Assembly: GCA_035235625.1 (NCBI GenBank) | Contig: CP141140.1 | Coordinates: 67,224,782 to 67,288,781 of the forward strand | Direction of reading: 5' to 3' | DNA length: 64,000 nucleotides | Source of the DNA: Saururus chinensis | Taxonomy: Eukaryota; Streptophyta; Magnoliopsida; Piperales; Saururaceae | Shown: piece after piece, positions 1 through 64,000 of the stretch | How the letters are laid out: each line of letters starts with the position of its first letter | Numbering within the stretch: the stretch's first letter is position 1 | The notes under the pieces: generated by a model | Databases searched by the model: none | What the model saw: the letters and a program-made list of their open reading frames with translations, nothing else | Told to the model about the DNA's origin: nothing | Made by a program: the position numbers and the translations under genes

Positions 1-1500
1 TCTTACTGGGGCATAGTTACGCAAGAAGAGTCTAATTTCGGCTGGAAAAAGAAAGTCAAATTAATATAACAATTCAGTAACAGCGGTTCTGTGAAGAAAA
101 AAGAAGCAGCTGCAAGTTGGGAGTCATTATGACTCAAAATATATTCTTTAGCTTTTGACAAAGTTTGGCATGACTTTGTGGGCTTCCACACTGAAGGTCA
201 CATGGAAGCCATTAGAATTTTAGGTGAGTTCTGGCAGGCTGCAATGACCCCATTTCAAAGGATAGTTGAAGTTAAAAACGAATAAAAAACTGGGTCAAAA
301 TTTTGGTCTTTTGGATATGTGGTGCAGAATTTGCAATCCTCATGACAATTCAACACTACCAATTTCAATTTTCTAACTTTTCCAGACTCTTCAGAACCAT
401 GCCTTAGATTTCTCCATTGGAGTTGGAGTAGGCAATGGAAAGAAGATGGTTGCAATAGCCCGTTGCCCACGGCCTGGCCCCATCAGAATGGAACGTTTCC
501 AATCGTGTTGGCTCCAACACAACATCTCATGGGGGTCCTCAAGAAAACACCTAACAAACTAGTTAGCACTTTGTGATAGAGGCTAATGGCCATCCACAAG
601 TAACAGTGTTAACGTATAAAGTTGCGTTAGTATGCTACATATTGTCACACACTAAGTTACTGATTAACGTAAATTACTAAGTACCATAATTTAATGGTGC
701 TTCATACACACTGCGCTGTGGTACACCACAGGTGCAGACTACGTTTTATCACGTTATTTAGTTTAAAATTAGTTTCAGATGAATGGCAATCACGTTATGT
801 CGAACAGGGCAGCCTATTGTATCATTGTATGCATGCACGTTTATAGCTGAGAGCTTCCTCTACAACTACAATCTATCATGACCTGTCCAATAATATTTCT
901 GTGGCAACTGTGTCATGGTCATAGATTTAACATATAGTACTAAACAACTTATGCTGATCTCATTATGTTTGTTATCGGTTCCAGTCGGATGCACGTCTCC
1001 AGCCGTCCCACCTGCCAATCTATGCCGGCTAGAAGTGATAACATGCATGTTTCAGCGTTGAGAAGGACATTGTAGGTTTAGGATAATACGAGGATACTTG
1101 GAAGCACATATTGTCAAATTAGTATATCACAAACGATTACAGCGAGTCTTAGTAAAAAGAAGAAACGAGAGGTTCCATGAAACTTGCTAGACATGTAGCG
1201 GCAGGGAGGAAATCCAACGGCGACATAATCTGGCGAAGTAAGATCGTGTATCCAAGAGGTGGAGATGATGCAGCTGCAGAATCAATTAACCATTTATGAA
1301 AGTATGAATGATGCTACGCTGAGGTTAAGTTTTATATGTTAATTAGTTTTAATGTTCCCTCTTTTTTTTGTTTAATAAAATTTTTAATTGGTAAAAAAAC
1401 TTAATTTATCATTCAAATACAGTTGATTAGTGGAGTTAAAAAAGTGGTCTCATTCATCAATGGTATTTAGATGATGAAGTAGGTTCTTAACATATATAAA
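1..1500. other. Intergenic DNA without a recognised gene
   Basis: No convincing protein-coding gene was found. A short open stretch at 386-559 (+) follows a pyrimidine-rich run ending in CAG and could be a terminal exon; it includes the peptide GVGVGNGKKMVAIARC. I do not recognise its family, and no matching upstream exon was found. Near 1465-1525 a stretch resembles one arm of the foldback MITE at about 39.53-39.68 kb. Confidence 0.3.
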
Positions 1501-1574
1501 TTAACGTCATTGAAGCATTTTTTTAAAAGTATATATTGTAGTAAACTACTCTTCGATCATTGCAAGTGTAGAAC

Positions 1575-2570
1575 ATTGTGCTAAGATATGGGTTTGGCGA
1601 TATTGCTCCACACGTGTAAAGCTGGCTTGAGTGAGCTTGTACATATTCATAAGGGAAGCATTTTCTATGCTCCCTAATGACAAAATGCCCAACATAAAGA
1701 AAATATAGGAGCCTTTGATTTTTGAAAATGATGGCGTATGTACTAGTACACATTAGTATCAGCTTGTTGCTAACATGTGCATCATCGACTATTTTGATGA
1801 TGGTGTGTTCTCTATGCCGTACACTATGTCAATAGGGACTAGAAAATGCTTTCTTCAACAAGGGTCTAAGGAATGTGGGGGTGGCCCCTTATTGGTCGTT
1901 GCACATATTTTGTGGGCCCAAGTCGCACATGCACACACTTGTACTTATACTTATGTATTGCATATATGCTAATAAGAGTGCATCCATGTGTATCAGTTAA
2001 TTTGTGGGCCCAAATGAGTGCACAACATGAGCGGAAGCCGTATGAAGTTAACTACCCACATGTGCATTGCACCATGATATGGGTTTGGCCGTATTGGTCC
2101 ACATGTGTAAAGTCGGCTTGGGTGAGCTGGTACATGTCCACAAGGGAAGTATTTTCTATGCTCCCTAATGACAAAATTTCCAACATAAGAAACACATAAA
2201 AGCCTTTGATATTTGAAAATGAAGGCACATGCACTAGTGCACATTAGCGTCGGCCCCATTCCTAACGTGTGCATTGTCGACTTTTTTTATGAATGGCTTC
2301 CATGTGTTCTTGATGTAGTACACTTTGTCAATAGGGACTATAGAAAATGCTTTCTTCAACAAGGGTCTAAGGAATGTAGGGGTGGGCCCCTTATTGGTCG
2401 TTGCACATATTTTGTGGGCTCGAGTTGCACATGCACACACTTGTACTTATGTATTGCATATATATATGCTAATAGGAGTGCATCCATGTGTATCACTTAA
2501 TTTGTGGGCCCAAACGAGTGCACAACATGAGAAGTTGTATGGAGTTTACTACACCCCCCCACCCCCCCGC
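1575..2570. repeat. Tandem duplication, two diverged units of about 495 bp
   Basis: The unit running from about 1575 to 2065 recurs from about 2066 to 2570. Shared landmarks are offset by 491 to 500 bp: GATATGGG at 1585 and 2076, AATAGGGACT at 1831 and 2330, CACAACATGA at 2021 and 2521. Units differ by scattered substitutions and small indels. Open frames inside are short and not conserved between units, so this looks non-coding. The second unit ends in a C-rich run near 2553. Confidence 0.8.
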
Positions 2571-2599
2571 GGCCGATACCCATGATTGGGATACATACC

Positions 2600-3346
2600 A
2601 TAGAATAAAAACCTTTGTAGAGTGTTTTAATGGACATAGGAGTCCAAGCCTACCTAGGAAGCAAATAAGTATTAAATAGGGATTAAAAGTTCTAAACCCC
2701 CTCCCCAATTCTCTCCTTTCTTGTTAGTTGATGCCTCTCTCTCTCTCTCTCTTCTCTTGTTGGTTGTGACTCCCCTCTAGGGCTGACTTGTGCCTCCTCG
2801 CTTGTTTTCTTGCATGGCAAGGAAGAGGACTGCCACCCTCTAATCTCTTACCTTGGGATTTGCACAGTGAGCCTCCTGGGGCTATGTGGCTTAGAGATTT
2901 GCACAAGCAACGGCTTGTGCGTGGGTTAATCAGTCCCCGGTTCATATTATCATCATATTCAAGGTACTCCCCTACTTGATTTACATTCATATACATTAAA
3001 AAAGGTGTGTTTTATCAAGAATGTTGCAAGGTCACATCCTAAGGTTCAGCTGCTAAAGGATAGTATGTGCTTATCCATCTTTATGTGATGTTTATGTGCT
3101 TGAAATTGATTTATAATTGTACATTACATTATTTTATATACATATTGTACATGAGATACACAAGACGGTCTACACAACCAAGTTGGTGCTGCTGCCACCT
3201 AACCATACAAAATGAAAGGGTTCTTAAGTTTTGTGTAATGCATAGGACTTGTCTAGCATGACTTAATTTTCATAACCAAAACTTGAAGACTAACAATGGG
3301 AGGTTGCTACATCACTAAGGAAGTGGTGAGAAAGAAACTTAGAAAT
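2600..3346. other. Intergenic DNA, no gene seen
   Basis: Contains a (CT)n run near 2733-2753 and otherwise unique-looking AT-rich DNA up to the copia LTR. No protein family was recognised in either strand. Confidence 0.5.
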
Positions 3347-3728
3347 TGTTGAGCTTGTTTTTGAATTAAAATATTAGGTGGCCCAACTGTCTCAATAGAC
3401 TAATTTTGGGCTTTCAAAATTGTCTGGCTAATGGGCTTGAGTCAAAATACTCATTAAACTATAATTTTAGTGACAAATTTGGACCATTAACTGACCTATG
3501 GATGGAGAGTTAGGATTCTAGGGTTCTTAATAGTGGTGTATTAGTTTAGTTAAAAATACATAATTAGTCATCCTAATACAGTGCCTTAAGCGAGCATTAC
3601 TCTCAGTCAAGTTCTAAACCATAAAACATTGTGAAGATTTATAGAAACAAAGCTTCATCAAAGGGGATAAAGCTTTGTTCAGGCTCTAATGACTATAGAT
3701 GAGCCTAATCCTATTGTGTATTATTTCA
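3347..3728 (+). repeat. 5' LTR of the copia element
   Basis: Starts TGTTGAGCTTG and ends TTTCA just before the primer-binding site. It matches the 3' LTR at 5825-6208 along its length. Confidence 0.75.
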
Positions 3729-3904
3729 TTAATTGGTATCAAAGTTATTTTATTTCTATGGCTCAATTGAGAAATTATGCCAAATGGGAGAATGGTGGGC
3801 TTGTTTTTGAATTAAAATATTAGGTGGCCCAACTATCTCAATCGACACTAGTTTTGGGCTTTCAAAGCTGTCTAGGTATGAGTATTTTGACTTAGGCCCA
3901 TTAC

Positions 3905-4292
3905 CCATACAGTTTTAAAAACCTAAAACCAGTTTGATTTGAGACAGTTGGGCCACTTAATATTTTAATTCAAAAACAAACTCAACATTCTCCCACTTAG
4001 CACAATTTTTCAATTGAGTCATAGAAATAAAATCTCCTACTTAGCTTAATTAAACTAAATTTGAGATAAATATTTTAGTTAAAAAATAATGACAAAGTGG
4101 GTAATGAGAAAAGTTAAAATGACTTTTTATGCGCATACAATTTTGGAAAAAGTAATACCCTTTGAACTGCATGTAGTAACTTTATACTCTTACAAAATAT
4201 CATAATTGCATGAATCAGGGTGGTTATATGTCATCATAAGAGAACATTTTCTTTCATGTGTCACAATTTAATTAATTCATTCTGTTTGAGTG

Positions 4293-4363
<71 letters not shown>

Positions 4364-5900
4364 AAGAATGAAGGCATGTTCCAGAAATATTTTGGAAACC
4401 CCCCAAAAAAAATTTGCCCTAAAAAGGACCAAACTGGATCAACAACTGGCCCATGGTGCAGAAGACCCGTGCGGCACGGATTGAATCAAACCTACACCTA
4501 ATGCGGGTCAGTGATGATATGTAGAAGCTGGTTGAGATGACCAGATTTTGTGGGTCTTCTTCAACCTCTCGACAGAGAGGTTGAGGATGAGGCCATGCCA
4601 GCACCTAGCCATCATAGAATTTTTTGCCCAATGGTGGCGATTTCAAAATCGACCTAATGAGTGGAGGATGACAGTCCGGTGAAGGAAGGGGCTCTGTGAG
4701 TAGCGATGGCACCGCCAATGCCCAATGCCACAAGGCGGTGGCATTGGCTAGTGTCGAATAGGTCCAAGGGTTGTCTGATAATGACAACCCCACAACGGGT
4801 GGTGAAAACAAAAAATGGTGCCAGAGCAGTAAGGAAAAAATTATTTTTTTATCCGATTCATACGACTTGGTGGCTAATCGCAGCGACAATGTCGACTAAA
4901 TCCCAAATGCAGTGAGATGGTAGCATCGACTAGCACTGGACGGATCCAAAAGACTGTGCCGATGACTAGAGAAACAAAACAATAAAAATCTAAACTTTGA
5001 GACACCGCTAGACTGTGTTTTCCTGGCCAGAAATTTTTTGGTAGCCATAGGGCAGCAATAGCTCTGGCTAGCAGTCCGGCAACCACCAAGAGATCCGATG
5101 GCTGCTGAGAGATCGACAGCACCGGCCAAAGCCCAATACCCGATGACTCTGACTCTGGACTGGCAGGTCTGCTCTGGCTAATAGCCCGGTGGCCTGGCCA
5201 CCATCATAATTAACATAACCTCAAAGAACAACAAGAGTGGAAGTTGGAGTAAGCACATCGATATTAAATATCTTGTTGTTAGGGATCGTATTAAAGAAGG
5301 TACAATTATTATTAAGAATATAGGTAATGAGCTGATGGTTGTTGATCTAATGGCTAAGGGCTTACTGACTTCTCTGTTTAAGAATCATGTGGATAGTATG
5401 GGTCTTATTAGCTGCCCGTGCTTTTGATGTTGCTTATGTACTTCTAGACTTTTTCATAGCAGTTATATTTTCTTTTCTCATGCTATCTCATTTCTGTGCA
5501 CTTACGTATGAGACAATGTTTGGACAATGAGTGGAAGCATGCCTTAACATACACACATAGAAGGGAATGTTCTCCTATGATTGCATAATTGCCTTGTTTT
5601 GTGTAATTATGATATTTTGTAAGAGTATAAAGTTGCCACATACAGTTCGAATGATATTATTTTTACCAAAATTTATGTGCATACGAAAGTCATTTTAACT
5701 TTTCCCATTACCCACTTAGTCATTATTTTTTAACTAAAATATTTTTCTCAAATTTAGTTTAATTAAGCTAAGTGGGAGATTTTATTTCTATGGCTTAATT
5801 AAGAAGTTGTGTCAAGTAAGAGAATGTTGGGTTTGCTTTTGAATTAAAATATTAGGTGGCCCAACTATTTTAATTGACATTGGTTCTGAGCTTTCAAAAC
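3905..5900. repeat. Inverted arms of about 350 bp inside the copia element
   Basis: The stretch 3905-4260 is the reverse complement of about 5570-5900. It covers the LTR start, the purine tract and the upstream internal sequence. The arms enclose about 1.3 kb (4260-5570), including a (TA)n(GA)n microsatellite at about 4295-4360 and the RNase H remnant. A third forward LTR-start fragment lies at about 3787-3890. Confidence 0.75.
5236..5412 (+). mobile_element. Copia RNase H C-terminal remnant
   Basis: The translated text reads like the end of copia RNase H: SKHIDIKYLVVRDRIKEG, later VDLMAKGLL, then HVDSMGL. These match the conserved K-HID-KY-x-R, D-x-x-KGL and HV-x-MGL blocks of plant copia polyproteins. 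It is a fragment of a broken fossil. Confidence 0.8.
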
Positions 5901-6208
5901 TATATGGGTAATGAGCCTAAGTCAAAATACCCATTAAACTGTGGTCTTAACAACAAATCTGGACCATTAGCTAACCTCTAGATGGAGGTTAGGATTTTAA
6001 GGTTCTTAACAGTGTTTTCCTAGTTTAGTTATAAATACATTATTAGTCATTCTAATACGGTGCCTTAAGCAAGAATTACTCTCAATCTAAGTTCTAAATA
6101 AGAAACGCATTGTGAGAATTTGTAAAAGTAAAGCTTCATCAAAGGGGATAAAGTTTTTTTCAAGCTCTAATGACTACTCGTAAGCCTAATCCTATTATGT
6201 ATTATTCC
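5825..6208 (+). repeat. 3' LTR of the copia element
   Basis: Starts TGTTGGGTTTGC directly after a purine-rich tract and matches the 5' LTR. Flanking five-base words (GAAAT and GAATT) may be a decayed target duplication. Confidence 0.7.
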
Positions 6209-6239
6209 GAATTGGATCCAATAATATCAAATTCAAATA

Positions 6240-6375
6240 AGTTGGGTGTACACTCCCACTCTTTACGGTAGGAGTACCCAATTAATGCCTGCCACATGGG
6301 GAACTCTGACAATGCATTTTCTCATAGCATTGATTGGTCACTCCCACTAATTATGGTGGGAGTGCACACCAGCTG
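6240..6375. repeat. Small MITE-like inverted repeat
   Basis: GGGTGTACACTCCCAC near 6244 is mirrored by GTGGGAGTGCACACC near 6356. Two further inner hairpin arms carry the same CTCCCAC word. This looks like a short foldback element, but no target duplication was resolved. Confidence 0.5.
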
Positions 6376-7141
6376 ATCTGAAACCTAATAATTTCTATGG
6401 TTCTCCTTGATATATATGATTATGCATTTTAGTCATAACAAGTACTCTTGAAAATATTTTTATAATGAATATTTATTTTTGCATATGGAAAAGATGTTCC
6501 ATGTACTAACGCATCGTATGCAAGAACTCAATATACATGGGTGATTGCTTACTGACGGATTTACTCTTCTAAAAGCCGCGTTAAAATTTTAAATCCCAGA
6601 CAAAGTCACCGGCTGTTGCACCCCATCCAAGAGTCAATTTTGCCAACAGATTCTTATTTTCTTGTTGTTGGTTATTATAATTAAGGAATGCCAACATGGA
6701 GGTGTTAAAAGTAAAATGTACTAGCCGTCACATTTGATCAAACAATTGGGCATGCAGTGGTTTAATATATATATTCTTGGCATAATACTACTAGCCTGTT
6801 GATGTTAATTAATCCTTAAAGCCGGCACAATTAACCTAGTCTAATGCTAAACCGTGACATATGTTTATCAGTGGACGAATACCCTCTTTATCGTAAGAAG
6901 TCAATGCTGGCTTGCAAGTTGCAATCCACCTTGCATCAGCAAGTTGATATTGGCATGCCAAAGACTTTGGAAAAATCTTTGGCAACAAAGGTAGAAAACC
7001 CTCGTGACATACATGTCAACACCACACCTTTGAACCCTGACTTTTCTCATAGCACTTACCTAATATACTACTAAATCACAATATCTCATAAACTTGGTTA
7101 TTTGTAAACCTTATGATTGTTGTAAGAGTAATACACTAATA
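6376..7141. other. Intergenic DNA, no recognised gene
   Basis: A 76-codon open frame at 6844-7074 (+) matches no family I know and has no supporting context, so it is not called as a gene. Confidence 0.4.
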
Positions 7142-7304
7142 CTCTCTTAGTCCTAAATTAATAGTTCTATTTGATAAAAAAATTTATGTACATACACGGC
7201 TCCTATGCCTTCATCGTGACATGCGGGTCCTATGTCTTCATCGTGACATGCATACACCAAAGTACAAGATTAATTAAGTAGCATTTTTAATATTGTAAAA
7301 GGAG
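7142..7304. mobile_element. Stowaway-like MITE
   Basis: The left end CTCTCTTAGTCCTAAATTAA and right end TTAATATTGTAAAAGGAG are degenerate inverted copies of the plant Stowaway terminus (CTCCCTCCGTCC type). Each is flanked by TA, the expected Tc1/mariner target duplication. It contains a duplicated word of about 27 bp (CCTATGYCTTCATCGTGACATG) at about 7199-7252. Confidence 0.6.
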
Positions 7305-7880
7305 TAAATGGTACTGATATATGCACTCACCCCTTGTCTGTCCGCTGCAAGCCTACAATGTACTCTCATGCCACCATTGTTGTGAGCATGTGACGAGCAT
7401 TTACAGCATTTCTGGGTGGTACAGATAGCATTGTCCCAATTATCACGGGCGAAAAGTTATTCACACTCCGCGTATAAGTTGGATGTTCTCCCAATTTACA
7501 AGACTCGTCAATCCTCAATAGATTGACGGTGTAGCACGTGCTTATGTGTGCTTGATTGTTGCGAGAAGTCGCGGTTCATGTAAAGTGAGAGTATATTTCA
7601 CATGACATTCTGAGAATAGCAAATAATGTCTCTTTCATTGGTGGGGTCTTCCATAATAATTTCCTTCCCCGGACGATGGCTAAGGTACTCTGTAGTAAAG
7701 GAGTAGAAGATAGGAGCGTCATGTCAAACTGCTTACCACTATGATTTGACGGCCCACAATCAACAAAGAGGTAAGTACTTCCTCGTAAAGAATTATGGTT
7801 AAATATTAAATAAAAAAATTAACTAAATTGGGTAGGCCCTTTATGTAAATAAAATGTGTTGGGTATATATATATATATAT
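7305..7880. other. Intergenic DNA, no gene seen
   Basis: No open frame of note and no repeat recognised, apart from a short (TA)n just before the palindromic element. Confidence 0.4.
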
Positions 7881-7881
7881 G

Positions 7882-8420
<539 letters not shown>

Positions 8421-8719
8421 ATGTTGCCCGACCTCATAAATGTGACTCATAGAAGTAGTGGCACTGATATTTGTGCCTTCTAAGATGAAAGCAACAAAAG
8501 TGATACGAAGAGTTTGCAACATAGAGTTTGTTGCGGTTGACCTGAACTTGCCTGATTTATTGTGTCAGAGAATAAACTCTGAAGTCCAAACACATAACAT
8601 TGAAGTCCAAACACAGAAGGAGTAGAGAATTGGAAGCTCTATGCAAAGTGTGAAAGTAGAGATTGTTAGAGTATGAAAGTAAATTCTAGAGTCCAAACAC
8701 CGCATATCATTTGTTATTC

Positions 8720-8945
8720 TATGTAAATGAAATGGCCTTAAATGCGAAGTACTGTAATTAGATTCACTATAAATGTGATGCATTATAATGAGATTAATTG
8801 CAAATGTGGTGCACTATAACTGTGTTGCATTGTAATTGTGTTGTGTTGACCTATAATTGCAATGCATTATAATTGTGATGAACTATAATAGCGTTGCATT
8901 GTAATTGCGATCGCCTTTAATTATGATGCATTGTAATTTAAAAGG
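8720..8945. repeat. Degenerate minisatellite of TTGTAATTGTGATGCA type
   Basis: Repeated 13-16 bp words related to GCATTATAATTGTGATG and TGCATTGTAATTG are strung together with drift. No gene is seen between 8420 and 9096. Confidence 0.6.
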
Positions 8946-9096
8946 ACATTGAGATGGATTGGAGTGAAAGTATGATGGGGTGTAATGTTCAACTCGGAAA
9001 ATCATTGAAAATGCGAAAGAATGTACCATCGCAAATGCAATTGGCTCATAAAATTTACTTACATTGCGATGGTATATAGTTTGACTAAATTGCAAT

Positions 9097-9680
9097 CACT
9101 ACAACAAAAAGTATTATTAAGTGTCGCTAATAGTCATAAAAGCATCGCTAAATGCAACAATTAAAGTCCAGTTGCTAATGCGCATATTCAAAAATGTCGC
9201 TAATATTACCATTTTAGCGACACTTATATTTTTGTCACTAATATTATTTTTTTGCGACGCTTTATTATACATTGCAAATAGTAAATTATTAGCAACACAT
9301 ATTCTTGTCGCTAATTCCAAATTTTTGCGATGATTTATTATATGTCATAAATAGTAAATTATTAGCGACACTTAGTTACATGTGTTGCTAATAATTAATT
9401 ATTAGTGACATTTCAAAAAATGTTGCAATTATTAAAATATTTTAAAAAAAATATTAGAGACATTTACTTTTGTGTCGCTATAAAGAAAAAATAAAGAAAT
9501 TATTAGCGACACTTCTAAAAGCATTATTAATTTTAAAAAGAAATAAAAGTTATTAGCGACTTTTTTCAATAACAAAAAAAAGTTATTAGTGACGTTTTTG
9601 AAAGATTCCCTAATAAAAAAGTAAATATGAAAAAATTAATAGAGATACTTTTAAAAGCGTCACTAATAGATTTAAAAAAA
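9097..9680 (+). mobile_element. CACTA-like transposon terminus with subterminal repeats
   Basis: CACTACAACAAAAAG at 9097 matches the canonical plant CACTA (En/Spm) end. It is followed by many direct and inverted copies of TTAGCGACACTT and TGTCGCTAAT, typical of the transposase-binding subterminal zone. No opposite CACTA end and no transposase were found, so this is a partial element. Confidence 0.65.
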
Positions 9681-9689
9681 AACAAAATT

Positions 9690-10040
9690 TCACCTCTGGT
9701 GGGATTTTGCGGAGAAGCGGGTAGTTGCCTGAGGGGTGGCTCCGGCCAAAAGCGGGCGGAGTGGAGAAGAAGGGAGGGAGGGGTATAGTGTAGAAGGGGG
9801 AGCGGAGGCTGAAGAAGGGTGCTCCGGTTGGAGCGAGAACGAGAAGGGGCGGGGGGAGAAGAAGAGGGGAGGGGGTATAGGGCTCTGTCCGGAGTGGAGC
9901 AGAAGGGGGCTAAGAAGGGGAGGGGCTGGCTCCAACCAGAGGCGAGGGAGCCGGTGGTGGAGCTAGATTGAGGGGCGGCGGCGGGCAGAGATGCTGAACC
10001 AGGGGCGGTGGTCGGAGGGGAGAGGTGCGGGGGGGGGGGG
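9690..10040. repeat. Purine-rich GC-high block
   Basis: Strongly GGAG/GAAG-biased DNA ending in a G homopolymer at about 10030. Open frames here are a compositional artefact. Confidence 0.5.
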
Positions 10041-10199
10041 GGGGGTTTATATATAATATGTGGGTGAAACTTTTGCCCGTATGGGCTAAAAACATCGTTT
10101 TTAGCAACGCTTATATAGAAGCGTTACAAATAAGTATACTATTTACAATGCTTCCTTATAAGCGTTACAAATAAGAGAAAATCAATAAAAAATATAAAA

Positions 10200-11620
10200 T
10201 CCTCTCATTCTCCTCTCTCTCTTTTTCTCTCTCCTCTCTCTCCTCCCTCTCATCCTCTCACACACTCTCTCTCCTTTCTCCTTCTCTATATAATTTCTTT
10301 TATTCATTTTAATTTTTTTATTGATTTAAAAATATAATATATAATAAAAGGGAGAGAGAGAGAGTGAAAAGGGGAAGAAAGAGGTAGAGAGGGAGAGAAA
10401 AAGAGGAGAGAGGGAAGAGAGAGGAGATAAAGGATAGAGAGAAAGAGAGAAGAGAGAGAGAGGAGAGAATTTAATTTAGATTATTTATGAATTTTTTTTA
10501 TTATATCTTATAGTTTAAGATGAATAAAAGAAATTAAAATTAAAGGTACTCACGACGCATAGCAAAATACGTCGCTACTAACCTAGGTAGTAGCAACGCA
10601 ATGCATATGCATGTGCGTTGCTACTAATTTTATTTTTATTATTTTTATTTATTTTAAAATATAATATATAAAAAAATTTCAAAAAATCTAAATTAAATTC
10701 TCCTCTCTCCCTCCTTCCTCTTTCCCTCTCAATATAATTTCTTTTATCCATTTTTATTTTTATTGATTTTAAACTATAATATATAATAAAAGGGAGAGAG
10801 AGAAAGAGTGAGAAGGGGAAGATAGAGGTAGAGAGGGGAGAGAAGAGAGAGCGAGGAGAGAGGGATGAGAGAGAGAGAGGGGAGAGAGAGGAGAAATAGG
10901 GAGGAGATAGAGGAGAGAGAGTGAGAGTGAGAGAGGAGAGAGAATTTGATTTAGATGTTTTTATGGATTTTTTATTATATCCTTTATTTAATAATGAATA
11001 AAAAATATATATTAAAAGTAGTAGTGATGCATAGCAAATAGTAGCGACGTGTACGAGTCACATTGCTACTATTTGCTATGTGTTGCTACTACCTTTAATC
11101 TTAATTTCTTTTATTTATTTTGAAATTGAGTATATAATAAAAATATCTCAAAAAATCTGAATTAAATTCTCTCTTTCACCCTCTCTCTCCCTTTCTATAT
11201 AATTTTTTTATTTATTTTAATTATTTAATTAATTTTTAAATATAAGATACAAAAAATCCTCTATCTCTCTCCTCTCTATCTTTTCTCCCTCTCCTTATCT
11301 CCTCTCTCGCTCTCCTCCTCTCTCTCTCATGCATGTCAGTGTGGGCCCCATCTCTAAGGAGGATGGGAGAGAGCATGAGAATTTAATAATAATTATTTAT
11401 TTATTATATACTAAATTTAAAAATAATAAAAAATAATATAAAATGAAATGTATTTGCGACGCATATAGAGGTGTGTCAAAAATACCCCCATGTATTTGCG
11501 ACACATAGTATTATGCATAACCAATACTTAGGGTATTTGTGATGCATAATACTATGTGTCACAATTACTTGGGGGTATTTGCAATGCACCGGTCTATGCG
11601 TCGCAAATATCACTTTTTTA
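10200..11620. repeat. Three-unit array, period about 450 bp, with palindromic cores
   Basis: Each unit has a CT-rich tract, an AT-rich segment (TATAATTTCTTTTATYCATTT at 10288 and 10733, weaker at 11197), a GA-rich tract, then a palindromic core. Cores at about 10550-10645, 11015-11095 and 11450-11612 carry GCGACG/CGTCGC or TTGCGACGCAT words in inverted pairs. The words relate to the GCGACA subterminal repeats at 9.1-9.7 kb, so the array may be an expanded transposon end. Confidence 0.6.
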
Positions 11621-11699
11621 ATTAATATTTTAAATCATATTTATTTTATTAAATATATATAATAATATACTACAACATTAATCTATAAAATTTAAAATT

Positions 11700-14055
11700 A
11701 ATGCCTTAATTCTTGTCCCTTTCCAAACTTGGCACACGTGTGTCCCACTTGATTTATGAGATGTCGGATTTCGAATCTATCACCCGAATTTTCAAAACCC
11801 TTTTTAAATAAATAACACACATGATAAATCACAACAATTTTTTTTTCTATTTAAATCAAATCAAATCAATCGACTAAAATATCCAGGTCATGATAACTGG
11901 GGTTCATAAATATGAATATCAAAACATATGATATTATTACACGTGTCAAAATTCAATAAATAGCAAGTTAACCCTCTAAGTAAAAGTGTGTCATTTGTAT
12001 GAAAATAAATAACTAAGTAAAGTTAGCTTTCGCGCCAGTAATTACAATTACTTACAAGATTGCAGAAGTAAGAAACTAGACCCTACTAGTGCAATATCAT
12101 CCTCAAACGCCCACCAACATCCCGATCTCGCAATGTCCCCATCTAAAGAACCTGTAAGCAAATATGATCAAATAGACAACAAAACATCTCTTCTCTTGGA
12201 GGAGCGTTTTAAAAGAACAAAAGTAAAATTTAATATTTTTCGGATCGGACCAACATCACCCGATGTTAGTTGTATACATACTCATCAGATAACATTTCCA
12301 ATGTTTCCAACAAGATCGGATTGAGAAGTAGTTCTGCTTAAAAACTACATTATCCTAAGAAGCATAACATTACACATGGAATGATTAAGTATTTTAAAGC
12401 AACATATATTTTATGCAAGTCCTTTAATCGTTTCACTTGTTCTAATTAACTCAGCAATATCAAACAATGTTATTAATTATCTCTTGAACCATTATTTGAT
12501 AATTAATATCCTTATCTAATCCCAATGACAGATACACTTATCAGATTTCAACCTAAGTGACAAATAATACACTCACCATTGACCACCCTCAAAGGTAAAT
12601 CCATGACGAACACCTTGGAATCCACCAGGAAGTACCATCACCCATCCTAGTCCATAAAGGACCTGACCGGAGTGGAAGGGTGTGGCCCACAACTGCACTT
12701 GAACAAAAGTGGTAGGAAAAGCCAACCAAGCAGGATGTCAACTAATCTAAATGCATGTACACTAAATGATCCTCAATAGATTGGAAGTGAGTCTAGCTCA
12801 CGCAGAACTCCCACCAACGGGGAGGTGCAACTACACAGTCAAATCAGCAGCTCCTCAATAGAGCTAAAACTTAGGAAACCATTCTGAACCCTATCTTGCT
12901 CATCAACAAGCCAGGATTTCGAATGGCTAGCCCAAACCCTATTAGTCCCTTCTAGACTAGGGTTTTAAATTCAGAACTGCCATCGATTCATACACCAAGG
13001 CAAATCATCATGTCAAAGGTTTTGTTTACTCTATGAACTAGTCCCAGACCGCTATGAAGTATTTTAGTCTTTATCTTGATTAGGTATTCTTGGTCAATCC
13101 AAAGCTATCTACCCTATCAATTAATCTTTCAATAATCTTAAGCTAGTGATAAGTTACTACGACAACATGAATATCAAATATTAAAATAATGAACAACATA
13201 AACAATCAAAACCACACAGGTCCAAGCGGATCATAATATCAATAACTAAATTCAATAATGATATTAGATTATTCAATCTTTTGTGCCCTAACCCTACTCG
13301 GGTTAACTTGTTAAATCTTTATGAAAACTGGTCATAATGCACCTAAGGCATTAAAGTAATTATCCAACATTGGATGTGGTCCTCTTTGCTCTCAAGTAAG
13401 TCTTTAACCTCTAAAAAGGTTTCAATATCACATTGGCCCGTTAATATCATCCACGTGAATACAGCCTGGTTCGCTCATAAGGGTATTTATATCTTTTTGT
13501 TTAGGGCTTCCCTAAACCCTAATGGGTCCAAAACTAATCTCAGGGGTACATCTTATCATTATGAAACCAAGGAAATTTTCTTGCTGTTTAGCGGGGTCAT
13601 AAACCTCTTTAGCTGATCCTAGTTCAATTAATAGTCTTACCTTTACCCTAGGGGTAAAACATTCATATATATATTTATTGAGATTTTCCCCCAACTTGTG
13701 CCTTGGTCGAAATTTAGTATACCCATGTAACTATCAATGACATTTTTAAAAAAAAATTTAAACCCACTCATAAGCCTCTTAACTGGAGCCCCTAAATCGG
13801 GTCATTAGCATCGTTCTATGATTGAACTCATAAGGGTAAATTAGTTATTTTATAGACTTTGGAATTTTTCCCCGATATCTTTTGTTTTTAAAATTTTATA
13901 TTTTTTCAACAAGCCACCTATGTGTTAGTGTGTGCATCAATGAAAATCAGTTTTAACTGTTAGTGGACACTGTCATGTCAATGATTGCGTCAGTGAAACC
14001 ATAAGACAGGTTGTCTAAAAAATTGTTGGGAGTAATGCAATTTTGAATTGCAGAG
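11700..14055 (+). mobile_element. Diverged LTR-like block
   Basis: No coding capacity. The stretch 12240-12350 resembles 49040-49150 inside the solo LTR at 48832-51028: GGATCGGACCAACATC, later CAAGATCGGATTGAG, then GTAGTTCTGCTTA. Order and strand are the same, so this is probably an old relative of that LTR. Ends and target duplication were not resolved. Confidence 0.35.
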
Positions 14056-17000
14056 GCATGATACGCGTGAAATATATCTATTTAGTAGTGTTAGAATAGA
14101 AATTACAAGTTGCAGTGTAACGTCCCGGATTTTTATTACAATTTTCTGCTATTTTTATCTGATCATTTTCAGCGATATATTGTGACGCTTTGGCGTATTT
14201 GACCTCGGTATTCGTACCCGTAGAGCCGGGTCTCGGGTCAGTCGTGGGCCACGGGCCTCGACACGTGATTCTGGCGCGAAAAATCTTTGAAGATCAGAAC
14301 TGCAGAGGATAAGTAAGAAAAAAAAACAGAGAAGCTCAGGCTCGGGCTCGGCCGAGCCCGATCCAGAAAATTCTGGAAGGAACAGTGACTTTCCCCCCCT
14401 CCCTTCGGCTTGTCTCTCTCCCAGCCGCCGCCGGCCACCGGTGAGCCATAGGGCCGCCGCACCGGCTCCGCCCCGGCCGTGCGACGGCAAGGGGGCCGCC
14501 GTCCCGGCCCCACGGCCGCTCCGCCGCTCCGCCCGCCTCTCCCCTGTTTTCCCGGTCCGTCTCTGCTCTCTCTCTGATCGTGCTTGGACAGCGCCGGTGG
14601 TGGCCGGTGGGCTTCGCCCGGCCTCCGTCCGGCCAGTCTCAGGCTGGCGACGACAGGGCCGCCGCCCTGGCCAGTCCCACCGGCCCCTAAGTTCTCTCTC
14701 CCTCTGGTGAGTTCTCTCCCTCCCTCACTGTCTTGTGTACCGCCGCCGCTGCCGTGGGCCGCCAAGGCCCGACCGGCCGGCCACAACTCCGCCCTGGGCC
14801 GGCGACGGTGGTAGGGCACCTCTCCCGGCCCCAGTGGCCTTTGCTCCACCGCGCACCCATTTTCTGCCTCTGCTCTGTTTTCGCTGGCGAACTGTTTTTG
14901 TTCAACAGTAGCCACCGACGGCGAGCTACGCCCGATCAGACCTCCGTCCAGCCCCGCCTTGGTCCGGCGAAGGTAGTGGACCATCTCTCCCCACCCGGTT
15001 CCACCTCCGCCCTTCCTCTTTCCTTTGGCCAGACACTTCCATCCGGTCCCCTGTTTTTGGCCCCTGTGTGTTTGGGACTACCGGCGCTGGAAGTTGCTGC
15101 CTTTGGCTGAAGACGGCTCCGCCCGGCCTCCGTCTGGCTCTGCCTCAGCCAAGCAATGGCCAAGCCGCCTCCTCGGCACCACCCCGGCCCGATTTGATCC
15201 GCCTCGCATCTCCCCTGTTTTTGTCTGTGACAGACTTTGGGGGCTGCGCCAGCGAGAGCCAACCTTCGGCTCGCCTCTTGCCCACCAGCCTTGGGATGAT
15301 GACGGTAGGACCGCCCCTAGCCAGGTCTACCGCCCCCACAGCCGCTCTGCCTGGGCTGGTTTCCCCCGGTCGGTCCCTCTTCCCTGTTTTGGTTTGAAGG
15401 GAATTGTGGCCGCGCTGGTGGTGAGCTTATGGTCGGCTAGCCTCGGCCTAGCGGCACTGGTGTAGCCACTTCCACCCAGCTCCGCCCGGTTACTAGGGCC
15501 CTGGCGTCACGGGCCAGAGCTGCCAGTAAACCCTGTTCGTCGTTGTGCCCCTAGGGTTTTCCACCCGTTATGGGCCATCGGGCATCATTGGATGTCGAAC
15601 ACCCTTGGACCACCTTAGTGTGGCAGGTTTCAGCTTGGGGATGGCTGGCCGCCCTAGTGCAGCACTGCCCGTCTTCTTTCGGCATGGGCCAGGTTCCCCT
15701 CGGCCGATTGTGTCTGACCGCTCTATAGAGAGCACCACGTGTTGCCCTTTGATCGTCCTACCTCCACCGGACACCATATGGCCTCTAGTCGGCCTACCTC
15801 GACACGACAATAGCAAAGGCCATCTTTGTCGGTCACCACCCTTGGGCATGGCCCTACCGCCCTTATGAGCTTTGGGCCGACACCGTCTAGCCCTCTCTTC
15901 CCTCCCTTTGGCCGCGTGTGCAAGTAGCCACGCGTGCGGGTTAGGGTTTAGGTGCCATTTTGACACCGCCTGACCGTCGGATGGCTCTGCCATCGTCTGT
16001 ATTTGACCATAGGAGTCCACCTCTCCTACGTCCTTGAGTGTCGCCCTCCGCCCTTATGTGGGCCCTTGTGAACGTGAAATCGACGCCGTTGGGTGCTGTC
16101 CACGGCCGATTTTGACGTCTTGTGATCGGTTTGGTATTGTTCAACCACCGGTCGAATTTTAGTGAGTACACCCTGCCTTTCGGTCGCACCTGCCACTCGT
16201 TGGCACGATCTTTCTCCCGGCCGCCCCTAGTGTGCAGCCGTGGATCGCAGATTTTGCCGCGTTGATTTTGACATCCCATTTGGCCGTGTGTAGTTCCGGC
16301 GCTTCCTAAACCTCGGGACAACAGCTCTCTCAGCTGGGCAATGGTTTTGACCGCCGACTCCGCCATCGACGCCACCACCGTCGTGTGCTCGCCATCAAAC
16401 GTCATGATTACGAGGTAGGGGAGCTTTGAACTCGTAAATTCATGACAGCATGCTTTGAATGAGTAGCAGCATGCTAGGCTTGCATGATTCTATGTTTGGA
16501 TATTAAATCATGACATGTATGCATGATATAAGATAGTGAATTATGCCACATTGAGGTACATGTATGTATGTATGTGAGTTGTAAGCATGGTTATGTATGT
16601 GTATGATGTATGGTGTATGCACTAGTGATGGCTAGCGAATGTGTTAGTGTGCCACATATGTGTGTGTTGGACACGCTAGTGATGGCTAGCGATATCGAGT
16701 AAGTTACGTATGTGGACTGTGTGGGCAGAGGTATGGGCGATGGACGGTAAGATTGGTAAGGGTTTGGTATGAAGTTGGATGTGGATTTGGACGTGTAAGC
16801 GCATGACGGAAGACAGAGAAAGTAAGTTTGAGGAGCGAGGATTTGAGATGGGTCAGTTTGGTTTGGAGCGTACATCAGGGGTTCGGTAAGTAAGAAGACT
16901 TAGGCTTGGAGCCTTATAAGGGTTTATTAGACAGTAAGAGCGTGTATAATTGTACAAGCATAACGTACAAATTATGAAGTAAAAAGTAAGAATAATAAGT

Positions 17001-17416
17001 GAGGTATTAAGTAAGAGGATGATAACGGGGATCTGCTATGAGGAGCTCAGTTTGAAGATGTAAGTAAGATGTCTGACCGTAAGGTGGATGACAGAGGTTG
17101 TATGAGTATGTAAGGATCTGTGTACGGTGAGCTATGTTGTGACTTGGACGGGTAAGTGAAGTCTGCTGCCCCGACGAACTAGGGTTCGGATCGGGCTCAG
17201 CTTCAATTTGATCAGTCGAGGACTGAGAGGTTGTGTGGCATAATTGTACCGCATAATATACTTAATTCAAACTTGAATTATGAGAACGTTATTAATAGCG
17301 TTGTGAGTTTGAGACCTGAGGGTTCGACGGATTAAGTTCCGTGTTTGAGCTAGCCGATAATGAATCGGCTGAGCACTTCTTGTGTCTCGCCATGGTGGTT
17401 GTCCTGCGGGATTTTT

Positions 17417-17800
17417 GTCTGTGTGCTATATAGAGCACCGGGCGTCTGATGCTCTGTTGAGAGCGATGTATGTTTGATTTGGTCTGTGTGCTGTATAAGC
17501 CCAGATGTTTGATGCTCTGTTGAGAGCGAAGTATGTTTTTTATTCGGTCTGTGTGCTGTACAAGCCCAGATGTTTGATGCTCTGTTGCGAGCGTTGTATG
17601 TTTCTGCCCAAGAGTGGCACTATACGTTTCTGCCCAAGTGGCACTGTATGTTTTCTGCCCAAGAGTGGCAATGGCACTATAAGACCCATTATGGTGGGCA
17701 ATTCTCTGGCACTATAAGACCTATTATAGTGGGCAATGGCACTATAAGACCCATTATAGTGGGCAAGTCTATGGCACTATAAGACCCCTTATGTGTGGGC
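17417..17800 (+). repeat. Minisatellites inside the solo LTR
   Basis: Three copies of a 65-bp unit start at about 17417, 17482 and 17547 (GTCTGTGTGCTGTATAAGCC, then GATGCTCTGTTGAGAGCG). They run into shorter repeats of CTGCCCAAGAGTGGCA and then about five copies of GGCACTATAAGACCCATTAT through 17800. Confidence 0.85.
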
Positions 17801-18064
17801 AATTGTATGACCCCTTGTGTGGGTGTATGTTTGCGCGCTCAGGTAAGTAGTGTCATGGATCTACTCTTACCTGTTTGATCCAGTGCCCCATGAGCATTGG
17901 TGTACCTTACCTTCGGAAAAGTCCATGGCATCTAGTCACTCCCCGGAGGTTAAGGTGATGCCCCAGTGGCATTCTTTTCCTTTTCGACGCTAGAGCTTAT
18001 TAGTTGTAATGAGCTTCAGTGGTCGATAGTATGTATTACGACTGTATGACTGAGTTTGTACGTT

Positions 18065-18300
18065 CGGAGTAAGCGTATGATGATGAGTATGTGCACGACT
18101 GTAAGATTGAGGATGAGTACGACTGTAAGAGTGTGAGTTTGAGCACGACTATAAGAGTGTGAGTTTGAGCACGACTGTAAGAGTTTGAATATGAGTTCGA
18201 TAGTAAGTGTAAGACTGTACGAGTAAGGTCGTACGAGTAAGTGTATGATTGTACGAGTAAGGTCGTACAAGTACGTGTAAGCTGTATGAGTATGCCTTGA
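18065..18300 (+). repeat. Short tandem repeats GAGCACGACTGTAAGAGTGT and GTACGAGTAAGGTC
   Basis: Two neighbouring arrays of 25-35 bp units inside the solo LTR. They differ in unit from the 17.4-17.8 kb arrays. Confidence 0.75.
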
Positions 18301-20779
18301 TGGTACGAGTATGTTTGTAAGACCCTGATTAAGGGTATTTGAGTATGTTTGATATGATGGTGTGTTATGCATGCTTATATGCTTATGTGCATAATTATGT
18401 TATACGTTGTTTGCCTCATGTTGAGTTGCATGACGCATGTTTTATGAACTTATTGAGTTCACCATTTGGGATTTCCCCTACTGGGTATTTTCCTTCTGAG
18501 TATGAAAATACTCACCCTACTTCTTTTAGCCCCGTTGTTCGGGAGGCTTTTGCAGGTTGTGTTGGTGAGCTCCTGGAGATGGACGCTCGTCTTTGCGGTG
18601 GATTGTTTGCCCCTCGACTCAAGTTTTTGGTGTCACGATCTGATGTATTTGATGAGATTTAAGTGTATGTATTCTGGACTTTTAATTTGGATCAGAGTAG
18701 ACTGTTTATGGGACTTGTACTCGGGGACACCTGGGAGTTATTTGTATTTAAAATTCCATGATCATGGTGATTTAATTAAATGCGTATGTTTTCGAGTAGC
18801 GCCTGAGGATATTTGATTTGACGGTACGATGTTTAACCGTATCATGTTTAAAATTATAAACTGTTTATACGGGTTTTGATTTTATCGTTTGACTCCGATT
18901 TATCGTATAAAAGAAAAAAAAAATTCTATGAGTTTTAAGAAAAAAGGATGAAAAATCTCGGGCGTTACATGCAGTCATTTATTTATTAAATTGCCTCAAA
19001 TTATTTGATTAGGCATGTACTTGAATCAATCCAAGTTTTTACTATTTTTACACGTCTCAATTATGTTCTTATTATGCTGCATAGGTTGATGTCGTGCGAA
19101 TAACTTTGTTGTTGCTTATGACACTTCAAAAATGTTTGGACATGGTTCACATGAATTGGATGGATCAAATATTTGTGTCAAGAAGAAGTTTTTTAAGAGC
19201 GTGCACATGTTGAGTTGTTGGAGCACTTACATAATGACAAAGAGAGCATTCAACTAATGTTCTTCTCGGTGCTTTTCCAACACCTGCACAAGAAGGTTAA
19301 AAGCAATATCAAGCCCAAAACTTAGGGTCATCGAGCCAATAAGAGATAAATATAGGCTAGTAAAAAAAGGAAAGAAAGATGGACCAGTAGAGAATAAGGA
19401 AGGCAACCACATTGATAACTAGAGACAGTCAAGAAGATCCATCCAACAAATTTATAAACAGGACCTCAAAAAGGAAGAAGCAAGTTTGCAACAAACAGAG
19501 TTCAGTTGGACAAAAAGGAATTCAGAAAAAAGAGCATGGACATGATCTTATAAATGAAAAGATAAAAAATCTAGCAGCTTATGGTCAATACAAGGGAAGA
19601 ATGCCTATAAGAGGAGCAGCCATGTAGTCCAAAATCATCAAGGAATTTCCAGAAATAGAAGAAAGAGTTAAATATAGAGAATGAAATTGGCAACAATGAG
19701 GAAAAACAAAGCTTAAGCAGAGAATTCAAAGAAATGAACGGAGGAATATAAGGAAATAAGTGGGCAGCAAGAAAGAAGAAAGGAAAAGGAAGGGACAATA
19801 AACAAAAAGCAAGAAAATAAGGTCAGAATTGAGAGTTTAAACAAGGAAGAAAGCTTTGTCTAGAAGTTATTTTAAAACCATAGCAATTTCAGATTGGAGG
19901 AGAGGAGCAAAGAGGACGAACCAGAGAGAAACCATTCATTCCACCCACCAAAAAAATTCTCCGTCTCGGGCTGCTGTAGCAAGAATTTGAAGGCAATGAA
20001 CAGTACCCACGAGTTATTGTTCATTGGTTCTGTAGTAGTTCAAAATTTTTGAATTTTTCTCAATTTTCTTCCAAACTTGTAAGTCTCTTTTCACTTAATA
20101 TAATGGAGATTATGATTTTAGTTCTTAGGTAATGAGTAGCTAATTTTTTTTCGACTAAGGCTAGGATGAAGCCTTATTAATTTGCATGGATTAATGATCA
20201 TGAGAGTTGATTGATTTCCTTTAAATGTGCTTTAATGTTTGATTATTCCACCTATTTTTAATTGACAAATTCTATCTTCGATAAAAGATTAATCATGTTC
20301 TTCTTATGATTTGAGGTGGTTTTTAATAGTTATTTACTTGGATTTTTAACTCTTGAATTAGGGTTGGGTATTAATTGTAATTTTCATCTTGTGGATACAA
20401 TTATAGACTTAATCTTGATCTTATTAAACAAAAGAGAACATAAATATTACTCTTGACGGTATGCCTAACAATTATATATTCCGTAATACACTCATACGAT
20501 ATTGCACTCTTAGTTTAAATTGATTCCCAGTGTTTTGATTCTTGTCAGTTGTTAGATTTAACTTTGACTTCTAGTACTTTGTTTTTCAATCTTACTTGTT
20601 TTAGGGTTTTTAAAGTAGGTGATGACTTGTTAATTTGTTAACTAGATTAGGGTTTGCTAAATTAGATTAAATTTAGTTTTCCGACATCAAGTCTCTGTGG
20701 AACCGACACTCGATTTAACTGCTTTTCTGCTATAGATTCATGCACTTGCAAGTAAACATTTGAACTTTAACAAGTTTTT

Positions 20780-21045
20780 GGCGTCATTGTCGGAGACTTG
20801 TAAAGGAGAACAAGTTGAGTCGTGTATGACCACATAGATACATGATCAAACACACCAAATGGTTAGAATATATTCAAACCCCCTAGAGAGTCATGAAATT
20901 GAAACTGATCTTTAATTCAGAATGAGAGATAACAATGCAGAAGCCAATCCCCATAGAGAGTTATTTTTACTAATCTCCATCAATCCTCCCTCTTGCATAG
21001 TATTGCCCACCACCATTGCCACATACTTTGAGTTGAAAGCTAAAG
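20780..21045 (+). mobile_element. Athila gag start region (fragment)
   Basis: Readable Athila/Tat-type gag text includes ANPHRELFLL and PPSCIVLPTTIATYFELK, close to the conserved PPSCIVLP-TATHFELK block of this clade. It stops where the R repeat begins. Fragment of a broken fossil. Confidence 0.7.
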
Positions 21046-23705
21046 TTAGATTTGATTTTTCTTGGGGTAATGAGTTAGTTGAATTATAATTTTTGAAGGT
21101 TTATTTTTTTTTTTAATTCAGAGTATTAGTGTCAGGCTTGATTCACCCAATTTTTACCTATTTAAAGGCATTTTTTCTATTTTCTTTAGTCAAAGGTGTG
21201 GGCCCCACCATGGGGCCCATGTCTGTGTGGGATGGCGTGCTCCTCATTTTGGCCACCAACCTTCTATTGATTTGTCTAAGTGGTCTTGGGTATGATTAAA
21301 TTCGGTTTTGAGTCAAGGGTGCGCTTAAATGGTCACTTAAGGCCCTTTCACCTATTTTCCAACCTAATAATTTAAATCCCAACCCATAAGTTTTAATATA
21401 AAAAGAAAACCCTGACCATTTGCCAAACGGGGAAGGGATGAGAATAGGAAGGAGGCTAAGCTCTACCCACATTTCCCTTAAGATAAGGTTTTCCCCCTTA
21501 ATCACCCCTTAATCTTTCAATTTTTGTCTTAATTAGGTATTTTCGTTTTTAACCTAACTATGTCATGAATTTATCATTTCGAAGGTTGATTTGAGTCTAT
21601 TCGTTAGTTTTGATTAAGACTAATCAAAGGCCGTAATTTTTGGGTAGGATTTCTTGAGGTTGAAGCTCGTTCAAGGGATTCACAAGCTTTATAGAGGTAA
21701 GGGTTTTTACCTTGATTAGTTTTCTTGCTTAAAATGCCATGATTGTAGGCTTATTTGAGCTTTTGATTCATCTTGATGTGTAATGGTAATTTATTAAAAA
21801 TATGTAATTTATGGTTATTTTTGTATGATTAAGTATAAAACATGTTATATCCATCATATTCTTGGCTTAGGTTTTGATTATATGTTGTTTTATGATGATT
21901 TTAGAATTTATATGGAATTTTAAAATATTTTCGTTCGAATTTCAAGAGGTAGAAGACGAACTAAAAAAGTGAAGTGTTTCAACTATTAAAATGGGCTGAC
22001 TGACCATTCAAACAACCAGTAGTTTAAATGGGTGACTGGCCGTTCGAATGGCCAACCGTTTGAAGGAACAATATGGTCGTTTTAATGACCAAATGACAGT
22101 TTTGTATGTTTGACCATTTTTTGTGGATTTTCGGGCTATTCTTGTTATTTCCTCATAATTCTAATCCACTATGACCATGATGGGTTAGGATGTGTTTTAG
22201 CTTATGTACGAAGATGACTACACTTGTTAAGGTTTAGTATGATGCTCTACTGGTTTTCAATCCGTATTTCAATTATTTCTTCTTCTTCTTCTTCTTTACT
22301 TCATGATTCCAACAACTTATAATCATGTAAATATGAATGCTTTTATATGTCAGTTTAATTATAAATGAGCCATGTTACACATGTTTTTGCTCAATTAAGA
22401 ATATATCCATGAATGTATCTTTTACCCGTTCTTATTTGACATAAATGAACCATGCTTCATACATTTGGGACCGATTAGGGTATTTTTACTTATGCTTACA
22501 TCCATTAAACATTGCTCACATATGTATTATTAGGGCTGTAAGAAACATGGGCAGGTCCGCCCGACCCGGCCCGAAATTTTATACAATTGGGCCTTAAAAT
22601 TTGTTCAATCAAACGGGTCGGGCCTGGAAATTTAGAGTGTATAAAATTTTGGGCCGGGCTCGGGCCTGGGCCAAAAATTCTTAAAAGCCCGGCCAAGCCC
22701 GGCCCGGCCCGGCCCTTTCCAGCCCGTTTAATCATATCCATTTTAATCATGCGGTCCTGCGTGTGTGTAGTTTGGTATCATCGGATAAATGCCAGTAGAG
22801 AAGCCCATCGTCTCCGCCGCTCTCCTACTTCGTCCATCGTTTCCCAATTCTTCCGCCGCTGTGCCTGTGCAACCTAATTTCTCCCCATTTACAGTTGTAG
22901 CCAGCAGAGAAGCCCATCGTCTCCGCCGCTCTGCAGCCCTAATTCCTCACCGCTCTCCTGCTTCGTTCATCGTTTCCCGATTCTTCCGCCATTGATTTAT
23001 TTTTGTAAAAGGAAAAGATGGGATGGGGGATTTTTCTGGTTGTTCTATCTTCTATCACCCTAGATCCTGAATTCACTTCTTTGTTTATTTACTTCCTCTC
23101 ATGTTTTAAGGTTGTAGCAGCGTGGTATTGGTCTTTCTACCTCTTTCCTTTGGATTTAAACACTCCTATGGAGTTTATATATGTTGGCAGTACCACCTGA
23201 ATTCAATATCCGTAAGTGGTTGTTTAGCTGCTTAAAATGTGGTCCCTTTGTTGGATCTGGTTCTCTGGAAATTGACTGAAGGAAGATCGCCCTCCCGATT
23301 TGCTGAGAGTAGTAGGTAACGTCATTCTTGCAACATTTTTTCCCCAGTTTCTTGGACAGTTTTTATGTTTATGTTCACTGGAATTTACTTGTGTATGTTT
23401 GTGTCCAGTGATAGTTCAATGAATCCTGAAGTGGTCAGTCTGTTGCCACCACGAAGGTAAGTGGGTATCTTATTGCTTTAAGTCCTGACGAGGAGGATGA
23501 ATCATATCATTTCTCTGTTTATGGTAGTTTAGGTGTTAATTAACGAGAAGTATTTGCTCTTGAATGATTGGGGCTTTCTGTAAGTACTATGAGGTGAGGA
23601 ACCAGCTGATTAAGCTAGCATATTATTATCTGGAAGTTGTTTATGTTTCATCAACCCCATGATCGTCTATCCCAGAAAGCCCCAGCACCAGATGATCATC
23701 ACATA

Positions 23706-24272
23706 GTTCCAAGAAAGATTGTTATTACCTAGTCTGTGAAAGATGTTCAGAGTTTAATGGATGATGACCTTGTTTTAAAAGACAAGATTGGCACATCTGT
23801 GAGTATCTCCTTTAAGTTTAGAGTGATGAAAACTTAACGCTGACTTGCTAATTTAATGAATCTACCGCCTTTGACATGTGGTTAATATCTAACCTACTTG
23901 GGATATGTCGGCTCAAGGAAAAAGTTTTAAATATGCATATCAAGGCTCGTGGCTTAAATGTGCAGAATTATCTCTTATTTTTGGCATTTATATGTCATTG
24001 AATTGTTTGTCATTTTGTCTTCCTTAGCAAGTTTACTTTTGGAGTCTTCCTAGTTGTGCTGGGAGCCAGGTAGAAATTTCTGTTTGTATTTAATATATAA
24101 TTGAAGGCAGTATATGATTTTTCTTTGGAAATACTTTTATCTATATTATCTTTGTTCTGCCATACTATATGTAGTTTAGATATGCATGGAATCAGATCTC
24201 TTAATCAGTAAGGAGCGCTTGGCAGAACTAATGGAACAAACAAATGCACTACAGAAGGGCAGAGAAGAATCT
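23706..24272 (+). pseudogene. MND1: MND1 (meiotic nuclear division 1) exon fragments captured in hAT
   Basis: Three exon pieces match plant MND1, the partner of HOP2 that promotes Dmc1-driven strand exchange in meiosis. Piece 1 (23709-23798) reads PRKIVIT, a stop, then SVKDVQSLMDDDLVLKDKIG. Piece 2 (24031-24069) reads VYFWSLPSCAGSQ. Piece 3 (about 24188-24272) reads ESDLLISKERLAELMEQTN and ends GREES at a GT donor. The order and spacing by introns match a genomic copy. The TAG in piece 1 replaces a Gln codon of the family. The acceptor before piece 2 looks changed from CAG to CAA. The N-terminal start and most of the C-terminal coiled coil are absent. This is not a functional gene as it stands; a chimeric transcript is possible. 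Confidence 0.8.
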
Positions 24273-24419
24273 GTAAGTGTGTTTGAGTTTATGCCGATTA
24301 GTTTATTGTATTAACACTCATGATCAAATTTCTTTTGGCATTTGAATTGGGTTCTCCTATAGCTTGTAATGGAAATTAATTTCTTTTTTATCTAATAATG
24401 TCTCTTAATATCTCATTTG

Positions 24420-24615
24420 AACAGGGAGGCCAAAGGCTAATAAGCACAACCTAAGCCTGAAGCTAACATGGAAAATGCAGCTAAACCTGAACCTTCATCT
24501 ACAAAGCCAAAAGCTCAAGCAGGACCAAGTAAAAAAGAAGAGCTAATTGAAGATGGAGGTGAAGATGATGATTCTGATGAGGATGACTCATATGCAGATG
24601 ATTCTAATGAGGTGC
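24420..24615 (+). pseudogene. Captured exon-like acidic/Lys-rich segment of unknown gene
   Basis: After an acceptor-like CAG at 24423-24425, the frame reads KPKAQAGPSKKEELIEDGG and then an Asp/Glu/Ser run (DDDSDEDDSYADDSNE) before a GTGCTT. MND1 has no such segment, so this appears to come from a second host gene. The Lys/Pro-rich and acidic pattern recalls the tail of plant HD2-type histone deacetylases or other nucleolar proteins, but this is a guess. Other exon-like bits occur near 24900-24960 and 25066-25121 (NLYFELKTQQSQYSPIDE). Confidence 0.35.
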
Positions 24616-27359
24616 TTTTACTCATTCTTCTTTATAATACTCAGTCGATAAAACCATGCATGCTTCTCTTGAACTAAATAATTTATTACATCTTTAGACC
24701 ATGCTAGGAGTTTACTTTTTGATTCTTTTCTTTTGGCACTTGTACCTTATGAATGTCCTAACATGGAAGTTTTGTGAGTTTGTGTTTTTTGGTTTGCAGT
24801 CACCTTGTTCTTTTATTCCTCTCTATTCCATGTCTTGTGTTCAGTCTTGTTATTAATCAATAGAAGCTTCATGGTAATATAGTTTGCTACCTCCCAAACA
24901 GGCAGCTGCAGTTGTCAATTCAGGATTGCTGCTAATGGCTTATGGCTGTGATGGGTATAATGTTTCCAGCAGTGCTTCATTTCACACATTCAGAGGTGCA
25001 AGAGTTACAATCTGAGCTATAACTTTCGAGGTTTAGTAGTTGCATTATGCTTGTTGCTTACGCAGGCAATCTTTACTTCGAGTTGAAGACTCAACAAAGC
25101 CAATATAGTCCCATTGATGAGGTGAAATGTGCTTTTGCACAGATTTTGATTTTTTTTCACTTAAGTTGGTTGAATAATTTCTAGTCTTAACATTTTGATG
25201 AGGTGATATGTACTTTTTTGCTGCTAAACACACTGTCCTTCACCATTATCCTATGTGTGGAGGCCACTTCCTCAATGTCCTCATGTAGTGAATAAATTTG
25301 AGCCCAATTTGTGTCACTCCTTGCCCTTAATGGAGACATCTACAAGTTGTCAATCAGATATTCCACTAGTGATGTAGTAAGATTCTTGTTCTGTATAGAG
25401 CTGCTCTTTTGCCATTGCTATAGTTTAAAATGGTCTATAAACTGGTTTTCTATTTCCCAACTTGTGATTGAGCTGAAATTTATGTCTTCACTAATGACTA
25501 CGTGGCAGACCTCTGGGCACATATAAAGGTTCCCTCCCTTTCTCTCTATGTGTGTCTCTGGGTGAATATGCATGTTCGTTTTGGGTAAAAGCATACAAAG
25601 TTATCTCCAAAATATGGTTATGCTTTTTTGTAGTATAATAATTTCATATACTAACTTTGTTTTATTTTAATTTTGTGTAGGCTAATGGTGAAGATTGTCA
25701 AGATGCACCGAGGGATCAAGTCTTATCGAAGACTTTTTCCTCTTTATTTATCTTAAATAATCTCACAATTTGTACTTAGATAATGTAAACAATTGGAACT
25801 ATTATATTTGCAAACTTCGTTTTCAACACTTAAATGTATTAGATACTTTGATTTAAATAATTTTTGTTATTATAAGAAAAAAATTTATATCAAGTCAATT
25901 TCGGCCCGAAAGCCCGTGGCCCGGCCCGAGCCCGTTGAAATTTTGGATTGGGCTGAAATTTTAAACTCAGTTATGGGCTTTGGGCCTATTTTTTTTAAAA
26001 AAAATTTTATGGGCCAGGCTTGGGCTTGCCCTAGCCCATTAGGGCCCGGCCCGTTTGCAGCCCTATGTATTATGTTGCATACATCATTAGAATGATTTAT
26101 AAATAAAGACTAATCATGTTTAACAAGAATTAATCGATTGGATGCCGTAGATTTTCTAGATTAGCTCATTGAAAATTAGTTTTACGTCTAAATGGATGAG
26201 GTTTTACCTACCTTTGAGGACAGGTTTCCTCCCCTGGGGAGAAGAGCATAATGCTATAATGAGTTAATTTAATAATTCTTTCTCAACCTGAAATCCAGGC
26301 TAGTTTGTTTGTGTGCACCAGCTTACCAGGGGGTACTTTCCCCATTAAGTAATTACCAAAACTGCTTAAGACTTCCTTTCTAGGTTTTCCAGGGAGAACG
26401 GGTCTGCTTAAGCTTTGGCCAGGATAAGTAGGGTAGTTTTCTCAATTGTGAGACATTCATTGTAGTATTTATGCATGTGTATGATTGATAACGCTCATTT
26501 ACACAGGTTGTGTAGGGACAATGAAGCTTATATTTACACCAAATGCATATGGATTGATTACTCTTAAACATGCAGGATGGATGTGGTTTGATACAATTGA
26601 GTATGCAGAGTGAATGTGAATGATATTAATTTATTTATGCAAGATGGGAATGAATAATGGAAATTAATGATTGTACAGGTTGTGCATGTATTTTATTAAT
26701 GATGAATGAGCCTATCATGCACAGATGGTGTGAATGTGAATATGAAAACTTATTGAGCCCATGATGCACAAGTTTTGCATATGTGTTTATGAACTATGTT
26801 GGAGACCATGATGCATAGGTTTAGTTTTGATGCATGGTGAGATGGTTTTAAAATATGAACGTTCTTCATGTTGTCATGAGCCTATTGTGTTTGTTTAAAA
26901 CCCTTACTGAGCCAAGCTCACCCCTTTTTTGTTTGTGGTTTTGTTTTGGGGCTGAATATTGTGACATGAAGCTACTCATGGTGGACTATTTTGCGAGCAT
27001 TAGGATGACTAGATACGTGATATGAGAGGGCTAGTTACCTTGAGATGCTTTAGACTCATGTTACATTTGAAGTTAGAAACTTCATTATGTTTTATTTTCT
27101 TATAGATAGCATGTCATGGCTTTAGACTTGTTATAGCCTTAGGGCTTGGAATTATGTTCATATAGATGTTGTGGTGTTGTGTTGGACTAAGTTGTTAATT
27201 AATCACTTTTACGCTCCTTTATTTTGCTTTTGCACAAAGGGCGCATGCTATGTACTTCAATGAGCACCCAGGATGGGTTAGTCTTCTGCTTCGTCGTGCC
27301 GCGTCCCACCTTCTTGGATCAGGTTCGGGTCAAGGGAGTGTGGCGGGTTGTGACAAATC

Positions 27360-29970
27360 ACCACCCTTAGATCTAGGAGATAGGTTGACAATCATGTGAA
27401 AATACCTGAAGTAGAGGGAACTGAGAATACTAAGTCAGAGAGTGAGAAATAGGAACTCAATGCCTCCCTACATGTTTTAGTTGACCCCCTAGTTAGGAGT
27501 TTTGTGCCTAAAGCCACATTTCCTCAAACACTAGTCAATCCATAGAAAGATGCGCAGTTTGGAAATATTTTAGAGGTGTTTAAGCAAGTGCAAATAAATA
27601 TCTCATTCCTTGAGTTGTCCAATAAGTGCCCTCTTATGATATATTTTTAAAAGACTTAGTTACAATCAAGAAAAAAACAAATATTCTTAAAAGACATTCT
27701 AAACAAGTTAGCACTATTATTTAATGCAAATTCCCTGCCAAATATGAAGACCTTGGTTGTCACACAATTTTATGCAAGATAAGCGATCATCATATTGAGC
27801 GTGTTTTTTTTTATATTTAGAGGCTAGTGAAAATTTATTGCCATATTCTGTGTATGTGCAATTCTGATTGGGAAAGTTGAATCTCACATCAATGACACTT
27901 CAATTAGTTGATAGATTCGTAAAAATTCCTTGAGGTGTTGTTGAAGTTGTTCTGATTAAGGTTGACACATTTTACTTTCTAATGTACTGTGTAGTCCTTG
28001 ATACTCAACTTATTCATAATATTCATGGGCAAATTCTTATCATTTTGGGTTATCATTTCTTGGCCACATTCGGTGTTCTAATAAATTATAGAAACGGGGT
28101 GATAAAATATCCTTTTGAAACATGACAATTGAGCTCAACAGTTTTTACATAAGAAAATGGCCACTAGACATGGAAGATGTGAATAGAGTTAACTTGATTG
28201 AAAGTTTTGTTTATAATACCTTCATCCAATCACATTCTGAGGATCCTTAAAGGCTTGTCTAGCACACTTTAGTTGAAGTTTGACATTGATAAATCAGTTA
28301 AGGAGGTTAATTCATTGCTAGATTCTATTCCTCATTAAAGCACTAATAAATGGCAACTTAAAGTGGCTCCTCTTTCATTATCATCATCACAACTCCTTCC
28401 ATCCATTATGGAACCACCCAAGATGGATCTAAAACTATTACCTGACACCCTCAAGTATGTATTTATAGGTCCTTTTGAAACTTTACCAGTTATCATAGCT
28501 TCCAATTTAGAAAATAATTAAGAGAGAAATTTAATTGATGTCCTTAAATATCTCAAGGAGGTTATAGGGTGGACAATTGCTAACATTAAGGTATTTGTCC
28601 ATATGTCGTTATGCATAGAATTCACTTCGATGAAAATGCTAAACCTTTATGTGAATCTTAGAGGCAATTAAACCCCGTCATCCAAGATATGGTTAGAGCA
28701 AAAGTTTTGAAGCTTTTAGATGTGGGTGTCATTTACCCAATATCTGAAAGTAGATTGGTGAATTTTGTTCAAGTTGTGCCATGAAGTCAGGCATAATAGT
28801 AATCATGAATAATTCTAATGAGTTAGTCCCGACTTGTGTTCAAACAGGTTGGTGTGTTTACATTGACTACATGAAGTTAAATGCTATGACAAGGAAATAT
28901 TACTTTCCTCTTCCTTTCATAGATCTTATGTTAGAGAGGTTAGTTGGTTATGCTTATTATTGCTTTCTTGATGGGTATTCAAGTTATAACTAAATTCCTA
29001 TAACACCTAAGGATGAAGAGAAGACTACTTTCACTTGTTCTTTTAGGACATTTTCCTATTGTCGCATGCCCTTTAGGTTATGCAATGCACTCTCTACATT
29101 TAAGTGATGCATGATTAGCATTTTTTCAGACATGGTAGAAAGTTTTCTAGAGGTATTTATGAATGATTTTTTCATCTTTGGCTCTATATTTGATGAGTGT
29201 TTGCACACTTATCCCTAATGTTATTGCGATGTAAAGAGAAGAATCTTGTACTTAACTGGGAGAAATGTCATTTTATGGTACAGAAATGGATTGTTCTTGG
29301 GCATGTCATATCACATAAGGGCATTGAGGTTGATAAAGCCAAAATTAATTTAATTTCTTATTTTCCAATTCTCTGAACTCTAAAAGATTAGTAAAAAAAA
29401 TTAGTAAAATTTCTAGACCTTTGTGTGATTTACTTGCAAAGGATTCTCCATTTATCTTTGATGATGAGTGCCTTCACGCATTTAAAGGGTTAAAAACTGA
29501 ATTAACCTCTGCACATATTATTAGACTACCTGATTGGAGTATGCCTTTTGAAATTATGTGTGATGCCTCTGATTATGCCATTGATATTATTTAGGGTTGG
29601 GTAGCGCATTGATAAACTTCCCGATATGTTCTATTATACTAGTAAAACTCTGAATGATGCCTAATTCAACTACTTTACCATGGAAAAGAGTTGTTAGTTG
29701 TTGTTTTTGCACTAGATAAATTTAAGTCCTATGTATTAGGGTCTAAGGTCTATGTCTATTCAAATCATGTTGCATTGAATTACCTTTTGTCTAAAAATGA
29801 TGTTAAACTCATATTATCATTATTTGGCTGTGCTTATACGATTCATTATTATTTTCCCATATTTGATTATGCTTGTGCTTTATTGACCATCTTTCTTTTA
29901 ATAGCTATGTACATGAGCACGTCAAGAGAGGTAGTATTTCTTCTTTTTCCTCTTTTCTTGTCTTAAACAT
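27360..29970 (+). mobile_element. Athila-like gag-pol remnant (PR, RT, RNase H)
   Basis: Domains appear in family order. A late gag/protease linker is recognisable near 27.5 kb (KATFPQTLVNP) and protease-domain text near 27.85-28.1 kb (GVVEVVLIKVD). Reverse transcriptase lies at about 28.6-29.35 kb (FPLPFIDLMLERLVG, YYCFLDGYSSYN, EKTTFTCSFRTF), and RNase H at about 29.5-29.85 kb (ELLVVVFALDKFKSYVLGSK). The wording is that of the Athila/Tat side of Ty3/gypsy. It is a broken fossil with many breaks. No integrase was recognised before the 3' LTR. Confidence 0.85.
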
Positions 29971-29999
29971 TGTATTTAATTTTATTTTGACACATTGAG

Positions 30000-31422
30000 G
30001 GCAATGTTTAGTTTAAGTTTGAGTTTGTAGAAAGAGATTTTTTTGTGTATGTGTCTTAGTTTTAGTAAAAAATGAGAAAATTGAAAAAAAATTATGAGAA
30101 TTTTCTTATTTTAATTTTTTGGCTATTGATGCTTCTTTTAGACATGTGATTATGTTTACTAATATCAGTCTCTTTAGAACATGTTTATATAACTTGACGA
30201 ATTTAACAATTTGAGTTATGATTACATCATGTTAGTTTCTTATGCTCCTATTTTGAAAAATTAGAAAGACATTTGTCTAATTGAGAATTAAAACCCTTAA
30301 TTATGGTCTCACATCTTGATGGATATCATTCAATCTAAGTAATTTTTTTTATGAGAGTAAACCTTTTGTATGATCTAGTAGTGCTCAGGTTATCATGATA
30401 GATATTTGTGCTTAACTATTCTTGGTTTGTAGACCATTCTAGGACTTTCTGTCATCACAATTAAGGTTAAGTTTATAATGTTCTGAAGAAAAAAATTGAG
30501 TGAAAAAATGAATGAAAATTTTGTGTAGAGTTAAAATTTTAAAGTCTCTCTATTGAGTAGACCAGGCCTTAGCATGCCTCACTAAGCATAGGGTGTTTGA
30601 GTCCGAAAGTAAATTTGACTAACCTATAACATGCATGACCTTGTAGTCTATTTGGTTCAAGTTATCAAGCCTTAGGGGTGCTTCAACACCTAGTGCCCTG
30701 AGTCAATTGGATTGGGAGTCATTGTCCTAACATTTATTACATTAATCTTATAGAAAACTTAAAAAAGCTAATTCTTACACATGTCATGAGGATTGAGCAT
30801 AGAAGTCTAGTAGCATAGTATGTAGTTATATCCTGAATGGGCTGTTAGGTGATCTAGGTTGTTTTACTTTTAAAGGAATGTTTTGCATGTTTCTCTATTA
30901 TGATCTCTTGAGTATTAATGGATGTCAATGTCTATTTGTTTTAGTATTAATATTTAAATTGCTCCATGGATGTGAGACACATTGAGTTGTTCAATTCATG
31001 AGATTGAGATTGTATAATTACTTGGTAATGTTTGTTTTTAAAACAAGTATATATGTACGAGCACTTGCCACCAATATGAAGTTGTCAAAATTAGTTATTG
31101 TTTCAGAAGACAAGTTGTATTATGCATTGCACTCACTTATGATTGATTTTACTAAATGAAGTCACATGTTTAGGAGGAGCTTATCTATAAAAATTTCTTT
31201 GGTTTTAATTTTCTCTTATCTTCTTAGTTTTGAATTTTGTGGGTAGATTCACTGCAGACTCTCACAAGACTATAACTCGTCCACTAGTATAAGTTAGGGG
31301 TTTAAAAGCTTGTTGCATACACTAAATGCAATCACAATTTCTTGCGGAAGTGGAGTTTTTGGTTTCAGTTAATTTTATTTTTAGTTTTCCTCAAGGACTA
31401 GCAAAATATAGGTTTGGGTATT
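30000..31422 (+). other. Athila 3' non-coding region
   Basis: AT-rich DNA between RNase H text and the 3' LTR. No protein domain was recognised. It ends in AAGGACTAGC and AGGTTTGGGTATT, a polypurine-like tract typical of Athila-like elements. Confidence 0.5.
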
Positions 31423-32050
31423 TGATATACATGAAATATATCTATTTAATCCACCTTTTTACCCTAATTGTTAGCCTAGTATTAGGTTAATTTATGATTA
31501 ATTATGATTTATTAGTGTTAGGATAGAAATTACAAGTTGCAATAATTTATTTATTAAATTGCTTCAAATTTTTTGATTAGGCATGTATTTGAATCAATTC
31601 AAGTTTTTACTATTTTTACACGTCTTAATTATGGTCTTATTGTGCTTTGTAGGTGGATGTCGCAGGAACAACTTTGTTGTTGCTCATGACACTTCAAAAA
31701 TATTTGGACACGATTTACACGTCTTAGACGGACCAAACATTGGTATGGAGAAGAAGTTGTTCAAAAGTGTGCACATGTTGAGTTGTTGGAGCACTTTCAT
31801 AAAGACAAAGAGAGCAGCCATCTAATTTTCATCTCAATGCTTTTCCAACACTGGCACAAGAATATTAAAAGTAATATCAAGCCAAAAACATAGAGCCAGC
31901 AAGCCAATAAGAGCTAAATATAGGCTCGTGAAAAAAGGAAAGAAAGGGGACTAGCAGAGAATAAGGAAGGCAACCATGTCCATAATCAGAGACATTGAAG
32001 AGAATCCATTGCGCAAATTTATAAACAAGAAGGAAGAGCAGTGCAAATTC
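31423..32050 (+). repeat. 3' LTR of the Athila-like element, truncated
   Basis: Starts TGATATACATGAAATATATC after the polypurine-like tract and matches the 5' LTR until about 32050. Only about a third of the LTR remains. Confidence 0.7.
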
Positions 32051-32590
32051 AAGGTTGGATCGTAAAACCTTGAAACTGCTTGATGTTTGAATTGCATGAT
32101 CTTCATTGATTTTCATGATTCATGGATAGTTTTGATCGCATACATGATTGTTTGTTGGAGAATTTTACTGTACTTAGAGTAATAATGGTGATTATGTTGC
32201 ATGTTGATCACAAGGCATCTTTCCATGTTTAAACTGTAAGAAACTCAATTTGTGTGGAATTTAACATGTTTTTCATAAGAAAATTGATAGGATACTAGTA
32301 TGGTCTCTGTTTGTTTTCTCCCCCGTCATCAACATGATTGTCGACACATCAGTGACTGCATCAATGGTTGAAGGAAGTTGAGCAATACTAGTACTAACAC
32401 GTTGTTCCACATCGATGTTAATCTGGTCACCAATAGTGTGACTGACGCATCGGTAGTGGTATCCGCAAGTTGAGCTCCCATAGCATGTTAACAATTGGTA
32501 AGGATTCGATGCATCGATGGGATGTCAACGGTCACTGACATCCTAGATGACACATCAGTAAGGTCACCGATGGTGCATTGGTTCATAGAA
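32051..32590. other. Non-coding DNA after the truncated LTR
   Basis: Nothing coding was recognised. It is rich in short words such as GATGCATCGATG and CACTGACATC and may be another decayed repeat. Confidence 0.3.
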
Positions 32591-34890
32591 TTTAAGCATA
32601 TTTTCTCATAAAGTATATGTTATTTATGATTTATATAATAGCATGGTTTTCACGTATGTTGGATGTGTGAATACATAATATTATGTATATGTATGATATT
32701 GGGGTAAGTAAACCTTGTGCATGGGTAAATTCTTGTAATCGATGGACACCCCTTGACCAATGCATTCAATACTTAAGGACAAATAGTGTTTGGTTGGCTA
32801 AAAAAGTAAGTGGTTTTAGCCACATAGAAGAGGAATATGTCAAGAAAATGAACCATAGTCTTTTGGCTCTCCAAATGTGGGAGTTTATTTGTAGAATTAC
32901 TCCCTGGCCTGGGAGTTAGGTTCAAACATATGATAGCATAAAAATGAATTATCTAGTGCATTGCAATACAGGAGGTCTTAATGATCATGGAAGTTGAGAA
33001 TCTCAACTACTTAGGTCCAGGAACCCTTGTGGGCCTTTGCTTCATGGCGTGGATGGATTTGGGTGATGACTTTAGTAAAAGTTTGAAGTTGAGTTGTGTG
33101 ATAGATTATAATTTAGTGAGAGTGTTTGAACTCTTAGTGTGGTTATTGAGTCTTAGAGAACCTTATGTCTCCATTTCTTTTGGTCTGGATGTGACTATGA
33201 AAGATTGAAAGGTAGGATTGTCTTGATTTATATTATGTTATTTTTTTCTATCATTATGGTTTTTGTTTTGCAATCCCATTGGGTAAATTTGTAAACTTAT
33301 CACCCGTTGTAGTGTAGGTGTTGCAGGTCAAGATCTTTTGCTCCTAGGGTCCGGCAGGCTGTAGTGTGGACTCCTCTTGCTGCTTAGGTTTCTCCTTTTC
33401 TTTTAGGTTTACTCTGTAGGCACATGAGTGTGCCATTTATTTCTATTATTAATCAAAGTTATGGATTGATAGACAAATGCTCATGTAGTTATTTTAATTC
33501 AACTTAAATATTTAGTGATGTAAATATTATATTACTCACTTGCATTGGATTGTTAAAACGAGTAATTATGTTCCCAAATGATTTCATTGTTTATTTCAAA
33601 CATCCCTTATTTAAAATTATTCCACTGCATAAAGATTGAGGTTTCTTTCATTTTTAAATTTTTTTTATAAATGTGCATATATAAAATTGGGGGTGACAAA
33701 TTACGTGCATATGAATGTAAGTAAATATCGAAACACATTATGAAAATTATTTGTGTGTGAATAAGGGGTAAGTGAACCTTAGTTTTGGATATACCAAAAA
33801 GGGTAGAGACCTTAACCCATTGTTTAGAACACTTATGAACATGGGTGACTAGTGTCATATTGTGTCCCAAGGTGGAACACAATGTACTTTAGTCTTCGTA
33901 GGTAGAAGAAGAGCTTGGAAGGAGAAGAGGAAAAGTTTTGTTCTTTGATAATTCTCAAAGTAGCCTAACCATACTTTTATAAAGCCACCCCTTGTCTGGG
34001 TAGTGCCTACCCTTGGTGGGGTCCCATGTCCCACTCCATTACATGATCCCCACCCTTAATTTCGGGCCACTTATTTAGCAAACATAAATAAACCCTACAA
34101 CTATCTTAGAGTCAAGCAAATAAACTAAATAGAAGATCTATTGCACCTTCATAAGCCTATGGGTCACATAAGGAGCAAAGTTGTGTCAGTACAAACATGT
34201 GAGTCTAGGCTACAATAGTGGTCCATCTAGCAAAGTAGAGGAGATTCATAGAATGAGAAAAGATCATGAGTTTCTAGCTCCCCAAGGCTTGAGAACTTAT
34301 TGTTTGTAGATCTTCTCCTTAATGCTTGAGAGTTAGTTCGAATGAGTTATAGCTTTTAAAAAAACATAACTCTAGCGCAATGCAACATAGGAGTTCTCAG
34401 TAATTATGGAAATCTAAGAATCTTGACCACCTAGGTCCATGAGTCTTAGTGGACATTAACTTCATAGTGTGAAATGAACATTTATATTCTTTAATAAAAG
34501 TCTAAAGTTGTTTCGTGTAGTGGAACTTATTTCAAAGAGTTGTAAAAATCTCCTTGATGTTGACATGACTTATTATAGTTGGTCACTTTTATAATCTATA
34601 ATTAGATTTTGGGGGACTATTTGCATAATTATAAACATATTATTGTTGTGAATGTTGTGGTTTGTTCTAATAATATAATGTTATATATACATTGTTTTAA
34701 CCCACTAAGTATTTTTATAAACTCAACATCCTTATGGTGGAGGTCTTGTATTGGAGGTAGAAGACATTTACAACTTTAGGGCGGGGAAGAACATACAAGA
34801 ATAATAATTAATTTCATAGGTTTCATTCTTACTTTTATTGGTAAAATAAATGTAAACATGAAAGAATGTTAATTTATTTTGACTTGGTAA
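32590..34890 (+). repeat. Pair of diverged direct repeats, about 1.1 kb each
   Basis: Copy A spans about 32590-33640 and copy B about 33660-34890. Shared landmarks in the same order: GGGGTAAGTAAACCTT (32701) with GGGGTAAGTGAACCTT (33764), CTTAGGTCCAGGAACCCTTGTGG (33010) with CCTAGGTCCATGAGTCTTAGTGG (34430), then TAAAAGTYTRAAGTTG. They may be two old LTR copies; no ends or target duplications were resolved. Confidence 0.45.
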
Positions 34891-35876
34891 TTGGAATAAT
34901 GTAATGACAAACAATTGCCTAACTAATGGTTTGTGTGTGCATTTTATTTATTTGTTTAGTTATTTAGGAATATACATACTATTATATCTCTATGTAATAG
35001 ATTGAACAAAGATTTAGTTATGCCCCCAAGATTGCATAAAACATGATTTTATGAACGGTTTTGAAAACCTTTTTTTCCTTAATAATTTTAACACTGCATC
35101 ATTTTTCTATAAATATTGTGTTTTAAAAAATTAGGGACATGACAAATGTTGTCATTTTATGAATATTAATACCAAACTCATAAATAAATAAATATTTTAA
35201 AAATCCAAATCTTGGTGAAAATCCAAATTTTGGTAAAAGGGTTTGTTGGGCTTCCAAGTTGTTATCAGGGTTTGGAGAGAAACAACTTTGCCAAAATGTG
35301 TTTAATGGGTAGATTATTTTTTTATATATTATACTACAATAAAAAGTAGGAGAGTGTATCATCCAACTTTCATTGTTTGCCTATATTACACTATAATTTT
35401 TTTATTATAATTTCTAGTTACCCTAAAAAGTTTAGGTAATCTAGTATACAAGATTAAATTTGCTATGATTTCAATATCTAACCTCTATAGCGAGTCCTGC
35501 TTATCATGCAAGACTAAAATCCTTATTTGGTATAATATCATGAAAGAATTAGTATAATTTTATCTTATATACACAATATGATTTAAGATTACCTGGAAAA
35601 GTCAATTGCAAAAGCACTAAGATTTCCCTACAAACTGAAATTTGTTGATCTTCACAATATTCCCATATTTCCATTCCCCTTTTACTCCCTTGTAGGGAAT
35701 GATAATATAATAATATTTTTTTCTAAATCAGAATTTTTATCATGTATTTATGTATATACTAATTATAATATTTAATTAATAGAAAAATATTCAAGTCGTG
35801 TAGCCAGTTGCACATACAACTGTACACACACACTTACTAGTATACTCCCTCTGTCCGACACACACTTACTAGTATA
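34890..35876. other. AT-rich intergenic DNA
   Basis: No gene was recognised. A 31-bp direct duplication (ACACACTTACTAGTATACTC type) spans about 35827-35889 and runs into the Stowaway MITE. Confidence 0.5.
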
Positions 35877-36075
35877 CTCCCTCTGTCTGAAATTAATAGC
35901 TCTATTTAGCAAACAAGTTTGTTCGCTTTATTTTGTTCAATTGAAGTGATTGAGTGCTTAAAAGATAATATTATAAGCTTATTTTCTCATCTTTTAGATG
36001 TAGATTTTACCATTCAATAAAAATTATTAATGTTTTAAATGTAACTATTAAAATAGGACAGAGTCACGGAGGGAA
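35877..36075. mobile_element. Stowaway MITE
   Basis: Left end CTCCCTCTGTCTGAAATTAA and right end AATAGGACAGAGTCACGGAG are inverted copies with TA on both sides (35875-35876 and 36076-36077). The length of about 199 bp and the internal AATAGCTCTATTT word fit the plant Stowaway family. It lies about 230 bp upstream of the PPR start. Confidence 0.75.
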
Positions 36076-36310
36076 TATAATAATTGTGTTAGAATACTAT
36101 CTCGGGAGGCCCAAGTCAGGCCCACACAATTCTGACCGGTGGCCCAGTAATAAAAAAGCCCAAATCAACGAGCTCTTTACAACTACCGTTTTGAACATCC
36201 CCAACGTCCCCTCTCGGCCCGGGATCAGAGCTTCTTGAGCTAGAAAGTAGAGGGAAGAGCTGGAAGCAGAAGAAGAGCGATTGGCCTCCCTCATCTCAAA
36301 ATGCCCCGAC

Positions 36311-39142
36311 ATGAGAGCCCTCCGCCAAATCCACGCCCGCCTCATTACCTCCGCCTCCCGGCGCTCTTTCGGTCTCGCCAAGATCGTCGCCTTCTGCGCG
36401 CTCTGGCCCGCCGGCGACATTGCCTACGCCCGCCGTGTGTTCGACCAAATTCCCAGACCGAACGTCTTCACTTACAACACCATGATAAGGGGCACCTCGA
36501 AAGACCCTGACCCGCACAAGGAGCCCGTTCGCCTGTACCAGCAGTTGCTTCGGGTTGGTCCAGGCCGCCCCAACAGTTTCACCCTTTCTTTTGTGCTGAA
36601 AGCTTGCGCGCTTGTTGCAGCGTTTGACGAGGGCCTGCAGATTCATGGACACGGTTTTAAATATGGCCTTGATGCTAGTCCGTTTGTCGAGACTGCGTTG
36701 CTGAATTTTTATGCTAAATGTGAAGAGCTTGGCGTTGCGAGAAGGGTATTTGATGGAATTGCAGAGAAGAATCTGGTTGCGTGGAGTGTGATGATCAGCG
36801 GCTATGCACGGGTGGGTATGGTTAATGAGGCACTTGGTTTGTTCAGAGATATGCAGAAGGCACAGATTAGACCGGATGAGGTTACTATGGTGAGTGTGAT
36901 TTCTGCTTGCGCAAAAGCAGGAGCCTTGGAGCTGGGGAGATGGGTCCACACTTTTATTGACAAGAATGGAATCGAGCTTGACCTTGAGCTCAGTACTTCA
37001 CTGATTGATATGTATGCCAAGTGTGGGTGTATTGAACTAGCAAAGAGCATATTTGATGGAATGCCTGTGCGCGATACACAGGCATGGAGCTCAATGATTG
37101 TAGGTTTGTCTATTCATGGGCTAGTGGAAGATGCACTTGATTTGTTTGAGAAAATGGAAGAGGCAAAGGTAAAGCCTTTGAAATTTTCTTTAGAATTTCG
37201 CTTTCACGTACTTGTGATTTTCTTGCGAGGTGAAAAAACTTGTGACACAAATCAAAATGTCTTTCCTAGTCTTGTGCTCTTGCATTGGTTAAGAATTTAA
37301 GACCACTGTTTAACTTCCTCTATTATGTTTAACTGAAATTGGTGACTAATTTATTCTTCTGATATTGAGCATGAGTCTCCCATATTATAAGGGTTCAAAC
37401 TATGAACTATGCTCCGCTGGAATCAAATCTGTTGATGAATCGATCAGGCCAAAAAATGGAAATAAACCTATGCGAAGTACTTTTGGCCAATGCATGGTCT
37501 TTATTGAATCGGTTTTCGCCAAATAAAGAAATTACTTCTATGCTTATAAAAAGCATTAAAATTTAAGATTAAATTATGATTTATTATAGTGTATTAACCA
37601 TTTCAATTGGCTTTTCTTTGGTTAGCAATTAAGAAAATTGTGGTTCAATCTGGTTGATCAGAATCTGTTGATTCAGCATCATTTCCAAGTTGATTGGTGG
37701 ACTAAAACCAAGTACACCTCATCTAGAGAAGGTTGTAAGCATAAGAGATATTGAGCTGTTCTTAAGAATCTAGAATATTTGATTACTGGTGATTATAATC
37801 ATCCTATGAGAACCTGTCTAGTGGAAAGGCTTCGGTGTGGTGGTGGGTCATGTAGTTATCTTAAGCATAAGAATGAAAGACAATGTAGAGTCAGTGACTC
37901 AGTGTCACCATCCTCAGTTTGCTGTATTGAGCCATAGGATGACAAAACAGTAAATTTAAAGTGCACCTATAGTGGAAATTTGAAATATTTAAATCACTTG
38001 GATTTCTGAAAAATCTCCTCATGGAGGAGATTATCCATAAATCATGATTCTTTCATTTTTTTTCCACAACAACAGATTTCAAGGCAGATTTGTAGGAAAT
38101 TTTTTTGGCTTTGTAGAGAGGATTGTCACTTTGGGATACCAAACAAGATTTAGATTTTTAGCTTCTTGGAAAATCAAATCTAGGTGTTACCAGACACACT
38201 ATTGCACAAACCTTGCACAAATCCTATGAACAATCTATTGCCAAACAGACCCTAAGTGTAGAATTTTTAAATCATTCTGATTTCTGTGGGTGATACTTTG
38301 AAGTTATCATGCAGGTTAAACCTAATCATATAACCATCATTGGCATTTTATCCGCCTGCACTCATGGTGGACTAGTATCTGAGGGCCGTAAACTTTGGTC
38401 AAGAGTGCATGAGTTTGGAATTGAACCAACAATGGAACATTATGGCTGCATGGTTGATCTACTTTCTCGGGCTGGCTTCATAGAAGAAGCTTTTTTACTA
38501 GCTGAAACCATGCCAATTAAACCAAATGCCATTATTTGGCGGACCCTACTTGTAGGGTGCAAGAAAAAAAAAGTTTTGGATAAAGGGGAGTTAGTTGCCA
38601 AGAGATTGCTCGACCTAGAACCAATGAATGCTGAAAATTATGTTCTCCTTTCAAATTTTTATGCCTCAAGTTCCAAGTGGGAGAAAGTAAGTTATGTGAG
38701 GAAAAAAATGAAAGACAATGGAGTCAAAGCAGTCCCTGGGTGCAGTTCTATCGAAGTGGATGGTCTTATACACGAGTTCTGTATGGGTGATGAATCACAC
38801 CCAGAGGCTAAGGATATAAGGGAAATGTTGAGGGACATAAGTAAGCGTGTTCATCAAGCTGGGCATGAGCCATGGACATCAGTTGTCTTGCACGATGTGG
38901 GTGAGGAAGAGAAAGAGAGTGCTCTTTGTGAGCACAGCGAGAGATTGGCTATAGCTTATGGCTTGTTAAAGACTAAGGCACCGGTGGTCATTCGGGTGGT
39001 GAAGAACCTGCGGGTTTGTAGTGATTGTCATGAAGTTACAAAAATCATCAGCAAAATCTATGGCAGAGAAATTGTTGTTAGAGATCGAGTTAGGTTTCAT
39101 CAATTTGTTGATGGAACATGTACATGTAAAGACTATTGGTAA
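36311..39142 (+). CDS. DYW-type pentatricopeptide repeat protein (PCMP-H class)
   Basis: Predicted organellar RNA-editing factor: PPR motifs bind a transcript and the C-terminal DYW domain carries out C-to-U deamination. There are two exons, 36311-37168 and 38315-39142, joined in phase 0 at GCAAAG/gtaaag...atgcag/GTT, giving 561 residues. PLS-type repeats fill about residues 50-355 (NVFTYNTMIRG, NLVAWSVMISGYARVG, LIDMYAKCG). E/E+ motifs follow (PGCSSIEVDG at about 427-436). The DYW domain has the deaminase HSE (493-495), CSDCH (521-525) and terminal DYW. Editing specificity and organelle cannot be read off; plastid or mitochondrion is inferred. The ATG at 36311 is the first in frame, yet the open frame runs back to 36251 and family-like text (LASLISKCPDMRALRQIHAR) begins before it, so the true start is uncertain. 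An out-of-frame ATG lies at 36301. Unspliced reading would end at 37300. Confidence 0.9.
37169..38314 (+). other. Intron of the PPR gene (1146 bp)
   Basis: GT at 37169 and AG at 38313-38314, with preserved phase 0 and protein continuity EEAK/VKPNHIT inside a PPR motif. Most plant PPR genes lack introns, so this is notable. The last 350 bp carry short inverted words (AAATCACTTGGATTTCTG near 37991 and AAATCATTCTGATTTCTG near 38268), suggesting a MITE-like insertion within the intron. Confidence 0.85.
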
Positions 39143-39527
39143 TTAGTAGTCTGGTCTCACCTTATGATGACCATAGAGTTATTGCAGCCATTATTTTTCT
39201 TTTGCATCGTATGCACCACAGACAACAGACTACTGTCAATCAAAGAAACTATTGTGGTAAACCAAATTGTGTTGGTGATGGTAGTGTTTGCTAGTACTCA
39301 AGGCTTGGTAAATGGAGTAATAAGGTAAGCAATTAAGAAAACAAGACATTTGATTGAATTCATCTTCAGCTATATCTGTGGGAGGACAACAACTCTGCTA
39401 TGTAAAGGTCTTCAAATATTGAGCATTGTGTACTTTTGGTAGGGGATATTAAGAGTTTGAATCTCTGAGTTCAAACAGGATCTAAAGCAGAAGATGAAGT
39501 TTTAGTGGTTTTCAATGAGAGCATAAA

Positions 39528-39683
39528 TTATTAAAAGAGTAATGCTATTATGACATTGAGAAATCAACGTCAAAAAGCTACTGCATCTTTTTAAAACCGT
39601 TGATGAGTGGGAACGGTTTTCAGATGATGAAGTAGCTTTTTGACATTGATTTCTCAACGTCACTAAAGCATTTTTCTTATTAA
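39528..39683. mobile_element. Foldback MITE of about 155 bp
   Basis: Arms of about 53 bp, 39528-39581 and 39631-39683, are inverted copies: TGACATTGAGAAATCAACGT against the complement of TGACATTGATTTCTCAACGT, extending to the AAAAAGCTACT/AGTAGCTTTTT inner edge. Related single arms occur near 1465-1525 and 55700-55745, so the family is dispersed. Confidence 0.75.
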
Positions 39684-40075
39684 AATGAAGGTCCACCATT
39701 TGGTTTACGAGGTTAAGCATCTGTCACAGGATCCATTTCAATGCAGTTTGGCATTCTTTGACTTGAAAGAAAACTTTATGCTACCTTTTTATTTCTCTTT
39801 CATAAAATTGTGTAAACAGATAAATTATTTCTTATTTTTCAGAATTAATTTCTTGTGCATGTATGAACCATATGCCAATATAGTAAAAGTTACGAACTGG
39901 GAATGTGTGCTTCATGTTCCATTATCTTTTGTAATATTTTTGTTTGCTGCCTCATATTTATCGAGACTTAATGGGTGAAAGATCTATTTTGTGTTCAAAT
40001 GTGCCTTGAATTGTCAGTCTAGCTGTATTGCAATTGATTCTTATAAGGATTTGTAGTTGGCGTAAATGATAAATT

Positions 40076-40194
40076 GTTCCTCCTTACCCAAAGTCCTGGC
40101 TTCGTCCCTGGTTTTTTATTAAATGGTGAGACTCTGCTCCTCCTTACCTAAAGTCCTGGCTTCGTCCCTGGTTTTTTATTAAATGGTGAGACTC
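40076..40194. repeat. 60-bp tandem duplication
   Basis: Two almost identical 60-bp units (TCCTTACCYAAAGTCCTGGC at 40081 and 40141). Confidence 0.95.
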
Positions 40195-41314
40195 ACCTTT
40201 GATGCAACTCTCTTACAGAAATGGGATAGAATAATTGAGGAAAATCTACAATTCCAAGTTTTTAACAACCATTCAATGTGGAATAGATGGTACAAAAGCT
40301 GGCCGCTGCAAACCACCGCATTGCATTATTGTGACATTTTTTCACTCAATATTGTATCATTGCACCCCATATCTACCACTTTGTGGAAAATAAGCTGCAC
40401 AAGCTGCTAATGCTCTTCTTCTATGTACGACAGTTACAAGACAATTCAGATTAAGTTGCTCTAATGGAATGTTGGGTCACCAGTCTTCTCCATTAGGCAC
40501 CGACTTTGGCCTTTTGACTGGTGGATTGCAGGGGTTGACAGTTAGCTTTAGATGCAGGTTGCAAATATCTGAGCAACTGTGGATATCAGCGCCATTGTAA
40601 AAGCTCTTTGACTTATTTGATCCATAAAAAGAATATAAATATATTAGCTTTCTGTTCAAGACTGAACAGAGATATTGATCTTCACAATCTAAGGACCAAC
40701 ATTTTTTTTGTTTTTTCTTTTGGACTTTCGGGTGCTTAGTTGCAACTTGCAAGGTGGGCGTCCATTGTGACAAGTACTTGAGTCATACTCTCAGCATTCT
40801 TCCCTTATAAGTTCCTAAATAAATTTTAATCCCTCTTCTCCCATCTCCCAAACCCCCATGTTATACAAACTTTGTTGCCAAAAGCTCCAGCTTCTACAGT
40901 TAGATAGTGGTTTTTATTTTTAAACAGAAAGTTGGATAATGGCACATAAAACCCCACATATGAAGCTGGAGAAAATCATGTAGACTATCGGTGTCATTCT
41001 CTTCTCATCCGGGAAGCTGCTAGTCAAACGGGATTGGAAGAAATTATCGTCTTTAAGTTCCTGGTTTGTTAAGCTTTAGCTACTAGGCATGTTTGCGTGT
41101 TGCCATACGACAGACTGAGCTATGCACTGAAGTTGGTTCATGGAGCCATAGAAAACACAGCAGAAGATAATTAACTGCAGTACGTGCTTTCCCTTTTTTC
41201 TTTTTGATATGCTGACATCACTTGATTAGGCTGCCAATCCGCATTTTCCCTTGTTAAATTGTGTGACTTAATTTGGAAGAGCTCTCTTTTCTTGTTGCTT
41301 GTGCTTCACCATCT

Positions 41315-41452
41315 GCTGAAATGTTCTGCAGAGGGTTGATTACTGCTATATCTTTCTAATGCTAAAATGTTCTGAAGAGGGTTGATTACTGCTATATCTT
41401 TCTAATGCTAAAATGTTCTGAAGAGGGTTGATTACTGCTATATCTTTCTAAT
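41315..41452. repeat. Tandem repeat, 3 x 46 bp
   Basis: Units start at 41315, 41361 and 41407 (GCTAAAATGTTCTGAAGAGG type). Units 2 and 3 are identical or nearly so, which suggests recent expansion. Confidence 0.95.
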
Positions 41453-42317
41453 ACAATGCTAGCATGGATATGGATTATACTGTTGGAAACTACTTTGTTT
41501 GCGTTTGTGAAATCCAAACATACATCGATCAAGGCCAGAGTTTGACTCTGTGTCCTTAAGACAAAATTCTGTCTCCCATGACAATCTTAGGAGGACTTTA
41601 TGTTGAGCTACCATTCAACACAATTCTAACATATATCTCTTTGGTCTTCTAACTGACCAACTGAGACAGAATTTTGATCCAGGTATAAATGGTTTGTTAT
41701 TGAGGAGTGAGTTGGTACATATGCCTCAGGAGAAGGGATGCAATATTTGGCTCTGAAAAAGGGTCTTGTGCTATAATTAGATGGTTTTATTCTCCCTGCA
41801 CATGGTTTATTCAGTTGAAATTTACATTGATTTCAAGTATCTTATTTAGTTGTGCTTGGAGATCTCATGTTATACACCGTTGAGTTTTATTACTGAGTCA
41901 CTGCCTCAGACCGTAAGACCTGTTTTGCTTTGGGTTCTTTCTCAATTCCACACATTGTTTTCTTTGAATATTTTTGGGTATAAAGTTGGATGGTAATATT
42001 CTCTGTGTTAGTTCCTCGGTCAAATGCATTTTTGTGTAAGGTGATTACGAGCTTTTGGAGAAGCATATGCTAGATACAGAACATTGAATGGACTGATCTT
42101 TAAATGGACGGAATAGTATCTTAGACAACTGTACTATGCAAACCTATAAAAAAAACTGTGACATCTGTGCTGATATATTTTTATGAAGTTGATAGTAAAT
42201 TTAGTTATCTCAGGGTAGGTTCCACTATTTTGAGCTTATGATTTTATATGATCTTCTGGAATTCTTACTACTTTAAATTATGATATCAGGTTGTACTGGC
42301 GATTTACTATTTATAAA

Positions 42318-44767
42318 ATGTCTATGAAGAAATTGATATCTAGTAGCAGTGCTAAAACCTATTCATATGAAGAGCAGCAAGCAAAGGTACATGTAATTGT
42401 AGAGGTTATGTTATTAATAATAGCTCTTGAAGTAAGAAATGGGAAGGATACTGGAGGTAAGAGATAGCTACAGAATAAGTGACTAATAATGACAGCTTGT
42501 GGACTTATCATTTAGTATTTCGTGTGATCCAGATTAATGAAGTTCTCAAGCTGCTGGGCCCTTTGTGTTTAAAGGCGCCGACCTTTTGTTGGGATTCTTC
42601 AGTAGCAAGGTACCTTAGTGCAACGAATTGGAATGTCAAAAAAGCTAGTAAGATGATGAAAGACAGCTTGAGGTGGAGACTTGACCACAAACCAGAAACA
42701 ATTTGTTGGGTATGCATTGTGTTTCTTCCTCAGTTGCAGAACATTAGCTCTTCTTTGTGCTTTTCCATCAACACAGTAACAGAGATTGGATAAAGCATTA
42801 AGTTCGTTGCACCATTTAACCTCTTTTGTTATGTCAAGATATGATCCATATTGGTAAAGCATTTCATACTGAAGGGAACTGTGATAGCAAATTAAATACA
42901 TAGATGTATTTGGGGACGATGTGCCTTCATTTCAGTGGAAATGAAGGGATCCTCTCAAATTTCATAGTGCGAATTAACATAGGTGAGATGGGAAGGTTTG
43001 TCGATTAAGCCCCCATCTCCTCAGCCTCTTATAAATAACATCACTGGGGTTCTTAATTAACTCGTTTGTCACTGAATGGAGGTGTTTTGATCCCAGGCAG
43101 GGTTGGTCAGCTAACTCAATGTGTGCATGACAAAATAAATACTCCCTCCTTCCCATATTAATAGCTCCATTTGGGAAAAAATTATCCCATGTTAATAGCT
43201 CCATTTGGATCAATTTAAGTAGTTAGGCACTTAAAAAAGCATCTCAGAAGCTTATTTTCTATTCTCTTATCTATGGGTCTCTCTTTCCAGTAAAAATCTA
43301 TTTTTCCAAATGGATCTATTAATATAGGACAGAAGGAGTATAATCTTCAGTTTGTGATGCATAAATTCTGTTACTGTCAAGACATCAAGAGAATCAGACA
43401 AAAGTATAAGGGGTCCAACTCACTCCATGCCTTACGGATATTTAGCTCACTGGTACAGTTTGTGGAATTTATTGTTTCTTCTATTTTCTTTCTCAAATAA
43501 CAAATTTGGAGCATTTTAAATTTATTTTGTTTCCCGATCTGCTCTTTATTGCTTTTATGAGCTCAAACTTCATAGGAGTGGCTAGATGCTTCATGTCATA
43601 GAGAAAAGAAAATTTGCAAAAACAAGCCAACAAGTTTTATCTGTTCTGGAAAATGACTTGTTAACGTGATTGTTGGTGTTATTGTCACATGGTTTTCCCT
43701 TTTCTCATGGCAGGAGGATGTAGCTCATGAAGCATCAACTGGAAAGATATATAGAGCAAAATATCTTGACAAGTATGGAAGGACCGTCTTAATTATTAGA
43801 CCTGGTTTTCAGGTAACATGTTCCTACATAATAATGTGTCCTTTGGGCTATTAAACTTGTTAATGCTTCATTTATGGTTCTCATTTCATTCTTCTAATTT
43901 CAAAAGCAGAAAAGTTCAACAAAAAGCCAAATAAAGTATCTGGTCTACTGCATGGAAAATGCAATTTTGAACACTAGAACTGACCAGGAAGAGATGGTGT
44001 GGCTTATTGACTTACATAATTGGAACTCGACGAATGTATCAGTTAAAGTGACACGAGAAACAGCTCACATCTTGCAGAACTATTACCCAGAGAGATTGGC
44101 CGTGGCACTTCTGTATAATCCCCCAAAGATCTTTGAATCATTTTGGATGGTAATAGTTTTTTTTTCTTGTTCTTTTATTAAACAATGATCATGTCCAGAA
44201 ACAAATGGCATGGTCATTTTTAAAGGCTTCTCTTATAGTTGGTGAAAAAAACAGACAAGTTCACATGCTTATTGGAAAGACTCCAAAATACTGGCTGCAA
44301 ATATATTCTTCCTTTTTGTACAGATTGTGAAGCCATGTTTGGAGAAGAAGACCTACAAGAAAGTGAAGTTTGTATATTCTGAGGACCCAAAAAGTCAAAA
44401 GATAATGGAGGAATTGTTTGATCTAGATAAGCTTGAAACTGCATTCGGTGGCCAAAACTTGACAAGTTTTGACTATAAAGAGTATGGAGAAAGGATGAAA
44501 GAGGATGACAGGAAGAAGTTATTCCTATCAAACTCTGAGCCTTCAATTCTATCTCAAGAGTCTGCTGCATCTATCATCCAGATCGAGGAGTCTGTAGTTT
44601 CATCTGATCCAGCTTCAGATGTTTCTGATGACAGTTCTTCGTTAAGTAGTCCACCTTCTCCAAGTCAATTGGACACAACAGATGTGGAGGGTCAAGGGAA
44701 GCTCAGTTGCCAGGAGAATGCTGTAGTAGTAGACGCCCCAAAAGGATGCTATGCAGATCATCACTAA
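42318..44767 (+). CDS. Sec14-like CRAL-TRIO phosphatidylinositol-transfer family protein
   Basis: Predicted to bind and exchange phosphoinositides or other lipids at membranes, as in the Sec14 family. Five exons join in phase 0: 42318-42386, 42533-42709, 43714-43812, 43910-44149 and 44324-44767, giving 342 residues with GT/AG borders throughout. The CRAL-TRIO N-terminal helices (about 24-82) read SSVARYLSATNWNVKKASKM and LRWRLDHKPE. The lipid-binding domain (about 83-250) has YGRTVLIIRPG, MVWLIDLHNW and the hallmark ILQNYYPERLAVALLYNPP. A variable acidic and Ser-rich tail (about 268-342) follows. It resembles the Arabidopsis clade of small Sec14-only proteins (At1g75170/At4g36640 type) from memory. 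The 23-residue first exon is the least certain part: its ATG and donor are plausible, but there is no strong motif. Intron 2 holds a Stowaway MITE. Confidence 0.88.
43142..43338. mobile_element. Stowaway MITE in intron 2 of the Sec14-like gene
   Basis: Left end CTCCCTCCTTCCCATATTAA and right end TTAATATAGGACAGAAGGAG are inverted, with TA on both sides (43140-43141, 43339-43340). Length 197 bp. It also contains a duplicated TAATAGCTCCATTTGG word near its left end. The gene's splice sites are untouched. Confidence 0.85.
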
Positions 44768-45500
44768 ATCTGTTTGAGGTTTCCAAGCTGTATCAGCCCC
44801 TATGAAAAGTGTCTATTACTAAGAAGCTGGCATCATATTCTAGTACCTTGTGCTTAAATAACATCATTATATTGCACATTTTTTCTATTGTGGTTCGATT
44901 CATATGTAAGTTGCACTTATTTTGTGGAAAAAGTTCATCCTTAATATCTGTCCATGCAATTGTTGATGTTCACAATGGATATTTCTTCATTTTCTAAAGA
45001 GTTACAAAAAAGTGGTACAAACTTAAAGCGGTGGTGCAAGATCCGTCGAGCGCCGGACAAACTTTTTGGGTCGTGAACAACAAATGTCTAAAGTCATTAC
45101 GCTTTGGCTTCACTTATTCTTTTTTTACTATTTGGCTGCAATTCCCAGTTGGTGGGTCCTCTAATTTGTAAGAATTGTTTCCATGCATAAAAATCAACGC
45201 GGTGTAAAACTGGTATGGTGTCTGCCCTACACTGATTAACATGTATATGGCTCACATGAGTAGACTACCAACTGCAGTTATGGAGCTACTTTTACAGGTT
45301 TTGCAACAAGTGGCTCATAATTTCAAAACTATTATATTTGGTTAGAATAGTAAACCCCAATTTTATTTGTTATTTGTGGGCTTAAAAGGCTCCAACAGCA
45401 AAGTGAAATGTATTGGGAGTATCTAGATTGTACTTTAATGTTGTTATATATTACATATACTATTATGTATGTGCCATTGTGCTAATATATATGTGCTTGC
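44768..45500. other. 3' flank of the Sec14-like gene, no further gene seen
   Basis: Includes the presumed 3' UTR. AT-rich; no family recognised. Confidence 0.4.
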
Positions 45501-45539
45501 AAGATGTGGTTAGCCTAGACACTTAGGACATTCAGCAAC

Positions 45540-45815
45540 AACAGGTTTCAAATCATGGGTTCCCATCTAAACATGCAATAGCGGGCATTGATCATCTAGG
45601 ACTTGATCCAATCACATTTTGCGAGTCATTTTTATTGACTAGCATGTATTATAGGGCATATGAGGAGGTGATACATCCTACATTAGATAGACAACACTCG
45701 GCTCCTTCAACAACACCCTTACAAATTGTTCTATCCTCTAGACTTCTTAAACAACGGGGAAGACTAAGGGAAAATATGATAGTCACAACCTCCCATAAAA
45801 GCACCTAGAAAATGT
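45540..45815 (+). pseudogene. MULE transposase C-terminal remnant (SWIM finger and tail)
   Basis: In one frame the text reads GFPSKHAIAGIDHLGLDP, like the C-x-H of the MuDR-type SWIM finger (GIPCKHAIAAI). It continues YYRAYEEVIHPTLD and ends with a GRP-like basic tail (LLKQRGRLREN). The SWIM cysteine is replaced by Ser, consistent with decay. The frame stops at an inserted LTR block and a zinc-knuckle-like piece resumes at 54621. The upstream catalytic core was not found in the window. Confidence 0.6.
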
Positions 45816-48800
45816 TGTCAAGACCTAGTTCTCTAGATATATTTTTTTTTTTACAATATAATAATTTTTACAAAATGATACACATATTACAATCAACTTT
45901 GGGGAATTGAGGCAGTGGGTTTGAGGCATAAGATTGATGAGCAATGAGGAGTCTTCTGCATTCATCTTCTATCATCTCAACGCATACATGTACATACAAA
46001 ATAGTGGCAAACCACCTATGAGCCAAAGCTCAATAACTTGCCTACAACTACTCTAGATCATAGTAAACAATGCACCCTGACCATACTCATGCAACTACAT
46101 GCATCATGCTAACATGAATGCAATTCCATTTACATCCTTAGTTATATTTCATATCATGCTATGCATATGTTATATCTTAACACAATGCATATCATAAAAA
46201 TATCCTTTTTGATACTTTCCACGAACTAATAGAAGTTACCATCCTAAGATAAACATATAATCTTGAACTTAAACTAACAAGACTACCCACATGTCATAGT
46301 TAGAATAAATAGCAAGAGTAAACATGAGACATTCCACCCTAACCATACTTAAGTAAACCGTATGACCATAATTTACTAAAAGCATAAACAATCATCTTCC
46401 GCTTTACTTGGACACCCTTCACAGAAGGGGGCGTGTTCCTTGGATGCCCATTTGCAGCCAACACCACTACTAATGGTATTACATACAGTTCCACCAAAAG
46501 AACGCTAGAGCTCACTTGGACTATTTCTTTCTTTTTCATGTGTGCACTCAGCACAAAAAATATTCTACTTTCTTATCTTGTTACCCCACCTAGGTACTCC
46601 CATTTCTACCCCATGGCGTATCAACATGGAAAATATCGACAAGCAATTCATTCAATCAACATAAACAAACACCAAAAATCAATTGTCTCCACATTAGATG
46701 ATGTTTAAGGTATTTTCTATTACCCGTTAAATTATCATTTGTTAATTTATGTCTTTTGATAAATCCCTTGCCTGATCCAAGGCATGGACTAAACCAAATC
46801 AACAAACAGAGCATTCATCATGTGATCAATATGTATAGAATACTTTATTCAAATTTAATACTCATTCACATGACAAACCAATTATTTGTATAAAATACCA
46901 TTTTGCCCTTCCAATCCCGCTTAATCACACGATATTTGTAAGATCTCTTAATTTTGTCTTTCTTTTAATTGTGTTTGTTTGCCGGTTTGATTTAATTTTT
47001 AGGGTTATGGGTTAGTTAATTATAAATTTCTTAAGGTTTAATTTTATTTTTAAAAGTGTTAGTGTTAAGCTTGATTTACCTAAATTTTTACCTATTTAAA
47101 TGTATTTTTTTAATTTTCCCTTAGCTGAGGAGCAGACTCCACCATGGGACCCATGTCTGTGTGGTAGGGCATGCTACCTATTTTTGCCTTTAATCTTCTA
47201 TTAGTTGTCTAAGTGGGTTTGGGTGTAATTAAATTTATTTTTTATTCAAAAATACCCTTAATTGGTCACTTAGGATGTTTTACCTTATTTTCCAACCTAA
47301 CAATCCTTATTTTAAGCCCAAAAATCCTTACTATATAAGAAAAAATCCTAGCCATTTTCTAAATGGGGAAGAGCTATGTTTAGGAGTGAGGCTTGCTCTA
47401 CCCTCATTTTCCAAAGGAGAAACCCTTGTCAATGTAAGTTTTCCCTTAATCACCCCCCTAATCTTTCAATTTTTGGTCTTAATCACATCTATCTTCATTT
47501 CTTCTATTTTTATTCTTGATTTTCCCCCATCAAAATCATGTTTTTAATTTCGATTTAGAACCCTAATTAGGTTATTTTCATTTTTAACCTAAAGATGTCT
47601 TAAATCTATCTTTTCCCAAGTTGATTTGAGTTTATTAGTTAGTTTTAATTAGGTTTGACTAAAAGCCTTAATTTTTGGGTAAAATTTTTTGAGGTTGAAG
47701 ATTATTCAAGGGATTTAAAGGCTTGTTAGAGATAAGGGTTTTTTACCTTGAAAGGTTTTCTTCATTGGAATGCATGGTTATGAGTTCTATTTGAATTTTT
47801 CTTCAACTTGATGTATAATGGTGAGTTAAAAACATGTGATTTATGGTTATATGGGTATGATTAAGCATGAAAATGATTAGATTCATCATGTTCTAGGTTT
47901 ACATTTTGATTATATAAGGTTCTATGATGATTTTTGAATTTAGATGAAGTTTTGGAATATTTTTAGTTTGAATTTTGAAAGGCTGAAGATGAACTAGAAA
48001 AGTGAACTATTACGTGCGTTTGAATGGTCTAATAGACCGTTTGAATGGCCAGGCGTTCAAACGGGTTGCAAGGCCTTTCAAATGGCCAAACGCAGTTTTG
48101 GTGAAAATGGCTTATTTTGTAGATTTTCGACCATTTCTTGTTCTTTGGTCATGATTCTCATTCTCTATGGCTATGTGAGTTATGAATACTTATAATTGCC
48201 ACATTAATTGCATATGAACTTCTTTAGATTATAATTTAGCTTAAGCATGAAGATGACTATACTTGTCTAGGTTTAGCATGATGTTATATTTGTTTTCAAT
48301 CCGTCTATCAATGATTTCTTCACATTTACTCCATGATTCTAGTAGCTTATAACTATGTTAAATTATAGATTCTTGTACATGTCACATTGATTATAGGTAA
48401 TTTATGTTCCACGTTTTAGTTTAAATATGAACACTACCATGAGTGTATATTCTTGCTTATATGACTTTATTTGTCACAAATGGACCATGTTACATGCACA
48501 TATAGACTTATTAGAGTATGCTTATTCACGCTTACATTTGTTAAACTTTGCTCATGTATGTATCATGTCTCATGTATCATGGAAATGATTTCTAAGTGAT
48601 GATTTCTCGTATTTAGCCATGATTAATCGATTGGATGTCGTTGTTTTCCAGATTAGCCGCTCAGAGGGTTATCGAATAAGTTTTACGTCCCTTGTGGATA
48701 GGGGTGTAAACGGCGTCCGTTTGTCCGGTGTTCGTTCGCATCCGCGTCCGTCCGCACTAAAATGAACAACATTGATTTTTGTCCGTCTTAAATACGGACG

Positions 48801-48831
48801 GACATTGACAAGGGTTAGCCGTGTCCGCAGC

Positions 48832-51028
48832 TGTAACACCCCGACCCGCACCACCTGACCTGGACCGGGGTTAGATCGGAAAACACAATCGGAGTGTCAA
48901 AAATTAGTGGAAAAATTAAAACCGACTGACCAAGAGTTGCAGACTCTGAGTGCGAGAGTCATAGCGTTCATCTACGCACTACAGAGCTTTAACGTTCCAT
49001 TGTGCGTAGATCAGAACAAACCTAATTTTATAACTAATTTGGATCGGGCCAACATCATTTTATCGTTGGTTGCCTACGTACATATTGGATACCATCTCTG
49101 ACGTTATTCCAATACGATCGGATCCGAACGTAGTTCTGCCTAACGGCTAGTACATTCACCAGACATCAGAAAATCATATACGATAAAATACATATACTTT
49201 ATATCCGAATAATTCATTCGGAATCCGACGAAAATCTTATAACTCATCGGAGTCAAACGAAAGCCAATAAATCAGTAAAATACACTTCTCACATAGGTGA
49301 GAAGAACACTAATAAAACACACATCCCACTCTATCATAGAGCGGAGCAAAACACACTACATAGCATTTTGGATCATATCAAATCCTATCAAATCATATCG
49401 GATTTTATCCGACCATACTGGTCATATCAGATCAGAGTATGTCAAGTCATAGCAGAGCATTTCAGATCACAACCAAATAAATCAAAGTAGATTAAATAGA
49501 AACATATCAGCATGGATCACATCATAGCAAATAATATATCTTAATTAGTATATTACTAATTAAGATATGCATTCATATAAATCATATTAAACTAAAAGGT
49601 CAGAAAAGTGTACTTCCCTCCAATTCCGGAAATGACGATGTTCGGAATTGCTCATTTCCTTAGAGCATCTGCCCTTTCTGATTTGGAGATGGTGGCCAGG
49701 ATCTCCTCTGACTTCGAAACACTTTACCCTTCCTTCGCCCGCAGATGGCGGACAGAACCTCCCCATGCCTCGAGACATTTCCCTTAGATAGGGTTGCTAA
49801 CTTGAGGAATGGACGCTTCCATTGCGTAGATCACCCTCAAATTAGCTAGGAACGCCTCAAGAATGACTCGAATCGGACTTAAAATGAGTGAGAAACGAAG
49901 AACAGAAGTTTCTGAATATGGGAGAGAATACAGAAACGTGGGAGAGTTTCTCCTTTTCTTCTCTGGATGTTGTGGATGCTATTTATAGAAAAACTGGATG
50001 AATGTGAGGATGACACGTGTCAATCCTATCTACTTCCATCATCAATCCTATCTGCTTCGTCAGCAATCCTATCCACTTACATTATCAATCCTATCCGCTT
50101 TGTCAGCTATCCTATCCACTTACGTCATCATTCTTATCCGCTTTGTCAGCAATCCTATCCACTTTACGTCATCGATCCTATCCAGAATGATATTATTTTA
50201 TTCAAATAATATCTTAATCTCAAAATACGATAACTTCCAACCTTGACGTTGGAATCGTACGTTCTTGTTGCCGATGGACTCGTGTTGACGAGCCCTTCAA
50301 AATAAGAACACCCATGGGTATGTTATCCCGCACTTTTGTGTAGGTCCCGCCCATATAGCACGCTTCCCAGGGCTGTAGCTTTCGCTCCCGACCTCCATTT
50401 TGTGCGTTCTTTGATTCGTTACACTCGTCACTACGAGCTCTACCCGGATACGGGGATTTCACCTAAAAACCCCCTAACACTGGTCATAAATTACCAAATT
50501 ACCCTTAACCCCCTGGGTTAAGCATAATCGCCACGCGACGCGCGCGAGACACGCAGGGGACACGCGGACGGCCGTGTTTGCGCACCGTTTCCACGGCACA
50601 GCGGCTTGGCTCCATCTCTGGCTCGGCTCTGGCTCGGCTCGGCTCGGCTCGGCTCGGCTTGTTGACATAAGCTATTTCGTCTTTTCTTGAATATTTTCAA
50701 AACGCGATAACTTTTTATCCCGAAGTCAGAATTGCACGATCTTGGTACCAATGGACTCGTATCGACAAGCCCTTCAAAACTAGACCCCACATGGGTAGCT
50801 TATCTTGAACTTTTAAAGTGGGTCCCGCCCATGTAGCTCGCTTCCCGAGGTCATAACTTTCGTTCCCGACCTCTGTTTTGAGTCTTCTTGGATGCGTTGT
50901 GCTCGTTACTTCAAGTTCTAACCAAATACAGAAGTTTCAACTCTTAAAACCCTTAAAGAATTAATATATATTACATAATTACCCCTAACCCTTTGAGGTT
51001 AAGCGTAATCGGAACACAGGGTACCACA
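48832..51028 (+). mobile_element. 2.2-kb solo LTR inside hAT element 2
   Basis: Starts TGTAACACCCCGACCC and ends CAGGGTACCACA, with a perfect 5-bp duplication GCAGC on both sides (48827-48831, 51029-51033). No polyprotein is present. It contains a 22-bp-unit minisatellite (TCAATCCTATCCGCTTTGTC type, 50030-50180), a (GGCTC)n run at about 50622-50660, and an internal duplication. Confidence 0.85.
50215..51015 (+). repeat. Diverged internal duplication in the 2.2-kb solo LTR
   Basis: The segment 50220-50535 recurs at about 50700-51012, offset of about 480 bp. Shared words are CCAATGGACTCGTATCGAC against CCGATGGACTCGTGTTGAC, GGTCCCGCCCATRTAGC, and TTAAGCRTAATCG at both ends. The copies are well diverged, so the duplication is older than this insertion and probably family-wide. 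Confidence 0.75.
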
Positions 51029-54000
51029 GCAGCCGTCCGTGTCCGCCAACTATATATTTTATTATTTTTATTTTTACTTTATACTAACTTACTAACCTAT
51101 GTCACATAGTTAATCTTCACAATAAGATTGTAAAAAATACATATTATACTCTCACATGTCTTTTATAACATCATTATTTATTTATTTATTAGATTAGACT
51201 ATCTTACTATTATTATAACTTATTTTTTAATTAATTTTTTACTAACCACCCTTAATTTAAGAACAAAAGACTTTCACCTTCATTCCGTCCGTTTTTGTCC
51301 GTGTCCGTCATGGACAAATACGGACGGACAAGCACTTGGTCCGTGTAAAAACGGACGGCTGCGGACATGCCTTGTCCGCGTCCGTCCATTTACACCCCTA
51401 GTTGTGGATGAGGTTTTACATTCAATGGACGGGGTCTGTGTCCCTTGTGGACGGTTCCTCCTCGGGTGAGAAGGGAGGAATGATATAATGAGTTAAAATG
51501 ATGTGTATTTTGAACTTGAGAATCCAAGTTGGTTTGTATGTGTGCACTGGCTTACAAAGGGGTATTTTTCCCCGTTAGGGAACTTACCCAAACTGCTCTA
51601 ATTTTTCTTTTTAGGAATTCAGACCTTCCCCGTTAAGGATTATTCTAGGTGAGTAGGTCTGCTTATGCTTCAAAAAATTAAGCAAGGTTGTTTTATCAAT
51701 TGTGAGACATTGACCAAATGGGTTATGCATGTGTATGGAATATAATGCTCATTAACTCAGGTTGTGTTGGTATAATGATGCTTATTTTATACATGGTATG
51801 TATAGAATGATTATATTTAAATATGCAGGATGGAATGTGGCTTTATGCACTTCATTATGCAGGGTGAATGCGAATATTGATATTTACTTCATGCAGGAAT
51901 GAACCATGAGACTTAAACAATTGCACATGGTGTGCATAGGTGTTATGGACTATGATTGAAGCTCTAATGTACAGGTAGCATGAATATGTTTATGGAATGT
52001 GATTTATCTCATGATCTACATGTGACATGAATGTGTATATAGAACATAACTTATCTCATGATGCATAGGTGTAGAGAATGAATATGTGATGCATGATTAA
52101 TTTGAGAATGCATGTAGTGTTTTCATGAGTTTATATTCCGTATCAAACCCTTATTGAGCTAAGCTCACCCCGCTTTTGTTTGTGGCTTTTGTTTTGGGGC
52201 TATATGTTGTGTCATACAGGTGCTCTGGATGGTTTTTATGTTGAGCATAAGGATGGATATGCGCCATGAGAGGGGATAGTTATTTTGGTTGTGTTGACTT
52301 GCCTTATGATATGTTAGACTTATATTTGACTTTAACTCATACTATGGTTAGCCGGTGTTGGCTTGTGTAGCCCTTGAGGCTTGATATTATGTTGTTATTT
52401 AGATGATGTGGGTATTGTGTGGACTAAGATTGTTAATTAGTCTCTTTTATCTTTCCTTTATTTGCTTTTGTACAAATGGCTTATGTTGAGTACTCCATTG
52501 TTCTGAACCAAGGATGGTTAAGTCTTCCGCAATTCTTTTCACTTCACTTCATCGTGTTGTGTCTTGCCTTCCTTAGACCGGGTTTAGGTCAGGGGTGGTG
52601 TGCTAGGGCATTTCATACTTCCCAAAATATCATTGTGTGGTCTTAGCCTATGAATATGAACTTCAAGATACATAGAAATGGAGAGTTTCATACTTCGGGT
52701 AAGTTGGGTGATCGACGTAGGCACATTACCGCTCTTAGTCTTACACATGGCAAAACCCTCATTTTTTACTGTTCAAGCTTCTTATTTTTAATTAAAATAC
52801 TGAAACACATTTGATTGACCTACAATTTTGAACACATTAAATTCCAAATGTCTAGTGTCCAAAATTAACTCTACTGATGAATAATTATTAAAAATATTTT
52901 TTCTAGAATTTTGAAAATAACTACATCATGCAAAATTTCCTTGACAATCAAGACTCTTAAGTTCATAACTAGGTCAAAACGAATTGACTCAGGGTTTTTC
53001 CATTAGAATCATGACTCATAGGATAAGGGCCCTAGAAATTTTGACGGTGGTATGACACTTTTTAGTACTTGAAAACAGTGTTAAACTCCCAACTATATAG
53101 ACTAGAATATTTGGACCTTTTATGATTCATGAAAATTTAATAATTAATCTAAATACAGAAAAACTATCAAAAAAATCAAAAACAAAACTAGAGTCATTCA
53201 TGAGTCTTTGTAAACTTTCCTAAGGTTATTCTTTGGGGTGATATTACCGAAACATGAACTGAAATTAGGGTATTAATGATTGGCAAAAAATGGGTTCAAT
53301 AAGAAATAAATGGTTGACCTATAAAACTTCGTAAAAACACTTGAAGTTTTAACCAAATAGACTTTAAGGTTCCCATAAAAATTTTAGATTGAAGTGAGCA
53401 CCACATGGTCCGGAAACAATCCACCCTTTCTAGGTGCACAGTGAAAATTGAGAGCAAAGCATCACATTCAAAACAGTTTAATTCTAAACCGAATGACATC
53501 CTCCATTAACAAGCTCTTGAAAATCATGATCATGACATGAAACATACACTTGAATCCATCATAGAGATCATACATAAGTTCAAACACTAGAATATGATCC
53601 AAAACATATGATATTCATCAAAATTCTAAAGCATACATAAATCATGTACAAGACATGCTTCGATTCCTATACTTATCATTAAACAGGAGGAGTGTAGGTA
53701 GTCCCTACCTTTTCAATGAAGAAAACTCCTTCCAATGCATTTCAATCCTTGCTTGGCCTCAGTAGATGATCCTCCTTCTTCTCCAAGCTTCAAGGAGGGT
53801 CTTGATGACTTCCAATCACCAAGAGATCCAAGGAAGAGAGAGGGAGAGAGAGGTGGTTAGGGAAAACAAGAGGGGAAGAGAGGGCCCAACCAAGGGGGAG
53901 AGAGGGGAGGGGTGGGGAGAGAGAGGGAGGGAGGGGAAGAGAGAGAAGGAGAGATGGGAAGAGAGGAATTTTTATACAGTAGGTTCCCACTTAGGCTAAC

Positions 54001-54620
54001 ATTCTTCCAATATGACCTTCCTAATCTCATCTCTATCAAGATTTTCTAATTTGAATCTATCTTTCCCAATTTGGAAGAATCTAGTCTATTGAGCAGCTTG
54101 GCGCTAAAGTAAGGAGTTTGGGCAACCAATAGGGCACACGCCCAGTTTCATTTACGCATTCATCCATCTAATTTGTTTCTTTCTAATTTAAGCCAAGGTT
54201 ACATTGAAGTTTCCTTAAATAGAACACCTCTAGCCCCTATCCTTCCGGTTAGGGCTTCAAGGGCAGGTCTAGGCAAATCTCATCTTCCCACGGGTACACT
54301 CTCGTACACAAGTCACTCAAGTCAAGTCATGTTAATAGGTCTGCTAACTTACCAAAAAATAGACCCTTAGGTAGAAATGATGTATTTCACCTTTCCTAAA
54401 CCTCCAATTACGGTTTTAGAATTTTGAGTATCCGAGTTGACTAGGTTGATCGTGTAAACCTGCACTCTCGGCTAAAATTAGGAAAATTCCTACCCCCTAC
54501 CCATAATAGTCAAGGGTTCAAATTTAGGCTTTTGTCATTGTCCGGTTTAATTTAATGTCTAATTTCTCTCCCAAAATTAGTTAACAACAAAAAATTCTTT
54601 TGAATTTTTGGGATGTTACG

Positions 54621-54790
54621 TGGGAAGTATAGGGAAGTCGGTCACAATAAAAAAGATGTTTAAATCCGACAAAAACTACGAAAGCCACCAGCCAACAAGG
54701 ACATACAATATCTTGTAGTGCAAGTGCGTCCCCCATGGGCTAACATAGGAGTGATGTACAATTGCCGACATCGTTTTGCACATGAGCATG
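54621..54790 (+). pseudogene. MULE transposase tail remnant (zinc-knuckle-like), right part
   Basis: Reads GKYREVGHNKKD, matching the CGKCGEVGHNKKxC knuckle that ends many MULE transposases, with decayed cysteines. The preceding Arg-Lys-Cys codons sit at 45807-45815, just before the LTR block. Downstream text such as ANIGVMYNC is unassigned. Confidence 0.5.
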
Positions 54791-55224
54791 ACTTAGTATA
54801 TAATTATTTATTTATCAGCCTTTAGTCACATGTATTCAGTTATTTAAAGTGATTAAAGTTGTATTTTACATAGAACTAAACATTGTTATTGTATTGTTAT
54901 ATTGGCACACCTTTACTAATAGATCTATTAATTTTTATTTATGTATTATTAGTATGAAAGTGTAAATAACTCATCAATCAATATATACAAGCCGGGTGAA
55001 TGATAATTGTTACAACGACATAATTTATCATTATTGCTAACCTGCTTCAATAATATTGCTGAATCAGCAATATAATATATATGTATATATTTGCTAGTTT
55101 TTCTAATTATAAGTATCTTCTTATGCCGAGTAGAGGTCTTGCCGATCATGTAACAAAATATAATTGTAATTGTCTCATTAATTCTTTTTCTTTAATTATA
55201 ATTATCCAAGAAGTCCGACAAGGC
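54791..55224. other. AT-rich intergenic DNA
   Basis: No gene or clear repeat recognised. Confidence 0.35.
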
Positions 55225-55431
55225 TTAGTAGCACTCCTTCGACGCTGTCAGATTGTTTCCGGTCTCCACAAACGTCAAGCACACAAATACGTTACAACGA
55301 AATCCGGGGAAGGTGCTGTTGCTGGGCGCTTGAGCACTAAGCACGGCCAGCATTGCCAAAACTGACACCAACAAGCAGCCCATGTTGGCTCTTGAACATC
55401 TCATCAATCTTACTGTTTGGGACTGCTTCAA
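55225..55431 (-). CDS. Possible small secreted peptide
   Basis: A 68-codon frame on the minus strand. From an internal Met it reads MGCLLVSVLAMLAVLSAQA, a good signal-peptide-like hydrophobic stretch with a small-residue cleavage site. A short Cys-containing tail follows (FRCNVFVCLTF and KECY). I do not recognise the family. The tail has too few cysteines for a complete defensin or lipid-transfer protein, so a further exon, a fragment or chance are all possible. Confidence 0.25.
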   Translation of the reverse strand: MKQSQTVRLMRCSRANMGCLLVSVLAMLAVLSAQAPSNSTFPGFRCNVFVCLTFVETGNNLTASKECY

Positions 55432-57030
55432 TCTACAATAACTTTATGTGTTAAATAAAGTTCATTGCCATTCATGCCGAGAGATTATTTATGAGTTACC
55501 ATGATTACACTGTATAGGGATAGTGGGCTAGCTAAAGCACGGGAGGTAAACTATTTTATTCTTGTTCATTTAAAAAAAATAAATAGAGCTATTATCAATG
55601 TGGGAAGGAGGCAGTATATGCCACTAAGAAAGAAAAATGTTTGAGTCACCTTAACTTACCTACCTGAAAACTCAACTTCGTCATTTCAAGGTTATTGATA
55701 AAATAGTTTTCACATTGGTAAATTAACGTCAGAATAGCATTAATACTCTACACGAAAAGACCTATGCAAAATATTGTATGCCACAAGGAAACCACAAGTA
55801 GGAAACTCATTGTCTTTATCATGAATCGCCTATTGAAGGCCACTTATTAAATGGGCTCAAATTTATATAAGCCAGAGATAAAGACATTTTTTTACTTGTT
55901 TCAAGTTGATTTAGAGTACCCGAATCGTAATTTCGAAAGCACTGCTTTGTATTCTAATGAACAATTCATTAACATACTAATTATTTTACTGATGAATCAA
56001 TTGACGAGCACGATTTTAACATAAACAAGACATTATTTTATTTTTAATATTTGGGTTAGTGGGATAATGCTCCGTGGTCAATAATAAATCATACATATTA
56101 TTATTATTATTTGCCTTCACCATAAGCTTTAAGGAAAAATAATTCTTATTTTGTCAAGTGGGACCTCTTTTTCTTATCCAATCAAATGTATTCAACACTC
56201 ACATGAAATTGCAGTCTTCGTCTCCTATATATACCAAAAACAATAGAATAGTTAATAAGCGCCAGCCGCCAAGTCGTTTCGGGCTCAGCAGCCGGGACTA
56301 AAAAATAAATTATGTTACTGAAAAATATTAGGTACCAAATAGGGTACTATCACCAATTAAAATTTAAATTTAAGATATTATCGTATTAAAGTATTAAACA
56401 ACTAAAAGTGACCAAGAAAAGTAGTCAATGAAAAAGAAAGTAAGGGCTTGTTCAGTTGCTTGCGCTTTAAAGTAAAGAAAGAAAATGAAAGCTGGACTTC
56501 ACGCCCCGACAGAAACAAGAGGTAAACCATGAACTCATGGCCAATTGGACAAATTTTCATGAATAAATTGCAATCACCTGCTGCAGCAAAATCACCTCCA
56601 GGGTAGTAGAGCATCAAGTCAAACAAGGCCTAAACTTCAGGTGGCAGGCTTTTCAGTGTGGCCAGTAAGTGTGTTTTATTTGCTGCAGCTTGGTTTTTGT
56701 CATTGTCAAATACTCTCTACATATTGATGCTGCTGATGATGTTGTTTTAGAGATAGAAATGTTCGGGTACACATATCAAGCGATGTTTCTTTCCTGTGTT
56801 AAAGATTAGATATTTTCTGCTATCAAAGAGAGCATGCGTGCGCCCTCTAATTGCCATCGATTATATCTGGCCGTTGCCCGATAGAGTGGTTAAGACTTGG
56901 TTGTCTTCTCCAAATTTCTCACCATGTTCTGTTGCAGGTTCGCTTTACCCACTCCAGTAAGCTGCTGATTCACCCAAGGCCTGGGTTGTCCGCCTCCTCT
57001 GTTCTTTTGCTAGAAGCCCAGATTGCAGAA
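55432..57030. other. Region upstream of the SDR gene
   Basis: A half Stowaway end (AATAGAGCTATTATCAATGT then GGGAAGGAGGCAG, followed by TA) lies at about 55583-55614. A piece like the foldback MITE arm lies near 55700-55745. Between 56850 and 57030 the frame upstream of the SDR start is open but has no ATG. The text TCTGTTGCAG/GTTCGC near 56938 could be a 5' UTR acceptor. No other gene was seen. Confidence 0.4.
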
Positions 57031-59643
57031 ATGGGAGCCAATAAACCAACTTCAAATGGGTAAATCTTCCTTCATGCTTCTGTAATGTAACCAAACTCAT
57101 ATGACCCAGATGCCAAAGTGTCTAAAAAAGTTCTTTTTTTTTAATCCTTCATAAATAAACAAGTAATGGTGGTTGAAATTGGTGATTTTCCTGTTTTCAG
57201 ACGTGTTGCGGTGGTTACCGGGGCCAACAAAGGGATCGGGCTTGAAACTGTTCGGCAACTGGCTAGAGAAGGTCTGACAGTCGTTTTGACGGCTAGAGAC
57301 GAGAAAAGGGGAAAGGAGGCCGCAGCTTCTCTGCATGAATCGGGCTTGACGAATGTGGTTTTCCATCAGCTTGATGTGAGAGATCCTGCTAGCGTCGCCT
57401 CACTGGCCCAGTTCACACGAGATGAATTCGGCAAGCTTGACATCTTGGTATAACTCATGGCTCCTGATGAGTATGCCTTCCTTTTTTTTGTTGTTACTCA
57501 ATAATTGGCATGTGAAAAGATTCATGTTGCACTTGGAGGATTATGTGTTGGAAACCTTGCATTCACCATCTCAACACCCACTATATAATATCCTAACAGT
57601 ATCCAGGGCTACAATTAAAAGGTTAATAGCGAATTCTTTCACACTCACGTTAGACTGCTACAAGATGAGTCTCTCTCTGAATTTTCTGCTGTAGTGATTT
57701 GATATTCAGCTTGTTTTAAGCTAATCAATGTTGTAGCATTTAATTCCCGGATTGCATGTATTCTCAGGCAATAAATTATCATGCTTAGCAATGACCAATC
57801 TTCTTATCACCATGGTGCAGAATATATATAAATCAATTTGTTTTTATTTTGACATATAAATCTTGAATCATTGCTGTGGCATTGGTGATTGGACATTAAA
57901 ACTTGTCAATGTTCGTGAGTGTCAATTAACTTTTTGCAACATTAATATTTAGTAAACATCTTCATTTCACTTACTGCCATATAAGTTTTTCTTTTACATA
58001 TAAGATATAAAGGAGAGAAAATAATCTACTCCAAATGGATGGCAATCAAACTCTATATCAAACCCAAATAACTTGTGTTAAATATTGGTTATTAACTTGT
58101 GCTAAATATTACTCAATTTGGTGCTATTGAGTCAGTGTGGTATTGTAGTTGTAATCTGTGAAAGCTTCTGAACCAGATATCTGGATCTAAGCAATTGCTG
58201 AAAGATATACATAACAGTTTAATGAATGTATTTAATAGCAGTTATCTGCAGGTAAATAATGCAGGTCATTCTGGAGTGATTATGGATGTTGAAGGTCTCA
58301 AGGCTTTGAACATTGAACCAGCATCATGGGTAAGATTTACAAACAAATTTCTCAGCTCAAGTCCAAGATTCTGCTGTCTTAAACCAATTTCATGTGATGC
58401 AGCTTTCTGGTAAAGCCACTAACGTCGTGCAAGGAGTAATGGAAACAACTCATGAAAGTGCAGAAATATGCTTGGATACAAATTATTATGGTTGCAAAAG
58501 AGTGGCAGAAGCTCTCCTCCCTCTACTACAACGTTCCACCCTGGGAGCAAGAATCGTCAATGTCACTTCTCTAAGAGGAGAGTTAAAGGTACTGACAACA
58601 TAAGATTCTTGAATGTGTTCTGAACTTTCCATTTTATGAAAAGATTATACAGTCCTTAAATTAACCCGTCCGACTTCCTGTTATCTTGCATGCTTCAAGT
58701 ATTTTTCTTGACAGTTTTCTGCAGCATAGATGTTATTTTTCAGTTCTAATTTCATTTGAGTAGACAGTCCTTAGACCAACGGCCCAAGTTTTGTGTGAAA
58801 ACCTTTCATCAATCGTGTTAATAATCCAAAAGTGAGCCTTTTTTACCAGATATAGAGGGGCGTTACATTTTATGTTAGTGTTCCTATGCTTGACTTCATA
58901 TTTTAATTTTAAATTGTCACATGTACTATACTTTCTGTTTACCCTTATGAAAAGATTCTACACTTAAAATCAACCCATCTGACTTCCTGTTGTATCTTAT
59001 GCTTCAAGTCTTTTTATCAGATTTTATTGCAGCACATAAATGTATTTTTTGTTCAAATTTCACTTTAGCTGAACGCCCTTAGCGCAATGGCTCAAGTCAG
59101 GTGTAAAACCTATCCATCAGTTCGTGTTTATATATCCAGAAGTGGAGCTGTTTGTGACTTGACCGGTGTTCATATTGATGCATTCAGCATCATCACAAAG
59201 AATTGTCACTGCAGTATATTGTTTTACTTCAAATACTGATCTAGATTCTGTCGCATGCATACCAGAGGGTTCCTAATGAAAACACTCGAGCCATACTAGC
59301 AGACATTGAGAACCTGACAGAAGAAAGGATAGATGAGTTGGTGCAGAAATTCTTGAAGGATGTCAAAGACGGAACCCTTGAAGCCAATGGGTGGTCAATA
59401 ATGTTACCAGCCTACAGCATCTCGAAGGTGGTGCTTAATGCCTATACTAGAATAGTTGCCAACAGATACCCTAGTACGTGCATCAACTGTGTGCACCCTG
59501 GTTATGTTGATACGGATTTGAACTGGCATACTGGACCTATGCCTGTTGAAGAGGGAGCTAAAGGTCCTGTTATGCTAGCTCTGTTGCCCGAAGGTGGCCC
59601 AAGTGGATGCTATTTTGATCAGACGGAAAAAGCTGAATTCTGA
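57031..59643 (+). CDS. Classical short-chain dehydrogenase/reductase (neomenthol dehydrogenase / carbonyl reductase-like)
   Basis: Predicted cytosolic NADP(H)-dependent reductase of a carbonyl or alcohol. Its closest plant relatives by motif are the carbonyl reductase 1, (+)-neomenthol dehydrogenase and salutaridine reductase group. Five exons: 57031-57059, 57201-57447, 58252-58329, 58403-58588 and 59266-59643, giving 305 residues. The first junction splits a Gly codon; the rest are phase 0. The cofactor motif TGANKGIG is at 16-23 and NNAG at 94-97. The catalytic Ser is in VNVTS (174), and Tyr230 and Lys234 are in YSISK. The substrate-side motif HPGYVDTDLN and the C-terminal GPSGCYFDQT fit the group, as does the long insert before the Tyr. 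The ATG at 57031 is the first in the frame and has a good context (GAAATGGG). The substrate cannot be told from sequence. All motifs are intact, so it is probably functional. Confidence 0.9.
58638..59150. repeat. Direct duplication of about 205 bp within SDR intron 4
   Basis: Text at about 58638-58845 recurs with drift at about 58948-59150, offset of about 310 bp: GACTTCCTGTT, ATGCTTCAAGT, GCAGCAYAKATGT and GTGTRAAACC occur in the same order. Non-coding; it enlarges intron 4 (58589-59265). Confidence 0.75.
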
Positions 59644-60330
59644 AAGATGGTTATTGAGGAAAGAATGAACCTCGTGTCCCTGGTTCATGAATTCGAGTGG
59701 AAACATTAAAGAGCAAGGTGCTAGTAATATCAGAGTGGTTTGTATACTCTGCAACTTTAGTCTACAAATGATTATATTCAACTGATGCCCTGCAAGAGCT
59801 GTACTTCTTATTCCAATACTTTTTATGTTGTTAGACTTAAGACTAATTAGATATAGGTGAATTAACGAGCTACATGTACCGTTTTTTATGAGAATAGTAT
59901 CTTTTTTATTATCTAAACTGAAATACTCCTTCGGTCCTATACTAAGGGGTTGTTTGGATATTAAATTTTCATCGATTCCACCTCAATTTTGGTTCGAATT
60001 ATCGGAATTATGTTTGTGTCTAAAAGGTGGGCAGTTATAATTCAGCACAAAAGTTGATTTCAAGCCATTTCGAGCCAGAATTGGCAAGAATCAGGTGATT
60101 TTATCGATTTTGGAGCTTAGCCCCCGTTTTGGAATTATATATTTCGTTATTGTTTGAATGTTATTTTTTATATCAATTTGAGCCTCAAAAAGTGATAGTA
60201 ATATCAGGTTGGTTAAAAGTTTAAAATAACTTACTCTTATGGGATATTGTTTGATAGGGCTTAAATTTAGGACAACAATACTACTAAGAAATTGCATATA
60301 TGAGTTAAAGAGAGAAAAAGAGTTATATTA
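59644..60330. other. 3' flank of the SDR gene with MITE-like text
   Basis: Presumed 3' UTR to about 59800. A Stowaway-like start (CTCCTTCGGTCCTATACTAA) lies at about 59936, followed by hAT-MITE-like text (GGGGTTGTTTGGATATTAAA). The matching Stowaway end may be GATGGAGGGAGTG near 60572 or 60630. Confidence 0.4.
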
Positions 60331-62030
60331 GTTTAAAGTTTTAAAAATAAGTTTGATGCAATATTTGAATTTATTCTAAAATTGTTCTTTAACAAATGTA
60401 ATTATGATTTAGAGGTAAATTATTAAAAAAATTTATTTCTATTTCTACTTTCATTTCTAAAAAATTTAACACACAAAAAGCCCCTGAGGTCGTATTTGTT
60501 TTCATAAATAGCCCTTAAGTGTCCTATTTATTTTTCATTTTGAAAAAATAAATAGGATACTTAATATGTGATGGAGGGAGTGATCAAATAGATTATGTGA
60601 AAAAATAAATAGGATACTTAATATGTGATGGAGGGAGTGATCAAATAGATCATGTGAATGAGTACATAAAGATGATGTTGCATTGCCGGATTTGCGTGTC
60701 ATTAAGTGCATAAAAATAATGCCTAAGTTGAAATCTATGGAGTGTCCGATTGAATATGTATGTCTATTTGTGTTATAAGAATATTTTCTTTTAAGTGTGT
60801 TATAAAATTCAATAAGATTTTTCTATGAGGCCTCCAAGGATTTGCAAGGATCCTGTCCAGAAATGAAAAATATGATCTTTAAACTAAATTTAGTTTTTCT
60901 TTTTTCTTTTTATTTTTGCATGGGAAATGTGACTTCTTTTTTGGGTACTAGCATAAGACATGCTACTTATTAGTAATTTAGGCGGGACATATTATTTTTA
61001 CACCTTGATGTAATTGCGACTAGGAAAACTTACAGAAATGAAAAATCAAATCAAGCATTGGGCACTCTATCATTGAGACAAATTTACACCTTTTTCTAAT
61101 GGTGCTTAGGGGATATTTGTCTCCTACGATAATTCGATCTACCACATGTTGTAGAAGCACCTCTATACAGCGCATGCAATGAACCATTGAATGTATGAAC
61201 AGAGTCTTTAGAGTTTGTAAAATGCAAAAGAAATATTCAAATATGAATCAAACTGAGAGGCCGGATAATGGCGGCGATGTGCACATATATGGGTTAGCCC
61301 ACATAGGTGCATGGGTCCAACATGTATGCCCCCCCAATAAAAGTAGGGAAGCCCAAGGGTCTAACTTGAAAGATAAACTTTATGCCCTGTATATGAACTT
61401 CATTTCAATCTTCTAGGCTATGTGAGATTATTCATTCTCTCTTCAACCAATTCACATGTAGCATTCTCATTCACACAAAAGTAGGTTTAGGCTCTTAATA
61501 CTCAACAATCATATTTACATGGACTTCTCATGAAATGGGCTTAGCCCATGGTTTTCACCTACTTTCTAATAATCCCTCACATAAATAAGAATTAGCTCGA
61601 CAGTTATGCAAAACAATGTAGATAAAAACATGAGAGGAAAATATTAAAAAGTTCCTGAATGGGGGAAATGTAACTTTTAGCTTTAAACCTTCCCTTGTGA
61701 AAACTATCAGGTTTACTAACTAATTAGTGAATATTATGTTTTGAACTGTTCAGCCGTTTGTGTAAACCAAGACAATAAAATGTTTTAAAAATGGGTTTGA
61801 CGTGATATTTGAATTTATTCTAAAAACTATTTTTAACAAATGTAATTATGATTCAGCGGTAAATTATTAAAAAATTTTGTTTCTATTTCTACTTCCATTT
61901 CTAGAAAATTTAACACACAAACAGCCCCTAAGGTCCTATTTGTTTTCATTTTGAAAAAATAAATAGGACACTTAATATGTGATGGAGGGAGTGATCAAAT
62001 AAATTATGTGAATGAGTACATAAAATCTTC
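60331..62030 (+). repeat. Direct repeat pair about 1.45 kb apart, plus a 58-bp tandem duplication
   Basis: The copy at about 60331-60670 recurs at about 61785-62030: AACAAATGTAATTATGATT, TTCTATTTCTACTTYCATTT, AATTTAACACACAA and AATATGTGATGGAGGGAGTG occur in the same order. In the first copy only, a 58-bp segment (AATAAATAGGATACTTAATA type) is tandemly doubled at about 60543-60658. The intervening DNA has no recognised gene. Confidence 0.75.
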
Positions 62031-62329
62031 ATAGAAACAACCCCTTCACACTCATATAGGAGATTTTTATTAAGAGTATCATGTCATACCTCACTTTGAA
62101 CTAATTCAAACTATAAAAATTATTAAAATTAAAGCTTATCCTAATGCTTACTGCATACATCACTATCTCATCGTAAGAATGAGGGTGATGTAATCTCAAT
62201 AGTGATTCCCTTTGATCCCCAACAATTCAGTTGTCTATTTGAAACTAGATATTGGGATCTCCAGTCAACTAGGTTGGGTTGTCATTATGGTGACTCTTAA
62301 TGCATAGGCTTTAAGCTCATTCTTCTCAA

Positions 62330-63320
62330 TGAATTGTTTACTTGTTCTTTGGTCAAACCCTTAATAAGAAGATCCTCAATATTATCTTTTAACCATACAT
62401 ACTCAATAAAAATAATTCCACCAGAGAACAATTATTTTATAGTATTATGTCTCCGACGTATATGTCAGGACTTACCATTATACAAGTTAATTTGTGCCCT
62501 TCCTATAGTCTATTAACTATCACAATTGATGTAATTAGGTGGCACAGGTTTCCTCCACATTAGAATATCCTCTAAAAAATGGTAAAACTACTCAGCGTGT
62601 TCGCCTACTCTATCAAGTACAATAAATTCAGATTATATTATGGATCTTGTTATACACATTTGTTTCGAGAATTTTCAAAATATTGTTGCACCACTAAGAA
62701 TAAAGACATACCAACTTGTAGAATTTAAGTCTTATATCATATATCTAGTTTGCATTAAAGTAACTCTCCAGTATTGCTAGATTCTTTTTATAGTGTAATC
62801 CATAGTTCAAAGTATATCTTAGATATCTAAAAACCCTAACTACAACATTCTAATAGTCTACCCCTAGGTTACTATTATATCTACTCAGTTTACTTACCGA
62901 GTATGCTACGACCGGTTTCATACAATTCATTATGTAATTGAGACTACCTATAATTTAAAAAATATTATAATTGTGATATACTCTCACCCATGTTTTTGCT
63001 TAAATGCAATGTCACATCCACTAGTTATCTTGCTAGATGATTATCATTCTCATTGAATTTTTTAAAAATTGTCTCAATGTAATGAGATTAAGATAATACA
63101 TATCTATTAGATGTTTTAGTAATTTTCATTCTTAGTATAACATATACAACACATATATCTTTCATGTTAAATTAATTATGTAACATTCTCTTAGTATCTT
63201 TAATGATTTCATAATTACTACAAATAATAAGCATATCATCCACATATAAGCATACGATGACATAGTTATTAGGTTTTTCTTTGACATACATTCATTTATT
63301 AAAGAAATCATATCTCTTAA
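62330..63320 (-). mobile_element. Ty1/copia pol remnant (RT and RNase H), minus strand
   Basis: On the minus strand, RT text appears first (near 63230-62980: TKRMLHN-type and LSQSHYIETIFKKFN-type blocks). RNase H follows (near 62560-62335: GRAQINLYNGKS, HIRRRHNTIK, IKGLTKEQ). Order and wording fit plant copia. It is broken, with many breaks, and is cut on the right by the LTR that starts at 63321. LTRs for this element were not resolved; 61560-61780 may include its 3' part. Confidence 0.75.
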
Positions 63321-64000
63321 TGTAACGCGCGAGATTTCTCACGAAATTTTTTTGCAATATAACGACTGTAAATCGAAGGAAAAATGAAGAAAACAAAACC
63401 TGTGAAAACAGTTTTACAATTTAAAACATAATGCATCAATTTTCTCATACAAAAATTTCCTCATTCGATCAAACATCGTATGGCCAAACCAAATATCCTC
63501 AGGCGCTACTCAAAAATAAACGTACGAATAAATTACTATGATCATAGACTTTAAATACAAATATCTCTCAAGCATCCTTAAGTGCAAGTCTCATAACAGT
63601 CCGCAATCTAATCCAAATTACAAGTCCAAAAAGCATAAACATTTTAAATCTCATCTCACCCAATACAAGAGATCGTGGCACAAATAATACTCATAGTAAG
63701 TCAAGTATATATATACCTGAGTCCAAGGGAATAATCTATCGTAGAAACGAGCATCCATCTTCAGGAACTCTCCCCCACAAACCTACAAAAGCCTCCCGAA
63801 CAACAGGGCTAAAAAAAAGAGTAATGAGTATTTTCATACTTAATAGGAAAATACCCAGTATAGGAGTTCTAAACAGTGAACTCAGTAAGTTCATACAATT
63901 ATGCATGCAATTATGGCAAATACATACCATCAAACTAATCTTACACATACTCTTAATCAAACTCTTACAAACTTACTTGTACAATCGTATGCTTACTCAT
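63321..64000 (-). mobile_element. Edge of a second copy of the TGTAACG LTR family, inverted
   Basis: Begins TGTAACGCGCGAGATTT, the reverse complement of the family 3' end, and continues through AAATATCCTCAGGCGCTACT and CAAAAGCCTCCCGAACAAC. These are the complements of text at 18800 and 18535 in the 4.85-kb solo LTR. It runs off the window, so total length and target duplication are unknown. The next text to the left is copia RNA-dependent polymerase remnant, so it inserted into that element. Confidence 0.85.

Follow-up and report, generated by a model that had tools for sequence, protein, structure and literature searches.

A non-autonomous Pack-hAT element of Saururus chinensis with gene cargo probably passed on by a CACTA element

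In a 64,000-nucleotide stretch of Saururus chinensis DNA (contig CP141140.1; hereafter "the window"), positions 22531-26065 are a non-autonomous hAT-type element, carrying a fusion of fragments from an MND1 gene and an HD2-type histone deacetylase gene. It is probably a Pack-hAT with second-hand cargo, which would have moved from the host genes to a Pack-CACTA, from there to a hAT, and finally to a second hAT form, the one found in the window.

Structure and insertion site of the element

The element begins with TAGGGCTG at 22531 and ends with CAGCCCTA at 26065. Short inverted ends of (T/C)A(A/G)GG type are a hallmark of hAT transposons: here they read TAGGGCTGTAAG / TAGGGCTGCAAA. A perfect 8-bp duplication, TGTATTAT, flanks the element (22523-22530 and 26066-26073). 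Two TAGGGCTG/CAGCCCTA pairs lie 0.2-20 kb apart in the window, and their flanks are alike at 8 of 8 positions for the element and at 2 of 8 for the other pair; as a chance level, an 8-mer in common was obtained in 7 of 193,703 random draws of site pairs. At 48404-48657 (+ strand), 22.5 kb away, lies a diverged, element-free relative of the insertion site. When the flanks are joined, leaving out the element and one duplication, they are 71% identical to this relative over 258 columns, with 11 gap positions, none of them at the junction, and the target is there a single copy, reading TGTATCAT. The original prediction of hAT ends and an 8-bp target duplication, to be checked against an empty site, is thus borne out. 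The absence of a transposase, also predicted, holds for ten of the element's open stretches, those scanned with Pfam, which gave nothing above the cut-off; at gathering thresholds, Rfam produced no match anywhere in the window. The element belongs among Pack-TYPE transposons in that its ends enclose host gene DNA, with no transposase in these ten stretches.

All internal parts are described on the + strand. The hAT 5' end (22531-22992), in which subterminal repeats of GGCCCGGCCC type occur, is 75-87% identical to five other copies (L021, L022, L023, L031, L033); over the first 260 bp of the element, L031 scores 82%, versus 78% for L024 and 75% for L023. The following module (22993-23654) is shared with another hAT copy, L031 (95%), and with L032 (90%). 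In L032 its counterpart sits downstream of an F-box exon and of BED, RNase-H-fold and hAT dimerisation domains, with hAT 5' subterminal DNA about 1 kb further upstream of these transposase domains; no 3' end was seen in L032. Joined to the module at CA(T/C)CAA is a piece (23649-23708) of the exon-like stretch HQPHDRLSQKAPAPDDHHIVP, known from other copies of the same hAT family; Pfam gave no match for the hAT exon HQPHDRLSQ.... The cargo follows, composed of MND1-derived DNA (23709-24345), HD2-type DNA (24351-24875) and CACTA-derived DNA (24876-25877), the last occupying, in CACTA copies, the interval that separates the HD2 piece from the CACTA right end. A short match joins it to the hAT 3' end (25873-26065), which is 88% identical to L031, 86% to L024 and 82% to L023.

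Three MND1 exon pieces, in order and separated by introns, had been predicted and are confirmed: 23709-23798 (limited to the 3' portion of exon 2), 24031-24069 (exon 3) and about 24175-24272 (exon 4). Joined, they score 25.1 bits on PF03962 (cut-off 23.5), and the element is 88.8% identical, over 650 columns with introns counted, to L036, an intact-looking host MND1 gene, exon 1 included; the parental locus sought in the same genome was found. A PDB search with the MND1 pieces listed ten matches, the best (E = 0.0017) to designed repeat proteins, with Mnd1 itself (4y66) at E = 1. The acidic segment at 24425-24611, predicted to be exon-like and unrelated to MND1, is indeed an exon; its source is now assigned to an HD2-type histone deacetylase gene, the HD2 piece being 89% identical to L044. 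This intact-looking host gene was identified through PF17800 and PDB HDT1, while the acidic exon alone found nothing in PDB.

Relative to the gene, the exon 2 piece has gained a TAG and one extra base and has lost three bases. The MND1 frame being broken, a protein product is unlikely, and the element is most likely a passenger. The MND1 and HD2 pieces are both sense-oriented on the + strand, so that antisense RNA would require transcription from the other side; any effect on MND1 would be exerted by small RNA.

Copies with the same ends were sought in the same genome and found: three full-length copies of the window form, 93.5-95% alike and located at different sites, and two of an older form. 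Each of the three window-form copies has a target duplication: perfect in the window, 7 of 8 positions in L022, and GTGACAAG in L021, where the left side has 4 bases more. Perfect 8-bp duplications are also seen in L023 (ACACTCAT) and L031 (TACATGAC); L024 is devoid of the first 28 bases or so, and the duplication of L033 is not clear. The presence of several copies at different sites, again as in Pack-TYPE elements, indicates mobilisation after capture, with transposase presumably supplied in trans by autonomous hATs.

The fusion in CACTA elements and the direction of transfer

The MND1-HD2 fusion is also present in CACTA elements, with the same TAG and the same +1 frameshift as in the hAT copies. 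CACTA ends are accompanied by 3-bp duplications in all three elements read at both ends (TTC, TAT, AGT), two of which have one mutated end (CCCTAC on the left of L025, GTAGTA on the right of L026). L045, a CACTA with a TTC/TTC duplication, contains parts of the HD2 gene, while in L025 and L026 MND1 is fused to HD2 and already broken. Of nine aligned CACTA-type copies, 7 have the TAG (the position is unreadable in L028 and L029), and the frameshift (GATTG) is found in L025 and L027; the second exon 2 deletion of the hAT copies is not matched in size by that of L025. When columns without 80% consensus and MULE copy L015 are omitted, there are 41 sites at which gene and MULE share a base and the hAT consensus has another: at the 40 readable in L025, this CACTA has the hAT base in 37, the gene base in 2 and another base in 1.

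In the HD2 tree, the five hAT copies are split from the gene and all CACTA copies at 99%. For MND1, CACTA and hAT copies are split from gene and MULE copies at 100%, both in the larger tree, built without L028 and L029, and in the smaller one, restricted to rows of more than 500 bases; within the group of hAT copies plus L025, nodes placing L025, L023 and L024 are weak, at 31-72%, and L025 falls among the hAT copies in one of the two trees.

The original prediction of a chimeric Pack-hAT that combines DNA of two or more genes is upheld; capture straight from the genes is not supported. That a hAT took MND1 and HD2 directly from the host, the CACTA copies being independent or hAT-derived, would fit the agreement of exons, introns and their order with the genes, yet it is very improbable: the TAG, the +1 frameshift and the 37 of 40 readable derived sites are shared with a CACTA, and a CACTA end lies inside hAT copies. 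Direct capture was rejected on these shared broken sites. The reverse passage, from hAT to CACTA, was rejected because the CACTA copies reach further into MND1 (in L025 from intron 1 into intron 4) and hAT ends, sought in the CACTA loci, gave no match.

The CACTA end just mentioned is retained, together with about 20 bp of non-hAT DNA, in the sister hATs L023 (intact, at 4880) and L024 (decayed); the window copy has none. With a right end intact in L023 and hAT arms on both sides, a CACTA might simply have inserted into a hAT, a later internal deletion removing its left part and the adjoining hAT DNA. This is unlikely: a CACTA left end was looked for in L023 and L024 without success, and the 20 bp or so between the CACTA end and the hAT 3' arm have no counterpart in L031, L033 or L057, nor in any of the 38 other places against which the arm was scored. 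In all 38 of these places, the arm begins 20-33 bases further on. A pattern search for a donor CACTA with this flank, GTCTCAACCTT[C/T]GTTTCT, gave two matches, both hAT copies.

Proposed route of the cargo

The preferred reading, by way of a Pack-CACTA, may be laid out in five steps. HD2 DNA was taken up by a CACTA, as L045 shows, and MND1 is joined to it, already broken, in the relatives L025 and L026; the order of these two events is the one that we infer. Next, about 2.3 kb of CACTA DNA took the place of about 210 bp close to the 3' end of a hAT, possibly by gap repair or template switching. The inserted DNA, as observed in L023 and L024, starts within MND1 exon 2 and runs past the CACTA right end to include the 20 bp or so of non-hAT DNA, and a CCA match is found at the left junction. 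The cargo, minus the CACTA end, would subsequently have passed into a sibling, L031-type hAT: in the window copy both arms and the 5' module are nearer to L031, and the cargo to L023 and L024. An even hybrid, with an L031-type 5' half and an L023-type 3' half, was rejected, since both arms are nearer to L031 and only the cargo is of L023 type. The second hAT form finally jumped to at least three places, as shown by three copies with target duplications. Points against this route are the donor CACTA that the pattern search did not find, the weak nodes within the group of hAT copies plus L025, the mutated ends of L025 and L026, the unequal second exon 2 deletion and the lack of a CACTA end in the window copy.

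MND1 exons 2-8 are separately carried by a MULE-like element of about 9.3 kb, with 9-bp duplications in all three copies read at both ends (CCCAGTATT, TTAAATTTA, TTAAAAAAA). Long terminal inverted repeats, sought in the terminal 200 bases, gave only chance-length or off-register matches (at best 39 columns at 79%, in one of three copies), hence the classification as MULE-like, non-TIR. The MND1 5' breakpoint coincides in CACTA and MULE-like carriers. A MULE source for the MND1 of CACTA elements lacks support: of the 21 sites that distinguish the MULE consensus from the gene, CACTA agrees with the MULE at 12 and with the gene at 8, and has a third base at 1. Such a split fits two captures from a changing gene; it may also reflect a common capture.

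Relation to known Pack-TYPE elements and meaning

Gene capture had been called less well described for hATs, which holds as a matter of degree, but Pack-hATs have already been reported (PMC8903248, PMC2528002, PMC3260210). Those of a maize and rice survey (PMC8903248) resemble the window element in hAT ends, 8-bp duplication, host gene fragments and lack of autonomy, and the survey proposes that new cargo can arise by fusion of smaller elements; in the window element, unlike these, the cargo was traced to the CACTA superfamily through the broken sites in common and the CACTA end still present in sister hATs. Gene fragments are also found in maize Ds elements (PMC3260210), where, according to a figure legend, genes, LTR elements, other DNA transposons and intergenic DNA can all be sources of the inserted DNA. 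Ds2 and Ds-l4, with their filler DNA, are similarly Ac/Ds-type hATs with gene fragments, introns included, but no chain from gene to CACTA to hAT is described for them in the parts of that paper drawn on here. In grapevine (PMC2528002), Pack-hATs, the hAT family Hatvine-6 and MULE and CACTA transduplications are reported, exons and introns being captured, as here, in all cut-and-paste superfamilies. A ULP domain occurs there in both MULE and CACTA elements, and one MULE holds a cellulose synthase gene; the distribution of ULP over MULEs is explained in that work by repeated capture or loss rather than by passage from one superfamily to another. Pack-CACTA elements (Catoni et al. 2019) have, like the donors described here, CACTA ends around host gene pieces; the difference, as far as that account goes, is that in Saururus chinensis a CACTA would act as donor to a hAT. 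A traced passage of a gene fusion from CACTA to hAT was not found in the literature searched.

A broader and decidedly speculative proposal is that in this genome gene DNA circulates between superfamilies, elements preferentially recapturing the cargo of others so that mobile gene pieces form a pool of shared cargo, with MND1 as a focus (hAT, CACTA, MULE-like), possibly with a shared breakpoint; some largely open-frame MULE-borne copies may still matter to the plant. If elements do take cargo from one another, counts assuming that each element stole its own genes are overestimates, what looks like a preference for certain genes is partly inheritance between element families, and gene pieces can outlast the family that first captured them. 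Parents, intermediates and junctions all lie within a single genome, and the case is well enough resolved for testing how hATs gain DNA.

Insertion site and gene pieces

The window spans C1:67224782-67288781. The element at window 22531-26065 carries terminal TAGGGCTG and is flanked by a perfect 8-bp duplication. The original prediction, which had described hAT ends, this duplication and MND1 exons with introns, is right in these observations. An empty-site check on the flanking 8-mers supports it: the target is single at window 48404-48657, a diverged relative of the insertion site (71%; a relative, not an allele), to which the joined flanks, after removal of the element and one duplication, align gap-free over the junction. 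The insertion site is surrounded by a diverged duplication (21051-27289 vs 46986-52530; 68-75% in pieces), whose second copy features about 2.8 kb extra between 48657 and 51442.

The host MND1 gene is L036, on the minus strand of C4:8450027-8456675, where exon 1 and seven others were read; element positions 1179-1815 (window 23709-24345) resemble it at 88.8%, in exons and introns alike. Positions 1821-2345 (window 24351-24875), which include the segment formerly described as unrelated, acidic and exon-like, are indeed a second gene piece; its origin is HD2, because the matched gene (L044, C1:11492200-11497200; 89%) encodes an HD2-type histone deacetylase. In L044, two joined exons score 51 bits with PF17800 and E = 3.7e-20 with PDB HDT1 7vrr; a C2H2 finger is recognised when two exons further on are joined. 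HD2 deacetylases are not known outside plants, and gene content of this kind marks the genome as that of a plant. A weak MND1-like match, containing TGA, lies at C4:8501778-8501900, about 48 kb off the MND1 gene.

Elsewhere in the window, 14001-16000 is G+C-rich (0.60-0.62, vs 0.34 in the preceding kilobase and 0.47 in the following one), with open frames on both strands; two open stretches, 36251-37300 and 38294-39142, are taken by us, as judged by eye, to resemble a pentatricopeptide-repeat protein with a DYW end; a 46-bp unit is present at 41314-41452 in three tandem copies, 96% alike.

Copies in the genome and a MULE-like carrier of MND1

Search of the whole genome (11 contigs, 516 Mb) revealed at least three full-length copies of the window-type element (on C1 and, twice, on C5), matching it at 94-95%, and, on C8, at least two that share its cargo and have related ends, with a differing 5' half; these counts are lower bounds, because scoring covered 40 of 477 first-look candidates. 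The HTH exon of MND1, searched by itself, has 27 matches, 23 of them above the Pfam cut-off: we assign one to the gene, 7 to MULE-like elements, 5 to hATs, and 9 to CACTA-type elements (L025 and L026 read at both ends, seven by common inner sequence), which leaves 5 unassigned.

The third type of carrier is an element that measures about 9.3 kb in the copies read at both ends; six copies share a left end, and a seventh matches inside. All three copies read at both ends show 9-bp duplications; long inverted ends were sought in this element and not found, hence the label "MULE-like". Six copies (L034, L035, L037-L040) contain MND1 exons 2-8, introns included; L035 features in addition a cellulose-synthase piece (PF03552, 56 bits). 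Compared to the gene over seven exons, all six have a rough dN/dS of 0.09-0.19, and four have no stop, with 1-3 unaligned bases in two of these four. Among themselves the copies are closer to neutral (19 replacement and 9 silent codons), and constraint acting on the donor gene, rather than on the copies, may account for the low ratio.

The MND1 DNA of MULE-like and CACTA elements has an almost coincident start within intron 1, around gene position ~2575-2578 (~2575 in the oriented L036, ~2545 in L035, ~5662 in L025x), although the preceding DNA looks unrelated between the two carriers. This could come from a single shared capture, from a fragile site or from chance.

A probable CACTA source for the hAT cargo

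MND1 is joined to HD2 also in two CACTA-type elements, L026 (TAT/TAT duplication, right end GTAGTA) and L025 (AGT/AGT duplication, mutated left end); L045, a CACTA-ended element of about 4.5 kb with a TTC/TTC duplication, has HD2 DNA inside. The +1 frameshift in MND1 exon 2 is common to the hAT copies, L025 and L027, another CACTA-type carrier, and the TAG of the hAT copies is found in 7 of the 9 aligned CACTA-type copies. Of the sites that set the hAT consensus apart from gene and MULE, 40 can be read in L025: 37 carry the hAT base, two that of the gene and one a different base.

Beyond the HD2 part, the hATs L023 and L024 contain the right end of a CACTA element, intact in the former and decayed in the latter, then about 20 bp of non-hAT sequence and the hAT 3' arm. 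Compared to one related hAT, L057, this form has about 2.3 kb in place of about 210 bp; at the left junction, CCA is common to both sides. Capture from at least two genes by a hAT, as originally proposed, holds for the presence of both pieces, but their coming straight from the genes is not supported, since fusion and broken sites are found in CACTA elements as well: judged from sequence, the hAT cargo is most likely second-hand.

The window form contains a module (463-1124) that is 95% to another hAT, L031, and missing in L023 and L024. Over the first 260 bp it is likewise closer to L031 (82%, vs 75% for L023 and 78% for L024), as it is in the 3' arm (88%, vs 82% and 86%), while its cargo is 95% to L023/L024. 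Since arms and module are nearer to L031 and the cargo is L023/L024-like, an L031-type hAT seems to have been the cargo recipient. On the left the two parts meet at CA(T/C)CAA; at the right joint, on the CACTA side, TAAGA is common with an L023-like partner, and only TAA with L031. Joints of this kind are expected, according to work on animals (PMC8277862), from template-switching repair, by which the cargo may have entered the window form. At L032 (C1:25983324-25990024), hAT transposase domains are followed by an F-box exon and then by the module that the window element also has; L032 could be an autonomous hAT that carries cargo of its own.

Gene pieces in hATs, or Pack-hATs, have already been published (PMC8903248, PMC2528002, PMC3260210); the literature covered also included a 2026 review (PMC13317346). 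No MND1 capture and no traced CACTA-to-hAT transfer were found in the portions of the literature searched, which covered few subscription papers. As to function, the element has broken reading frames and is in all likelihood a passenger.
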